The notes under the pieces were generated by a model. It searched no databases and was not told the origin of the DNA. It worked only from the letters and a program-made list of their open reading frames with translations. Positions 1-64,000 of a stretch of 64,000 nt of DNA are shown here, in pieces. The translations under genes and the position numbers were made by a program. Source of the DNA: Nereocystis luetkeana (taxonomy: Eukaryota > Sar > Phaeophyceae > Laminariales > Laminariaceae); assembly GCA_031213475.1 (NCBI GenBank), contig JARUPZ010000019.1, positions 4,331,901-4,395,900 on the forward strand. The letters are read 5' to 3'. Each line of letters begins with the position of its first letter. The first letter of the stretch is position 1.

Positions 1-149
1 CTGCTCATACTCACAGTACTCGCAGTATTTGGGCCTCCAGTATTACTCGTACTCCCAGTACTCCAAGTATTTAGGCCGCCAGTACTGCAATACTCTTAAG
101 AGTACGAAGCGTACTCGATACTCCGCTTATACTCGGCGCATGAAGCATA

Positions 150-330
150 CTGGGAGAATCTGTGACACCTGGTTGCTGGTTTCCGTCGATTTTTTCTCAA
201 TTTTCCTCTAGTTGGGAGAATCTGTGACACCTTGTTGTTGGTTTCCGTCGATTTTTTTCTCAATTTTCCTCGAGTTGGGAGAACCTGTGACCCCTGATTG
301 TTGGTTTTCGTCGATTTTTCCTCAATTTTC
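150..330 (+). repeat. Short tandem repeat, about 60 bp unit, 3 copies
   Basis: Three units each contain GGGAGAAYCTGTGACMCC, a TTGKTGGTTTYCGTCGATTT core and a CTCAATTTTC end. Copies start near 152, 213 and 275. Confidence 0.8.
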
Positions 331-409
331 ACCCGAGCGAAACTCTCCATGTTCTTGTTTCGCCCTGATATTTCTCCCCCCCCCCCGATCCCCCCCCCCC
401 TCTAGGGGC

Positions 410-476
410 ATACGACTACGGCCATGCATGAGATCGAGTTCATCTCTCCTATCGAGTACACCCCCCGCCCCCCCCC
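410..476 (+). repeat. Family F 3' fragment
   Basis: Contains CATACGACTACGGCCATGCA, then GAGATCGAG and CTATCGAGTACACC, followed by a C-rich run: the 3' end of the family F retroposon-like unit. Confidence 0.8.
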
Positions 477-478
477 CA

Positions 479-520
479 CGACGACGGCCATGCATGATAA
501 TGAGTACCCCGCCCCCCCCT
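479..520 (+). repeat. Second, diverged family F 3' fragment
   Basis: ACGACGGCCATGCATGATAA then TGAGTACCCC and a C-run. It sits directly after the C-run of the previous fragment. Confidence 0.6.
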
Positions 521-1011
521 CCCCTGCCACCCCTCCCCCCGCCACTATGCCGCCACCGCCTCTAATGCTGCTGTCGGTGCCGATGCCGCCGCCGGGCCCG
601 GACACAGGTGACTTACGGCACGCACATGGCGATAGCGATGGGGATTGGGCTGCTGTTCCTCGGAGGTGGCATGGCTTCCCTGGGAAGAGAAAACGACCAC
701 ATCGCGGCTCTTTTAGCGGCGTTTTTCCCACGGTGAGGCGGGGATGGTGGTACGTATAGTGACAATATCCTGTGGAATATTACGTGTGTAAACCTTGTGT
801 TTTGTTTCTGAAAAAAGAGGGAATGGCGTGATTGGTCTCAAAAGGGTGATCGCAGCCTTCGTGGGGCGGCGCCTTATCAGAGCAAACGCCGTGTAGAAGT
901 GCCGGCGGACGTGGGGGTAGGGACACGAACGGGCCTCCACGCGAGCACGTGATTGCACTTCCGTACCTGTCGGGCTAGCAGCTACTCGTAGCAGCGCTAT
1001 CAAGGCCTACT

Positions 1012-1118
1012 ATTACGGGGGACCATATTAAACAGGACCCACGGTACACACAAAAACCTATACATTTCGCTATTTTTACCAACAATATTTGGTTCTATTT
1101 ACTATGGTCCCCCGTAAT
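1012..1118. mobile_element. Family A palindromic MITE
   Basis: Ends ATTACGGGGGACCATATTAA and its reversed form ATGGTCCCCCGTAAT, with the family's internal AAAAACCTATA block. Flanked by TA. Confidence 0.85.
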
Positions 1119-1407
1119 ATTAATGGGGTAGAGGCAGTACAGCGGTGCCAGTCCCTCTATAGTGCCGGTATACGTCGAAGTGTATGCGGCAGCCAGCAAT
1201 ACTGGCAATATTTATAGCGGCAATCGGCACTAATTACTCCGCACACACTACACTGGTTATTAATAGCCCCGTCTGCGCCAAGCGATCCCACAGGCACTAA
1301 CTACCCAGCCGGCACTACGCTATAGTCAAGTAAAACAACCGATGTAGCACGGTTCTTACGAAAGAGTTTCGCGATTTCAGATAGAGCCATGCCTCTGCAG
1401 GTCCTGT

Positions 1408-1766
1408 AGCATGCCTCTACAGTGCGGTATGTAGTGCGGTGGCATGCCTCTACAGTGCGGTATGTAGTGCAGTAGCATGCTGCTACAGTGCGGTATATAG
1501 TGCGGTAGCGTGTTTCTACAGTGCGGTATATAGTGCGGTAGCATGTCTCTACAGTGCGGTATGTGGTGCGGTAGCATGCTTCTACAGTGCGGTATGTAGT
1601 GCGGTAGCATGCCTCTACAGTGCGGTATGTAGTGCGGTGGCATGCTTCTACAGTGCGGTATATAGTGCTGTTAGCATGCCTCTACAGTGCGGTATATAGT
1701 GCGGTAGCATGCTTCTATAGTGCGGTATATAGTGCGGTAGCATGCCTCTACAGTGCGGTATGTAGT
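1408..1766. repeat. 33 bp minisatellite, about 11 copies
   Basis: Unit GCATGCCTCTACAGTGCGGT plus ATGTAGTGCGGTA (33 bp). Because 33 is a multiple of three, both strands stay open and give an 11-residue periodic peptide (AVACFYSAVYS-like). No start context or conserved non-repeat flank supports a gene. Confidence 0.9.
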
Positions 1767-2717
1767 TCTCTGCGGTGGCACGGCTTTGTCGTGTTCGTTT
1801 CGGCTGGGGCTGGCAGGTCTTGCCTCACAAGGAGGGGTGGGCGGTCATGTTTTCGTCGGCGTTACCCACCACGGCGGTGACACCACGGTGGCAGAGCACG
1901 GCGGTAGCACGGTGGCAGTGATCTGCTTGCGCCACCACATGACGCTTTTTTCGTTTTGCGACAGAGATAGCTCGTCGCTGTATACGTTGGAGTAACACAG
2001 CAGGGCGCTGACGCCTTTTCGGCATGCGATTCATATGCCATGCCAGGCACCTGGTAGTCACTGCTGTACGATTTCACCAGCTGAGATACAATATGCGGTG
2101 AAATCAACCGGGGGCACTGGTAACCTCTGGTTCGTAGGAAAATTCCAGGATTTTTTTACCACAGGTTGGTTTGAATACAGTGTATCCTGTCGAGGGTTTT
2201 ACGCCTATCTTGTAGGCTACAGCAGCAGAACCACGACAGAGTAGCGTCGGGTTTTGTTTGTGCGGCGTTGCGTACGCGTAGCGCAGTTGTCAGGCCCGTC
2301 TGCTCTGCGTGCACGGCGGTACGATCTGCCATCAAGAGCAACACAGCAGTGCCCGGTGGCTTAACTATTGCCACCACCGGTCGAAAAAACAACCTCGCGA
2401 ATGCCCGGCAGTATCGCGAGGCTTGCCCTCTCTACCGGTTACGTGCGCGCGATATGCGCGGAGCAAGCGACATCGTAGTCATCGATACGCGTGCTCTCCG
2501 TGCGTCGATGCTGCACCGTCTCGCCTACAGCTCGTCGCCGCTGCTTCCCTACGAAACACTACGTCTACCCCCAAGCCACCCAACTATGCCCACCGCACCC
2601 ACTTCCACCCTACCCCACCTCACGTCCACCCCAACCTCACCCCACCTTTTACCTCACTCCCCTCGAACCAAATCCAACCCCAGCCCTCCCCACACCCCAC
2701 CCCACCTCACCCGATCC

Positions 2718-3058
2718 AACCCAACCCAACCCAATCCCATCCCACCCAACCCAACCCAACCCAACCCAACCCAACCCCATCCCACCCAACCCAACCCAAC
2801 CCAACCCATCCCACCCAACCCAACCCAACCCAACCCAACCCAACCCAACCCAACCCAACCCAACCCAACCCAACCCAACCCAACCCAACCCAACCCAACC
2901 CAACCCAACCCAACCCAACCCAACCCAACCCAACCCGATCCAACCCAACCCAACCCCATCCCAACCCAACCCAACCCAACCCAACCCAACCCAAACCCAA
3001 CCCAACCCAACCCAAACCCAACCCAACCCAACCCAACCCAACCCAACCCAACCCCCAA
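2718..3058. repeat. (CCCAA)n pentanucleotide satellite, about 65 units
   Basis: Near-perfect CCCAA repeats with occasional CCCAT and CCCGAT units. It ends 43 bp before the APC1 acceptor at 3101. The pyrimidine-rich strand is the sense strand, so it extends the splice-site tract. It creates spurious open frames on both strands. Confidence 0.95.
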
Positions 3059-3101
3059 CTGCGTCGCCTTTTGCCTATTTTTACCGCCACCTTCGCCTTA
3101 G

Positions 3102-6100
3102 ATACCCCGCCTCCGCTGACGACAACCAGTACCACCTCCAGGCCCTGCGGCACCTGTACGTCTTAGCCGTGCAGCGGCGGGGGATAGACGCGCTGGACGT
3201 GGACACCGGAGAAAGCCTCTTCGTTCCCGTCTCTGTCGTCTTGAAGAACAATCCCAGCACGAAACATAGCGCTAAAGATAGCGCTAGCGGTGGTGGTGGT
3301 GGTGGTGGTGATGGTGGTAGCGGCGGTAGCGGTAGTGTTGGTGTTGGTGGCGGCTTGCGAGAGGGGGGCTGTAGAGAGGAGGAAGAGGGGGAAGAAGAGA
3401 TCGAAGGAGGGGCGTCCCTGGTGACGACGCCCTCCCGCCCCCCTGCGAAATTTGGTTACGGTCAGGATGATGGCGGTGGTGGTGGGGGCGGGGGCGGCGG
3501 TGGCGGTGGCGGTGGCGGTGGCGCGGAAGAAGTAGGTGACGGCGGAACGCTTTCTTTCGTCACGCCGTGCATTCTGCCGGACCTGAAGGACGTGCTGAGG
3601 CTGTCGATTAATACGCCTCGTTACTTTCCGGTGGAGCTTGACATCGCTGGAAACCCCGCGGTGGCGGCGGCGCTCGAGGACCGTTGCCGGATCTACGTGA
3701 AGCGGCGGGTGGGCCACCTGTCCTATAAGAACGTGAGTGGTAGTATCTGTAAGAAAATATGAAAATAGGAGGATAGTTTTTTTTTTTTTTTTTTTCATCT
3801 AGGATATAAGAAAATATTGAATTAAGAAGTTAGCAAAACGTCAGAAAATAAGATGATGGTGACGTAAGAACGTCAGCGAAAGGTAAGAAAGTGGTAACGT
3901 AAGAAAGTGAGAAAGTGAGAAAATGAGACAAAGGGTGAAACAAAAAGGCGCGGCGGCGGCGGGCGGTGGTGGTGGCAACGAAGGTGTCTGCAAAAAAAAA
4001 ATGCTGCTGATGCGATGGCGACCGGTTTCATCGCCGCCGCCGCCGCTGCTGCTGCTGCTGCTGCTACCGTCCCAGTCGCCGCTCCGTGTTTGCCCCCCGT
4101 GTATTTGGTGGGAGACTTGGGTGATTGTTGGCTTTTTTCCGTGGTTGCTTGGTGTGTTGGGTGTATTTGGTGGTGGGGAGGGGGGGGGGGGGGGGTTGTC
4201 TTGGGCCTTTGCCTTGTTTGGGCGCAGCGAGAGGCGCATCCCGAGGGTTTCATCGCGGTTGGACCCTCTTCTCCTCCATACGCAGCTCGGTTGTTCCCTT
4301 GTCGAGTTCGGTCTTGTTAATACAGCGAACTAACGTGATACCTGGTATACCTTGTAGTGGTATGTTTTACCTGGTACCTGGTGCGTCGTAGTGACATGTG
4401 ATCATGTGATCCCTCGCACCTGTACGTATTAACCCTCTTAGAACAGCAGTCCCGTTTTGGCAACAAACCACTCAATTTTCCAGTAGTTTGTCCCCAAAAC
4501 GGGACTGCGGTTCTAATTGGGTTAAGAGCATGTTGATATATGTTTAACTTTGTTTTGTTTAACATCACTTTTACTTTCCAGCCTTACTCGTGGTGGAGGT
4601 TTTACCCTCAACGAGTTTCTGGACAAGCCGTGGTCACAGGTGTCCACCCTTCTCCCCCCCGGTACATGCCTATATTTTTTGTCGCGCATAGGGTTCAGCA
4701 TTCCCACTGCTCGTCGATTTTCATCGAATGTAGCTAACTCACGCTCTCGCGCTTTCCGCTAATCAATTTCTTTTTTGCAAGAAAAAGCCACGAGCATGCA
4801 CTCGGTGAGACTTGAACCCACGAAATGATCTTGATAGGCACGCGGACCACCTACCAAGCAACCGGGGACGCCGGCCATACCCGGCACCAGTTGTGTCTGT
4901 ATGTCTTTTGACATGTCATGCCTGGCACCGGACATGCACGTATATCTTGTGACAGGTGGTACCTGGTACTGGACCGGTATATATTTTTACATGTGATACC
5001 TGGCGTATCTAGTGATATCGGGTACCACAATACTTTTTTTTCCTTTTTTCTTTTCTTCTTTTTTTCTATTTTTTTATCCTCCGGCGGATTGGTAAATACT
5101 GGTACCAGGAACCTGGTACATCTTATGATGGTACTGTACCTGGTAGCTCTTACCAGCGGCACAATTTGAATTCGTTTTTAATGCCACCAAAGCTGTGAGA
5201 TCGTTGCCCCCCCGCCCTTGTCTATAGGTTGGGTTGGTGTCGATTGGCAACGACACTGTAAAACATGCCGCTCAGTACGTGAGCTAGACAACCCGGGTAC
5301 CGTTTTTTTTTTTTTTTTTTTTGGCGGTCGCCCACAGCTGGTTGTCGAGTTAGATCATTTGTGCGAGGTAAAGAACTTTTACTCCGCACAAGGGAATTGA
5401 TCGTATCACGTAGTGTTCAAGGTAAGGCACCCAAGAGGCAGTTACATAGTACTCCCATTGCTGTCTCTGGAAACGCCTACACCGGAAATTAAATCAACTC
5501 ATTGAAGCTGTCGTCCATATGCAAGTCCGCCTCAAAAGCGGTTCTTAGTAGGATGCAGCTCACCCTTCATGCGACTCGCCAGACACCTCACGGCGCTTCG
5601 CGCTTGGTGCAAGCAATGTCTGCCTGGTCGGTGAAAACCCGACATGCTCCGTCCCGGCATTGTAGGGATGCGAGGGTCTATGGTCATACGACTACGGCCA
5701 TGCATGAGATCGAGTGCATCTCTCCTATCGAGTACACCCCCCCCCCCCCCCCCCCAATGTCTGCCTGGTCGGTGAAAGCCCGACATGCTCCCTCCCGGCA
5801 TTGTAGGGATGCAAGGGTCAATGCTCATACGGCTACACGGCCATGCATGAGATCGAGTACGTCTCTCCTATCGAGCACACACCCCCCCCGCCCCCCCGCC
5901 CTCGCATTTACCGTCTCTACGACCAACCCGCGTGCGCACCAACCCCTTCCCCCCCCCCCCCCCCCGCGCGCATTATTTTATGCCTCCGCAACACGCAACA
6001 GGACCCGCACGCCCTCCGATCCCTCCTCTTCCAGAGCTACCCGGGAGCGATGGGCTCAGGTCCGTCCTTCGCGTCATCTCTCCACGACAAGAGCCGCGGT

Positions 6101-7547
6101 CAGGGCCACCATCACCACGGTCACGACCACAGCGCGGTGGGCGCTATGGGGGGAGGGGGAGGGGGAGGTGGGGGTGAAGACCTCGTCCAGAGCAAGGCCG
6201 ACTTCCTCTCGACGTTCACGGAGGACCCCCACCTCCTTAATTTCGCCCGACACTTCTGCGACTCTGGTGGCGGCGGCGGCGGGGGCGGCGGGGGCGGGAA
6301 CAGTAACGGTAATGCTGGCGGTGAGGGGGCGGGGGGCGGGAGGGGGTCCGGAATTTCGGCCGGGCGACGGCTCATGCTTGGGGTGGAAGCGCTCGGCGAT
6401 GCCTCCGCGCTCGCGCGCTTCTTCGGCGGCGCCCTGCTGGAGTGCCTGTCGGGGGAGAAGGAGGAGGCGCTGGGTCCGCACCTGTCGCTGTGCCACGCGG
6501 CCGTGACGGCGGAGCACACGGCGGACGTCTCGGCCGCGTGGGACCTCCGGCTGGTCCTGGATTACGGGCGCGGCAGCGTCCTCCAGACGGCGCTAGCCGC
6601 CGCCGCCGCCGCCGCCGCCTCGGCTGCCGAGGCTTCTGGCGATGCCTGTGGCGCCACCGTGACCGCCACCGTCGGACAGAAGGGGACGAACAAGCATGGG
6701 GTGGGGGTGGAGCGTGATGTTGGCAGCGGCGGTGAGGGGAGTGTTGGTGGCAGCGGCGGCGACGGCGGCGGCGGCGACAGCGGCGGTGGTGGTGTTGGTG
6801 GTGGTGTTGGTGGTGGTGACCACGGTCGGTCGGGAGCGCGCGCGGCGGCGGCGGCGGAGGCGGCGGCAGCCGGGAGGGTCCCGGCGGGGAAGGTGACGAC
6901 GGCCGCGGCGGGGCCGGAGCCGGAGCCGGAGCCGCCCTTGCCGTTCGCGCTGCTCCACCCGGACCTCCTGGCGTCTCTGGAGGTGCGCGTGGACACGTTT
7001 TTTTCGTCGCTTGGGTTCTGCGGCGGTGTCGGTGATGGCGTCGGTGACTGCGCTGGCGGCAGGGGAGAACGTCCGCGAGTCGCAGGCTTAGACGGGCGGC
7101 GGGAAGAAGCTGTAGTGGCCGTGGGAGGGAGAGAAAAACGGGGAGGGGGGGGGGGCAGGGGCAGGGGCGGGAGGGGGAGTAGGATGGGGCGCCCACCGAC
7201 ATCTCCAGAGGGATCAGCCCTCTCCGCTTTGGCGTTATCTTAACGGTGGCGACGGTGCCATCGGCCAAATCGGCGGCGGCAACCGCGGCAATATCGGCCA
7301 AGAAGCGGCGGAGGGTCGAGGAGGCAGGCTATTCGGCGCGTACCTCGCGTACTTCGGCGTTCCCGCGCCCGTCGCGCTGGAGCGAGCCCTCGGCTGCAGA
7401 GCAGGAGGGGGGGGGGGAGTCCCACCGGAGGGGCTCGGGCTCGGCGACGCCCCGGCCCTGATGCGGGGGCTGCCCGGGCTGACGCCGTCCGCGTTGCTCA
7501 AGATCACGTCCCCCGCCTGCACACGGGGTGGCAGCATCCAACGGTGA
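3102..7547 (+). CDS. APC1: Anaphase-promoting complex subunit 1, C-terminal part (3 exons, 5' end outside the window)
   Basis: APC1 is the large scaffold subunit of the APC/C ubiquitin ligase, which drives exit from mitosis in the nucleus and cytosol. Exon a is 3102-3732 (acceptor CGCCTTAG, donor AAC|GTGAGT). It encodes YHLQALRHLYVLAV, then DVDTGESLFVPVSVVL, then LPDLKDVLRLSINTPRYFPVEL and YVKRRVGHLSYKN, in the order seen in the C-terminal third of APC1. Exon b starts at 6002 after CAACAG, in matching phase 0, with DPHALRSLLFQS, then DFLSTFTEDPHLLNFARHFC and RLVLDYG; it ends near 7027-7039. Exon c starts at 7209 or 7218 and encodes AYLAYFGVPAPVALERAL, stopping with TGA at 7545. The last donor and acceptor are not fixed exactly. 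Long Gly, Ala and His runs interrupt the conserved blocks and are much longer than in animal or plant APC1. Upstream exons must lie before the window or have been missed. Family assignment is firm; low-complexity borders are inferred. Confidence 0.88.
4429..4525. mobile_element. Family B palindromic MITE (TTAA)
   Basis: TTAACCCTCTTAGAACAGCA at the left and TTCTAATTGGGTTAA at the right; hairpin arms around GTCCCGTTTTGG. TTAA at both edges. Lies in the APC1 intron. Confidence 0.85.
4565..4760 (+). repeat. Family E repeat, about 195 bp
   Basis: Shares ACTTTTACTTTCCAGCCT, then TCTGGACAAGCCGTGG and GGGTTCAGCATTCCCACTGC, up to CTCTCGCGCTTTCCGC, with 50995-51190 and, inverted, with 18070-18325 and 19930-20135. 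Confidence 0.85.
4795..4868 (-). repeat. tRNA-like (SINE-head-like) segment
   Basis: On the minus strand TTGGTAGGTGG resembles an A box and GGTTCAAGTCTC is a good B box 40 bases later. No acceptor stem pairs, so not a functional tRNA. Confidence 0.4.
5226..5756 (+). mobile_element. Family F retroposon-like unit, near full length, poly(C) end
   Basis: Begins TAGGTTGGGTTGGTGTCGAT and ends TATCGAGTACACC plus an 18-nt C-run. The 530 bp body matches 13567-14128 (inverted) and 44557-45050. No long frame and no clear polymerase III boxes. Inserted in the APC1 intron. Confidence 0.85.
5757..5900 (+). repeat. Family F 3' fragment in tandem with the full copy
   Basis: Restarts at AATGTCTGCCTGGTCGGTGA directly after the C-run of the previous unit and again ends ATCGAGCACACACC plus a C-run. 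Confidence 0.8.
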
Positions 7548-8837
7548 TCCATCGGTAATAATCTGGCGACGGTCCGAAAACGGTGAAAAATACGGTAAAT
7601 GACGATGACCCGCCGGTAGTCTGACGATGATTTCGAAGGTATCTGGACGGTGACTCGGCGCTGTCCGTTTCTTGCTGGTTTTTTTTCCGGGGGGGGGCGG
7701 CCTAATTTAGTACTCGCCGGTTCGCCTGACGTTTATTTGTTTCGAAGAACTCGGCTTTTTCGAGACGACAGCAATAATCATGCAACGTCGCTGGCGACGA
7801 CGATGCCCGCCTCTAGACCCCCGACGCCGAAACCGAGTGTTATTTTTCACGATGCCGGCGGTCTCGCCTGAGGCCCCCACCAACACGCCCAAACAGGGCG
7901 TTTGTACGAAGTCGCAAGGGCTTTCTAGAACGAACGGGAGGGGGAGCGAGGAGCGAGCGAGGAGCGAGGGAGGGGGGGGGGGGGGGGGTTGTTCTGGTTG
8001 TCTGTGTTGTCCCCCTGTTTGCTTGTTTTCTTCTACTTTTTGAAGTTTGACAAGTGCTCGTGCGCGTTGGAGACCGATGTTCTGCACGCAGGTGCCACAT
8101 GCTGGTGACGCCAACCGTGCCCCCCCCCCCCCCTCCCCCCACTCCCTCCCGCCATCAGAGATAAGAGCGGAATTAGCGAAGCTAGCATTAAGGTTGTTTG
8201 CGTCGTAGCACGCCTACCGAGTACGCGCTTGGGCGCATGGATGGTCTAATTCGACCACGTAGGGTAGACATATAATTGGCATACCAGGTACCTGGAATAG
8301 TTGGTAGATGCCACTACGTATTTTCGTACTGCTGTTTTTTTTTTCTCGTTCTTTTTCATCCTCCGGTGGATGGGACAAAACTGCTATTAATAGAGCTTGA
8401 GCAACACCAACATTTCCACATCTTATTTTAATTTTTTCTTCGGTATAGATCGCAATCGAAAGAGTAACCTGACCTGCTTTTGATGTACTGCTGCACGTCG
8501 ATCGGTACACTTTTTGCGCTCGACGATTTCTTTCTTTGGTTCATGAAGCTCCAGTCTCAATCTAGCCTGGAGAACTGTTGATGTGTGCATCGTGGTTTAT
8601 ACCTGATATCACGCTGTGGTCTCTATCGTCCATTTTCTTCGTTGAGCGGCAACTATTTTGTTGCGGCATGCTGTGTGTAAATGTTGTTTTATGTGGTGTC
8701 GTGTGGTGTGGGAGGTAGTCCGCCCTGAGCGTGAACTGAACCGGCGTTATGCGCTGATTGTTCGCTCGCTGCCCAGACAGATGATACATTGTTACTGGCA
8801 AGGTACTCGTCGGTGTTACGATTATTCACACGAAGAT

Positions 8838-8944
8838 TTACGGGGGACCATATTAAATAGGACCTACGGTGCACACACAAACCTATATATTTCGCTGTTT
8901 TTACTACCAATATTTGATCCTATTTACTATAGGTCCCCCGTAAA
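8838..8944. mobile_element. Family A palindromic MITE
   Basis: TTTACGGGGGACCATATTAA to GGTCCCCCGTAAAT with the family's central CCTATATATTTCGC block. Confidence 0.85.
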
Positions 8945-9415
8945 TAGAAGAACATTCACCGGTACAGGCAAGAGGTCTTGCGTATGGGTTGGCTTCCGAG
9001 CTTCCTCCCCTCGACTCAGTCTGTACAGCATGCACGAAATCGTAGACAAGCATGAACGTGTGTACATGCGAGTGGTACCAGGTACAACAAGCGGCACCAC
9101 CCCCCTTGCCCCGATAAAATGCCGAAAAGAAAGAATCCCTACTTACTTTTTTTTTAAATAATCGGAAAATCGAAAAATTCAGCCTGCTGTATATACGAAG
9201 GAGAAAGCTCTCCAGTCTCAAGTCTCCCGGTTGAGAAACCTCGTCCGACCCCCGCCCCCCCCCCCCCTCCGGTGCTCCGTCTCGAAAGGGATGCGTGGTC
9301 AATGGTCAAATGCAACGAATGAATTAACCCCCCCCCCCCGCGCGCGCATATATGCGGTTCGATAATACGTCCCTACTAATAGTGTTGGATATCGAATATG
9401 GTGTGAGAATCGAGC

Positions 9416-9527
9416 TATTACGGGGGACCATGGTTAATAGAACCAAATATCGTTAGTAAAAAATGGTAAATATATAGGTTTTCATGTATACCATAGGTCC
9501 TACCATTAACTATGGTCCCCCGTAATA
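9416..9527. mobile_element. Family A palindromic MITE
   Basis: TATTACGGGGGACCATGGTT at the left and ACTATGGTCCCCCGTAATA at the right; TA-flanked. Confidence 0.85.
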
Positions 9528-9997
9528 GATACGATAACGATGGAACAACAAAAAAAACGATTAAAAAAACGATCGGGATACTGGATAGATGGAAGCCTTC
9601 GTTCAGTGCCGGCATGAACAACACGGCAAATACCAGGGAGTGAAGGGCAAAACACGGTCGATAGAGCATACTTCGAAGAATACGATACATCGAAAGTCCG
9701 ACGTTTCGATGCGACACCCAGCACTATTCAATACCCCCTTTTTAATACCCGGTTGCGCCCTCTCCCTGCTCTGGTGTGCTGGGCTGATTCTCCCAGCGTT
9801 TACGCGGTGAGACGACTGCTGTCATGGCATCACAATCATCTCCGCCTGAGAACGCCTCAACTATCTACATTATTTACCGCTGAATGCGCCAGTCCTAGCC
9901 AGCCCAGAGACACTGATCGCTGCGCTGCTGTTGCTGCTGCTGCTGCTGCTGAAGAACATCACGCGAGCGACCGATGTGAGGGCATAAACCAAAGGGC

Positions 9998-10098
9998 CTT
10001 CCTTCCTTCCTTCCTTCCTTCCTTCCTTCCTTCCTCCCTTCCTCCCTTCCTCCCTTCCTTCCCTCCTTCCTCCCTCCCTTCCTTCCTTCCTTCCTTCC
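9998..10098. repeat. (TTCC)n / (CTTC)n microsatellite
   Basis: About 100 bp of TTCC with CTCC variants; the shadow frames on the other strand read GRKEGRKE. Confidence 0.95.
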
Positions 10099-10199
10099 CT
10101 CTCTCGCACGAATGTTTCCCTGGCAATGAGTCCGCCAGGTAGGCACCGAAGTTTACATAATATACCAGGTACCGGTATGTCCTATGCTGCGGACCCACC

Positions 10200-10372
10200 G
10201 TCCGGTGGTTGCCAACGGTCGCTCGATCTCTGACCAGCCAATCGGTCGGTCGAGCTCCGATTGGTCCGTAGTCTAATTCGGTCAGGCTGGTCGGTTGGCA
10301 AGGTCGGTCGGTAGGCTGTCCGGTCGGTGAATCGGTCGGAAGGTTGGTCGCTCGGTCTCTCGGTACGGCTGG
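10200..10372. repeat. GGTC/GGTT-rich degenerate tandem repeat
   Basis: Irregular GGTCGGTCGGT units; ends just downstream of the AKR stop codon. Confidence 0.7.
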
Positions 10373-10391
10373 TACGGCCTCCTTCACTTGT

Positions 10392-13300
10392 TCACAGCGA
10401 AACTCCCGCGGCAACGGAGTCGAGCGCGGCCACCTCTTCGGCTGATAACCGCCACCCGAGGGCGCCGCAGTTCTCGCTCGCCTGTACATTTGTTCGGTGG
10501 CAATTGGCGTCGGGGCGGGGGGGGGGGTGGAGGAGGTTGGTGGGCTTCAAACAGTACTAAGGCATCCGTTCATTGGATGCTGTGAGTTTAGCTCTTTTTT
10601 ACGTTGGGTTTTTTCCACCTTCCAGAGACTTTTGAGACTCTTGTCTTTTCCCCGCCATGGACTATTTATGAAATCACCACGATACAATGTGAGCAACATG
10701 TTAAGATCAGGGATCGGGGTACTTTGTATCCCTGGACAGGTTTGCCTATTAAGTCGGTACTCTTTGGTAGTCACGTGTCTGTGTTTTCTTAGAGATAGAA
10801 GAAGAGCAGCTTTATTCCTTTCGTGCACGACGGGGACTGAGACCACGCTCGTGTCTCTCTGGAAAACCCCTGGTTTCCCACCTAAGATACGCCTTCCAAG
10901 TACTACAAATACGATCCCAGTGCCAGAACCCAGGTAGTTACCGGGCTTTCAACTTCATTCAAGGCAGTATCATAACGAACAACACAAACAGCATCGACGA
11001 AAATAGCAACAACAAGAAGCGGCAAAACAGCACTTGTCGGGAATTGAGAGGTATCATACCGACCGAAAATCAGGACGGCGCGCCCCAAGTATGCGCGCGG
11101 GGTGTTAGGAGTCCCCCCCCCCCTCAAGCTCACCTACTGGTCTATTTCATCGCGCATTGTGCAGCAACAGCAGCAGCAGCAGCGGCGGTTTCAAGGTATA
11201 TATATAACATGGCAGGTATGTAGAAGAGCATGTTCTTTCTACCACACGCAGTATTACGGGGGACCATAGGTAATAGGACCTGTAGTATACATAAAAACCT
11301 ATATATTTACCCGTTTTCACTAACAATATTAGGTGCTATTAACCATGGTCCCCCGTAATAGTATACACCCCTCTGTCTCCAAAACATCAGCCACAGCGGC
11401 TGGGCCTTGGCGTGAGCAGCACCTCTTCACCTTCGCTAGAAGGAAGGGCACATCATATTTCGTTCTACAATATGCGCTGGTTTTTGCGCACTACCAAAAG
11501 GGATTTTGGAGAAAAAAAAATCATGCCGGTGACGAGTTAACTACTCGTGGCGCTTGGCCATTACTGTACGAAACAGTTCTTTTGCACTATTCAAAACTCT
11601 GTCGGCGACGAGGTAGTTGCTCGCGTGTATGATACATAGCTCAAGACTATTGCTGCTCTAGGCAGGCGGACGTGAAAATATGATGTACTGTTGTAGCACC
11701 GGTTGTACATGCGTGCGTACCTGTCTGACGTTTTTAGCCCCGGGGATCGGAATCGCTCCCTTTGCGATGCACCAGTTCAGCGACACTTGAGCGGGCGTTT
11801 TGTCTCTACGCTCGGAGTACATAGGGGATCAAAAGAAGGGTGGGGGGTGGGGGAGGGGGGAGGGCGTTGGTGTAAGGGATCAAAAATCCAGAAGGGGGGG
11901 GGGGGGCGTTCGGGTAGAGGGAGATCAGAATCGGCCGGGCGAAGTATTTTTCTACTGGTTTGTGGACGATTCACCAGCGCGCTGCTCCCTAAAACTGGAC
12001 GAGTTGCTGCCATGAACGCTACGATATTTTGACAACGCGACCAACCTCGCTCCGAAGTTACCGCGGCGGGTCACATTTTCACGAACTTTGTTTTTTTCGC
12101 CTCTCGGACCGTTCCCGCTCAACACTTCGCGGGTACATACCACACCCCGTCCCACAAATAGAACGAGACGTGGAAAAGAAGGGGGGGGGAAGGAACGACG
12201 GTGCCCCCGGCCGACGACCACCGCCCACAGCCTAGTTTTTTTCTCTTTTCCCCACACACAAAAAAAGAGAAGAAACCCACGATCTAAACAAGCGACGCCA
12301 TGTACAACAGGTGTAACACATACCTGGCAATTTACAGTCCCCCCCTCGCCCACCTCCCCTTCCCCCTCCCCCCCCAAAAAAAAACAAACAAACAAACAAG
12401 CAAACAAACACGCATCAGGATTGATTGGTCTGTCAGTCCGTCAAATGATTGGTCGGTCAGTCGGTCGGTCGGTCGGTCGGTTGGTCGATTGACCCATATC
12501 TCGACGGGGGTTCCTACTACTCTAGTTGGCGCCGTGAAAAGCTTGTTTGGTTCGACGAAAAATGTCGACTGAAAGGAGCACTCGTGAAAAGGGGAACAGG
12601 AGGAGCAGGAAGAAATAGGAAATACTCGAAAAAATAAACCAGAAGGAAACAGGCAAAGGAGCAGGAGGAACCGGAAGTATATCCCCGGCCAGCAGAGCGG
12701 GTTACACGGCAAAAGAAGCAGCGCACCTGGAGGCTCCGATTTGTTTGAGCTTGGAAACAACAGGCTCGATCTTCGGAAGCTTCTTCTTGAACCCTCCGCC
12801 GCGCGGCCCGCTGTTCGGAAAACAACCCCCCCCCCCCCCCCGCCCCCCAAAGACAAAAAAAAGGCATTTTAACCGGATGCAGACCTTCCTGGGTATGTTC
12901 TTGTGACCTCGAGTCCGATCGTGTGGGCAGTGGCCTAAGTGATGTGTTGAGATGGTATAGCTCTCGCTAGGAACGCGGTCATAAGGACGCTTATAGTTGT
13001 CGTCAATTTTGGTGTCCTGGATCTGGGTGGTCGGTCGGTCGGTCGGTCGGTGGCATCAGCAATCTCGAAAGGGGTCCCAATATTTTCAGGGCTGTTCATG
13101 AGCCGGATCAAAACTCGCGGGTCGGGTCGGGTCGGGTCGGGTTTGATCGGGTCGGATTAGGTGTCTACCCCGACCCGACCCGATGCGTGAGATTTGGAAC
13201 CCCTCCTGACCCGACCTCACCCGACCCATCATGAGATTTCGACGACCTCCTGGACCGACCCGTGATCCGTGAGCAGCCCTGCTTATTTTTGGCGCCGTGC

Positions 13301-16300
13301 AAGCTTGAAAAAAAAAAACACATTCGCTCGCAAAATTTTATTAAAACTGTATACACAGCATACCTCGGCAAGACGTCTTGGGAATACTTTCCCGTCAGCA
13401 AACCTTGCGACAGGGGGCTGTACGCAAGCACGCGAACGCCCAGCTCTTTGCACAGCCGCAGATTCCCGTTCGTCTCGGGATTCCTTTCGGCAAATAATGT
13501 GAGAACGGGGAAAGCGTGTCAGTAGGTGGGACTGCCGGGGGTGGGTGGGTGGGTGGTTGGGTGGGTCGGGGGGGGGGGGGGGGGGGGGGGGGGCGGGAGT
13601 TGCTCGATAGGAGAGATGTACTCGATCTCATGCATGGCCGTAGTCGTATGACCATAGACCCTCGCATCCCTACAGTGCCGGGACGGAGCATGTCGGGTTT
13701 TCACCGACTAGGCAGAGATTGCTTGCACCAAGCGCGAAGCGAAACGTGAGATGCTCGGCGAGTCGCATGAAGGGTGAGCTGCATCCTACTAAGAACCACC
13801 TTTGTGAGGCGGACTTGTGATATGGATGACAGCGTCAATGAATTGATTTAGTTTCCGGTGTGACCAGTCCCAGAGACAGCAATGGGGGTATATTGTAACT
13901 GTCTCTTGGGTGCCTTACCACAGGCACTACGTGATACGATCATTCCCCTAATTAATGCGGAATGAAGGGCCTCCCCCCCCGCACGAATGATCTGTAACTC
14001 GATTGCCAGCTGTAACCGACCGCCAGAACAAACCAAAAAAACAGTACCCTGGTTGTCTAGCTCAAGTAGAGAGCGGCATGTTTTACAGTGTCGTTGCCAA
14101 CCGACGCCAACCCAACCTACATGATATAGGGGAGGGGGGGGTGGGGGGAGGGGGGCACGGAGAGCAAAGGAGCAAAGGAGGGAAGGGGAGAAGGGGGGGG
14201 GGGAGGGGAGGGGAGGGGAGGCTGGGCACTCGCTGATTTCGATCGAGATCACACACCGGTTGGCCAGCGAGAACTGGACCTGGTTGCTCCCGAGCTGGAT
14301 GCCCCTCGCCTTGAGGGCCGCGTGCGCCTGTTTCAAGGCGTCAGGTCCGTAGTTGCTGACGCCTACCGCCTGTTTAGCGAGGAAAACACACAAACGCAAC
14401 CGCCGTGCCATCATGGTCAAGCGCAGGCAGGCAGGCAGGCAGGCAAAGGCACGCCCCGGGCAGAGACGTGGGCGGAGGCAGAGTAGAGGCCGGACAGCAA
14501 AATTATTTCTTGGAAAGACCAAACAACGAGTAACGGAGACAGACAGACAGAACAACACGACGGCCATGTATATAATATATATATATATATATACTTCGAA
14601 GTATATGTATACAAATACACGGCGCTTCGCTCGGTGGGCGGCATTCGCTGCCCGCTACGCTCACGAACAAATGTGAAGTGAGTCGAGGGCCCGTGATTGT
14701 AGGCGCAAACCGGCGACTCGCAAATGCCAACATCCCCTTAGCCGTGCTCCAGGGAAACAAAATTGTAATAGACGGCACGTGCATGAGTGTGTATTGTAAT
14801 ATGAATATTACGGGGGGCCATAGTTAACAGGACCAAATATCGTTAGTAAAAATGGTTAAACATATAGGTTTTTATGTGTACCATAGGTCCTGTTAACTAT
14901 GGTCCCCCCCTTCTCAGGAGGACTCCGTCGGTATACTTTCCCACTTCAAAACAGCAGCCCTTCCAAGCTGCGTGATACTTCTTCTTGGATAGCTGCTGTT
15001 ACGGGGGACCATAGGGTAATAGGACCTGTGGTATACGTAAAAACCAAGATATTTAAACATTTCTATCAACAATATTTGGTCCTACCCTGGTATTAACTAT
15101 GGTCCCCCGTGATACCGGTAGAGCATAAAATTACTGTCGCCGTCTCTTTTCCCGATAAACAAAAAAAAAAACACCAAGTTCAACGCCGAACAATCAACAA
15201 AAAAAAAGCAAAGGGGAAAACGAGGGGAAGGAGGAGAAACTCTCGTACGTACGACAGGCCGAAAAATCGATCGTTCCGAATGCCCGTGAGCTGTAAGAAC
15301 AACGACAAAAGACGAAAACATACTTGTACAAGTATCTATTCTAAGAGAAGCATACTCGTATATGTGTAGACATGGTGGCTCTCGGCAACACCTGCTCTTG
15401 TCCGTTTGCCTGCTTTTGCTTGCTTGCATACGTCGCCGCGCTCTGATCCGCACGAACGTGCTGCTGTATGCACATGTCCGCTCTGTGTGGAGGGCAGATG
15501 GAAGGCTGTGCTGCTGTGCTTGCGGTACGTAGTTGGACTGCAGTGGCTATTGTCGGAGCTTGGTTTTTGCGCCTTACACGAAAAAACGAAAACGAAAACA
15601 AAAAACAGCGGAAGGCGAAGGAAGCAAGAAAGCGAATATAATAGCTCGAGGATCGATCCCGAAACAAAAAGAAAATATGTTCCCGTCGGCAAAAATACGG
15701 GCTGAGGAGGGCGGCGAGGTGGGAGAATACACCCGAGCGAGACAGCTGAGGGTCGGACTATTGCGGTATCAATGTATACGTGTAGTGTAAGCCTGGTACA
15801 GGGAATGGTGCAGCAGCAGCAGGAGCAGCAGCAGCAGCACGAACAGAGGAGACAAGAAACCCGACACAACACACACACTATCACCTGTTACGGGGGACCA
15901 CAGTAAATAGGACCTATAGTACTCACAAAAAACTGCATGTTTACATATTTTTACTAACAATATTTGGTTCTATTTGTCATAAACTGCTGTGGGCTGCGGT
16001 ACTGGTATTTCATACGGGTATCAGCATCTGCGAATATCGACATGAAGCAAGTCACGGTGTCTCGGCGTCCGACGCGCGAGCCCCCAAATGGGCTGGCGGG
16101 GGCAGCTACGACCGAAACTGAAAAAAAAAAAACGAAAACCGCTCTTTCAAGCACCGGCGTTCCTGACCTAGCCAGGAGGTATACTTATCCGGGAGAGAGA
16201 TCCGAGAAAACCAAGTAGACGCCAAAAGACGTCGCACGATGTGGCTGGAAACGGGTAATGGTAAAACACGTCTTCTACACCGAGGCTCAAAAGTAACCAT

Positions 16301-19300
16301 CAAACCTGTTCCCCGCATTCCTCCCCTCCCATGCATTCCTCCACCGTCATAAGCAAACACTGGGTGTTGAAAAGCCACTCATTCGACCGCCACAGGACAC
16401 GTTGACACAGAAACACTCTGTCCACCCCCCCCCCCCGCCGCCACACCCACTCCCCCCTCCCTTCCCCCTCTCGACTTCCCCCCCCAATCCCCCGACTCCT
16501 CCCCCCCCAACCCTCTCCCCCCCCCACCCCCACCTCTCCCCACCCCCTCCACTCCCCCCCCCTTACCCCCACTCCCACACCCCTCCCTCACCATCACACC
16601 CCTCCCCCCCCCCCTCCCCCCCACCCCCGACATGCCTCTGGTATATAGTCTATAGAACAAATCTTCCCGCGGTAAATCTCACCTTGACGAGGCCTTGGTC
16701 TACACAGTCCGCGAGCCCGTCCCAGTATCGCGAGCTCAGCGGGCCGAAGGGCCAGTGTATCTGGTATATTTCCATGGTCTCCAGCCCCATTCGGTCCAGC
16801 GACGCCCTGCGCGGGCGAGGCGGGCGAGGCGGACGGACAAAACGAACCGGCAAGAAGAAGAAGAAGAAGTGCGGGCAGAAACAACGGAGCACGCGACAGC
16901 GGTTACCAGGTGCATCGATGTGATACACACACAGGCCGACGCACAGACACATACAGACACGCACGAACGCACGCACGCACACACACACAAAACACACTAT
17001 CACGGGGGACCATAGTAAATACCTGGTATTACGGGGGACCATAGTTAATAGGACCAAATATTGTTAGTAAAAATGGTCAAATATATAGGTTTTTATGTAT
17101 ACCATAGGTCCTATTAACTATGGTCCCCCGTAATAGGATCCTACGATACACACAAAAACCTACATATTTCCCTATTTTTACTACTACGGGGGATAATAGT
17201 TAACAGGGCCTATGGTTTACATAAAAACCTATATATTTAACCATTTTCACTAACCATATTTGGTCTTATTAACTATGGTCCCCCTTAATAGCAATATTCG
17301 GTCCTATTGACTGTGGTCCCCCGTAATAGATTTATACTTCCGAAGTATATACAGCGAATATACTGTAGATACTCGATGCATTTGCCACGATAGATGGTGC
17401 ACCAACCATTTGCCTTCTGAGGCTCCTCCCTTGGAGGGGACCTGTACACCCCACTCATAAACTCACCCTGAGAATCACGAAAGTGCAACCCCAATATAAA
17501 AAAACTACCAGGTATGGCCTACATATAGGTCATACACCGAAAAAATCTACCGCTCTGTCCCTAAATATAAGGGACTTTTTAATACTAATATTCAATCAAA
17601 ACGGTCCTTACGTTTAGGGGCAGAGTGATAGCGTTAAGACACGAACGACACCCCAGCAAATTTCTTCAGCGCCCTACACACCGTTTTTAGGACTGTTAGG
17701 GCTGCAGTCAGTCCCGTTTTGGGGATGAAGCACTCAAATTCCCAAGTAGTTTGTCCCCGCAAAACGGGACTGCGGTACCAAAAGAGATATAAGGAGCCCC
17801 CCCCCCCTCCCCAGCCAAAATGATTAGGCCAAAAAAGTGCCACCTGGTACTACGCACCGCTATCTCATAAACGTGGTATATTACCACTTTGCCCCGAAAA
17901 TAAAGGATTGTTTTGTATATTGATACTATACCAGGTATACAAAAGTCAATTATATTGCGGGATAGAGTCGTAATTCGAAGCATTGATTTTACGCACAGAT
18001 AGAGAGGAGGAGAGACCAAGGCGGGCGAAAAAAGAACACCCAGACACTCTTGCACGCCCGGTAAACTCCGATACACTAGTCGCGGAAAAGCGCGAGAGCG
18101 TGAGGTTTCGCGAAACAAAACCCGACGAAGAGAATTGACGAGCATCGGGAACGCCGCATGCACCTCCTGCGCCATAAAAAACGAAGGCAGGCAGGTATTA
18201 ATACGAGTATGTAAACCTGTGGGAGAGAAGGGGAAGACACCTGTGACCACAAATTTTTTTTTTTTTTTTTTTTGTCCGGAAAGCCACCGGAGGGAAATAA
18301 AAAAAAAAAAGTCCTCCAAACCAATGTTATTGATAGGAAAAATACAACTTGAGATGGAGAGAGTTGAACTTGATAGCTACAAAAAAAAAAGAGGAGAAAA
18401 GGTTGTCGTGCGAGTACTCACTTGCAGGCGTCGACCACCGAGCGGCGTCCTAACCTCCAGGGAAGAGGGGCGAACTTGCTCGCTGCGAGATCGGAGCGGT
18501 GCGGCGCGGGGCAGGGCGGCGAGGAAGGGAGCGCAGGGGGGGTTCTAAGGATATAGAAAGGATTGGGCGGGGGGGGGGGGGGGTGTACTCGATAGGAGAG
18601 ATGTACTCGATCTCTTGCATGGCCGTAGTCGTATGACCATAGACCCTCGCATGGCGGAGGGCGGGGGGCGAAGGGCGTGTGCAACAACATGGCTGGGTAT
18701 TTTCGTTGGAGATGCGACATTGAGGACGCGAATGCCAAGGCGGGTTTTTGGTCGTTCCAGCTTTTAGCATCGATGGTGTCCAGGGAACGCACCAGGGGTG
18801 GTACCGAGCTTTCCTCCCGAAATACCGCGCGCACGAAGGAAGGAAAAAAGGAAAGCCACCTCGATACGCTCGCCTCGTAGCACAGCAGTACAGTGCAGCA
18901 CGGTACGATACAGAAGTACCTGGTACAATACAGCTTAATTAAGTACAACAAGTACAACGTATTCGCTCTTCTACCCGGAACCGACCTGATGACTCAAAAC
19001 ACACACACGAACAAAAAATCACCAGCTGCCTGTAAAAGTGGGAGCCTGCGACAAACACGTAGTAACGGTCGGTTAGCGTAGGTACCCCTTCAACAAAAAG
19101 GCCAGGAGAAGGCACTAGCGCGTTAACCCTGTTTGGACTGCGGTCCCGTTGTGGGGACAAAAAGTACTACGGGGGGCCATATTAAATAGGACCTACGGAA
19201 TACACAAAAATCTATATATATCGTTTTTTTTACGATTACTATTTGGTCCTATTTACTGTAGTCTCCTGTATTAGTTCGTCCCCAAAAGGGGGCTGTAGTC

Positions 19301-22300
19301 TTAGTAAAAGGGTTTCTAGCTTCACACCTCGGACAGATCAGATAGATCATCTACGTATGATCATCTACAGATAGATCATCTACAGATAGATCATCTACAG
19401 ATAAATCATCTACAGATATATCACCTACATATAGATAATCTAGTTCCTCACCTGCCCCTGTGAGAGGTGTCGCATGATCTATCTATACAGTGTAGATCCT
19501 GCCCAGGAAACACGTGCTAGATCATGCAGATTACACCCACCCGGGAACATGAGCCACATCTGTAGATCATACATGAGAGATCGGGAACAGATTATCTATC
19601 TGCCTTGAAATATCCGGACCATGAAGTGGAAACCGATGATCGGTCTAGAAGTGTGTTGATAGTCAAATCGTGTGAAAGGCGCGTCTCACCGAGAACGATG
19701 CCATCCTTTCCGCTGCCCTCGTAGTCCCGCCTGAACTTGCCGCAGAGGTACTCCGACCTCCCGAACCCGTAGACCTCTGCCGTGTCGAACAGGTTCACTC
19801 CGCCGCCGACGCAGTTCCCGAAAACCTTTAAAAAGAGTTCACACGTCAGACATGTCAGACAGATCAGACAAATCAGATAGATTAGATAGATCAGATAGCT
19901 TTGTACCATTACAATACCATCTGGAGTCTTGTTCCGTCGCCCAACGTGCGATCGCGCGAATTTGGCAGAGTTTGATGGAAAACGAGAGGGCAGTGGGAAT
20001 GCTGTGGACCCTACTGTAAGGGTGATGAAAATGGAGGCAAGTAACCGAGAGAGGGGGGGGGGGGGGTGAAGGGGAAGACACCTGTGACCACGGCTTGTCT
20101 AGAACGCCGCCGAGGGGTGTCCATAAAAAACCTCCCACGAGTTGAGCGAGAAGCTGAGAGTGAGGGTCGAAAAATCAAATATGATGGTGCCACTCTGGCC
20201 GGGAATGTAACACCTGTTTGGTATTCGATAGGAACACCAAACGAACCGTACATCACCGGTCAGAATGGTGGGAGGATAATTTTTGCTGTAGAAATGGGAT
20301 TACGAACTGCACCCACATTTTTGGCGACAAACCACTCAGAATTAGTGTTGGGGTAGTTTTTGAGATATGGGTTGAGATCTATGGTGAATCCTACCGACGG
20401 TGATATCTACGTTGATATCACCGACCCTGTGGTGGGATCCATGATACCACGGTGAGATCTACCCACGGTGAGATCTTCGTTGAGCTCTACGTTGAGATCT
20501 ACGTTGAATTCTAAGTTGAGATCTACGATGACATCTACGGTGAGACCTAGCACGGCGGTGGTCAACGTAGAAACTTTACAGTTCATACCACAGCCGTGAT
20601 ACCACAGGAGTGAAATCTACGTTCAGATTTGCGTTGAGATCTACGTGGAGATCTACGTTGAGATCTACGTTGAGATCTACGATGAGATCTACGATGAGAT
20701 CTACGTAGAGATCTACGTAGAGATCTACGTCGAGATTTACATCTACGTTGAGACCCACGTTGAGATCTACCGTGAGCCCTGTTGCGAGAGATGAGGCCTC
20801 GCCTCGTTCCCACCTCTTCAAGCTCCTCGTCCATGGCCTCGCTGTACCCCCAGAATGCCTCGTCCCCCCAGGACCAGGCGCCGATGCCCAGAGGTGACAC
20901 GTCCACCCCGCCGAGGCTAACCCTATCCTTGGCGACGAGCGCCAACTCTTGTTTGCCCCCGGTGTCGCCTGCCGCTGCCGCTTCTCCTGCCGCGGCTCTG
21001 GGAGGGGATAGCATTAAGGGCAATAAAACACGTGCGTGTTGAAGTTTTCAAAGGACACACACATACCAATCGCACCGTGGTGAGATACGAATATATACGT
21101 GTACCCTGGTATGTACCAGGAATACTGCAATATACCAGTCTGGGCTGAAAAGTAAGGACCGTTTATTCATTAATATGGAGACAAATTGTTCCTTTTATTG
21201 ACGCCCATAGTGGTATGCTGCAGTGCAGAGGCAGGGGTGCGGTAGGTGGTGGGCCACAGTCGCTGGTCACGGTAAGAAACGGTCGGGTGATTTCGATGGA
21301 GAGGCACCTGGTACAGCAGTACAGTGGGCGCCCGGTGTTGACAAACGTCAATTTGGTGTCCAGGATTAAATGACTCGTTTTTTTTCCGGCCTTGATCAAA
21401 CTCTATTGGGTATCCCGGGATTTAGAGTTGGTTCCACTGTCGAGCCGTGTGTCTTGACCCAATTTTATTGTTGTTCGTGCCGATCTGAGCCTATTTTTCT
21501 CAACATGACTATTTTTTCTTCAAAGTGCGGGCGCCCACTGCTGTATTGTCGTTCATATTTTTGATTTTTTTATGCTGGTGGGTGTTGGGGTGCTGCTATG
21601 CCTGCTGCTTTTGCTGCACTGATTTATCGGTAATCGGCCCACACTTACTTTTGCACGACGCATCATGCACCTCGTATACTGCTGTACGAGTTTGTTCTTC
21701 AAGTGGTACCAGTGCTGCTGTAGCTTTAGTTGTATACTGTACGGTAGCAGAACCCAAGGTGCTATCGGAACTGGCTAGGAAGGCTGTTTCTCTTGTTCAG
21801 GAGACTTCTTGTGTAGTCGTATTATTCCTCGTGGTGGAGAAAAGGGAGCTGTTGAGAGAGTGATTCGATAGGGGCTCGATTCAAGGCATCAAGCCCACTC
21901 TGCTCTCCTTCTATTCACCCGCTAGACGGGTATAGGCACTTGACCGAGGAACTTTCCTCGGGCGCTTATCTACTCTTCTCCTATCGGCTGTCCCAACCAT
22001 TGTACTGCAAAGGAAACCTCAGAGCCCCGGGAATACTCTCAGGGTACCCCGGGTTTCGATACTACGGGCTATCTCATAACCACACGTATAGCCCGATAGC
22101 ATATAATATCGCAATACCCTGAAGCACGCAAGATTGCACTCAAGACACACGCCCGTCGGACGAATTTCAAAGCTGATTTTCTCGACAACGAGGAGAGTGC
22201 AAACGCCGAGCAAACGTGTTTATGGGAAGATCTTGAAATCTTCCTAATGGCCGCCTTCTTCGTTGGGGAGCACCCCTCTGGTGGAAATTTAGGAGAAAAT

Positions 22301-24386
22301 CGGCTCTGAAATTCGTCCCAGATGGTGTCTTATCGCTAGCGTGTTGCATGGTACCTGAAGTAAGGTATATAGCTGCTCTGCTACCGTACTTGCTTGCTGT
22401 AAGTATCCTGGTAGTGCTGCAAGCTGTAACTTGCGATACTATTGTTGTACGAAACTCCTTGGTAGGTGCAGGTACGAGGTAGTACTGCTGTAGTTTTTTA
22501 AACCCTTTTAGGACCGCAGTCGCGTTCTGGGGGCAAAGCAAGTCAAATTCGAAGAACTGTGTCCCCCAAAACGAGACTGCGGTCCTGAAAGAGTTAATGA
22601 CTGGGAGATCGTATGTTGTGAAAGTGGCACCGGAGGCGACACCGGAGGCACCTCATGTGTACGAGTCCGTATCAATAGTCGTCAGCGTAATTCAGCAAGG
22701 ACATAGTTGCAGTCGACGCGGAGTGAACGGACTCTGGGGGGTTTGAGGCCGTTCGCCGACCGTTCGACCGCAAGAAAAGAGAGAGGCATGTAATGATTGT
22801 TGATCGTCGAGGGAGAGAAAGCTGAGGGCACGGAGAGGGAGGAGAGCCCGGTGCCAGCGTATCACACTCGTAGCAGGAACTGTACCTGGTATGATGTACC
22901 ACTCTGTTCCGAAATATAAGTTTCGTTTTGATTGAATATTAATATACAATAGGCCCCTATAATTTGGGGCAGAGTGGTACCCGGCATATGATGCCACCCA
23001 GGTAGGTGCAGTAACAAACAGGTCATCGCCGGTCACCAGGTGGTTTTCCAGTCGGCAGCAATGCGGGGGTGTTTCGTCTACAGAGTATTAGCGAGCATGA
23101 ACCATTACGTAGTGCTGCTCATCATGTCCACGGGGCACGCTCTTGCTGGTTGGTATTCAAGTGCGAGGCAGTACAGAGTAAAACGAGATGTGTTGCACCG
23201 TTATGTGCATCACGACGCCCCGCTGTGAGAGCCTAGGCTTTTGGATGAGGAGGGGGGAGGGCCATGGTCCACAGCACTTGCTTGGTACCAGGTATTAAAT
23301 AGTATTATTAATAATACTACGGGGGACCATAGTTAATAGGACCAAATATTGTCAGTAAAAATGGTCAAATATATAGGTTTTTATGTATACCATAGGTCCT
23401 ATTAACTATGGCCCCCCGTAGTAGTAGTTCTTGGCGAAGACGGTCCATGTCGTCTGTCGTCCTTCTTGTGTTATAAGGATTACCTTGGGCCGGGTAATCG
23501 ATCGATCTTTTACCCCTATAGCTCAGTAGGTAACACCTTCACATGTGACGTCGTCCAGGTCACGGGTTCGAACATCACTTCGAACGTTTCTTTTACAGAA
23601 ACGCTTGCGCGTGCACACCTCAAAAACACATCTCCCTGGTTCCCCAGGTAATGAAACGAAGCGGGTAGGTCAGCGTACGGACGTATACGGTTCCGACGCC
23701 CCAAAGATCCCGCCGTTCGGAGGGGGGGAGAGTGTTATAAGGATTACCTTGGGCTGGGTAATCGATCGATATTTTACCCCTATAGCTCAGTAGGTAACAC
23801 CTTCACACTTACTTGTGCTCGATTTTACGTACGTACTACAGCAGTAGTACGTACTGCAACATCAGTACTACGGGGATCCATATTAAATAGAACCTACGGT
23901 CCTTTGAAAACCTTATATATTTTGTTTTTTTTACTAACGATATTTGGTCCTATTTACTATGGTCCCCCGTAAAATAGTATGATATTTTCAGTACAGCTAC
24001 GGACATGGACACATGTTTACTGGGCGCGAGGAGTTACACACCCACTTCCCCAACCGAACGAAAACGTTACTTGATGAGCGTTTTATTTTATTCCAACGCG
24101 CAGGGCTATAGAGGGGCGGGCGGGCGCCAGGCGGGGGGGGGGGGGTGCGTGTGTTAGTGTGCTTGACTCACCTACTACTGGTAGGAGTCCTCCAGGCTGC
24201 CGCTGCTGCTGCTGCCGCTGCTGCTGCTGCTGCTGGTGATGATGATGATGATGGTGATGCTGCTGTACCGAGCCCCTGCGGAGTAAGACCCCATGGCGGC
24301 GTGACGAAGGCATCGACCGTGGTGGTGCCCAGAAGGACGGGCACAGCAGTCAGGCTTATCCCCAGAACCACACGCGTAGGGACCAT
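10392..24386 (-). CDS. Plastid-targeted aldo/keto reductase, 10 exons, complete
   Basis: NAD(P)H-dependent oxidoreductase of the aldo/keto reductase superfamily, substrate unknown. Exons in transcript order: 24386-24172, 20997-20814, 19825-19690, 18482-18422, 16806-16683, 14369-14257, 13483-13364, 12810-12727, 11805-11721, 10481-10392. All borders are GT/AG, every phase matches, and the total is 1212 nt (403 residues plus stop). Residues 1-25 are a hydrophobic signal peptide followed by FVTPP, the Phe-led motif of plastid preproteins in stramenopiles. Catalytic tetrad: D147 and Y152 (FDTAEVYG), K181 (SKFAPLPWR), H216 (YQIHWPFG). Later blocks are AVGVSNYGPDAL, SNQVQFSLANR, LAYSPLSQGLLTGKY and, for the cofactor, PIPGAKNVRQ. 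The order and spacing recall the plant plastoglobule-type AKR (Arabidopsis At1g06690, from memory). Introns hold MITEs, minisatellites and a family F copy. The start is the first ATG in frame. Confidence 0.93.
11252..11360. mobile_element. Family A palindromic MITE
   Basis: TATTACGGGGGACCATAGGT to AACCATGGTCCCCCGTAATA, in the last AKR intron. Confidence 0.85.
12440..12490. repeat. (GGTC)n microsatellite
   Basis: GGTCGGTCAGTCGGTCGGTC repeats in the AKR intron between exons 8 and 9; a related tract lies at 13020-13052. Confidence 0.85.
13020..13052. repeat. (GGTC)n microsatellite
   Basis: Short perfect run of GGTC units in an AKR intron. Confidence 0.85.
13115..13262. repeat. GGGTC / GACCC inverted simple repeat
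   Basis: GGGTCGGGTCGGGTCGGG on the left and CCCGACCCGACCCGA on the right can pair into a hairpin within the AKR intron. Confidence 0.7.
13567..14128 (-). mobile_element. Family F retroposon-like unit, near full length, inverted
   Basis: Minus-strand copy matching 5226-5756: starts near 14128 with GTAGGTTGGGTTGGCGTCGG and ends at the G-run 13570-13592 (poly(C) on its own strand). Lies in the intron between AKR exons 6 and 7. Confidence 0.85.
14436..14462. repeat. (GCAG)n microsatellite
   Basis: Short GCAGGCAGGCAGGCAGGCA run in an AKR intron. Confidence 0.7.
14565..14612. repeat. (TA)n microsatellite with palindrome
   Basis: TATATATATATATATAC followed by TTCGAAGTATATG; the same TATACTTCGAAGTATA type palindrome recurs at 17333-17350. 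Confidence 0.7.
14805..14910. mobile_element. Family A palindromic MITE, right end clipped
   Basis: TATTACGGGGGGCCATAGTT at the left; the right arm stops at ACTATGGTCCCCCC without GTAAT. Confidence 0.8.
15000..15113. mobile_element. Family A palindromic MITE with an 8 bp micro-insert
   Basis: TACGGGGGACCATAGGGTAA to ACTATGGTCCCCCGTGATA. The right arm reads GGTCCTACCCTGGTATTAAC where other copies read GGTCCTATTAAC. Confidence 0.85.
15888..15980. mobile_element. Family A MITE, 3' truncated
   Basis: TTACGGGGGACCACAGTAAA and the central block are present; the right terminal repeat is lost after GGTTCTATTTG. Confidence 0.75.
17028..17132. mobile_element. Family A palindromic MITE, inner copy 1
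   Basis: TTACGGGGGACCATAGTTAA to TGGTCCCCCGTAA, flanked on both sides by TA, inserted beside a TACCTGGTA micro-insert of the outer element. Confidence 0.85.
17183..17289. mobile_element. Family A palindromic MITE, inner copy 2
   Basis: CTACGGGGGATAATAGTTAA to ATGGTCCCCCTTAA; TA on both sides. It interrupts the outer element between TTTTTACTA and GCAATATT. Confidence 0.85.
17550..17628. mobile_element. Family H Stowaway-like MITE, about 79 bp
   Basis: Terminal repeats CCGCTCTGTCCCTAAATATA and TTAGGGGCAGAGTGA flanked by TA. They resemble Stowaway/Tc1-mariner MITE ends (CTCYGTCCC-AAATATAAG type). Confidence 0.75.
17690..17777. mobile_element. Family B MITE, degenerate ends
   Basis: GTCCCGTTTTGGGGATGAAG and TTTGTCCCCGCAAAACGGGA arms are clear; the TTAA edges are not preserved. 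Confidence 0.65.
18070..18325 (-). repeat. Family E repeat, inverted
   Basis: Minus-strand version of 4565-4760: GCGAGAGCGTGAG, then GGGAAGACACCTGTGACCAC and GTCCGGAAAGCCACC, with an 18-nt T-run inserted. Between AKR exons 4 and 5. Confidence 0.7.
18571..18655 (-). repeat. Family F 3' fragment, inverted
   Basis: G-run followed by TGTACTCGATAGGAGAGATG and the CATGGCCGTAGTCGTATGAC block. In the intron between AKR exons 3 and 4, 89 bp from exon 4. Confidence 0.8.
19123..19314. mobile_element. Family B MITE interrupted by a family A MITE
   Basis: Left arm TTAACCCTGTTTGGACTGCG with GGGGACAAAAAGTA; right arm TAGTTCGTCCCCAAAAGGGG to AAAAGGGTTT. Removing the insert and one TA closes the hairpin loop. 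Confidence 0.85.
19167..19271. mobile_element. Family A MITE inserted in family B
   Basis: CTACGGGGGGCCATATTAAA to TACTGTAGTCTCCTGTAT, TA on both sides; right terminal repeat diverged. Confidence 0.8.
19335..19440. repeat. AGATAGATCATCTAC tandem repeat
   Basis: 15 bp units with variants in the intron between AKR exons 3 and 4. The following 150 bp (GAAACACGTGCTAGATCAT and onward) resemble 28430-28640, so the tract is part of a larger dispersed repeat. Confidence 0.7.
19930..20135 (-). repeat. Family E repeat, inverted and diverged
   Basis: Shares GGGGAAGACACCTGTGACCA, CGGCTTGTCTAGAA and AAACGAGAGGGCAGTGGGAA with the other family E copies. Confidence 0.65.
20390..20776. repeat. 12 bp minisatellite (GAGATCTACGTT)n
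   Basis: Degenerate in the left half, near-perfect from 20600 to 20740. It ends 38 bp from AKR exon 2 and lies just inside the intron. The 12 bp period keeps all frames open (RSTLRSTL and DVDLNVDL type shadows). Confidence 0.9.
22498..22597. mobile_element. Family B palindromic MITE (TTAA)
   Basis: TTTAAACCCTTTTAGGACCG to GCGGTCCTGAAAGAGTTAA; in the long first AKR intron. Confidence 0.85.
22899..22977. mobile_element. Family H Stowaway-like MITE
   Basis: CCACTCTGTTCCGAAATATA to TATAATTTGGGGCAGAGTGG with TA at each side; first AKR intron. Confidence 0.8.
23317..23421. mobile_element. Family A palindromic MITE
   Basis: CTACGGGGGACCATAGTTAA to ACTATGGCCCCCCGTAG, flanked by TA. Terminal repeats compensate each other (CTAC/GTAG). 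Confidence 0.9.
23465..23610 (+). mobile_element. tRNA-derived SINE-like unit
   Basis: TAGCTCAGTAGG is a perfect A box and GGTTCGAACATC a partial B box 45 bases later. Acceptor and anticodon stems do not fold as a working tRNA. Preceded by TGTTATAAGGATTACCTTGG, which recurs at 23735. Confidence 0.6.
23735..23812 (+). mobile_element. tRNA-derived SINE-like unit, 3' truncated second copy
   Basis: Repeats 23465 onward (TGTTATAAGGATTACCTTGG through TAGCTCAGTAGGTAACACC) and breaks off after CTTCACA. Confidence 0.65.
23868..23974. mobile_element. Family A MITE
   Basis: CTACGGGGATCCATATTAAA to ACTATGGTCCCCCGTAAA; lies in the first AKR intron, 197 bp from exon 1. Confidence 0.8.
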
Positions 24387-24953
24387 GCCTCTATAATAAG
24401 CGCAAGCACAACAGAAGTACAGGCACACTATTGGTACAGAGAGTAAAGGGGTTTATATCCGGTCGACGCAGCACTGGGGGCTGATGACGAGTACGTCGAG
24501 AGCATCGAACGGAGTAAAGATGCTAGACCGCGGTTTGACTGCTTGACTGACCGTCCCGAGCAACTAAACAAAGTATAATAATAGCGAAAGAGGCCTTGAC
24601 GTGTCCAGAGACCGGTCTCCTATATACAGCGTCTTTTACTCGTAGACTCGTAAAATGTATAATAGTACCAGTAATGAAAGGCGGCATAATTCGTACCGGT
24701 TGCATTTTAAGGTTCCCGGAAGCGGCGGAATTGACCTTGTTCCTTGGATGTCTCTGGATGTGTGTGGCCTGCGCCCTGCCGCCGTGGCGCGCTTGCTTGT
24801 TGTCTGGTGTTGCATGGCCCAGGCACCAGGTATCATGTACCAGGTGGCCAGGTAACCACGTAACCACGTCCCGAACGTTTGGCCGTTTCCTAGTGGGGGC
24901 AATTTCAAGGGCCAAAGTGACTGCTGTTGACTGGTACCGCCGTGAAACTCCAG

Positions 24954-25166
24954 CGTGGGTAGGCACAATTCGATGCGAGTCGACGAGGGAAGAAAAAGGC
25001 TGAAATCTTCTCGCGATGAAAATGAAGGCACGTACCGTAGCGGGAAGGGGGGAGAAGAGCCTGCTATGTGACCCCGGATCTGAGTTACGAGTTGGAAGGA
25101 GAGAGAGAGAGAGAAGAAGATGTGCGAAGATAATGAATGGGATGAGCAAAAAAAAAAAAAAAAAAA
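24954..25166 (+). mobile_element. Poly(A)-ended retroposon fragment
   Basis: A 190 bp body (GCGTGGGTAGGCACAATTCG through GAATGGGATGAGC) followed by a 20-nt A-run. The same sequence lies inverted at 39600-39815. It begins inside the longer copy, so it looks 5' truncated. Confidence 0.75.
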
Positions 25167-25699
25167 ATGATCTGTGATATAAAACACGAACACAACCCCC
25201 TCCTACGAATGAATGTCGAAGCTGTTTTTCTCGACCGCGTGTGTGCAAGCGGTGAGCGAAATCGCGTCTGTCTATCTATGGCAAATCGGCACTCCCTTCA
25301 GTTTCGTGAACCAACCGACACATACAGCAGCGATGACAACGGCAGTATATGTATAGAAAGCGGACTAGACACCGGTAGCGTTGTGGTCGTTCGCACCTAT
25401 AACCTGCTTCTGAAAGGCCTGCAACGACGCCGCTGCTGCTGCCGCTGCTACTGCTATGGCTATGTATGTGGAAATATGAACATGTATCGTCGAGATCATT
25501 CAGAAGCCACCATTTTCGTTCCTTGCATGTATGTACCCCCCTGAGTTTTGAGGAACTGGGGTCGGAAACACGTCCCAGGTGGAGGTGCGTTATCTTGCGT
25601 GTGTTACCCGTATCGTACATACCTGTTAATATTGGCAGGCTTACTGTAGGTTGGGTATAGGCGATTGGTTAACCTTTCACAAGTAGCCCATCGGACTAA

Positions 25700-25775
25700 G
25701 ACCTTAACGAATGGCGTCATCGGCAGCACATGGCTCATTGGGCGTGAGGTTCGAATCTCACGCCCACACCATGAA
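25700..25775 (+). repeat. B-box-containing tRNA-like segment
   Basis: GTGAGGTTCGAATCTCAC is a perfect T-arm and B box. Upstream GGTTAACCTTTCACAAGTAG recurs in diverged form at 27450-27510. No pairing acceptor stem was found. Confidence 0.4.
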
Positions 25776-25789
25776 AAACGCCTTCACAA

Positions 25790-27330
25790 GAAAGTGACTT
25801 TTTCCTCAGGCCGCTTCCTATGCCGTCGGATTTGCAGCCAGTTGAAAAAAAACTTTCGGCACGTTCGCATGAACTTTTGCCCCAGGAATGTTGGAAATTG
25901 GTCTTTCTTGCCTAACAATGTGTCGGATATCTCTTGAAGATCCATCTGGGGGTGTTTCCCGCTTCTCCGGGCACCCAGATACAGGGGATTGCCGTCCGCA
26001 CTTTTTCGATCCAACGGCGGGTCAAACACGATCCAAACGCCCGATCGAATCGAAAAATGTACCAGGTATATATTTCGATTCGATCCGATCCCCGATCACA
26101 GCCATATTCCCCTCGTTTGGAGCGAAAAAGCGCCGACGGTGACTTCTTGCAACCGGTGTTACTGGAACTCTGCATTGAGCGTGTGGTGCGCGGCTCCTGG
26201 TTTATGTCAGGCAACCCACGGTGGAGGTAAGCACTATCAGCTGTGAGCTTTGCCAGCTGGTTGCTGCGTATAATAAGCTCAAGCTCAGAAGAGTATAGTA
26301 CAAAATAAGTCTCTAACCGGACCCCTCAAGAAGCGGGAAACACCCCCAGGTATGTCTAGGAGGAAATTCCGACGCATTCTGAGGCGAGAAAGACCAATTT
26401 TCAACATTTCCGGCGCAAAAGCTCATGCGAATGTGCTGAGGCCTACTATGCCAATGGGAAAGCGAAGTATCAATGAAAAGTTTGAATGTCAAAGATACCC
26501 TCTACCTGGTAGATTTTTTTAGGACACGCTTCCTATGGGCGCGTTTAGAAGAAAAAAAAGTTCCAAACTTTTTTGAAAGGCCCTAAAAAAACAAATCTGG
26601 GGCCAACATCGGCTTGAGAAGAGCCCACGCCGATCTTTGGTTCGAAGCGGCGAGATTCCGAGTCCTTGACAGACATCGATCGACAAAACCAACGACTGCG
26701 TCATGAATTCTGAACAGAGTGCGCTCGTTAGGGGCTCCGGCCCGCCCCAGGGTCACAGTCTTCACGCCATGGGCGGCGTTATGTGGCGGGAACTGACCAG
26801 GCGTATGATTAAAAAAAAATGGGCGCTGGTGTGCTCAAAACAGAAGACAAAAGTTCTCCATTCGTCTCGAATGGCAAAAAATAGACGTTTTTTCAGGTTT
26901 GGGAGGATACCGTAGGGACGCCGCCGGCAACTCTCGCCCCCTAGACCATGGATCCACCTGATATATTCGAGGTCGTCATCTGTATTCGTTGGTCTTGCCG
27001 GACACCGAGCGGGTTGGCCGTGGACTGAGTCTATGTTGAGATCGAGCGTCGATCGTCGTACGAGCTGGTTTCGATCAGCGTGTTGACAATTTGCAACCAG
27101 AAAAAACAAATTGCGCCGCCTGCAGCCGTTGGGAAATAAAATTAGAAGAAAACGAACATTTTTCCTCGTTTTTCCCACAGCGGCGGCACGAGGATTTTTT
27201 CGGCTGTTCTTTGAAAGCAAAATGTTTGAAAAAAACTTTTTGACTTCGCGTTTCCATTTGCATGGGTCTGAAAGAGGATTTTTCAAGTGACTGCAAATCC
27301 GACGGCATAAGAATTGGCCTCGTGTCAATA
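25790..27330. mobile_element. Family D inverted-repeat element carrying a family C insertion
   Basis: Left arm TATGCCGTCGGATTTGCAGC through GGAAATTGGTCTTTCTTGCC. The right arm is the inverse, in two pieces: GAGAAAGACCAATTTTCAAC (26385) and CTGCAAATCCGACGGCATAA (27297). The gap between the pieces is the family C element at about 26437-27270. No transposase frame seen. Confidence 0.75.
26437..27270. mobile_element. Family C element, about 830 bp, diverged copy
   Basis: Ends CCTACTATGCCAATGGGAAA and CGTTTCCATTTGCATGGGT. The body aligns along its length with 50134-50963 (shared GAAGCGGCGAGATTCCGAGT, CGATCTTTGGTTCGAAG). Flanks CTGAG/CTGAA fit a 5 bp target duplication. Confidence 0.8.
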
Positions 27331-28379
27331 ATCTGAAAAATACTTCTGGATCCCCCGAAATTGGAACCGCGTGTTGGTGACACACGTCGACCCGCATATC
27401 TAGTCCGTTCCAGGAGAGAAAAACGATATAAGGCTTACAATAGGTTCGGTAGGCGGTTGGTTAACCTTTTACCTGTAGTCCAACGGACTAATATCTCAAC
27501 GTTAAGCACCATTTGGTGCCACTTGGAGCTTTTGAATACGAAAATTGAAATTTGGCATTCGAAATTTCGGCTGCCTCCTTGAAGACGTCAACGAAAACTT
27601 CTCCCGAGGACAACCCGCTCTCGACATAAAGGGAAGCCATGCCATTGAGAGGCGCGAGTACGAAATCCGATACCTGGTATCAGGGTATAGTATCACCTAG
27701 TACAGGTATATCATAACTGTACGAGACACGAGAAACGTCGCAGCCGTGGGAATGCTACCATGTATATGCTAACACCCAGCCAGCGAATCTGTACAACACG
27801 CCAGAGAGCATCCTGGGATCATTTTTAACGTATCTTTTCTTCCAAACAAAGGGGGGGCACGAAACGTAAACGGCGGCTGGCATTCGAAAGATCTATATAA
27901 AGTAGCACAGCGCAAGGCCCGTTACTGCGCAGCTTGAGGCCGGACGTTGCAATACATCGTATTCTGTAGATCAATTGTAAGGTCGCTTCCATTGCGCACG
28001 AGTACTCGCAAGATTTTGTGGTTGCGATGGTTGATCTGGGGGCGATTTCCCCCACCCACAGTGTTTGTTTGTTTTTGTCCCTCCCTGGCTTCAATGCAAG
28101 AAGTAAAACCATTGTCGGAGGGGAATGTGAATAAGTGTCGCGAGAGGCGGCTGTTCCACGGAGATTGTTTTATGTTTCGAGGGCGGCGTCGTATAACAGC
28201 GATTTCGTCAGGTGTTCGGACTGACGGCGGACAGCCACAGTCGAGACGCGGTCGGCATTTGCACTGACCATCGGGATCTCACGGCACGGTCTGACGGTTC
28301 TGGAATAATAAGCGGTGATCACACAACAATCAGTCAGTGTCTTAGTCCTGCGAATGGCGATATTGCACAGTGAGACGTA

Positions 28380-28690
28380 GTGTGATAATAAGAGTCCCTA
28401 GGCCACCCTTCCACACATCAGGAAGATCACGATCTACAGATAGGTCAGAAAGATCAGATAAATCATCTAGATCCTAACCTTCAGTCATGAGATGTAGTTC
28501 AGGGTAAGGGTAATCATACAGTAGTGCAAGGTCTAACCCAAGAGAAACATATGCTAGATTGTGCTGATAGTACGGCTCTCGTTCGGCAACATGAGCTTCA
28601 GCAGTAGATCATACAGGTCAGGGTTTGTTTTCGTCTGAAAGATCTAGATCATGAAGATGGTATATGATCTGATCTATCTGATCCGTCCGA
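28380..28690. repeat. AGATC-rich dispersed repeat
   Basis: Resembles 19320-19600 in the AKR intron: AGATCAGATAAATCATCTAG, then GAAACATATGCTAGATTGTG and AGTAGATCATACAGGTCAG. Confidence 0.6.
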
Positions 28691-29261
28691 TGCGGATATC
28701 CCTCCAACACGTTGGGGCTGGCCACCAGGTGGCCAAAGATGTGTTCGTGATGTCGATTAATTTGTTCTTTAAAGCGAATTTCAGCATGCGTGTGGCCACT
28801 ATCGCTAAGCTCATCATGTGCGTGGGTATGCCACAAAGCGAAGCCCGAGGCGCACGCACGATGACCTTTACGTTTACGCCTCAAAACGTTCCGCCGCTTT
28901 TAGGTTGCCCCCCTGCCTCACTTCCTTGGGTCGACAGCGGAGTGTGACAAGTGGGCGGTGTTCGATAGCCTTACCCAGGAAGTAGACCGTGTAGCCACGT
29001 GACTGAAACAGCTCAACAGGTAGAGCCTTCCATGAAAAAAATACATAGTAGGAGGTCGAAGCATCCAACCTCGTCAGCAATCTCCCGGGTGAAACCCCTC
29101 GCCATATACTGCTAGTGTCTATTAAATAGGAGCACATCACAACTATTTTTTAGCTCACAAAAACCTATAATCCAAGGACGTTGGAGCGTTGTCGCCGAGA
29201 TTCGTACTCGCGTACAGCATTTTATCTACTGGAAAGGCTCAACGACGGGTAGAGTCTCCTA

Positions 29262-29366
29262 TTACGGGGGACCATAGTTAATAGGACCTATGGTATACAT
29301 AAAAACCTATATATTTAACCATTTTTAGTAACAATATTTGGTCCTATTAACTATGGTCCCCCGTAA
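29262..29366. mobile_element. Family A palindromic MITE, close to consensus
   Basis: TTACGGGGGACCATAGTTAA to TTAACTATGGTCCCCCGTAA, TA on both sides. The arms are almost perfect inverted repeats. Confidence 0.9.
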
Positions 29367-29867
29367 TATCGAACAGGCGGGACATTCATTCCCTTAAGCC
29401 GGATTTTTTTTTACTCCCGGCGGCCTTAATTCAAACCTTCCATAAAGCGATTCTTTTTCTCGAATACGTCCTCTCGTAGCCAGGAGGAGCTCGTGGGCAA
29501 TGAGCGTCGACATTAAGTCAGGGAAAAGGTTAATAACACAGCTCGACATAGCAGAAGAGTAGTGGAACTTAACGCACGCGCCCCCCTAGTTAAAAATGTC
29601 ACGAGAGCTTGGTGTTTCCCTCTTCAATTAACTCTGTACATATTTTCCCCAATACTAGTGCTGCACCAGGAGGTAGACCATGCGGCTGCCATTTCAGCTG
29701 GATGGTGGGGGTGCCGGAGGTATGCGCTCCCCGAGAGGGTGTTCCGCTTCAGCGTACAGTGAGCGTACACGACAAAATCGCTGACGGCGAATACGAGAGT
29801 GGAGCGTGCACCGTTCAGCGCCTCATTGCCCGTACAAGGTTCGTTAGGAGGGGTGTGATCTAATATC

Positions 29868-30062
29868 CTTCTCAGTCGGCAAAAGGCTAAAAACAGCAGG
29901 TTGCTAGCCTTCTCAGTCAGCAGCAGGTTGTTGCCAGCTGTCCAAGTCAGCAGTAGGCCACTACTACGGTAGTACAGTAGGTTACTAGCCTTCTCAGTCA
30001 GCAGCAGGCTATTAAGAGCAAGTTACGAGCCTTTTTAGTCAGCAGGTTATTGGTGGCAGATT
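29868..30062. repeat. Minisatellite with CTTCTCAGTCAGCAGCAGG unit
   Basis: Six or so degenerate units of 30-35 bp alternating AGCCTTCTCAGTCAGCAG and GGTTACTAG. Confidence 0.75.
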
Positions 30063-31619
30063 ACCCCTTCTAACATACAGCACCAGGTACTATCTTTTTT
30101 TCATGTATGTCCCGACGGCACCAAAATCCGCGGAAGCAGCAGCGTCGGCCGCGCGACACAAGGGTCCTCGAGCTCAAAATTAAAACTGGTTTCCGGGAAA
30201 CGAAAGTTGTGGATTTCCGTGGCGTGAAAGGCATTCACTACCGTAGGTTTCCCAGCAAAAATAAAAGGTTTCAATCATTTTGCCGAGAGGACTACAGTTG
30301 GCATCATAAGCACAACTGCGGGGAAAACGTTTTGGGAAAGGTCGACCCTCATCGAGTATTTCTGACGCCATAGCGTTGCCTCATCGTGGGGAGGGAGGGG
30401 GCTGGAAAGTAGTTATGTTTCCGCAGTAAGTGCCTCCATTTGGCAATTGACGTTTACCCTCCGACGGAACGACCGAACAAAGGCATCTCCACACGCACAA
30501 TCCCCTTCTGTCGCGGTTGGGTTCAACTCCTGTCTTGTCACTTTTTTTTTCCCGCCGCCCTCTTTGGCGCGCCATTTATACCAGTTATGTGACATGCGGT
30601 GTACCGCGCAGTCGTCGTTCTGCTCCACATGTTTCCCCTTGCGCCTTCCTTGCTGTCCGTCGTTCTATTGGCCGAAGCCACCGCTGCCGCTGCCGATACC
30701 CCGCAGTGAACGGCAAAAACTTTCGCACCGGAACCAAACGAAGGGGAGCCCGCGGGTTGGTCCTTCGGACGACGGTCTTGTCGGACAAAATTAGTACACC
30801 CGCGGAAATGTTTTTTGTCCTCTTTGGTTTGTTCGGGAGACGACTTGAAGGGCATGTACATGCGGAGGGCATGGAGGGGGGTGCCACGCGGGGTACGAGG
30901 CACTCGCCCTCGCATGTCGGGCGCATCTTGACCGGTGCTAACCCCGACAGGGGGATAGAGGGCCGATACCCCTCCCCTTGCACAATTTTGGCGTGAACAA
31001 CTCCTTGTGGAAGCACTGGACAACATAGCAAGCCCTACACGACGTCAACAACCTCTCAATTCCGTACGTCTAATGTCGTGCTGCAGTCTTCAAATGTCTC
31101 CCCCAAGGACTTTTTTTACGCACACATTGTATCAGAGGGGTGGGTTCCGGGTCCCTGTTTAGTAGACATTGGTTGTGTCTGCCTGTTCCTCAACACCGGG
31201 CGACTCGTCAAGTACTTTCGTCAAGGTGGGAGCGGCAGAGATTCACCCCCTCGACGACACTTTTAGCGTAGAATTTTTCACATTGCGGTCATGTGGAGCT
31301 CCTTGCGACTTTGCCGGGAGACGAAGGGCTGATTTGTGTACCTTGCGATAAACGTCTTTTTTTTTCATTAAGAGATTATTTATGGCGGCAAGATTCTAAA
31401 GAGAGTGTGTGGACAACATGGGTTAAGGCCTTAGAGAAGTGCCAAGATTTTGAGATTCGGGAGTGGGTTGTGGGTAGAGGGTGGGGTACCAGCGGAGCAC
31501 GAAAATAAGAAGTGCACTGAAGGGAAAAGCTTGCGAAGCCGAGCGAGAAATACAGCAGAACTCGTCGGTCCGGTGCATCGTGTCGGCCTCGATTCCGACA
31601 CGCTATCGCGCGGTGGTTG

Positions 31620-31878
31620 AGGCGTTCTACGATAGAGGTTCACAATAGAAGCTCACCCTAATTTTTCTGGGGCTCCTGACTTAAGAAGCTCCATACCTCA
31701 CCCGAAAACTGACTTCGGCTAAAATCACATTGCATCCCGAATGAATAATCCTATGGCTCAAGTAAACAAAAACGTCATTGTTCGACACAAAATCGGAATT
31801 TCGAGGATTTGGGGTTAAGGAACCCCGTCATTCAGAAAACCTTTTAGCGGAAATGTGCTACCTCTATCGTATAACGCG
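31620..31878. mobile_element. Family G palindromic element, copy 1
   Basis: Terminal repeats GCGTTCTACGATAGAGGT and ACCTCTATCGTATAACGC. The interior matches 33083-33329 in inverse orientation (TCACATTGCATCCCGAATGA). Confidence 0.75.
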
Positions 31879-32270
31879 TCGGTTGTTATCGACAGCATAG
31901 ACGAAGTGAAAAAATGTTAGATAGAGAGAGAGGAAGAGAGAAAGAAAAAAAAAGAGAGAGAGAGGGGGCTAAAGATCCGTTTGAAAACGTTGACGACCGA
32001 TGCGACACAGCACCGCACCACCGCGGGTTAATGGCCCATGATCCACAAAGTGTATACGCTGGCACCAAGTCGGCTATACGCGAAGGCTAGAATGACTGTC
32101 CGTGGCCTGCCCAACGGGTGTTTTTCTGTGATTGATATGGCTCACCCCCCCCCACCCCCCCCCTCCGTCCCTAGAATTCGTCGTCCTACGTCCCGCTTTG
32201 ATTTCCACCTCGCCCCTTGCCAAGGGAAAATACTCCCGCAAACATTCTGTCTAAGACGTTTTTTTTTCAG

Positions 32271-32530
32271 AAAAATGTCGAGCTGCTGATGGTCACCGCA
32301 GCGAAACCATCGTCCTTCACGTTGAAGGTCACGAAGACGTTCAAGGGGAGGAGGGGAGGGGGTACGAGGGCCTTGCGCTCACCGAGTCGAATGCGGACGA
32401 CGCGGGCAACGCGGGCATCAAAATCGAATCGCAGGACGTGGTGACGAGGGAACAGTGCAGGGAACAATTGTGTAACGCCCATCTTGCCGAAGGAAGCGTA
32501 GGCGAGCGGGGGGGAAAGGGGGGGGTGTAC
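32271..32530 (+). CDS. Candidate coding fragment or exon remnant, unknown product
   Basis: A strong acceptor (T8CAG at 32261-32270) is followed by an open stretch reading NVELLMVTAAKPSSFTLKVT and KTFKG. After a purine-rich tract (32345-32362) the plausible reading continues in another frame: EGLALTESNADDAGNAGIK, then IESQDVVTREQCREQLCNAH and LAEG. Both pieces look like ordinary protein without low complexity. Either a very short intron or a frameshift in the G-rich tract separates them; a frameshift would make this a pseudogene. A family F fragment follows directly at 32515. No protein family was recognised. Confidence 0.3.
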
Positions 32531-32640
32531 TCATGTCATGCACGGCTGTAGTTGCATGACCATCCCTCGCATCTCTACAATGCCGGGACGGAGTATGTCG
32601 GCTTTTCACCTATCAGGCAGACATTGCTCGCGCCGGAAGT
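32515..32640 (-). repeat. Family F 3' fragment, inverted
   Basis: G-run, TGTACTCATGTCATGCAC, then TACAATGCCGGGACGGAGTA and the GGCAGACATTGCTCGCGCC edge. Confidence 0.75.
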
Positions 32641-32740
32641 GGCGGAGGGGTGTACTCATTCACATGCGGGGGGGGGTTGTACTCATTCTCATGCATGGCC
32701 GTAGTCGTATGACCAAATATCCTCGCATCCCTGCAATACG
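32641..32740 (-). repeat. Two further family F 3' fragments, inverted
   Basis: GGGGTGTACTCATTCACATG and GGGGGTTGTACTCATTCTCA, the second continuing CATGGCCGTAGTCGTATGAC. Confidence 0.7.
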
Positions 32741-33082
32741 GGGATATAAAAAACGTGGCTACTACAGTACTCGTAAAAGCACCTCCTCTTCCGTGGGATG
32801 ACATGTTACTGTACTTCAGTGCCGTACTGTCCAGGGGCGAGTAGAAGAGAAACATGAGAAAAACACGGGGGGGCTTTTCCGTTTATGGTGGTGGGGGGGT
32901 AGCTTCACCACTTTGTCTAGAGTCACTGCAGATGTATCTGCTTCTTTTCACCTGTGAGGTGAAAGCTCGGTGTCGCCCGTGGTGATTTTTGGCATGGGGT
33001 GGCGGCATGAGTCAGCAGTAGTAGTACGGTCTACCAATTGGCCTAGGTTCGACAAAAAAAAAGGGTTGGTAATGCAGACAAG

Positions 33083-33329
33083 ACCTGTTCTACGATAGAG
33101 GTAGCACATTTCCGCTAAAATGTTTCTGGATGACGGGTCTCCTTGACCCAAACTCGTCGGAATGCCATTCTTGTTTCGAAAAATGACGTGTTTGTATACT
33201 TGGGCCATTGAATTATTCATCGGGATGCAATTGTATTTTTGCGCAAGTCAGTTTCCGGGTGAGGTATCGAGCTCCTCGGGTGAAGAACCTCAGAAATTTC
33301 AGGGTAAACCTCTATTGTAGAACGCCTCA
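33083..33329. mobile_element. Family G palindromic element, copy 2 (inverted)
   Basis: CTGTTCTACGATAGAGGTAG to AACCTCTATTGTAGAACGCC; inverse of 31620-31878 with some substitutions. Confidence 0.75.
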
Positions 33330-34837
33330 CAAGCGCTTCATTACAGCTGGGATTCCGAGAACTTTCCGAAGCTCAACTCTTCTTATTGCCGCAGAAAACC
33401 TACAGTATAAACGCGTTCCGCTCAAAATTCGGAGCCATCAATCTAATTGCACTACTACTGCTGTGGGACGGGTTGGTCGGGATTAGGTAGGGTCGGCCAA
33501 AGCATCAACAAAATACAGCATTCAATTGTTTTCTCGCACCTGAGCCAAAAGTGGCATATAGCCCTCGCACACGAGTGCCCCCGCCTTCACAAAAAGGCAC
33601 CGGGTGCGCCAGTAAATACGGGTTTTTGATCAACTGGAACCACGGGCATGATCACCTACCTATTCATCAGCGGTTTTGTTTCGCTAGACCGTTGTTGCTC
33701 CATGCGGGCCTGATATGATTTTGATTACGCGCCATATGATGTGACAGGGTACGTACTATCGACACCGCTCTCGGGACCAGAGATTTTCCCACCAATCAGA
33801 AACTCCCTTTCGAAAAAAATGACCAATGGGAAAAATGCTGGCACTAAATACTTTTTTAGTCGCTACTTACCCGCCGCCGACAGCAACAATCATGCTGCAG
33901 CTGGAGTGTAAGTAAAAACCAGGTGCTGGTCCGGCGGGGCGATCGAAGTAGGTGTTGTAGTTCCGGGCAGAAATGCGCGGGGCTGGAGTACATTGAGAAG
34001 ACAGGCGGCCTGGGCGTGCTCGGCGAGGTCAAACATTAAGATACCGTAGACACAACTTGACGCTGTGCATATAACTTCGATGCATGGAAAAACCTGCCAT
34101 AGCTGAGCGCTGAACGCTGACAAACGACGAAAAATACGCCACGGCTTACAGCTGTAGTATGGCAGGTGTGACGGCAAAAAAAACAACAAGCTATGAAATC
34201 GAATTTTTCCTCAAAGCTCATATTTGCAAGCTTCGTGTGACAATTCGATTGCGCGTTGTTACGAGGTGTGCAGGTTTCAAGAGTTGTTTACAAATTGCTA
34301 CAGCGTTGATATACAGCAATCAACAGCCTCTTCGGCATCGCCGGGGTGGACGCCGCTGATCACTGCATTTTTTAGTCCAAAAGTGCGATGGACAAGCGAG
34401 GCCATACCGTCCCCCGCTCTCCCCATGGCCGACACGCATACGAGCATCAGCGTACCAACCACAGCGATCGTGATTCTCTTGCCGTGCTAGGCGCATGAGG
34501 TACACACAAGGCCAGCGCATGCGAAGACAGCAGTAGCATTTTTTTCATACTGGATACCAGGTAGATAGTAATAATATTAGTACCACCACCACCACAACCA
34601 CCCACCACCAGGTGTATTGATTTCTACGCCCAACTCCCTTTCTGCCATGCCAGGCTTCACCCACCACTCTTTCACCCCCATAAACCACCAAAAGTACACC
34701 ACATACATCTAGGATGTCTCCAAACAACGCGCTACAGCAGCAGTAATGGAGAATCACGCGGGTAGTAAACGCAAATGCTTTCGGCAGCAATAAAATAACA
34801 ACTCCAACCCTCGTCTACCGAACATCACGAATGTATG

Positions 34838-36646
34838 CTAATCTTCCGACGCCCACGACGGGCGCTTTGCCGAGTACGCAACCCACTCATTTCCCCACGC
34901 GAATTCTATCCGCGCCGCCTGCAGCGCGATCATCTCCGGCTCCTTGCCGAAAATGTCTGTCCTGTCGTCCTGCGCCAGCCCTCTATGCACGCGTCCCACA
35001 ATCCCCCTGTACCGCGTGTCCCCGACTACCGCTGCTCCCATCGCGGCGAGCTGCAAGCGCAGCTGATGAGTCCGGCCCGTCTCGAGCTGCATGGCGCAGA
35101 GATGCGCGGGGTAGTTGTCATTTGCCTCTTCTGTCGACACCGACCCTGTATGCGCCCCCGCAACTTGACCTACGCGCGACGCAAGGGTAACCTCTTCCCC
35201 GGCATCGGCCGCCGCTGCTGCGATAGCAGCGGGCGCCGGTTCCCCCCCAGCCTCCGCCCCCAACGACATAGAGCTCAGCGAGGCCTCTAGGTCCGCCTCC
35301 AGCCTCTCTGCTGAACATTCCGCCGACGCCTCCGCGGCTCGCGCCGCGGCCTCGGTCTCCTCGCGGTCGTCAGCCACCGCCGCCGCAGCGGAGCTCCCCG
35401 TCGCCGGGGCGCACAGCAGGACCGTCGACCTCGCCTCCTGCCAAGCGCCGCCCCATTTCTCTCCTCCCAGCAGCTCCTCGTCATAGTCGGCGTAGATTCT
35501 TGGGCGGCGCTGCCCGTCGAGGGCCTTGGAGCGGCAGCAGTGCGCCATCTGTCCCAGGGTCACGGCGGGCCCGGGCGTGAGGAGCGCGAGGTACCGCTTC
35601 GACACCTGTCTGTCGCGGAAGATCTGGTTGAGCGCCGAGGCCGCGGACTTGCTCCGGGCGAAGATGATGAGCCCCGACGTGCACACATCTAGCCGCGATA
35701 CGGCGTGGAGCGGGGCCGACGCAGCACCCAAAGCTTTACGAGCGGAGGAGGGGGAGGAGGAGGCGGAGGGGGGGGAGGAGGGGGAGACCATCGAGACTGC
35801 GAGCCCTGCTTGATGGAGAGCGTTTTCGACCGCGTTGTCGATCGTCGGCACGCTAGGCACCCCGGCCGGTTTGTCCACGACCACATAGTCGTCCGTCGCG
35901 GCAACGATGCGCTCGGCCCAATCCGTGCTTTGCGCCACCGAGAACGTGCGGGGGTCGCAGTGGACGCGCAGGTAGGAGCCGGCCGGGGGGTACGCTTCCG
36001 ACTCCCAGGCGCCGAGCCGCCGCAGCCGCATGTGTTCAAAGCTCGTTCCGCGAAACGGCGCCTGCTGCGCCGCTTTCGATGCCATTTTTGCAGCCGCAGC
36101 GGTGGACACTCCTGCTCCTTTGCCAGCATCGCCACCGCGGCCGCTCTCCCCATGGCGTTGCTTCTTGGCCGTGTTTTTCCAGCCACTTTGGATCACTTCG
36201 CCTATGTACACCGCTCCGAACCGCACGAGCTCTCTCGCGCGGTCCCTGCTCACCGACGCCTGTTGCGCGATGAGGTCGCTTATCGTTACCTCGTCTTCGT
36301 CCTCCTCCTCCAGCCAGGCCTGGCGAGTGGCGATGTGGACGGTTCGCTGGTCGTTCACGTAGGTCGTCTCCGCTGCGACCGATGATGCAGCAGCAGAAAT
36401 GCCCCCTCCCACCGACACCGGCGGTTGCTGAGGAGGTGCCATGTTGAGCGGTGAGGAGAAACAAGACTCGCGGCTGCAGCCTCGGGTGGAGACGAACGAC
36501 GTTGAAGACAACGGCCTCTCGGCGGCAGTTATGTCCCTTCTAACAGCACTCCGACCGACCCCTCCCTGCGCCTGGAACGCCTGGGTAGGGCTGGGCCACG
36601 TGGCGGCAGCAGCAGCAGCCAGCACCACGAGCTCAGCAAGCACCAT
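34838..36646 (-). CDS. RluA-family RNA pseudouridine synthase with S4 domain, probably plastid-targeted
   Basis: Converts uridine to pseudouridine in rRNA or tRNA; the presequence points to the plastid. Single exon of 602 residues from the first in-frame ATG (36646); the frame is open further upstream but only from a GTG. Residues 1-23 form a hydrophobic signal peptide ending SPTQA, followed by FQAQ, so it looks like a bipartite plastid presequence. An S4-type RNA-binding segment is at about 119-152 (TISDLIAQQASVSRDRAREL). The catalytic domain has YVVVDKPAGVPSVPT at 254-268, then VSRLDVCTSGLIIFA with catalytic D320 (the usual HRLD reads SRLD here), and near the C-terminus QLETGRTHQLRLQLAAMG and VGDTRYRG. 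An acidic, Ala-rich insertion of about 100 residues separates the last two parts. It lies head to head with the gene at 36890 (243 bp apart). The exact RNA target cannot be told from sequence. Confidence 0.93.
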   Translation of the reverse strand: MVLAELVVLAAAAAATWPSPTQAFQAQGGVGRSAVRRDITAAERPLSSTSFVSTRGCSRESCFSSPLNMAPPQQPPVSVGGGISAAASSVAAETTYVNDQRTVHIATRQAWLEEEDEDEVTISDLIAQQASVSRDRARELVRFGAVYIGEVIQSGWKNTAKKQRHGESGRGGDAGKGAGVSTAAAAKMASKAAQQAPFRGTSFEHMRLRRLGAWESEAYPPAGSYLRVHCDPRTFSVAQSTDWAERIVAATDDYVVVDKPAGVPSVPTIDNAVENALHQAGLAVSMVSPSSPPSASSSPSSARKALGAASAPLHAVSRLDVCTSGLIIFARSKSAASALNQIFRDRQVSKRYLALLTPGPAVTLGQMAHCCRSKALDGQRRPRIYADYDEELLGGEKWGGAWQEARSTVLLCAPATGSSAAAAVADDREETEAAARAAEASAECSAERLEADLEASLSSMSLGAEAGGEPAPAAIAAAAADAGEEVTLASRVGQVAGAHTGSVSTEEANDNYPAHLCAMQLETGRTHQLRLQLAAMGAAVVGDTRYRGIVGRVHRGLAQDDRTDIFGKEPEMIALQAARIEFAWGNEWVAYSAKRPSWASED

Positions 36647-36889
36647 CAACACGACAGCGACAACAAAATGTGAGTTGGTGCGTTTCGGAGAGAGGTGGAA
36701 AAGGAGTTCATGCAAGTCTTGGAGGCGTTCTGCTAATCTTTTTTTTTTGGCCGACCCACCCCCGTTCCGATGTTGGGCGTTCAGTGTGTGTGCACCAACA
36801 CACACGCAACCTGCAACACATCAAACGGCACAGACAACGGTTTGGCTAGAGAGCCCAAGCTTACAGAGAAGAGGCGGCACTGCTAAGCC
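36647..36889. promoter_or_regulatory. Presumed bidirectional promoter region
   Basis: 243 bp separates the start codons of the pseudouridine synthase (-) and the unknown protein (+). No TATA element was recognised on either strand. A role as shared promoter is inferred from spacing only. Confidence 0.4.
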
Positions 36890-37897
36890 ATGCGTGGTCA
36901 GTGCGGAATTGCGGTCGTTGCAGCAACGCTTGTTACCACAGGAAAGAGCATCCACAGCAGTACCTCCACCGTACGAGATGCGGTGCTCGCACCCCGTGTC
37001 TCGTACTCAATTCCTGCTAACCTAAGACGAAGGGGCGCCTCGGGCGCAGCCCCAGCGGCAGAAGCACCATCGGCAGCAACAGAGCACAGCAGCGAAGGCC
37101 AGGCCACCCCCTCATCCGCCGGTATTCAAGCTGAGGGAAGCGATGGCGACTGGGCAACGCCGAACAAAGTTCGGAGCACGAAGCAACCGGCATCACCCCC
37201 CACTAGTGCATCACCACCATCACAATCACCATCACGATTGACACAACAATCACCGGTCCCAAGGGAGGGTGCGCATCGACGTCCCCGGAGACGAGGAGCG
37301 TTCGCAGCCCTGCCTACCTTCGCCAGCGACGGGGAACGCGCCGATCGCCCTCGCAGCGCGGCCGCCGCTGCAGCGGCAACCGCAACAGCGACACCCGCCG
37401 GCATGAAAGCTCTGCTGGCGACGAGGGGAGGCGGGGGAGGAGCCTGGTTTGCGGGCAGGGGCGGTAACGGCGGCGGAGGCGGCCGCGAAAGCGACCCATA
37501 CAACGAGTTCCCCGACGACTTCGACTACGACGCTGAGGAGGAGGATGTCGAAGGCACTGGGCTGTTCTGGCCGGATGAAGACTCTGCCAGCGAGGAAGGG
37601 GCCGCGGAAGCATCACAAGACTCGCTGGGGCGAGATTTGGACGAAGAGGATGCACGGGAGCAGGAGGCGGAGGAGGAGGAGGGGCGACAGGAACGAAGGC
37701 GAACAGATCGTCTCTCGTCGGTTGGGTTTGGGAAGGACAGGGGGGGCGGGAGTGGAGGCGGGAGGGGGGAGAGGTTTTCTGAGGGGTACACGTCGGAGCT
37801 TGGAAGGTGCGGCAACCCCACCATTTTATGTTTGCGTTTGCTCCCCAGCCTTCGGCCCCTCCCTATCGAGAATTGGTTGTGGAGTATGAAAACATGA
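36890..37897 (+). CDS. Uncharacterised protein with acidic C-terminal region, possibly organelle-targeted
   Basis: Not recognised. ATG at 36890 in the context AGCCATGC opens a frame of 335 codons. Residues 1-50 are rich in Ser, Thr, Arg and Ala with few acids (MRGQCGIAVVAATLVTTGKS at the start), compatible with a mitochondrial or plastid transit peptide. The middle is Ser/Pro/Ala-rich and disordered. Residues of about 200-270 are strongly acidic (NEFPDDFDYDAEEEDVEG, then FWPDEDSASEEG), followed by an Arg/Glu stretch. A splice donor AAG|GTGCGG at 37806/37807 may end exon 1, in which case the last 29 codons up to the stop at 37895 are intron. No downstream exon was found. The 5' end faces the pseudouridine synthase across 243 bp, suggesting a shared promoter. 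Confidence 0.5.
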   Translation: MRGQCGIAVVAATLVTTGKSIHSSTSTVRDAVLAPRVSYSIPANLRRRGASGAAPAAEAPSAATEHSSEGQATPSSAGIQAEGSDGDWATPNKVRSTKQPASPPTSASPPSQSPSRLTQQSPVPREGAHRRPRRRGAFAALPTFASDGERADRPRSAAAAAAATATATPAGMKALLATRGGGGGAWFAGRGGNGGGGGRESDPYNEFPDDFDYDAEEEDVEGTGLFWPDEDSASEEGAAEASQDSLGRDLDEEDAREQEAEEEEGRQERRRTDRLSSVGFGKDRGGGSGGGRGERFSEGYTSELGRCGNPTILCLRLLPSLRPLPIENWLWSMKT

Positions 37898-38412
37898 TCA
37901 TACATGATCCTTCTGGTACATGCCTGGGGTACTTTTAATTGTACCAGGTACAAAAGAGACTTGTACGTCTATTATTAATAATAATAGACGTACTATTAAT
38001 ACAGGGTACCTTGAATACCCCTCCCTCACCCTCATTAATATTCTTGTTTAGTGCCTCATCCCTCACGGTAAGATATCGAGCAAAATGGTCGTGACATTCT
38101 TCCGTCTGCGGTTCTACTGCTGCACTATTAATAGGTGTGCTCTCAATGTGGATCTCATACGTATATATCACCAATATCTGTACTGCTGTAGTTGGGCGGC
38201 CGCAGCAGGTTGCAGTCCATGATACTCGTATCATATCATACGTACCAGGTACCGCCTGTTAACAGTTGTTCTATTCGGACATCAACAATCAATAATTCCA
38301 ATGACGGCGGAGGTTACGTCAGGCAGGCAACCACCAGTATTAATAGCGCAAGGGCGGGAAAAAGCACCAGCATAGACTTGCAGCATACCAGGTATATTAA
38401 TAGTAAGCACGG

Positions 38413-38520
38413 TTAACCCTGTTAGGACTTGCAGTCTCGTTTTGGGGACAATTGAGGAAAAATTGCTTGTAATTTGAGTGGATTGTCCCCAAAACGGGAC
38501 TGGAGTTCTAAAGGGGTTAA
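38413..38520. mobile_element. Family B palindromic MITE (TTAA)
   Basis: TTAACCCTGTTAGGACTTGC to GAGTTCTAAAGGGGTTAA; TTAA at both edges. Confidence 0.9.
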
Positions 38521-39599
38521 AGCATTTCGTAGCGCGAGCATTATTTATGGCACAATAAAGCATAATCATGGGTGAGGATTGGGGAACGTGGAACGACGCT
38601 TTCGGACAGACGCGGCCATATTATATGCTCCTTTCATACCAAGGGCATCATAGCAGAACGAAGGATTGTCATGACGCCACAGGCATGTTAATAGCATCTC
38701 CCCCCCTCGCCCTAATCGATTGCCTTCTGAGTATTACACGGGTGATACGATTACACCCCCCCCCGGGGGCGATTTTCGTATACTGCTGTTGAATTGATAG
38801 CAGACAGTTTTTCCGAGTCTAGGGGGGCTCACCCAACGAAAACGGCGGCGTTGGGACGATCTGGTCGAGATATTTCCATAGCCACATCTCGACCAGATCG
38901 TCAAGAAAATCGGCGTGGAGACTCGTCCGAGGTGGTGTGTGTGTTGTGCGTTGTCTTGTCACACTTGTTACACGGGGGCATGCACATATCCATACTGCTT
39001 GGGTTCCGTTCGTCCTTTGCTGTACATGTGTACATGCACACGTGCACCGAGCACCCTGTAATATACCCGGTATACCATTACAGCAATCGTAGCTGGTAAC
39101 GTATGCAAGTGAGAAGGCGGGCGGGCGTTGGTTTTTGTCGGTTTCGTTTTCGTTGTGTTCTGCGATGCAAATGAAAAAAAGAACGAAACGACTGCGTTTA
39201 TATATAGAGGGAGATGCATATCATACATATACCCTGCCCAAAATTGGTTACTGATAGGCACACCCACTCCTTGAATTCTGCAGCTTCAGATTTTGTCTTC
39301 CCCATACAAGTATACCTGGTACGAAGTATGGACTGTATTTCCTATATGAGATGAGGCCATATGAAAACCCCTGGTACGGGCGATCGAAGTCAGTATCCAA
39401 CACACCGCTTGCAAATATGAGTTTTCGACGAATCCTCGATCTCACAGCTGTTGTTTTTTAGTTTTCTAAATACCCTGCCTGCTGGTACGCAATATGTTTG
39501 GAAGAAGACATCAGCGTAGCCAGTAGACGGGGAAGTTAACCATACAACAGCAGTAGCCGATACTTATACGAGTGCCCCGTACTGCTCGTAGACGTTTTT

Positions 39600-39950
39600 C
39601 TTTTTTTTCTTCTTTTTTTTTTTCTCATCCCATTCATTATCTTCGCACATCTTCTTCTCTCTCTCCTTCCCACTCGTAACTCAGATCCGGGGTCACATAG
39701 CAGGCTCTTCTACCCCCTTCCCGCTACGGTACGTGCCTTCATTTTTATCGCGAGAAGATTTCAGCCTTTTTCTTCCCTCGTCGACTCGCATCGAATTGTG
39801 CCTACCCACGCTGCAAGGCGCTCTCAACAATTGAATCCTTTTTTATTTTTATTTTTGCAAATAAAGTCAAAGTCCGACCCACCTGGGGCTCGAACCCAGG
39901 ACTCAAACAAGTAGAATTCGAGGTTAACCACTTGAACCACCATGGCGATG
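39600..39950 (-). mobile_element. tRNA-headed SINE-like unit with poly(A) end
   Basis: On the minus strand: TGGTTCAAGTGGTTAACC (A box) and GGTTCGAGCCCC (B box) at 39945-39880, an A-rich linker, a body shared with 24954-25146, and an A-rich end at 39624-39600. The tRNA part lacks a pairing acceptor stem. The linker could also mark two adjacent insertions. Confidence 0.6.
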
Positions 39951-40066
39951 TATCGTACAACATGAACAAATTTACCTGACGCCGATGATTACCGAGAGCA
40001 GTTGCTATTGTTGTTGTTCACATGTTAAGCCTTCAGGGAAAGCGTCGAGGACTGCCATAGCCAGTA

Positions 40067-40178
40067 GTACGGGGGACCATAGTAAAGAGGACCTCATATT
40101 GGTAGTAAAAATAGGTAAATATACAGTTTTTTGTGTTTACCATAGGTCCTATTTACTACCTGGTATGGTCCCCCGTAA
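40067..40178. mobile_element. Family A MITE carrying a CCTGGTA micro-insert
   Basis: GTACGGGGGACCATAGTAAA to GGTCCCCCGTAA. The right arm reads TTTACTACCTGGTATGGTCC, where other copies read TTTACTATGGTCC. Confidence 0.9.
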
Positions 40179-40263
40179 TAGTAGTTACGATCAAAACATC
40201 GCTGTTCACGCGCGCCCCCTCCTCATGATACGAGCCGTACTGCTGCTCGCTCCGCTCCCACTA

Positions 40264-40468
40264 TTAACCCTCCTAAGGCAGATTGCGGTCCCGCTTTGAG
40301 GACTAACCACTCTAATTCTACGAGTGAGTAGTTAGTGCCTCAAACGGGACTGCAATTTGTCCTTAACCCTTTTAGAACTGCAGTCTCATTTTGGGGACAC
40401 TCCACTCAAATTTCAAGTAGTTAGTCCCCAAATCGGGACCGCGGTTCTAAAAGGGTTGACAGGGTTAA
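40264..40468. mobile_element. Family B MITE interrupted by a second family B copy
   Basis: Left arm TTAACCCTCCTAAGGCAGAT; right edge CAGGGTTAA at 40460-40468. The younger copy sits in its right arm at TTAA. Confidence 0.75.
40363..40455. mobile_element. Family B MITE, inner copy
   Basis: TTAACCCTTTTAGAACTGCA to CGGTTCTAAAAGGG; flanks TTAA and TTGA (one base changed). Confidence 0.85.
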
Positions 40469-40906
40469 TAGACGGTTGGTTCGGCAGCACCCGACACGAT
40501 TTTGGTCGCTAGGACTGGGTCCTGTAGTCTGCGGATGAATGGTACCAGTACGTGCCGATGGCACGATATCGAGTGTCTGGAGTTGGAAGAATGCATCGAA
40601 TCAGGGAAAACAAGCTGAGGCAACTCGTGCGCTTCAAACAAACGTAACAAGCAGTTTTGTTTACTCCACTTCTGACCTTTCGATCAAGAGCTAAGAGCCC
40701 ACAGGCAGGCAGGGTGTTTTTTTTTCGATTGATTTGTCGACGTGCTTCCTAAATAGTATGTACCGCGGGTAGGTACCGTATGCCATGGTGAAGCTCGAGT
40801 ACACTCGAGAACTCTATGGTGTGTGTGTCTTTTGTTTATTAAGTGTCAATGCGGTAGTGTCAATGCCGGTGGCTTGGACTTGGATTCTAGGCTGCTGTAT
40901 TTAGTA

Positions 40907-41018
40907 TTACGGGGGACCAGAGTTATTAGGACCAAATTTTGTTAGTAAAAAGGGTCAAATATATAGGTTTTTATGTATACCATAGGTCCTATTAACTACC
41001 AGGTATGGTCCTCCGTAA
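40907..41018. mobile_element. Family A MITE carrying a CCAGGTA micro-insert
   Basis: TTACGGGGGACCAGAGTTAT to GGTCCTCCGTAA. The right arm reads TTAACTACCAGGTATGGTCC, where others read TTAACTATGGTCC. Confidence 0.9.
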
Positions 41019-41329
41019 TAGTGCTGCAACGGTACAGCAGGTCATTCGAGTATACATCACACGAATGTAACGTATTGACATCGGTTCTTACGTACGTACT
41101 ACCTCGTATACTATTATATTAATAGTATCATAGATATGAACTGGGTGTTGTGCTCTGTAATCGGGTCATCTTTTTTTTAGCCACGCCTTATGATACAAGT
41201 TCAACAACCATGTATGGTTGCTATTTAATAAAAATGCGCTTTTATTATAAAAAATAATTATCGCATGGTATTGCTAAGGTCGTCACAGGTTGTCAAGCAT
41301 ACTGCCAAGGCACTCTCGTACTATTAATA

Positions 41330-41426
41330 TTAACCCTTTTAGAACCGCAGTCCCGTTTTGGGGACAAATCACTCAATTTTCAAATAGTTTGTCCCCAAAA
41401 CGGGACTGGGGCCCTAAAAGGGTTAA
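41330..41426. mobile_element. Family B palindromic MITE, close to consensus
   Basis: TTAACCCTTTTAGAACCGCA to GCCCTAAAAGGGTTAA, arms nearly perfect. Confidence 0.9.
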
Positions 41427-41733
41427 TATAATAATACTATGCCCGCAAACTCTACACTGCTGCTGCTGCTGCTGCTGCTGTTGCACAGCAACTACTGCTT
41501 GCTTGTTGTACGACTACAGCAGGAGGTGTGCCGCTGCTGACAGCTGTAATGACCTTTGCAAGTCTCTGCGGGAAAATGCAAAGGTCGTCCATCACAGCAG
41601 TGGAGTGTCGCTAGGATTTCGCTCAGCAGAATATTTGAACTGTCGTCAACATGTCGTCATCTTCTGTGCCTTGGTGGAGGGCGAGTGCGTCGCACGCTTC
41701 AGGCTTCAGGCAACTCCCAAAGGGATCCACTTA

Positions 41734-41840
41734 TTACGGGGGAACCATGGTTATTAGGACCTATGGTCGACACAAAAACCTATATATTTACCTATTTTTA
41801 CTCGAAATATTTGGTTCTATTTACTATGTTCCCCCGTAAA
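41734..41840. mobile_element. Family A MITE
   Basis: TTACGGGGGAACCATGGTTA to ACTATGTTCCCCCGTAAA, TA at the left edge. Confidence 0.8.
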
Positions 41841-42844
41841 TAGTGGTCTAGCAGGTAGTCCTGTGTAATTTCCAAGGGTGGGTCGGGGGTTCAAATCTCA
41901 CCGAGTTCGTAATTTGTTTTTTTCGAGCGTGCGCGCTGGAGACAATAAAAATGGTTGTGATGTTATGATGCTATGATAGTGTACCTCTCGGCACCAGTTC
42001 GTAGCGTTTGGCGAGGGGAGGGCCCCGGAGATCGCTACTGTTGTTGCTATGTCGACGAGATTCCACGAACTCTAAAGCATATATTTTGTTGATTACCGGT
42101 ATACAGGACTACCTGCTGTCTGAGTGGTCTTCTAGCAGGTAGTGCTATATAATACCTGGTACCTGGTAATAAACAGTTTTTTTTTCGCAGTCTTAATCAG
42201 GTAAATCGGTACTCCGTAGACGTACTGCCAGTTACCAGTAGTCCCAGTACGTCGCCGGTCGGCAGTACCAGTACTCGGTGGCCCTGAGAACATCAAGTGT
42301 GTGCCTCCAAGTACATACATACGAAACGTCGACGAGAGGAGGGAGTGCTCAACTCGGCTCGCGGGGAATTGAGGGACTACTGCGCCGTACTGGAGCAAAT
42401 CGGAGGGAGCGGGCTTTGGGGGGGGGGGGGGGGGGCGGTATCATAGAGAAGACCTACTCCGTGAATCTGGTTGGCGCGCGAAGGCGCCGAATGTGTCAGA
42501 ACCAATGCTTTTTTCCTGAGGCATTCTGCCACTCCCGAGTTTTTTTAGCCGGTCCTGTGCCCACGCACTCTATTTTTGGCGACGAGGTTGTGTGATAACA
42601 GCAACAACAATACCAGACGTCTTGTCAATACTCTGTTTTCGAAGAGCAGGTTGTTTGGCTGCGCCCCACCCCCTCTGGTTGTGCTCAGCTCTTGAGTTTT
42701 CCGTAAGCCTCTGCGGTGTCTCGTGTTCAGCCCTTGTGCTGTTCCCCCCCCTGTCCGTCTGTGTCTGCCTCCACCTTCCGGGAGTTGGGAGTACGCGGGT
42801 GTTGTTTTTTAAAGTCTTGCACATGTTTTTCGATGGATCTGTCG

Positions 42845-43090
42845 GTTGGTTGTTTGATTGGCTGATTGGTTCTGTGATTCCCTTGATTGATTGACTGATT
42901 GATTGATTGACTGATTGATTGATTGACTGATTGATGGACTGATTGACTGACTGATCGATAGGCTGATTGATTGGCCAGTTGATAGGCTGATTGATTGGCT
43001 GATTGGTTGATTGATTGGCCGATTGACTGATTGATTGATTGACTGATTGCTAAATTGATTGATTGACCGATCGGTTGACCGACAGATAAC
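42845..43090. repeat. TTGATTGACTGA minisatellite
   Basis: Tetranucleotide-based (TTGA, CTGA, TTGG) tandem array of about 245 bp; shadow frames read NQSINQSI. Confidence 0.9.
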
Positions 43091-43187
43091 TTGGTCGATT
43101 GGTTCATTCATTGACACCATTCTCTCCCTAAAGACACCCTGCGAAACTTTTTCTTCTTGTGTCCCCTTCCTGTTGCTGATCTTGTTT

Positions 43188-43241
43188 CCCCCCCCCCCCC
43201 CCCCCCCCCCCTCCGCCCCCCCCCCCCCCCCCCCCCCCTCC
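43188..43241. repeat. Long C-run
   Basis: Two C homopolymers separated by CTCCG, forming the pyrimidine tract in front of the acceptor at 43281. Confidence 0.9.
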
Positions 43242-43281
43242 CCCACCCTGCTCGCCTTCGCTGCGCGCACTGCTCGGCCAG

Positions 43282-46200
43282 ATCGTCCACCGATGCTGCG
43301 GAAACGGCGAAATCGTCGCCTTATTTGTCGTCCGCGCTTATCGACGCGCCCGGGCGAGGGGTGGAGACTGACAAGCGAAGCAACACGCCGGCCTCGATTG
43401 TGGGCGCCGTTCTCGGAGCTCTAGCGGGCGCCGTGGGGCTCAAGCTTTGGGAAGGCTTTCTGCACCACCGTGGTCGCAGCGGAGAGGGGGGCGAAGGGGG
43501 TGTTGACGGGGTAGAGGAGGGGTCGGGCGCGGGGGAGGGGGTGGAAGGAGGACTTGAGGAGCAGCAGACGAAGATTCAGACGCTGGAGGAGCAGCTGGCG
43601 GTGAGCGGAGGGATAAAAATTGCGGACTACTGCGGACTGGTTCATTATTATTTTTATTTTGGGGGGGGGGATGGTTTTGAAGTGCGAGGTTCTGGGACAA
43701 ATTGGTCGCGCCGTTTTTTTTACACGAATAGGTTTACGGAGGGAAGAAGGCAGGGCGCCCTGCTTTCCCACCTGCCTACAGTATAGGCCCCGCGCTGTAC
43801 ATGCCCCGTTCTGGCGAGAGTTGACCCTTTTTATGACCGCAAAGATGATCCTATCATAATTTCAAGCAGTGAGTGGTGCTACAGCAGCGGCGAGGCTAAC
43901 ACCCCATATTCACGCGGGCGAGTGACTCTGTACCTAGCTCAAGGTTGAAGTTGAAAAAATGTACAAAAGTTGGCGTGTAGCGCAACAAACGATACCATGG
44001 CGGTGCGTATCGCCAAAACCTCAAAACCACAAAAAAAAAAATTGAGACTGCAACAGAAGTGGGGGAGTCTCTCGGCCTCGTAGTGTCTCTGAGCGGCTGA
44101 AAAAAAAAAACGGCCTAAATATGTAAACCCTTAGCCCCCCCCCTATATATATACCGTAGACATGGGGTAAGGTTTGCCCCCAAAATGTGGAATGCAGTTG
44201 TGAAAGGGTCGAGGGTCCAGGGTTGGCTTTTGCCGGAGACCTAAAAATAGTGCTGCCGCGAGGAGTTTTTATTTTTTCATTTTTTTAGAAGGCCATCTGT
44301 CTCACTTCCGGCCGGAGGAAGTGCGTGCCGGTATTTTGAGTCGAGTCCAGGGCTGCGCCACGGGCAATTTCGCTCCCCCCCCCCTCCCCACCTCCTCCTC
44401 TCCACGCGCTCTTTTTGCGAATTTGACTTCGCCCATTGCATTTTCGTGGCTTAATGAGCGAATTACTCCCGCCCCCTGACGCTGTTTTGTGTTGAATCGC
44501 GTCCAGTACTGCGCCACCGGCAATTTGACCCCCCCCCCCCCCCACACACACACACTCGGTTGGCAACGACACTGTAAAACATGCCGCTCAATACGTGAGG
44601 TAGACAACCAGGGTACCGTTTTTTATTTTTTTATTTTATTGGCGGTCGCTCACAGCTGGTTGTCGAGTTAGATCATTTTGTGCGAGGTAAAGAGCCTTTA
44701 CACTGCACAAGGGGATTGATCGTATCTCGTAGTGTTCAAGGTAAGGCACCCAAGAGGCAGGTACATAGTACTCCCAGTGCTGCTCTCTGGAAATGCCTAC
44801 ACCGGAAATTAAATCAACTCATTGAAGCTGTCATCCATGTGCAAGTCCGCCTCGCAAGCGGTTTTTAGTAGGATGCAGCTCACCCTTCATGCGACTCGCC
44901 GGACACCTCACGGTGCTTCGCGCTTGGTGCAAGCAATGTCTGCCTGGTCCGTGAAAACCCGACATGCTCCGTCCCGGCATTGTAGGGATGCGAGGGTCTA
45001 TGGTCATGAGATCGAGTACATCTCTCCTATCGAGTACACCCCTCCCACACACCCCTCCTCTCCACGCGTGCTTGTCGCGACTTCGTCTTCTCCCATGACG
45101 GTGTTTGCCTCCCCACTATGTTATCGTGGCTTATGAGCGAATTTACTCCCGCCCCCTGACGATGTTTTGGTTTACCGTTACCGGCTTGATCGTCTACGTG
45201 TATAGTACCTGGAGGAGGACCGACGAAGGGTGGCGGCGGCGGCGAAGGAGGCCAGGGTAGCCCGGCGAAACGACGACCGACAGCTGAAGGAGTACGTGCA
45301 CACGCTCGAGGTGCACCTCGACCAGGTCTGCTGTTAGGCTATTGAGTATTTTTTGTGACTGTTCATGGCACGTTTTACTTCCTGCCGTTTCGTGTTTTAT
45401 TCGTTTCCGACTCTAATTTCGAGTATTAATAGCTTTGTCACGTACACCTGGGTGCGGTAGAAGAAAGGCTATTATATTATGCCATAGCGCCAGCAGCACG
45501 AGCAGCAGCAGCAGCAGCAGCAGTGGCGGCGACGGTAGCAGCAGCATGCTACGCTGCGTGTATCCAGGCTGCTGTTGACGGGACGGGCACTACTCGCCCC
45601 CGTCCTGATTTGTTATACCTACGAGGTTCCCCTTCGGGATTGTCATTGGGTGACTTGAATCCCAGGGGGTGTCGCACATTGAAGAGGGAGTACACAGCAA
45701 AAAGGCGTTCGCTCCTCCTACCAGCTCCTCATACGTAGCCACCGGCCAAGAACGAAGAGCATGAAAACGCTCTTGAAAGCTGAAAAAAGAGAGGTACGGC
45801 ACCGGGCAAGTGAACACCGACCCGCCCAAACGTGTTCATGGTTACGTAGTTCTATAGTACTTGGTATGCCGCACTATGTATGTATGTGTTGGTATTTTGC
45901 TGCTGCCTGTAAATTGCAAGCAATTGTGCCGCGGGTGCGTGTTACCTACGGACGGCTCTGGTACGAGTTCGTATGAACGGGAGAGGCCGTGCGATATAAT
46001 CCTGTTTCGACACGGCTAATTGTCGGGCGGAAAGCGGCCATCTGTTTTGCTCTTCTCTCCGGACACCCGCGGCTTGCGAGGCTTGATTTTGTACTGACTT
46101 TTGGTGGGAACTCGCTTGTTGACGTGCTCTGCTTTATAGGTCGATGGGGCCTGTCACCCTCCCCCCCCCCCCTCATGCTGCGCGAGGCACGCTGAAAGGT

Positions 46201-46717
46201 ATTCCCAAGAGCGTTGACCCCAAGCTCACAATGGCTGTATGCGGGCCTCCTCCTCGTCATGCCGAGCGAGGCACGCCCCAAGGGCTTCGACCCCCAGCTC
46301 ACACTGGCCATATACGAGTAGGCTGATTGTGATCGTGGCGCAAACGTTGCTGGTCTTGCTTGCTCCGCGGCAGTGACGCCCTCGCCCCCCATCTCTACCC
46401 TTCTACCCGCCCCCCCGTCCCCGTCTCGGGATCGGCCTCTTTTTATTCTGTACCCTGGTTGGCAGCTGTCGAAGGAGAAACAGGAGTCCGAGACGACGCT
46501 AGTGGAGTCCGTGAAGGCCGAGACCGCCAAAGCTCTCGAGCAGGCTCAAGAGGTGATTGCCTCGTCAGGTTTTGCGGCCTTCCCGCTGTAGGCTGGGGCC
46601 TCCTGTTGTATTTTCTGTACCAGGTAGGTGCGTAGTCTTTTGCTGTATTTCACAAGTCTTCCGTTGCACCGGGTATCTATTACTGCCTGCCTACCTGCCT
46701 GCCTGCCTGCCTGCCGG

Positions 46718-46769
<52 letters not shown>

Positions 46770-49700
46770 CTTGCCTGCCTTACTGCCTTGCTGCCTTTCT
46801 GCCTGCCTGCCGCACGTCGCTTTGATATCGTTGACAGGGACACCAAGCCGCCGCTGTCGCCGCGGAGGAGGAGGCGCGGAGGCTGAGGGACGACCTCGAG
46901 GCCACGCAGGCGCTCCTGGAGACGGCGGTACGCGAGAGGGCTGTCGCCGAGCAGGAGAAAGCGGCCGCGGAGCAGGAGAAAGCGGCGGCGGATGCCCTCC
47001 TGCGGACGGAGCAAGGCCGCGGAGGTACCACCGCGAGTCGTTTTTTTCATGTTCTGTAGACGCAGCAGCCGCTGCCGTTACTGTGTTTGTCCGTAGTTTG
47101 GTTGTGTGTGTACTTTTTCCGTCTGTGACGAGGGTGCTTGTTTGCTTGCTGTGCTTGGTCTCTTTGCTTTGCATACTTGCTTGCTTAGTATAGCATGCTC
47201 GCATGTAAACACCTACATGCACGTGCAGGCGAGCACTTGCGGGCTTCCTTCCTTTTGTATGCTTGCGTTTTACGCTCGGCCCTGTGTTTGGGTCCATGCG
47301 TGTGCGCATGCATGGATGTACCCATGGTCAGGTTTGTTCATGCTTGGACCTGCGCTTCTGTCTCTGCTCGTGTATTTGCTTCGGTCTCCATTTGTCTCTG
47401 CTTGGGTGGCTGCTTCGGACGCGAGCTACATACGGTAGGAGTATCACAGCTCCTAATATACCTGCACCTCCGTCCTTCAGGACCTCTCTATCTCTCACCC
47501 AAGCGGACAAAAAAAAACAAAAACAAAAAAACAGATGAGAACAAGCCCATGGCCTAGTAGGTACGCAACAGAACATATCGTAAAACACGAATGACATTCC
47601 GACGATATTGGATGACATTCCAACGATACTGAGTGCAGTGGTGTTGCCAGTGCCCTCAAGGGAACACCCCGTCAGCCAGAACCGGTTTCGCCAAACAGTA
47701 CCAGAACGCTCCTTATCGGACCTCGAGTCTTAGGGCCCATGCTTGTGTCCTGCTCGCGCGGCGTGGAGCGTACGAGGGTGGGGTGCTGCCCTCGGGGGAA
47801 TGACGGGGGGGGGAGGGAATGGGCGGTGCGAAACATTGTTTTGCCTTCGTTGCGACCGCGCGGCGTGTTGGGGGCAGCGCGCGCGGTCCTTCGCCGTTTC
47901 GCTGGGGGCCGCTTTCGCGCGTCGCACAGGCGGGGGGGGGGGGGGGGGGGGGGGGGGGAATGATATTTTTGTTTTTGCGGTCGGTCGGGTGGTCGGTCGG
48001 TCGGTCAGTCGGTCAGTCAGTCGGGTGGTGGAGTGGTCGGTCGGTCAATCGGCCTGTGCGGTGATGCGTCCGGTGGGGTGTTGACATGACGGTTTGTAGG
48101 CCCGATCCTTCTTTCCCTTCGTGGCAGTGGCTTTGTTTTGGACCGACGGACGGACCTTTCTCGGGACCCACGGCCCTCATGACGGACCGTTTTTTACTCT
48201 ACTGTAGACCCTCATCAAGACGGGCCTCTTTCGACTCTTGACTTTCGTGCGCGCGATTCGGTGGGCTCGATGTCTCTTCGATCGCCCCCGCTCCCCAGCT
48301 CACAGCCGCTTGCGGCTTGGTCGCTTTTACGTCCGAGTTCCGAGTCCGAGTCTCAGGCCTGGGAGCTTCGTTGTTGTTTGTTTCTGCACGGCTTGTTTAG
48401 GGCTACGTAATTTGGGGATTCGACCCTATTATAATAGAACTCCCGAACGCCTGTTTCGGGTACAAGTTACTTGGAATTAGAGTACAAATATGTTTCTTCA
48501 CAGTGCACCGGTAAAATGGTCAACCCTTGCAGAGCTGCAGTCTCGTTTTGGGGGCAAACCGCTCAAATTATAAGTATTGATCGTAGTTGATCCCACTGGT
48601 GTTAATAACGGGACTGCGGTCCTACTACAGTAGTAGATGGGTTGAAAGTCAAGCAAATTTCAACCATTTGGTCGAAGCAGCTGGACCAAGGTTTATGCAG
48701 CCTCTCCAGTAGTGTTTTTCACAGTTCATGGTGTTGGGTATTATATAAAAAAAATCGATATGGTATCGAAACATCGAACTTCGGATATATCGAAATGTCG
48801 AACTTCCGATATATCGAAATACCGAAGTTCCGATATATCGAAATATCGGACGTGTTTTGCCTTCTCCCACCCCCTGGTATATATCCCCGTGTTTTTGATG
48901 CGGGCGTTGAACGAAACCTTCAATCTACCGGTATCAAATATCGAAATCGTATGTACGTACGTATTGAGGACCTGTTAGTATTTTTGGTGATGTATATATC
49001 GGTGTCGTATTGCACTTGTTTCTCGTTCCGATACCCAACACTACCTGGTACTGGTAGGTGTTTTACGACTTGGCTCAGCTTCGACAAAATGCTTGATAGT
49101 CCACACCACACTACAGCAGTAGTGCCGATCCCTCTGTACTGCCGGTATGCGCCAGCCAACAGTACAGCAGTGCCGGCACTATATATCGTGTACCTGGTAT
49201 AGCGGCAACCGGCATTACCCCACCCACGATATAGATCACGCTGATGAAGCCCATCTGTCCCAAGCGATGCCACAGGCACTGACTGCTGCAGTGGGCACAC
49301 CGGCGCTACTCAACCGGCGCTCTATTACGGGGGACCGTAGTTAATAGGACCAAATATTGTTAGTAGAAATGGTTAAATATATAGGTTTTTATGCATACCA
49401 TAGGTCCTATTAACTATGGTCCCCCGTAATAGAGGGACCAACACTGCTGTGCGTAAACCCTCACTGCATCCTCATCCCGAGCTATTTCCCAGGCGGGGGT
49501 GGTTCGGGTTTGTGTTTTGATCCTTTTAGAACTGCGATGACTATTACGGGGGACCATATTAAATAGGACCTATATACGATACACACAAAAACCTATATAT
49601 ATATATCGCTATTTTTGCTATTAATATTATAACAATATTTGGTCCTATTTACTGTGATCCCCCGTAATAGTATTACGGGGGAGGTCTGCGTGGGGTTGGT

Positions 49701-52700
49701 GGTTTGGGACCACGATTTTCAGCCGTAATACAGGTTATGGTTACAGTACGTAGTGGGGTACATCCATTTTAACTCCTTTAGGACCGCAGTCCCGTTTTGG
49801 GAGGAAACTACTTGAAATTTGAGTGGTTCGTTCCCATAATTGGACTGTTCTAAAAGGGTCAAGACCACCCCGTGACGAGCCAATAAACGTGGCCTTAGCC
49901 CCAACTCGGTCTTGTCTCTTACTATTACGGGGGGCCATAGTTAACAGGACCAAATAGTGTTAGTAAAAATGGTTCAACATATAGGTTTTTATGTATACCA
50001 TAGGTCCTGTTAACTATGGCCCCCCGTAATATTACGGGGGGCCATAGTTAATAGGACCTACCTGGTATGGTATACCTGGTACATAAAACCTATATATTTA
50101 ACCATTTTTACTAACAAAATTAGGTCCTCTTAGACCTATGCCAATGGTACAGCGAAGTTGCAATAAAAAGTTTGAATTTCAAAGATTCCCGCCAAAAAAA
50201 ATCAGAACACGCTTCCTATGGGCCACCCAAAAAAAAAAAAAAGTTCCTAACTTTTGGAAAAGCCCGAAAAAAGCAAATCTGGGGCCGATGTTGGGCCAAC
50301 ATCGGCTTGAGAAAAACTCAGGCCGATCTTTGGTTCGAAGCGGCGAGATTCCGAGTCCTCGACAGACATCGATCAACAAAACCAACGATTGCGTCACGAA
50401 TTCTGAACGGAGTGCGCTCGTTAGGGGCTCCGACCCACCCTAGGGTCACCGTCTTCACACCATGGCCGGTGTCATATGGCGGGAGCTGACCAGGCGTGTG
50501 ATAAAAAAACATTTGGCCGCTGGTTTGCACAAAACAGAAGACAAAACTGCTCCATCCGTCTCGAATGGCAAAAAATAGTCTTTTTTTCAGGTTTGGGAGG
50601 ATACCGTACGACGCCGCCGGCAAGCTCTCGCCCCCTAGACCATGGATCCGCCTGATATCTTCGAGGCCGTCATCTATACTCGTTGGGCTTGCCAGATACC
50701 GAGTGGGTTGGCCGTGGGCTGAGTCTATGTCGAGATCGAGGGTCGATCGTCGCACGAGCTGGTTTCGATCACCGTGTTGACAATTTGCGACCAGAAAAAC
50801 ACAAATTGCGCCGCTTGCAGCCGTTGGGGGAAAAAAAAGAAAAAATCAAACATTTTTCTCTTTTTTCCCCACAGCGGCGGTACGAGAAATTTTTCGGCTG
50901 TTTTTTTAAAGCCATATATTTGAAAAAAAAACTTTTCAACTTCGCGTTTCCATTGGCATAGGTCTTAGCTATTTTTTTTTTTTTTTTTTTTAGTCGTCAC
51001 TTTTACTTTCCAGCCTAACTCGTAAGAGGTTTCACCCTCAGCGATCTTCTGGACAAGCCGTGGTCCCAGGTGTCGTCCCTTCTCCCCCCCCGGTACGTGC
51101 CTTTATTTTTTGTCGCGCATAGGGTTCAGCATTCCCACTGCTCGTCGAATTTCATCTGATGTAGCTAACTCACGCTCTCGCGCTTTCCGCCATGGTCCCC
51201 CGTAATACGAGTACTGACCGCACAAACTTCGAAGATTTTTTTTTCCTCGTGACATAGGTCGATTTACCTGGTCTTTTTCGTCCAGAAAAACGGATCTTCT
51301 TTGCCCTTCTTTTGTAGTACTGCAGTCCCGTTTTTAGGGACGAACTACGTATAAAAAGGGTTGAGGTGGGTGTGCCCCACTGTCCATTTTTTCGACGTTT
51401 CTGTCGACGGTAAGCCAAGGTCTATCTACATACTTCCCTATGGCGTCATAGATCGACGCCTTCATTTTTTTTTTTTTTTTTTTTCCCAAAACGCATTTTG
51501 TGTTTGCCTTTTCCTTGTGCATTGTGTGTGTTTGTACGTAACGTTTTTCAGGGAAATACTTGAGTTGGCGAACGGCATGGGGAATAAGAGGGGGGGTGTG
51601 CACCAGCACGATGACGCCTCCATTAATGGTGGAAAACCGCACAAAATGTAGGTACAACGATGTTTTTTGTAAGCAGGCGTGGCTTGCTTGTGTTGGCGAG
51701 GAACGAAGAAGAAGTTTTCATGTTTTTGTGGTTTGTCCTTGTTTTATACCCCTCTGTCCGGAAATGCTAAGTACCGTTCGGGTACATTGATATGGACACT
51801 CAACCGGTCCCCTCCTTTCCGGGCAGAGCGGTATTTTCGAACACTTCCACAGGTACGTACTCGTACCAGTGAAACGCTCGCGCACGAGGGGTCGACTGGA
51901 GGCACCGGAAAAGTCCGTGTGATAACTCTTAGCATTACAGCTACCCAAAACAAATGCAAATCCCGAAAAAAAGTAAAAGCCTTCAGACTTTTTGATTCCA
52001 TGGAGTATTTATAAAATTAAAAACATAACAGCTGTGAGACCGAGAGTTTCGTCGAAACTCATCTTTGCAAGCCGTGTGTGATACTGACTTCGATTGCGCG
52101 TGCTACGGGTTTTATCTGGCCTCGTGCGGGAAACGTAGACCGTATATGAGGAAAGACAAAAACTAAAGCTGCAGAATTCAAGGAGTGGGTGTGTCTGTAT
52201 TTGGGAAATGATGCAACTATTTTTTCGGAGGTTGCGCGTAGCTTGCGTACGAGTGGGGAATGTGACGCTTTTTATATTTCGCAGACCACGATATTACGAT
52301 TGCGCTTTTTACACCTGCAATATGAATCACATCATGCTTCGCAAAACGATAACAGCTAACCTGTACGTATATACACAACGCTGTTACAGCAGAGTGCCGC
52401 ACCGACGTGTTCATTTCCAGTGTTGAATATGAAAAGCTGCAGCCGACCTCCCCGCTGCCCGGCCTGTCGACCGACCAACGACTGACGTCTCCCGCTCGAC
52501 CTTGATCGTCCCAAGCCCCCCCCCTCCCCCCCCCCCAAAAAAAAAAAAAACTTCCTCCCTCCCCAACTCCCCCCTCCCTCCCCTAATCCCCCTCTGCGAA
52601 CCTCCCACGCCAAACAAACACCCCTCTTCCACCCCCCCCCCTCCAACCCCCAAACCATCATTTCTAACCGCAGCCGCGTTAGAGAGGGACGCCGAGAAGC

Positions 52701-54039
52701 TGGGGGAATCGACGGTGGAGCTGACGCAGCGGCTGTTGGAGGCGGGCGCGAAGGCGGAGCGGGCGGGCGAGAAGGAGCGAGACGCGCTGGCGGCGCTGGC
52801 TGGGGCAGAGCGAGACGCCAAGGTTTCCGCTGCGGAGGCCGTGGCGGCGGCGCGGGAGGAGGAGGCAGCGCAGTGCCGACGGGAGATGGAGGCCGCCCTC
52901 GCCGAGGTGAGGAGGGGAAGGAGGAGAGGGGGGGAGGGGGGGGGGGGTGTACTCGATAGGAGAGATGTACTCGATCTCATGCATGGCCGTAGTCGTACGT
53001 ACGACTATAGATCCTCGCATCCCTACAATGCCGGGACGGAGCGTGTTGGGTTTTCACCCACCAAGCAGACATTGCTTGCACCTAGCGGGGAGGGGGGGGG
53101 GGGGGTAGTCATTTTGTTGCTTGCCTCTGTCCATTGACGGCGCATCCCTTTCGAGACGGATCACCGTTTTTATTCCTAATAGGGAGGGGGAGGGGGGAGG
53201 GAAGGGAAGGGAAGGGAAGGGAAGGGAAGGGAAGGGAAGGGAAGGGAAGGGAAGGGAAGGGAAGGGAAGGGAATCAACGATGGAGTGCAACACCGCGAAG
53301 AATAGCGAAGAAGTTCGATCTGACCTAGTGCTAAGCAAGAATATTACGAAGCGAAATAATACATGCCCCGGTATGGGTGACAGGAGCGGTAAGAAGGACG
53401 GCGGTGGTTGCCGCTGCCATAGTTTCCCTATTCTACCTGGACGGCTGTGGCTCTAGCGGTGGTTGTGGCGGTGGTGGTAGTGGTGGCGGTAGTGATGGTG
53501 GCGACGGCGGCAGCGGCTCAGTGCATGGAGAGAGAACTCCGCTCTTGTGTTTCTTTTTTTTTTGTTTGCTGACGGTAAGCGGCGCACCCGACAGCGGTCG
53601 AAGGGAGCAAAAGCAGTACACCAGAAGCCACCTCCGCCTCCAACTCCCGTCTTGTCCCTTGAAACGCTTCCCTCCCCCTCCGTCCCCCCGTCCCCCCCCC
53701 CTTCCCCACTCCCCCCCCCCCTGTTCACTCTCCTTCCCTTTCCCCCCTTCCCCTCCCCTTCTTCCCTCCCCGCTCCTCCCCCCCCCCCCCCTCTCCCATA
53801 CCCTCCCGTCCCATATCGCGTCTCTCGCCCAAACGCGGCCTCTCTCTCTCTCTCTCTCTCTCTCCAACTCTCAGGAGAAGGAGCGGTTGCGGAAGCAGAT
53901 GGAGGCGCGGCTCACCACAATGCGCGCCGGGCTGAAGCGTCGTCTTCAGGAGGCGAGGGCAGAGCGCGCCGGGACCGCGGGTGCCGCCCCGGGAAGAGCC
54001 TCGAGCGGCGCTGCGAAAAGCGGCCCCCCACCACAATAG
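43282..54039 (+). CDS. Coiled-coil protein with an N-terminal membrane segment (6 exons found, first exon missing)
   Basis: Function unknown. Exons: 43282-43600, 45206-45325, 46466-46552, 46838-47024, 52674-52906, 53875-54039 (TAG at 54037). Phases agree at each junction (0, 0, 0, 1, 0) and together give 369 residues. The first exon listed has no ATG and begins after CTCGGCCAG, so an upstream start exon is expected. It carries a Gly/Ala-rich hydrophobic segment (ASIVGAVLGALAGAVGLKLW) with GxxxG spacing, then an acidic Gly-rich linker. From LEEQQTKIQTLEEQLA onward the protein is almost continuous coiled coil: Glu, Lys, Ala and Arg heptads with AEQEKAAAEQEKAAADALL and EKERLRKQMEARLTTM. It ends in a Gly/Ser/Pro tail. 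One membrane helix plus a long coil recalls organelle or tethering proteins such as mitofilin, but no mitofilin C-terminal domain is present. Introns hold a (CTGC)n tract, family F copies, two C/E element nests and many MITEs. Confidence 0.75.
44557..45050 (+). mobile_element. Family F retroposon-like unit, third long copy
   Basis: Starts within the body (GGTTGGCAACGACACTGTAA), ends TATCGAGTACACCCC; same order as 5226-5756. It lies in the first known intron of the coiled-coil gene. Confidence 0.85.
46175..46318 (+). repeat. Diverged tandem duplication of about 75 bp
   Basis: GCGAGGCACGCTGAAAGG and GCGAGGCACGCCCCAAGGG start two similar units ending AAGCTCACAATGGC and CAGCTCACACTGGC; intronic. 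Confidence 0.6.
46684..46812. repeat. (CTGC)n microsatellite
   Basis: About 30 CTGC units, ending 25 bp before the acceptor at 46837 of the coiled-coil gene. Confidence 0.95.
47978..48050. repeat. (GGTC)n microsatellite after a G-run
   Basis: G-run of about 27 at 47932-47958, then GGTCGGTCGGTCGGTCAGTC units; intron of the coiled-coil gene. Confidence 0.85.
48520..48647. mobile_element. Family B MITE, diverged
   Basis: TCAACCCTTGCAGAGCTGCA and GGGACTGCGGTCCTACTACA with a trailing GGGTTGA. Confidence 0.6.
48768..48850. repeat. ATATCGAAA(T/C) short tandem repeat
   Basis: Units ATATCGAAATGTCGAACTTC and ATATCGAAATACCGAAGTTC repeat four times. Confidence 0.75.
49325..49429. mobile_element. Family A palindromic MITE, close to consensus
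   Basis: TTACGGGGGACCGTAGTTAA to TTAACTATGGTCCCCCGTAA; TA flanks. Confidence 0.9.
49544..49667. mobile_element. Family A MITE, slightly expanded centre
   Basis: TTACGGGGGACCATATTAAA to ACTGTGATCCCCCGTAA. The left flank (CCTTTTAGAACTGCGATGAC) is a family B arm fragment. Confidence 0.85.
49768..49862. mobile_element. Family B MITE, diverged ends
   Basis: TTTTAACTCCTTTAGGACCG and GGACTGTTCTAAAAGGGTCA; internal GTCCCGTTTTGGGAGG. Confidence 0.75.
49925..50029. mobile_element. Family A palindromic MITE
   Basis: TTACGGGGGGCCATAGTTAA to ACTATGGCCCCCCGTAA. It shares a single TA with the next copy. Confidence 0.9.
50134..50963. mobile_element. Family C element, 830 bp, with 5 bp target duplication
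   Basis: Terminal repeats ACCTATGCCAATGG and CCATTGGCATAGGT. Direct repeats CTTAG at 50129-50133 and 50964-50968. No transposase frame; non-autonomous. Confidence 0.85.
50970..51190 (+). repeat. Family E repeat, second sense copy
   Basis: Opens with a 20-nt T-run, then GTCACTTTTACTTTCCAGCC through CTCTCGCGCTTTCCGC as in 4565-4760. Confidence 0.85.
51310..51365. mobile_element. Family B half-element
   Basis: ACTGCAGTCCCGTTTTTAGG then AAAAAGGGTTGA; one arm only. Confidence 0.5.
51749..51831. mobile_element. Family H Stowaway-like MITE, third copy
   Basis: CCCCTCTGTCCGGAAATGCT to CCTTTCCGGGCAGAGCGG, TA at both edges; intron of the coiled-coil gene. Confidence 0.75.
52932..53085 (-). repeat. 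Family F 3' fragment, inverted
   Basis: G-run, TGTACTCGATAGGAGAGATG, through GGCAGACATTGCTTGCACC-type end. It begins 26 bp after the donor of the fifth coiled-coil exon; a second G-run follows it. Confidence 0.85.
53187..53273. repeat. (GGGAA)n pentanucleotide satellite
   Basis: About 17 perfect GGGAA units in an intron; purine-rich on the sense strand. Confidence 0.95.
53665..53870. repeat. Pyrimidine-rich tract with (CT)n
   Basis: C- and T-only runs ending in CTCTCTCTCTCTCTCTCTCC directly before the acceptor at 53874. Confidence 0.9.
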
Positions 54040-57000
54040 TGTAGTTCTTGTTTTTTGTTTTTTTACGGCCCTAAGCTGGGACTTGACTGATTGGTTGAAG
54101 GAGCGAGCCTAGGGTAAAGGGGCGGGGGGGGGGTAACTTATACGGAGGCTTTTATCTCCAGAGTGGAGGGATGGGGAGGGGAGAAAGAGGTGGGGGGGGT
54201 GGGGGCTTGAGGTGTGTGCCAATTCTGTTAGCGGGCAAGTAAGGTGGAAGGGAGGTGAGGTGGGGTGGGGTGGGGGGGGGGGGTACCACTGCGGTTTAGG
54301 GTTTGTTGTGTTATTATTATTAGTCCGAGGCGGTGGCGTGTGTCGTGAGCGAAAAAAAATGCGGGGCTTCCATCCTCGTATATGCGTGGTGGCAAGGTTT
54401 GTAGGGCGGTGTACGTAGTATAAAGCACGCGAAGGAGAGCCGGGCGTGAGTCTTGACCTCACGGCGAGGTAAGGCAGCGAGGTGGTGGGGGCGAGTAGGG
54501 GCGGCGGGGGGCGTCTCCCCGTGACAAGCCCCAGCCGCCTGTCCTGTCCGCAGAGGTGGGGTGCGCGCTGGGCATAGCCGGAGTCCGACCGCGAGACCAG
54601 GGGGCCCATGTACGTGTGTCCCCACTCCCCGCGATATGGCGTTTTTTCAGTAGAAGCTGCGGAGGTGAAATTGGAGGCCGGTCGTGTGGTTTTAGTGGTG
54701 CCCCCCCTTCCCCCCCCCCTTGTTTTGCGCGCGGGGGTCAAGGGGGCATGCACACCGGTATATACATTCCCTGGTCACAAGTGAGGGTGAACGTGGTTTG
54801 GTCTGCTCCGCGGCCGTGGCTCAAGCCGCTGCCGTGCCGATTGGAGCGACTGGCGACGGGGGGGGGGGGGGGGGTCGGGGAGGGGGTCAGTGTGATTACG
54901 GCCGCTGTGGAAGACGCCTTATTGCATTCCGTGGTCCGTTTCTCTACACTGAATATCTCTATTTTTTAGAGCCGCGGCACATGTTAGGCTCAGGCAGGTG
55001 GAGGAAGGGAAAAGGTGCCTGTAGCTTTTCGTCGATTCGTTGACTCAACTTTTTTTGTTCAACGTTTGTTTGTTCAAAATTACTTTTTGAGTTTTCGCCG
55101 AAAAATCTTGGATGCCTTTGCACTGCTGTATGGCGCCATCCTTGGCCCTGACTGTCAAAGCTGCCCCTTGGGAAAAAAGTGCAAAGGGTAGCGACGGCCC
55201 ATCATCGACTATTGCGGTAAAAACCTGGTCTTTAGAGTCCTCGGCCTTGGGTGACAGCGACGGTTTCAAGCCACGGCATGCAATCACCCGCTCCATCGAT
55301 TGTTCTGACATAACTATTTTTAACGTATCATGGCACGGCCGGCCCCTTCGCCGCCCCCCCCCCCCCCCCCCGTCTTTTTTCGTGTCCCGTAAAGTGGGCT
55401 GTCAACCGTCCCTTGGAGGCGTGTTTTTGACTAATTTTGCATCGAAACCTCTCACCTTCTCTGCAGTTGTCGCCTATGTACCAGGTATGTACCAGGTATC
55501 TATCTATCTATCCATCTATCAGTAGTACCAGGTATTTTGGCGAAGTAGACAAAAACACAAGGAAAAAAAAAACAGGAAAAATATTCCGTTTTTTTTCTGG
55601 TCATAGCCCGTATATATGGTTGTAGTTTTCATATTGATGTTTTTCGCCCCGCCGTCGGGCTGGTTGCTTGGTTGGTTGTGTCGTCCGTTTTCGGTTGGTG
55701 GTTAGTTAGTTTGTTGTGTGCAAATTAAGCCCTGTGCGTAGACAAGCCTGCCGTGTGTCGGATCTCGGAGGAGGTCGTAGGACACCCCTCCCTGCTTTTG
55801 TGGGGAGGGGGGGGGGGGAAAGGGGAGGCCGGGGGCGTTAGGGGGGAGGGAGGGAGCGACGGCAGCGGCGGCGGCGGCGGTGGCAGTGGGGAAGAAAAGC
55901 GGAGAAATGTCGTGTAGAAATACGTCATCTTTTAACCTCGCGCTTCGTCGTTGTCCTGTGGCGTGTCGCACATAGCTTGCTGGGTGTGCGTCACAGCAAG
56001 CGTCGCAGCAAGCGGTGTGCCCGGTGGGATCTCTTCGCTCGTGCGTACGGACGGCACACGTCTTGTTGGGGTGTCTGTTGGGGCGTCCCGATAGCTTGAG
56101 GCTGCAGGAGAGCAGTCGTGCTGCCATCGAACGAAAACGTTTGGAGACTTGACTCTCTGACAAGCTCTCGGGTTGTTTGTCTGGAGGGTGGTGTAAAACC
56201 GGGGCGGGTCCGATTCTGTTTTTGATCCCTCTTTGTCTCTCTGATTTGAGGATTTCCAAACGCTGGCCGGGAGCGGAACGGTTTCGTTTTTTTTTTTTGA
56301 CACGCTCGGTCATCTCGCTGGTTGCACGGAAAAGAGCCGTTGAGCAGGCGTGGGCTTAAGGGTCTTCTCGTGGAAAGTTTTTCTCAGCACGTGTGGTCGG
56401 TTCGCTTCGGCGGAGAGCTCGAGACCAACTTTTTGAGAGCTACGTACCGTCGGCTGTGTTGCGAGTCGATTGGTGAGGGTTTCTCGGAGAACCGTGCACC
56501 ATTTCAAGGTGTGGCAAGTACTGTAGGTTAACGGTAGTGGTGGTACAGCAGTAGCATTACGTACGAGTAGCAGTACCGTTCGTAGCAGGTGTGACGACGT
56601 GCTTGGTGTCCTAACAAGTACCAGGTACGTGCGTAAGAAATATGAATAGCTTTTTATTTTTTTTAAATGGCTGTGAACGCCTACTACCCTGCCCGGGTGC
56701 GCGCCCGCGTGGTCTATTCTCGTCTACAGCAGTAATGGAGCGAATGGCGGAGCAGCTGATGATGGTGGTGCCGCTCGGGAATTTGACAACATTTGTTTGA
56801 TCGAATTACGATTTTCGAGCCGGACGATTTTGAAGCTTCCGTTGCAGCGGACCCCCACCCAGAATAAAACTGGGGGGCTACTGCACAGACGAGCACCGTG
56901 CCTTCTAGCAGTGAACTTCTTGGACAGACAATGCGGTGGACGGGGACGGCAGCACTGTCTCCGTGAAGCCCCCGAGAGATGCCGCAGCAGTTGTCGGTTA

Positions 57001-58057
57001 TAGCGGCCGCGAGTCGTGTCGGGACGCAACAGTTTCAAACCCTCGGTTCCGACAACAACCCAGCAAAATCATGTAACGTATTACTTTTGCGAAAACGTTT
57101 CTCCGTGCTTGCAGTTGTTATGAGATGCCCGAGAACACACTAAAAACGCATGGACCAGTCAGTCAGTCCCAGTCTATCGCCCAACAAAGGAGGAGGGCGC
57201 TACTCGTACAAGGCCCGACACATTCCCAGATTCAAATCCAAAGCGAAAATTACCGGACTGATTGTTGCTCTACTTGCCTGTAACGTAGCTCTACAGCATT
57301 TACACGACAAAGCATACCCACCACACACTTTCAACCAATTAAATAAATGATTGTCGACAGACACACCTGAAAGACGACCATCCGCCAAAAATAATAATTA
57401 AATGCCGCACAGGGTTACCGAGTACAGCAAAGCGCACATAAAGCTTTTCAGCCCGAAACGCTAAATGAATCAACTTAACTAACGGAACGCGGGCTTGCGG
57501 CACGTGCGAGTACCGCCCGGTGGCGCACGCACGCGGCCGTCATCAAGACACATCTCAAGATCTACACAAACGCGACTACCGCCCCTCAGAGAGCTGCACG
57601 ACAACCCCCCCCCCACACACACACACGGCACTTCTTTACAACTCTTCGACAGTCGTACCGTATTCATAACTGTGTGACACAGCAAACAGCTGGAACGCGA
57701 GGTAAGCGCACAAAATCGGCGCAAGCAACATGAAGAAAAACTCTCGTTGTTTGGCCATCACAAACCGCGTGTTGCTCGCCGAGCAACACAGAGACAAGAG
57801 AGCCGACACAGCGCTTACATACTTACGTTTGTTTCTCTGTCTGAATGGTGTCTGTCTTGTCTACCAGTATCCATCTGTCTGCCTGTTTGTCTGCTTTATT
57901 CTCTCTCTCACGCTCGCTCTCCTTCCCTCCCTGTCACCATCCCCCCCCCCCCGCCCGAAACACGGAATATAAAACAAAAACCCGATCTTAAGTGCGCCAC
58001 CACTTTCATCACTTCTTCTCCTCCTGCCCCTCCTTCTCTTCCTCCTCCCCCTCCTCC
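54040..58057. other. Intergenic region between convergent coiled-coil and SDR genes
   Basis: No recognised gene; one weak 88-codon frame at 55045-55311. Contains G-runs, TACCAGGTA copies (55479, 55490, 55526, 56620) and a (TCTA)n tract near 55498. None of the well-defined MITE families was seen. Confidence 0.5.
55045..55311 (-). CDS. Small open reading frame, 88 residues, unknown
   Basis: Starts with ATG (55311) and reads MSEQSMERVIACRGLKPSLS, with AIVDDGPSLPFALFSQGAAL in the middle, to a Lys-rich end. Composition is balanced and free of repeats, unlike most frames nearby. It could be a short gene, a 3' exon of a longer minus-strand gene, or a remnant of a mobile element. A donor-like GAAG|GTGAGAGG lies upstream on the same strand near 55456. 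No family recognised. Confidence 0.25.
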   Translation of the reverse strand: MSEQSMERVIACRGLKPSLSPKAEDSKDQVFTAIVDDGPSLPFALFSQGAALTVRAKDGAIQQCKGIQDFSAKTQKVILNKQTLNKKS

Positions 58058-60125
58058 TCAATGCGCGCCCTTCTTAGCCGCCCGCCTGGCCATGATCCCG
58101 AACAGCACCCGGGGCGCCAGCACTCTCAGCAGCACCGCGACGTTCGTCTTCAGGTCCGCAACGACCATCTCCTCCTTGCCCCCCGCCGCCGCCGCCCATA
58201 TCTCCTCGGCAACCTCTCGTGGGTCCCGGCCGCTCGCAGTCGTCGCGTCCATCTTAGCGTGCTGGCTGCCATCCCCCGTTAATGCGTTCATCGACAAACT
58301 TTGTGAGCGAGGGGCGGAAGGCGGGTGTATACACCACCACAAGATCCGTGAAGAATAGCAGCGGGCAGGCCGGGGAGGGGAAGAGGAGGGCGTGAGGTAA
58401 GGTGGGGGGAGGGGAGTTTTTTTTTTTTTTTGGGGGGGGGGAGTGAGGGAGGGAGGGAAGGAGGGAGGGAGGGAGGGAGAGAGGGGAATAAGTGGGCGGG
58501 GGGGGTGTGATGATGTCGCGCCACCGCGGGTCGAGGGGGGAAATGGACGGACTGGGGCTACAAGGCGCACCGCTGCTTTCGCGTGCTGGAGGTGAATAAA
58601 AGCTTATCGCGAGGCGATGTTTTTTGTTTCGTTTTCCAACTGTTTACATCGTGTTTCGTTTCGGTCGACGGTTGGATGGATGACGGGAAAATAGTGCGGC
58701 AAAAAACGGAGCAAAAGCGAAAAATAGGGGTTCAGCGGGACGGGGGTGCGGCGCACGACGTCCTCGCCATGGTCCTGACCACCTGGTACGTATTTGCTGT
58801 TCGTTTTGGGTTGAGACTTGAGACATAAACCCGCCCTTCCCACTCCTTTCAATTCAGTAAAAGGGCCGGAGAGACAAGAACAAGAACACAAGAAACCGAT
58901 AACAACAAAACGCCATTCCTTGTACGTACCTTGTCCTGACGTACCCCGGGAAAACGCTGAGAACACCAATCCCCTGCAGGGCCCTCTCCGCCCTCAAGCA
59001 GTCGAAGAAGCCTACCAACGCGTGCTTCGAGGCCGCGTAGCTCGAGCGAAACGCCATGCCAAACCTTCCCTGAACGCTGTTGACGACAATGAATCGGACC
59101 TCCGCCCCTGTCCAGCCACCGCCATCGCCACCACTTGGTTCGGTCTTGCCCCCCGCCCCCGCTGGCACCCGCAGCGGTGGCGCGCACGCTTGAAGAAGCC
59201 CTTTTGCGAGGCCCACGGCACCGAAATAGTTCACGTCCATGACCCGCTTGTCCACTTCAAGAGACGTTTCTTCCACGCTCCCGCGCGTGGAAATCTGCCA
59301 GCATGGTATACAAGTATTCATTCATTTAATCCCAAGAATAGGAGATGAAGGGGACGGACCACCGACGACGGACAACGGGTCGGAAGGGTAGATGCGAAGG
59401 GGGATATAAAGACGTTGAGTGGTTCGGTTGGCTCCATCTTTCGCCGGAAAAGGGCGCATACTAACACCTACCAGGTGCCAGGTGCTGACTGCAGGCAGTG
59501 TGTGTAACCGTCGCTGCAGTCAGAGCAGGGGCGGAAGTCGCACTAAGGGAGCCGCAGCGCTCAGCTTCTCGTAGTTGGCGGTCACATGGATGCCTCCATC
59601 CTTTTCCGGCCCGCTGCCCCTTACACCGCGCGGCAACTCCTACATCCTTCAGCAACAGGACGCGACAAGCCGAATGGCGACACTGTGATTTTTTCCCGGC
59701 CGTACATTTATATATCGTAGGGACTGAGAAGTGGCAGCGGCAAAAAGACGGTACTCCGAGAAGTTCTCCAGTTTGCAGAAACGTCACGCTTCGGCCGCGG
59801 TATATATATAGACAAGGATTCTCCATCGGTGCTACGATGCCCAATAGACGATCACAATATGCTACAGACGCGAAACGACCAGCGCGCAAAAACCACACGA
59901 CAAGATCGTCAAGTATGCCATCTCAAAAATGTAGATGAAGGGTGGCTGGAGGCTGGCCGTGCCCCAGTTCGCGCCTCAAGCTACCAATCGCCGTAGCTAT
60001 GACTGGATACTGCGGTACAACGTCAAGATGGAAGGCGCTCCGCAACCTCGCACTCACACTGACTGTGCTACATGACACGACGGGCAACATGCAACCCCGA
60101 AGGAACCAACAGGGGAACGACAAGG

Positions 60126-60156
<31 letters not shown>

Positions 60157-61857
60157 GCAATGGCAGCAGCAGCAGCAGCAGCGGCAGACATAACGAAAGA
60201 CAGGCGCGACAATGGGCTGCAGAGCAGGAACTGACATAAAAAATAAAAAAATCGTACCCCGGCGTTAAGCACAAGCGCATCGACCGTCCCGAACTCCCCC
60301 ACCGCCCGGCTCGTGGCCTCCTTCTCCACGAAATCCAGGTCCCCCACGTCGAACGGAAGCACTCGCACAGCGCCAGTTCCCTCCGCCCACCCCGACGGCC
60401 GGGCGTCCTCGCAGGCCTGACGCACCCTCTCCAGCGCGTCCTCTCGTCGCCCGCTGATGATGACGCCCCTCGCCCCCCCCGCTGCGGCGGCTATCGCAAG
60501 CTGTTCGCCCAACCCCGACGACGCGCCTGTTACCCACACTACCTTGCCCGCCAGGTAGGAGCTGGTTGGCCGCCTAATGACAGGCGTGTGATGGAGGGAA
60601 GGAGGCGGAGAGGGGGCGGGGGGCTGGGAGTGTTCATTTTTTTTGTATGCGCATACGTGCCGTAATAGTGTACCAGGTATATACGCGTGCTTGATTCTTG
60701 CGCGTTTGTTTGCCCCCGCTTCCGGATGTGCCTGCACCACCACCGTGATGCCACGGTTTGTTGTTGTCTGAGCGTGAAACGCGTCGTCGTTGCCTGGCGG
60801 GGCATGCTTTGGAGGCAGAGAACCAGCAGACAGCGCGCGACAGGAACGCCCGGTGCCTCTCTCGCGCGCAGCACGGCTCGTTCAGAGGAACCCAACCGCC
60901 CCTTTCGCTGTAGTTCATAGTTCACAATGTTGTATACGGCACATGCCGGCGTGCTGGTGAGCTCCCTTGTTACAAGCCCGCACCAGGTACAGGTAGGTAT
61001 ACGGTAGAAAAGTCCAAGATACTGCTCGAGAGAAAGGACAAGAGACCCATATCCCCCCTCTCTTCCGGTTCATTTGGATGGGATCGCAGCTGTATGACTG
61101 CGCAAGCGGCGATACCACAGTTGCTGGTATCGCTCGTACTGCTGTACTGCTGTGTCATGAGACGAGTGTGCACTGTAGTGGCGGCGCAAACCTTGACCAT
61201 CGCTCCTCACCTGTCACAGCTCGCAGCCGCAAAATCCCGAAGCAAAACTCACGCCATCAGCCACAAGTCATCTGAAGAACACCCAAACACCAAAACAACC
61301 TCGAACCAGGTGCACACAAAAACAGCCGCGCTACCGAAACATACATCAGCATCAACACATCAGCAATCCACCCACGAACCCACAACCCACCTCCGGCCTG
61401 CGCCGCCGGGCTTGAGAACCACTTGCTCCCACCTCGACCTCGAATTCGAGTTCATGTGAGACAGCGTCAACGCGGGGAGTTTTCGAACCGTCAGAATACA
61501 CCCCGCTCCTAAAAACGCGCGGACATCATCGGGAATCATCACAGCAGCAGTGCACGCGAACAGAAAAAACTTCGCCGCCGCGCTCCCGAGGCGCGTGTGC
61601 GCATTACGGCAAAGAGAGTCGACGAGCGTCTTCCTTTTCCCGCTGCTACGAGTAGCCTGCATCCGCGGTATCGCGGATGTTGACATACGCATCAGTATGT
61701 CGCGCTGGCCGGCGCGTTCCGCACGCATGCTGCTGCGGTGGGAGCTTCTGTAGTTCTCTGACCTTTTGGAGCGCTTGGCCAGCAGCAGCAGCAGTGCGGG
61801 AGGGAGAGACAGCGCCAGCAGTGCCGTAAGGGTCCAGGGAACGCCATCGATGGCCAT
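58058..61857 (-). CDS. Membrane-anchored short-chain dehydrogenase/reductase, DHRS7-like, 4 exons, complete
   Basis: NAD(P)(H)-dependent oxidoreductase of the classical SDR family, probably acting on a lipid, retinoid or steroid-like substrate at the ER. Exons: 61857-61763, 60573-60258, 59294-58930, 58298-58058. Borders are GT/AG, phases match, and the 1017 nt give 338 residues. Residues 9-28 form a hydrophobic anchor (LTALLALSLPPALLLLLA) followed by the basic KRSKR. Cofactor motif TGASSGLG is at 47-54 and NAG at 135-137. The active site is S210 (VVNS), Y223 and K227 (YAASK). FPGYVRT then SLSMNALTGDGS match the DHRS7/DHRS7B group. A Gly-rich insertion (residues about 178-200) precedes the catalytic Ser strand. 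The C-terminus is ARRAAKKGAH. Start: first ATG; the frame extends upstream only from a GTG. The substrate is not predictable. Confidence 0.93.
60126..60183. repeat. (CAG)n microsatellite
   Basis: AGCAGCAGCAGCAGCAGCAG tract in the SDR intron between exons 2 and 3. Confidence 0.9.
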
Positions 61858-62689
61858 GCTGGTGGGGTACAGGGACACAGACTCGCTGATCTGCTTCGAG
61901 TGAGCTTCCCCCTATCCCCCACTGAGTACAGTTATATACAAAGATTGGAACTCCACGACGACGATCGCCGCCCCTCGGAGACGTTTCCTTCGATAAAGGG
62001 ATCGACTGCTCTACCTCAACGGAACACCGGACAGAGCTCTACCCCCGCAACGGTGAGTGAGCGAAGAAGATAGCCTGCAGGGGCACTTTGATGTTTCAGT
62101 TGCTGCAGCTACCGAGGCAGAAAATATGAACACGTTTAATGAAGGAGTTGTTGAGTTTTGCTGTCACTCGAACTGTGTATCCACTACTTCCGTGATCATA
62201 CTTTTTCAGTGAGAACTCAACAACTCCTCCTACGAACAGCAGCAGCTAGCTGTAGTCAGCGCTCAGCTGGCTCGAACGCGTCTTTCTTTCTCCACGACAC
62301 TGCAGCGTCCAGTAGATATGTACTCTAGACCGCATTGCTGGACCGACGGCGAGGACCAGCGAACCCCGAAGTCGAGCCTTTCGTGCTCGCAATATATCAC
62401 AAGCCGATGGACGGCCCTCCTCGACCGTGTGTCCTCTCCCCTCCGGTGAGCTTCAACCTTCAACCAACATCATCTTCCGGCTTCACCAAATACTTCGTAC
62501 CAGGAGTAAAGCAGTATTAATATTAATAGTAGACCCACAGGTAAAGCAGCAGTGCCGTATGCACCTTCGTACTCGTACTCGTATCATACCCTACCATGAT
62601 CCTACCCTATGATACGATCGTCGTCTTCCACTCGAGGGCGGTTCTGGCGAGCACAGCAGCCGAGCAGTCGCAGCAGTTATGTAAAAGTG

Positions 62690-62758
62690 TCAGCAACAGC
62701 AGCAACAGCAGCAGCAGCAGCAGCCCCAGCAGCAGCAGCAGCCCCAGCAGCAGCAGTA

Positions 62759-62812
<54 letters not shown>
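62690..62812. repeat. (CAG)n microsatellite, about 120 bp
   Basis: AGC units interrupted by CCC and AAC; open in several frames, but no flanking coding sequence supports a polyserine or polyglutamine protein. Confidence 0.95.
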
Positions 62813-63156
62813 TCTCAACGAGGAAGAGCGAAAAAGATGGCGGCTTCCGTGGACGCCCAGAGCAGAGCAACCTGCGATGAAGCAGCAACCAGCGGCGCAC
62901 CGTTTGGACAGATTTTCGGCATCGTCTTCGGCTGTTGTACGTACGTATGGTATGTATGATACTGCTGCGCTGGTACCTGTACTGCTGCTGTTCTGCTGCT
63001 GCACCGTAGTGCACCGCAGTACCAGCAGCACCAACAAGGAGCACCAGCAGATACGTCGTCTCCTCCTATTTAATTTCACCTTGGTTTACACTCCAAACAT
63101 CTTGTTTCTGACGCCCAAATGCAGCGCACGCCACTTACGAAGCGAGGGAGGGAGAT

Positions 63157-63200
63157 GTACAGCAGCAGCAGCAGCAGCAGCAGCAGCCAGCAGCAGCAGT
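63157..63200. repeat. (CAG)n microsatellite
   Basis: CAGCAGCAGCAGCAGCAGCA run followed by CCAGCAGCAGCAG. Confidence 0.9.
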
Positions 63201-64000
63201 AGATGTTGACTACTGCTGTGTTGACTATTGACAATTCATATACAGTTTTGCACATGATAGACCCGGTCATCGACTGGCGTCTCCGGCTGTGCGTTGTTTT
63301 GTGGTTGGTACAAGTATAGTACGGTGGGCAGGCAGGCAGGCACAGGTAACATCGAGCAGAAATAGTGGAACCAATCTGAAGAGTGGCTCGAGGGATTCGA
63401 CAAGCATTTACAGCGCATACCAGGCCGAGAAACAGCAGTACGAGTACGTACTGCTGTAGCGTAGAGCAAGAGCAGAAGGCCTCGCTTCGTCTTTCCCGCA
63501 AAATAAACGCGCCTACAGCGATAGCCTAGCCCCTACTGTAGGCCTATCCACGCTATTAATACCAGCAGGCAGTGTCCTGCCGTTCACCCGTTCGCGGCTG
63601 CTCATGCTCACGTAGCTGTGGGCGAGACACGGGGGGCAGACGAGTAGACTTGCTCCTTCTCCTTCGCATGCATGCTGGATGCTGGTGTACATTGTGCATC
63701 TACTCTGCAGTTCCAGACCTCCGGTGGTGCGCGCTTCCGTCGACAGGAGAATCAACCATGGATTCCGCCGTATATGAATGAAACGCACATAAACGCCTCG
63801 CTCAAGTATGATTTTTACGTGCGTACCTGGTACCAGTTAACGGGTACTCGGTACGTATTTATTTCCGTGAGTACATGAGTAGGACGGGAAGCTTGGGGAA
63901 AACGGGCCGTCCCACGTCCCTCCCTGCCAGCTATGTATCGATTCAGCAGCGTACGCACCAGTGTAACCATTGTTTGGGTTCTCGAGAGGTTACCGTTTCC

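Follow-up and report, generated by a model that had tools for sequence, protein, structure and literature searches.

In the assembly of the brown alga Nereocystis luetkeana, CCWGG together with a duplicated TA has been inserted recurrently at TA dinucleotides, and the resulting word, TACCWGGTA, is probably the excision footprint of a TA-targeting, TA-duplicating cut-and-paste transposon of the Tc1/mariner type. The gain of 7 bp can be seen in copies of a MITE, Family A, within the window, by which we mean the whole 64,000-nt stretch of DNA analysed. The proposal of a first-pass annotation that this gain was site-specific, recurrent and later than the spread of the MITEs is supported.

The window contained 36 copies of the word, whereas 50 first-order Markov simulations averaged 0.44 and never exceeded 2, and an order-3 Markov count confined to the window and 20 stretches of 10 kb (L009-L028) gave 111 copies against 2.5 expected. 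Throughout the one assembly searched (465 Mb) there were 182,395 exact copies, together some 1.3 Mb (0.27% of the genome), against 1,744 copies of a reversed-word control. The DNA read came to about 364 kb in total; L001-L008 had been picked by the presence of the motif and L031-L033 came from a motif-dense stretch. Comparisons of words and flanks, in which many words were tried and the excesses are uncorrected for multiple testing, covered 324 kb (the window and L009-L034), and L001, L002, L003, L004 and L007 were also included in the databases for the analyses of empty relatives, alignment gaps, flanks and spacings, inverted repeats and one-mismatch forms. The control words TACGWCGTA, TAGCWGCTA and TACAWTGTA were found 2, 2 and 0 times in the 324 kb (2.8, 2.3 and 2.0 expected). 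TAGGWCCTA, also listed among the controls, is a Family A sequence and was found 21 times against 0.8 expected (324 kb). TACAGCAGTA, which does not consist of two end pieces in inverted orientation, occurred 34 times against 1.9 expected (324 kb); the footprint model leaves this unexplained, and it counts against that model.

The association with TA is close. In the same 324 kb the CCWGG core was flanked symmetrically by TA 148 times against 3.2 expected, whereas each of the 15 other symmetric flanks occurred 1-5 times against 1.2-5.9 expected. Directly duplicated flanks other than TA were mostly near expectation, with a mild excess for AG (8 vs 2.0), GT (7 vs 1.6) and AC (6 vs 1.6), of which the footprint model gives no account and which is a mild point against it. 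Insertion away from TA, the finding that would have told against the first-pass annotation, was therefore seen as a mild excess at most. The centre base was A or T in all 148 of these copies, and C or G in 13 further cases against 2.1 expected (324 kb). Beyond the TA itself, the flank preference of isolated scars is symmetric (184 flanks).

The insert was present at TA in 5 of the 18 Family A loci of the window, and plain TA stood in most copies. The sites discussed here, all of them unstranded, are as follows.

40157..40165, unstranded: TACCTGGTA scar in the Family A copy 40065-40180; ACTATGG stands here in other copies; 26 ungapped empty relatives.
40997..41005, unstranded: TACCAGGTA scar in the Family A copy 40905-41020, in the MITE position also filled at 40157; 23 ungapped empty relatives.
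50059..50067, unstranded: TACCTGGTA scar in the Family A copy from 50030; other copies read CCTATGG; 14 ungapped empty relatives.
50073..50081, unstranded: second TACCTGGTA scar of the Family A copy from 50030; other copies read TATACAT.
15083..15092, unstranded: TACCCTGGTA, a 6-nt variant scar in the Family A copy 14999-15114; of 29 relatives spanning the junction, 28 are ungapped.
17020..17028, unstranded: TACCTGGTA bordering an incomplete Family A arm (from 17000), a further filled arm besides those of the first-pass annotation, adjoined by the full copy 17027-17136.
26060..26068, unstranded: TACCAGGTA within the AT-rich palindrome 26041-26087 (arm 18, loop 11).
29260..29368, unstranded: unfilled Family A copy serving as empty-form reference; its arm at 29356 reads ACTATGG.
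49323..49431, unstranded: unfilled Family A copy; its arm at 49416 reads ACTATGG.
38126..38133, unstranded: TATTAATA, an example of a second scar-like word, matching Family A ends as TT + AA between two TAs.

These sites bear out the first-pass annotation in its description of CCWGGTA at TA inside otherwise matching MITE copies with empty arms reading ACTATGG, and in its claim that near 26057 the motif splits an AT-rich palindrome. The sites that it named exist (at 40157, 40997, 50059, 50073 and 26060), but the one put at 15067 was about 15 bases off, the actual site being 15083, and its rule that every event adds CCWGG and a duplicated TA, 7 bp in all, holds generally but fails at 15083, where 8 bp were added.

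Several comparisons indicate that the filled form is derived. When the insert was deleted in silico, an ungapped empty relative was found for 8 of 117 sites, against 11 of 1,005 other TA-N5-TA sites (p=0.0003); the remaining 109 of the 117 had no strict empty relative in the sample, which counts against the footprint reading. The site at 50073 lies outside the eight strict cases because of its neighbouring scar and the loss of one A just downstream. Other repeats besides Family A were also interrupted by the insert (L009, L012, L002 and L003), and genome-wide a single Family A junction was filled in the exact form 35 times (control 0). These 35 fillings, at one oriented MITE position, comprised 19 CCAGG and 16 CCTGG, and within the window 40157 and 40997 likewise carry different centre bases at one position. 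With empty forms in the majority in the DNA read, other repeats hit and both centres at one position, the gain is recurrent and postdates the spread of the MITEs, and the possibility that the filled form was ancestral, against which the first-pass annotation had staked its claim, fails since copies with the insert are the minority there. In an unbiased tally of alignment gaps subfamily differences dominated, and among 7-bp classes CCWGGTA ranked second with 5 of 43 events; the inverted-repeat arms of L031 and L032 showed no clean 7-bp difference. Related copies may share one insertion event.

We infer a transposon, its transposase and a 5-nt overhang behind these scars. Such an element would insert at TA and duplicate it, its ends beginning 5'-CCAGG and probably CCAGGG. 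Staggered cuts at excision would leave each flank with roughly five nucleotides from the end of the element, and the two 5'-CCAGG overhangs could then anneal with a sole A:A mismatch at the middle, the repair of which would yield CCAGG or CCTGG between two TAs and a net gain of 7 bp. As in a Tc1/mariner footprint, TA stands duplicated on either side of extra bases, and the A/T centre, a mismatch-repair signature, fits a mismatch between annealed overhangs. Variants with 6 nt between the TAs were CCAGGG or CCCTGG and never CCTGGG (11 vs 0 in 324 kb), the extra G occurring only with centre A as expected of contiguous end pieces; TA came next after TACCAGGG in 11 of 21 cases and after TACCTGGG in 0 of 13 (p=0.0018, a comparison chosen post hoc). 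Judged from their sequence, the CCAGGG variants would agree with a transposon end.

Family A offers a parallel. Like Tc1/mariner-type MITEs it has terminal inverted repeats (TIRs) and a TA duplication, and its ends are TTACGG. The word TATTAATA, which matches the scar of such ends, occurred 76 times against 7.8 expected (324 kb), about a tenfold excess, and its flanks mirror those of Family A, so that a word parallel to the CCWGG scar fits both the ends and the target preference of this family. In two copies of a DDE_3 transposon that is itself multi-copy, the terminus is a TIR resembling that of Family A, followed by TA: on the right end, the only one compared, 23 of 27 TIR positions of L035/L036 match Family A and are followed by TA. 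The L035 protein is a DDE_3 transposase (E 2.7e-12) with relatives in Ectocarpus (e.g. P0036, 61% identity). Compared at its right end, the L035/L036 transposon is an autonomous element with ends related to those of Family A and a DDE transposase, which may mobilise the MITE. By analogy, this pairing would support the footprint reading of CCWGG. The Family A arm pattern was absent from viral contigs and from prokaryote genome contigs (0 in each).

A CCAGG-ended element was not found in the approximately 364 kb read, nor was a 105-bp MITE with CCAGG ends, and the lack of such an element in this DNA tells against the footprint reading. Inverted repeats starting at TACCWGG in this DNA were only scars paired by chance or duplication. 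A 65-bp palindrome (L029:382-446) resembled an intact CCAGG-ended element and was rejected as an inherited scar in a longer repeat because similarity continues on both sides of the word (4 of 95 copies compared); its end word occurred 95 times genome-wide (control 0), 86 with CCAGG and 9 with CCTGG. The DDE_1 loci L037 and L038 had no TA-flanked inverted repeat. Profile searches of the genome with PF01359 and PF13358 gave 0 matches, which means little since the PF13358 search missed the DDE_3 protein of L035.

CCWGGTA could instead be a short duplicative unit spread by slippage, microhomology repair or gene conversion and not by transposition. Tandem copies do exist: six of the 19 successive spacings below 60 bp equal 7 bp, and the repeat unit L041 has two copies where the related L039, L040 and L042 have one. 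Some of these may stem from slippage, but as a general account it is unlikely. Close pairs are few, so the copies do not lie chiefly in tandem arrays as microsatellites do, and most stand singly in unrelated surroundings; slippage requires a pre-existing copy, whereas filled sites sit in repeats whose relatives have none; and both the symmetric target preference and the two centre bases at one position are left unexplained. We regard as very unlikely that the motif owes its retention or spread to selection, for instance on protein binding or methylation. With 182,395 copies, a palindromic 9-mer could serve as a binding site, and excerpts of the literature give CCWGG as a methylation motif in other organisms, but selection does not account for the appearance of 5 bp and a second TA within a MITE, and the abundance of one-mismatch forms (132 against 56.9 expected) indicates that conservation of the motif is not strong.

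That scars vastly outnumber visible CCAGG-ended elements in the DNA read might suggest that the 5-bp palindrome is itself the minimal inserted unit, arising for example where a transposase captured bare end fragments or acted on them abortively. We know of no precedent for this, and it is highly improbable, the 6-nt CCAGGG forms and the Family A parallel fitting excision more simply. Scars without a visible element would also be expected if CCAGG-ended elements were carried by a different life stage and eliminated during development, so that the assembled DNA retained their scars, and the TA boundaries resemble those described for eliminated sequences in excerpts on ciliates. Yet the scars are mutated to varying degrees, which makes many of them old inherited sequence, and nothing similar for brown algae was found in the portions of the literature covered. 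Ciliate-type removal is usually precise. Programmed excision of this kind thus has a very slim chance of being correct, and it is extremely doubtful that a domesticated or programmed TA-specific system, with full CCAGG-ended elements confined to another life stage or lineage, produced more than 100,000 scars by mass removal and left hardly any element.

If the footprint reading is correct, one transposon lineage left of the order of 100,000 datable 7-bp scars, if not more, while itself having no copy in the approximately 364 kb read, and the genome seems to hold a countable record of past jumps by that element. Excision events, which ordinarily go unseen, could then be counted across the genome, and their rate, target preference and repair outcome measured from sequence alone. 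The scars would also be a large source of small insertions, unlikely to show in repeat annotation, and a footprint class exceeding the published length range.

The Sleeping Beauty (SB) footprint is TAC(A/T)GTA, and the scars described here resemble it and those of mariner in having TA on either side of a few nucleotides that probably derive from a transposon end, with A or T at the centre. They differ in having five nucleotides between the TAs where SB has three, and in being known from scars alone. In one review the SB sequence appears as TAG(T/A)CTA (PMC2874221), and part of another source describes three-nucleotide 3' overhangs that turn into the footprint (PMC7827188). The main form of 5 nt and the minor form of 6 nt lie outside the 2-4 bp quoted for Tc1/mariner footprints as a superfamily (PMC7913693), a point against the footprint reading. 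In its organisation Family A resembles Stowaway-like MITEs and plant mariner elements, for which an excerpt reports a 2-bp target site duplication and footprints that retain the duplications plus short end sequences (PMC4561436). In rice, the section available of one comparison counts 8 perfect excisions among 94 (PMC4423477); perfect excisions are few there, whereas here one scar form dominates. Mariner-Tc1 elements are numerous in brown algae and for the most part non-autonomous, with 17 families and almost 12,000 copies given in a paper on Ectocarpus (PMC12477816); the word 'excision' is absent from its main text, and its passages on these elements describe no scars.

TACCWGGTA was found 36 times in the window against a simulated mean of 0.44, with the centre base divided evenly (A 18, T 18), and 182,395 times genome-wide against 1,744 for the reversed word, which served as the control. 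The window and 20 stretches of 10 kb together contained 111 copies (2.5 expected), in the window plus 22 stretches the word was the most enriched of the TA-N5-TA words (119 versus 2.7 expected), and a 324-kb set, which takes in 30 kb from a motif-dense place, contained 148 (3.2 expected). In this last set, the CCWGG core with each of 15 other symmetric flanks occurred 1-5 times (1.2-5.9 expected), and words with C or G at the centre in place of A or T numbered 13 (2.1 expected). Duplicated AG, GT, and AC flanks were mildly in excess there (8, 7, and 6 versus 2.0, 1.6, and 1.6), which speaks against a strict TA rule. No copy of the motif was present in four coding stretches, a small sample with 57 TA dinucleotides in total.

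The Family A MITE is about 105 bp long and palindromic; its inverted repeats read TTACGGGGGACCATAGTTAATAGGACC, and it carries a TA duplication. BLAST grouping gave 18 loci in the window, of which five carried the insert. The first-pass annotation had proposed that each event adds CCWGG plus a TA; this held for five of the six insertions in these five loci, the sixth being an 8-bp CCCTGG form. For the empty-site test, the insert and one TA were deleted in silico and the sampled DNA was searched again. In an initial pass, 15 of 126 sites had a relative spanning the junction, and in most of these, though not in every one, the alignment there was ungapped. A stricter pass retained 8 of 117 scar sites, compared with 11 of 1,005 other TA-N5-TA words given the same treatment (Fisher p = 0.0003), and found no strict empty relative in the sampled DNA for the remaining 109 sites. 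The eight strict cases, L-numbers being stretches fetched for comparison, were:

40157, Family A, empty relative
40997, Family A, empty relative
50059, Family A, empty relative
L026:7056, Family A, empty relative
L009, L012, L002, and L003, one case each in other repeats, empty relative

At a single Family A junction the exact filled form occurred 35 times genome-wide and the control not at all; the centres, counted from the listing, were CCAGG in 19 and CCTGG in 16, and some of the 35 may go back to a single event. A locus fetched later held a further filled Family A copy (L037:1969). From the comparisons of filled and empty sites, we therefore concluded that the insert is derived, recurrent, and tied to TA, which upholds the recurrent TA-linked gain in MITEs described previously. 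Separately, the Family A copy at 9418-9525 reads CCTACCATTAAC where others read CCTATTAAC, a 3-bp gain after TA that is perhaps a different or incomplete scar.

Insert length was five nucleotides in nearly all cases. Six-nucleotide inserts in the 324 kb were TACCAGGGTA or its complement in 11 instances and TACCTGGGTA or its complement in none, and TA came next in 11 of 21 TACCAGGG versus 0 of 13 TACCTGGG (p = 0.0018), a post hoc comparison set up after the data were seen; the bias fits that expected from contiguous pieces of an end beginning CCAGGG. The flank preference of isolated scars was symmetric, with a pyrimidine and then A beside the TA (184 flanks). Exact words numbered 118 (2.6 expected) and one-mismatch words 132 (56.9 expected), a decay of about 0.65 changes for every 9 bp in those scars that can still be recognised, so the process making the scars has been long-running. 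Two other words were also over-represented in the 324 kb. TACWGTA, a three-nucleotide form like Sleeping Beauty-type scars, occurred 116 times (46.7 expected) and could point to another element family. The dispersed TA-bounded word TACAGCAGTA/TACTGCTGTA (21312, 49112, 56544, and others), which does not have the form of two inverted end pieces, occurred 34 times (1.9 expected).

A parallel case was provided by TATTAATA (TA-TTAA-TA), likewise dispersed, with 76 copies in the 324 kb versus 7.8 expected. Examples in the window were:

38126, TATTAATA
8385, TATTAATA
45424, TATTAATA

Empty relatives were found for 6 of 66 TATTAATA sites and for 44 of 1,368 other TA-N4-TA sites, many of these 44 stemming from a few repeat subfamilies. 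The flank preference, TAC-TA-GTA, was that of Family A insertions (37 flanks). A palindrome at 37959-37997, GTACGTCTATTATTAATAATAATAGACGTAC, has the TTAA word at its centre. Among the 46 matches listed for the PF03184 profile, ten cover one small part of the model and lie in long open frames; two of the ten are:

L035, C2:6044557-6048327, DDE_3 transposon copy
L036, C10:3951757-3955527, DDE_3 transposon copy

These copies are 99.7% identical over 3.7 kb, and their right end agrees with the Family A repeat in 23 of 27 positions, with TA next to it; the left end lies beyond the fetched stretch. Their 513-residue frame encodes a DDE_3 (Tc1/mariner/IS630) protein (E 2.7e-12), which in L035 has Ectocarpus relatives. 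We infer that Family A has this transposon as its autonomous partner and that the transposon was recently mobile. TATTAATA is probably the Family A scar, made up of TA, the first two bases, the last two bases, and TA; on that reading, CCWGG likely arose in the same way, as the excision scar of a different element.

No CCAGG-ended element was found in the approximately 364 kb read of 465 Mb, a coverage that a low-copy family would escape. The strongest candidate, a 65-bp near-perfect palindrome with mirrored CCAGG/CCTGG scars (L029:382-446), was rejected from the context of its end word, which occurs at 95 places; the four other places examined each had one arm only. Large inverted repeats were also seen. 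An element-like pair at 31618-33329 has arms of about 260 bp (78-92% complementarity in pieces) separated by 1.2 kb, the outer arms starting TGAGGCGTTCTACGATAGAGGT, and on contig C1 near 218-234 kb, repeats at L031:4565-6111 and L032:4637-9781 have arms 97% and 91% identical, respectively, in aligned parts.

To judge from its sequence, the window is brown-algal nuclear DNA. It contains a 655-residue pseudouridine synthase frame (named relatives in Scytosiphon, Ectocarpus, and Pylaiella, 50-56% identity), parts of short-chain dehydrogenase genes, and an APC1 C-terminal domain; neither an Rfam family above its threshold nor a tRNA was detected in the window. The assembly comprises 1,987 contigs and 465,085,209 bases.

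Titles and abstract openings on the motif words and on genome-wide or brown-algal footprints yielded no description of the CCWGG scar, a weak absence because only those parts were covered and subscription papers fell mostly outside the scope. According to excerpts of the relevant papers, three-nucleotide overhangs become the footprint in SB excision (PMC7827188), Stowaway-like MITEs leave behind target site duplications and end bases (PMC4561436), the pogo element Passer leaves 0-4 bp (PMC9976928), and 8 of 94 excisions in a rice comparison were perfect (PMC4423477). Since the source element was not found and the CCWGG length lies outside the 2-4 bp quoted for Tc1/mariner footprints in one such excerpt (PMC7913693), full membership among these is not claimed, but apart from its length the CCWGG scar appears to work as they do.
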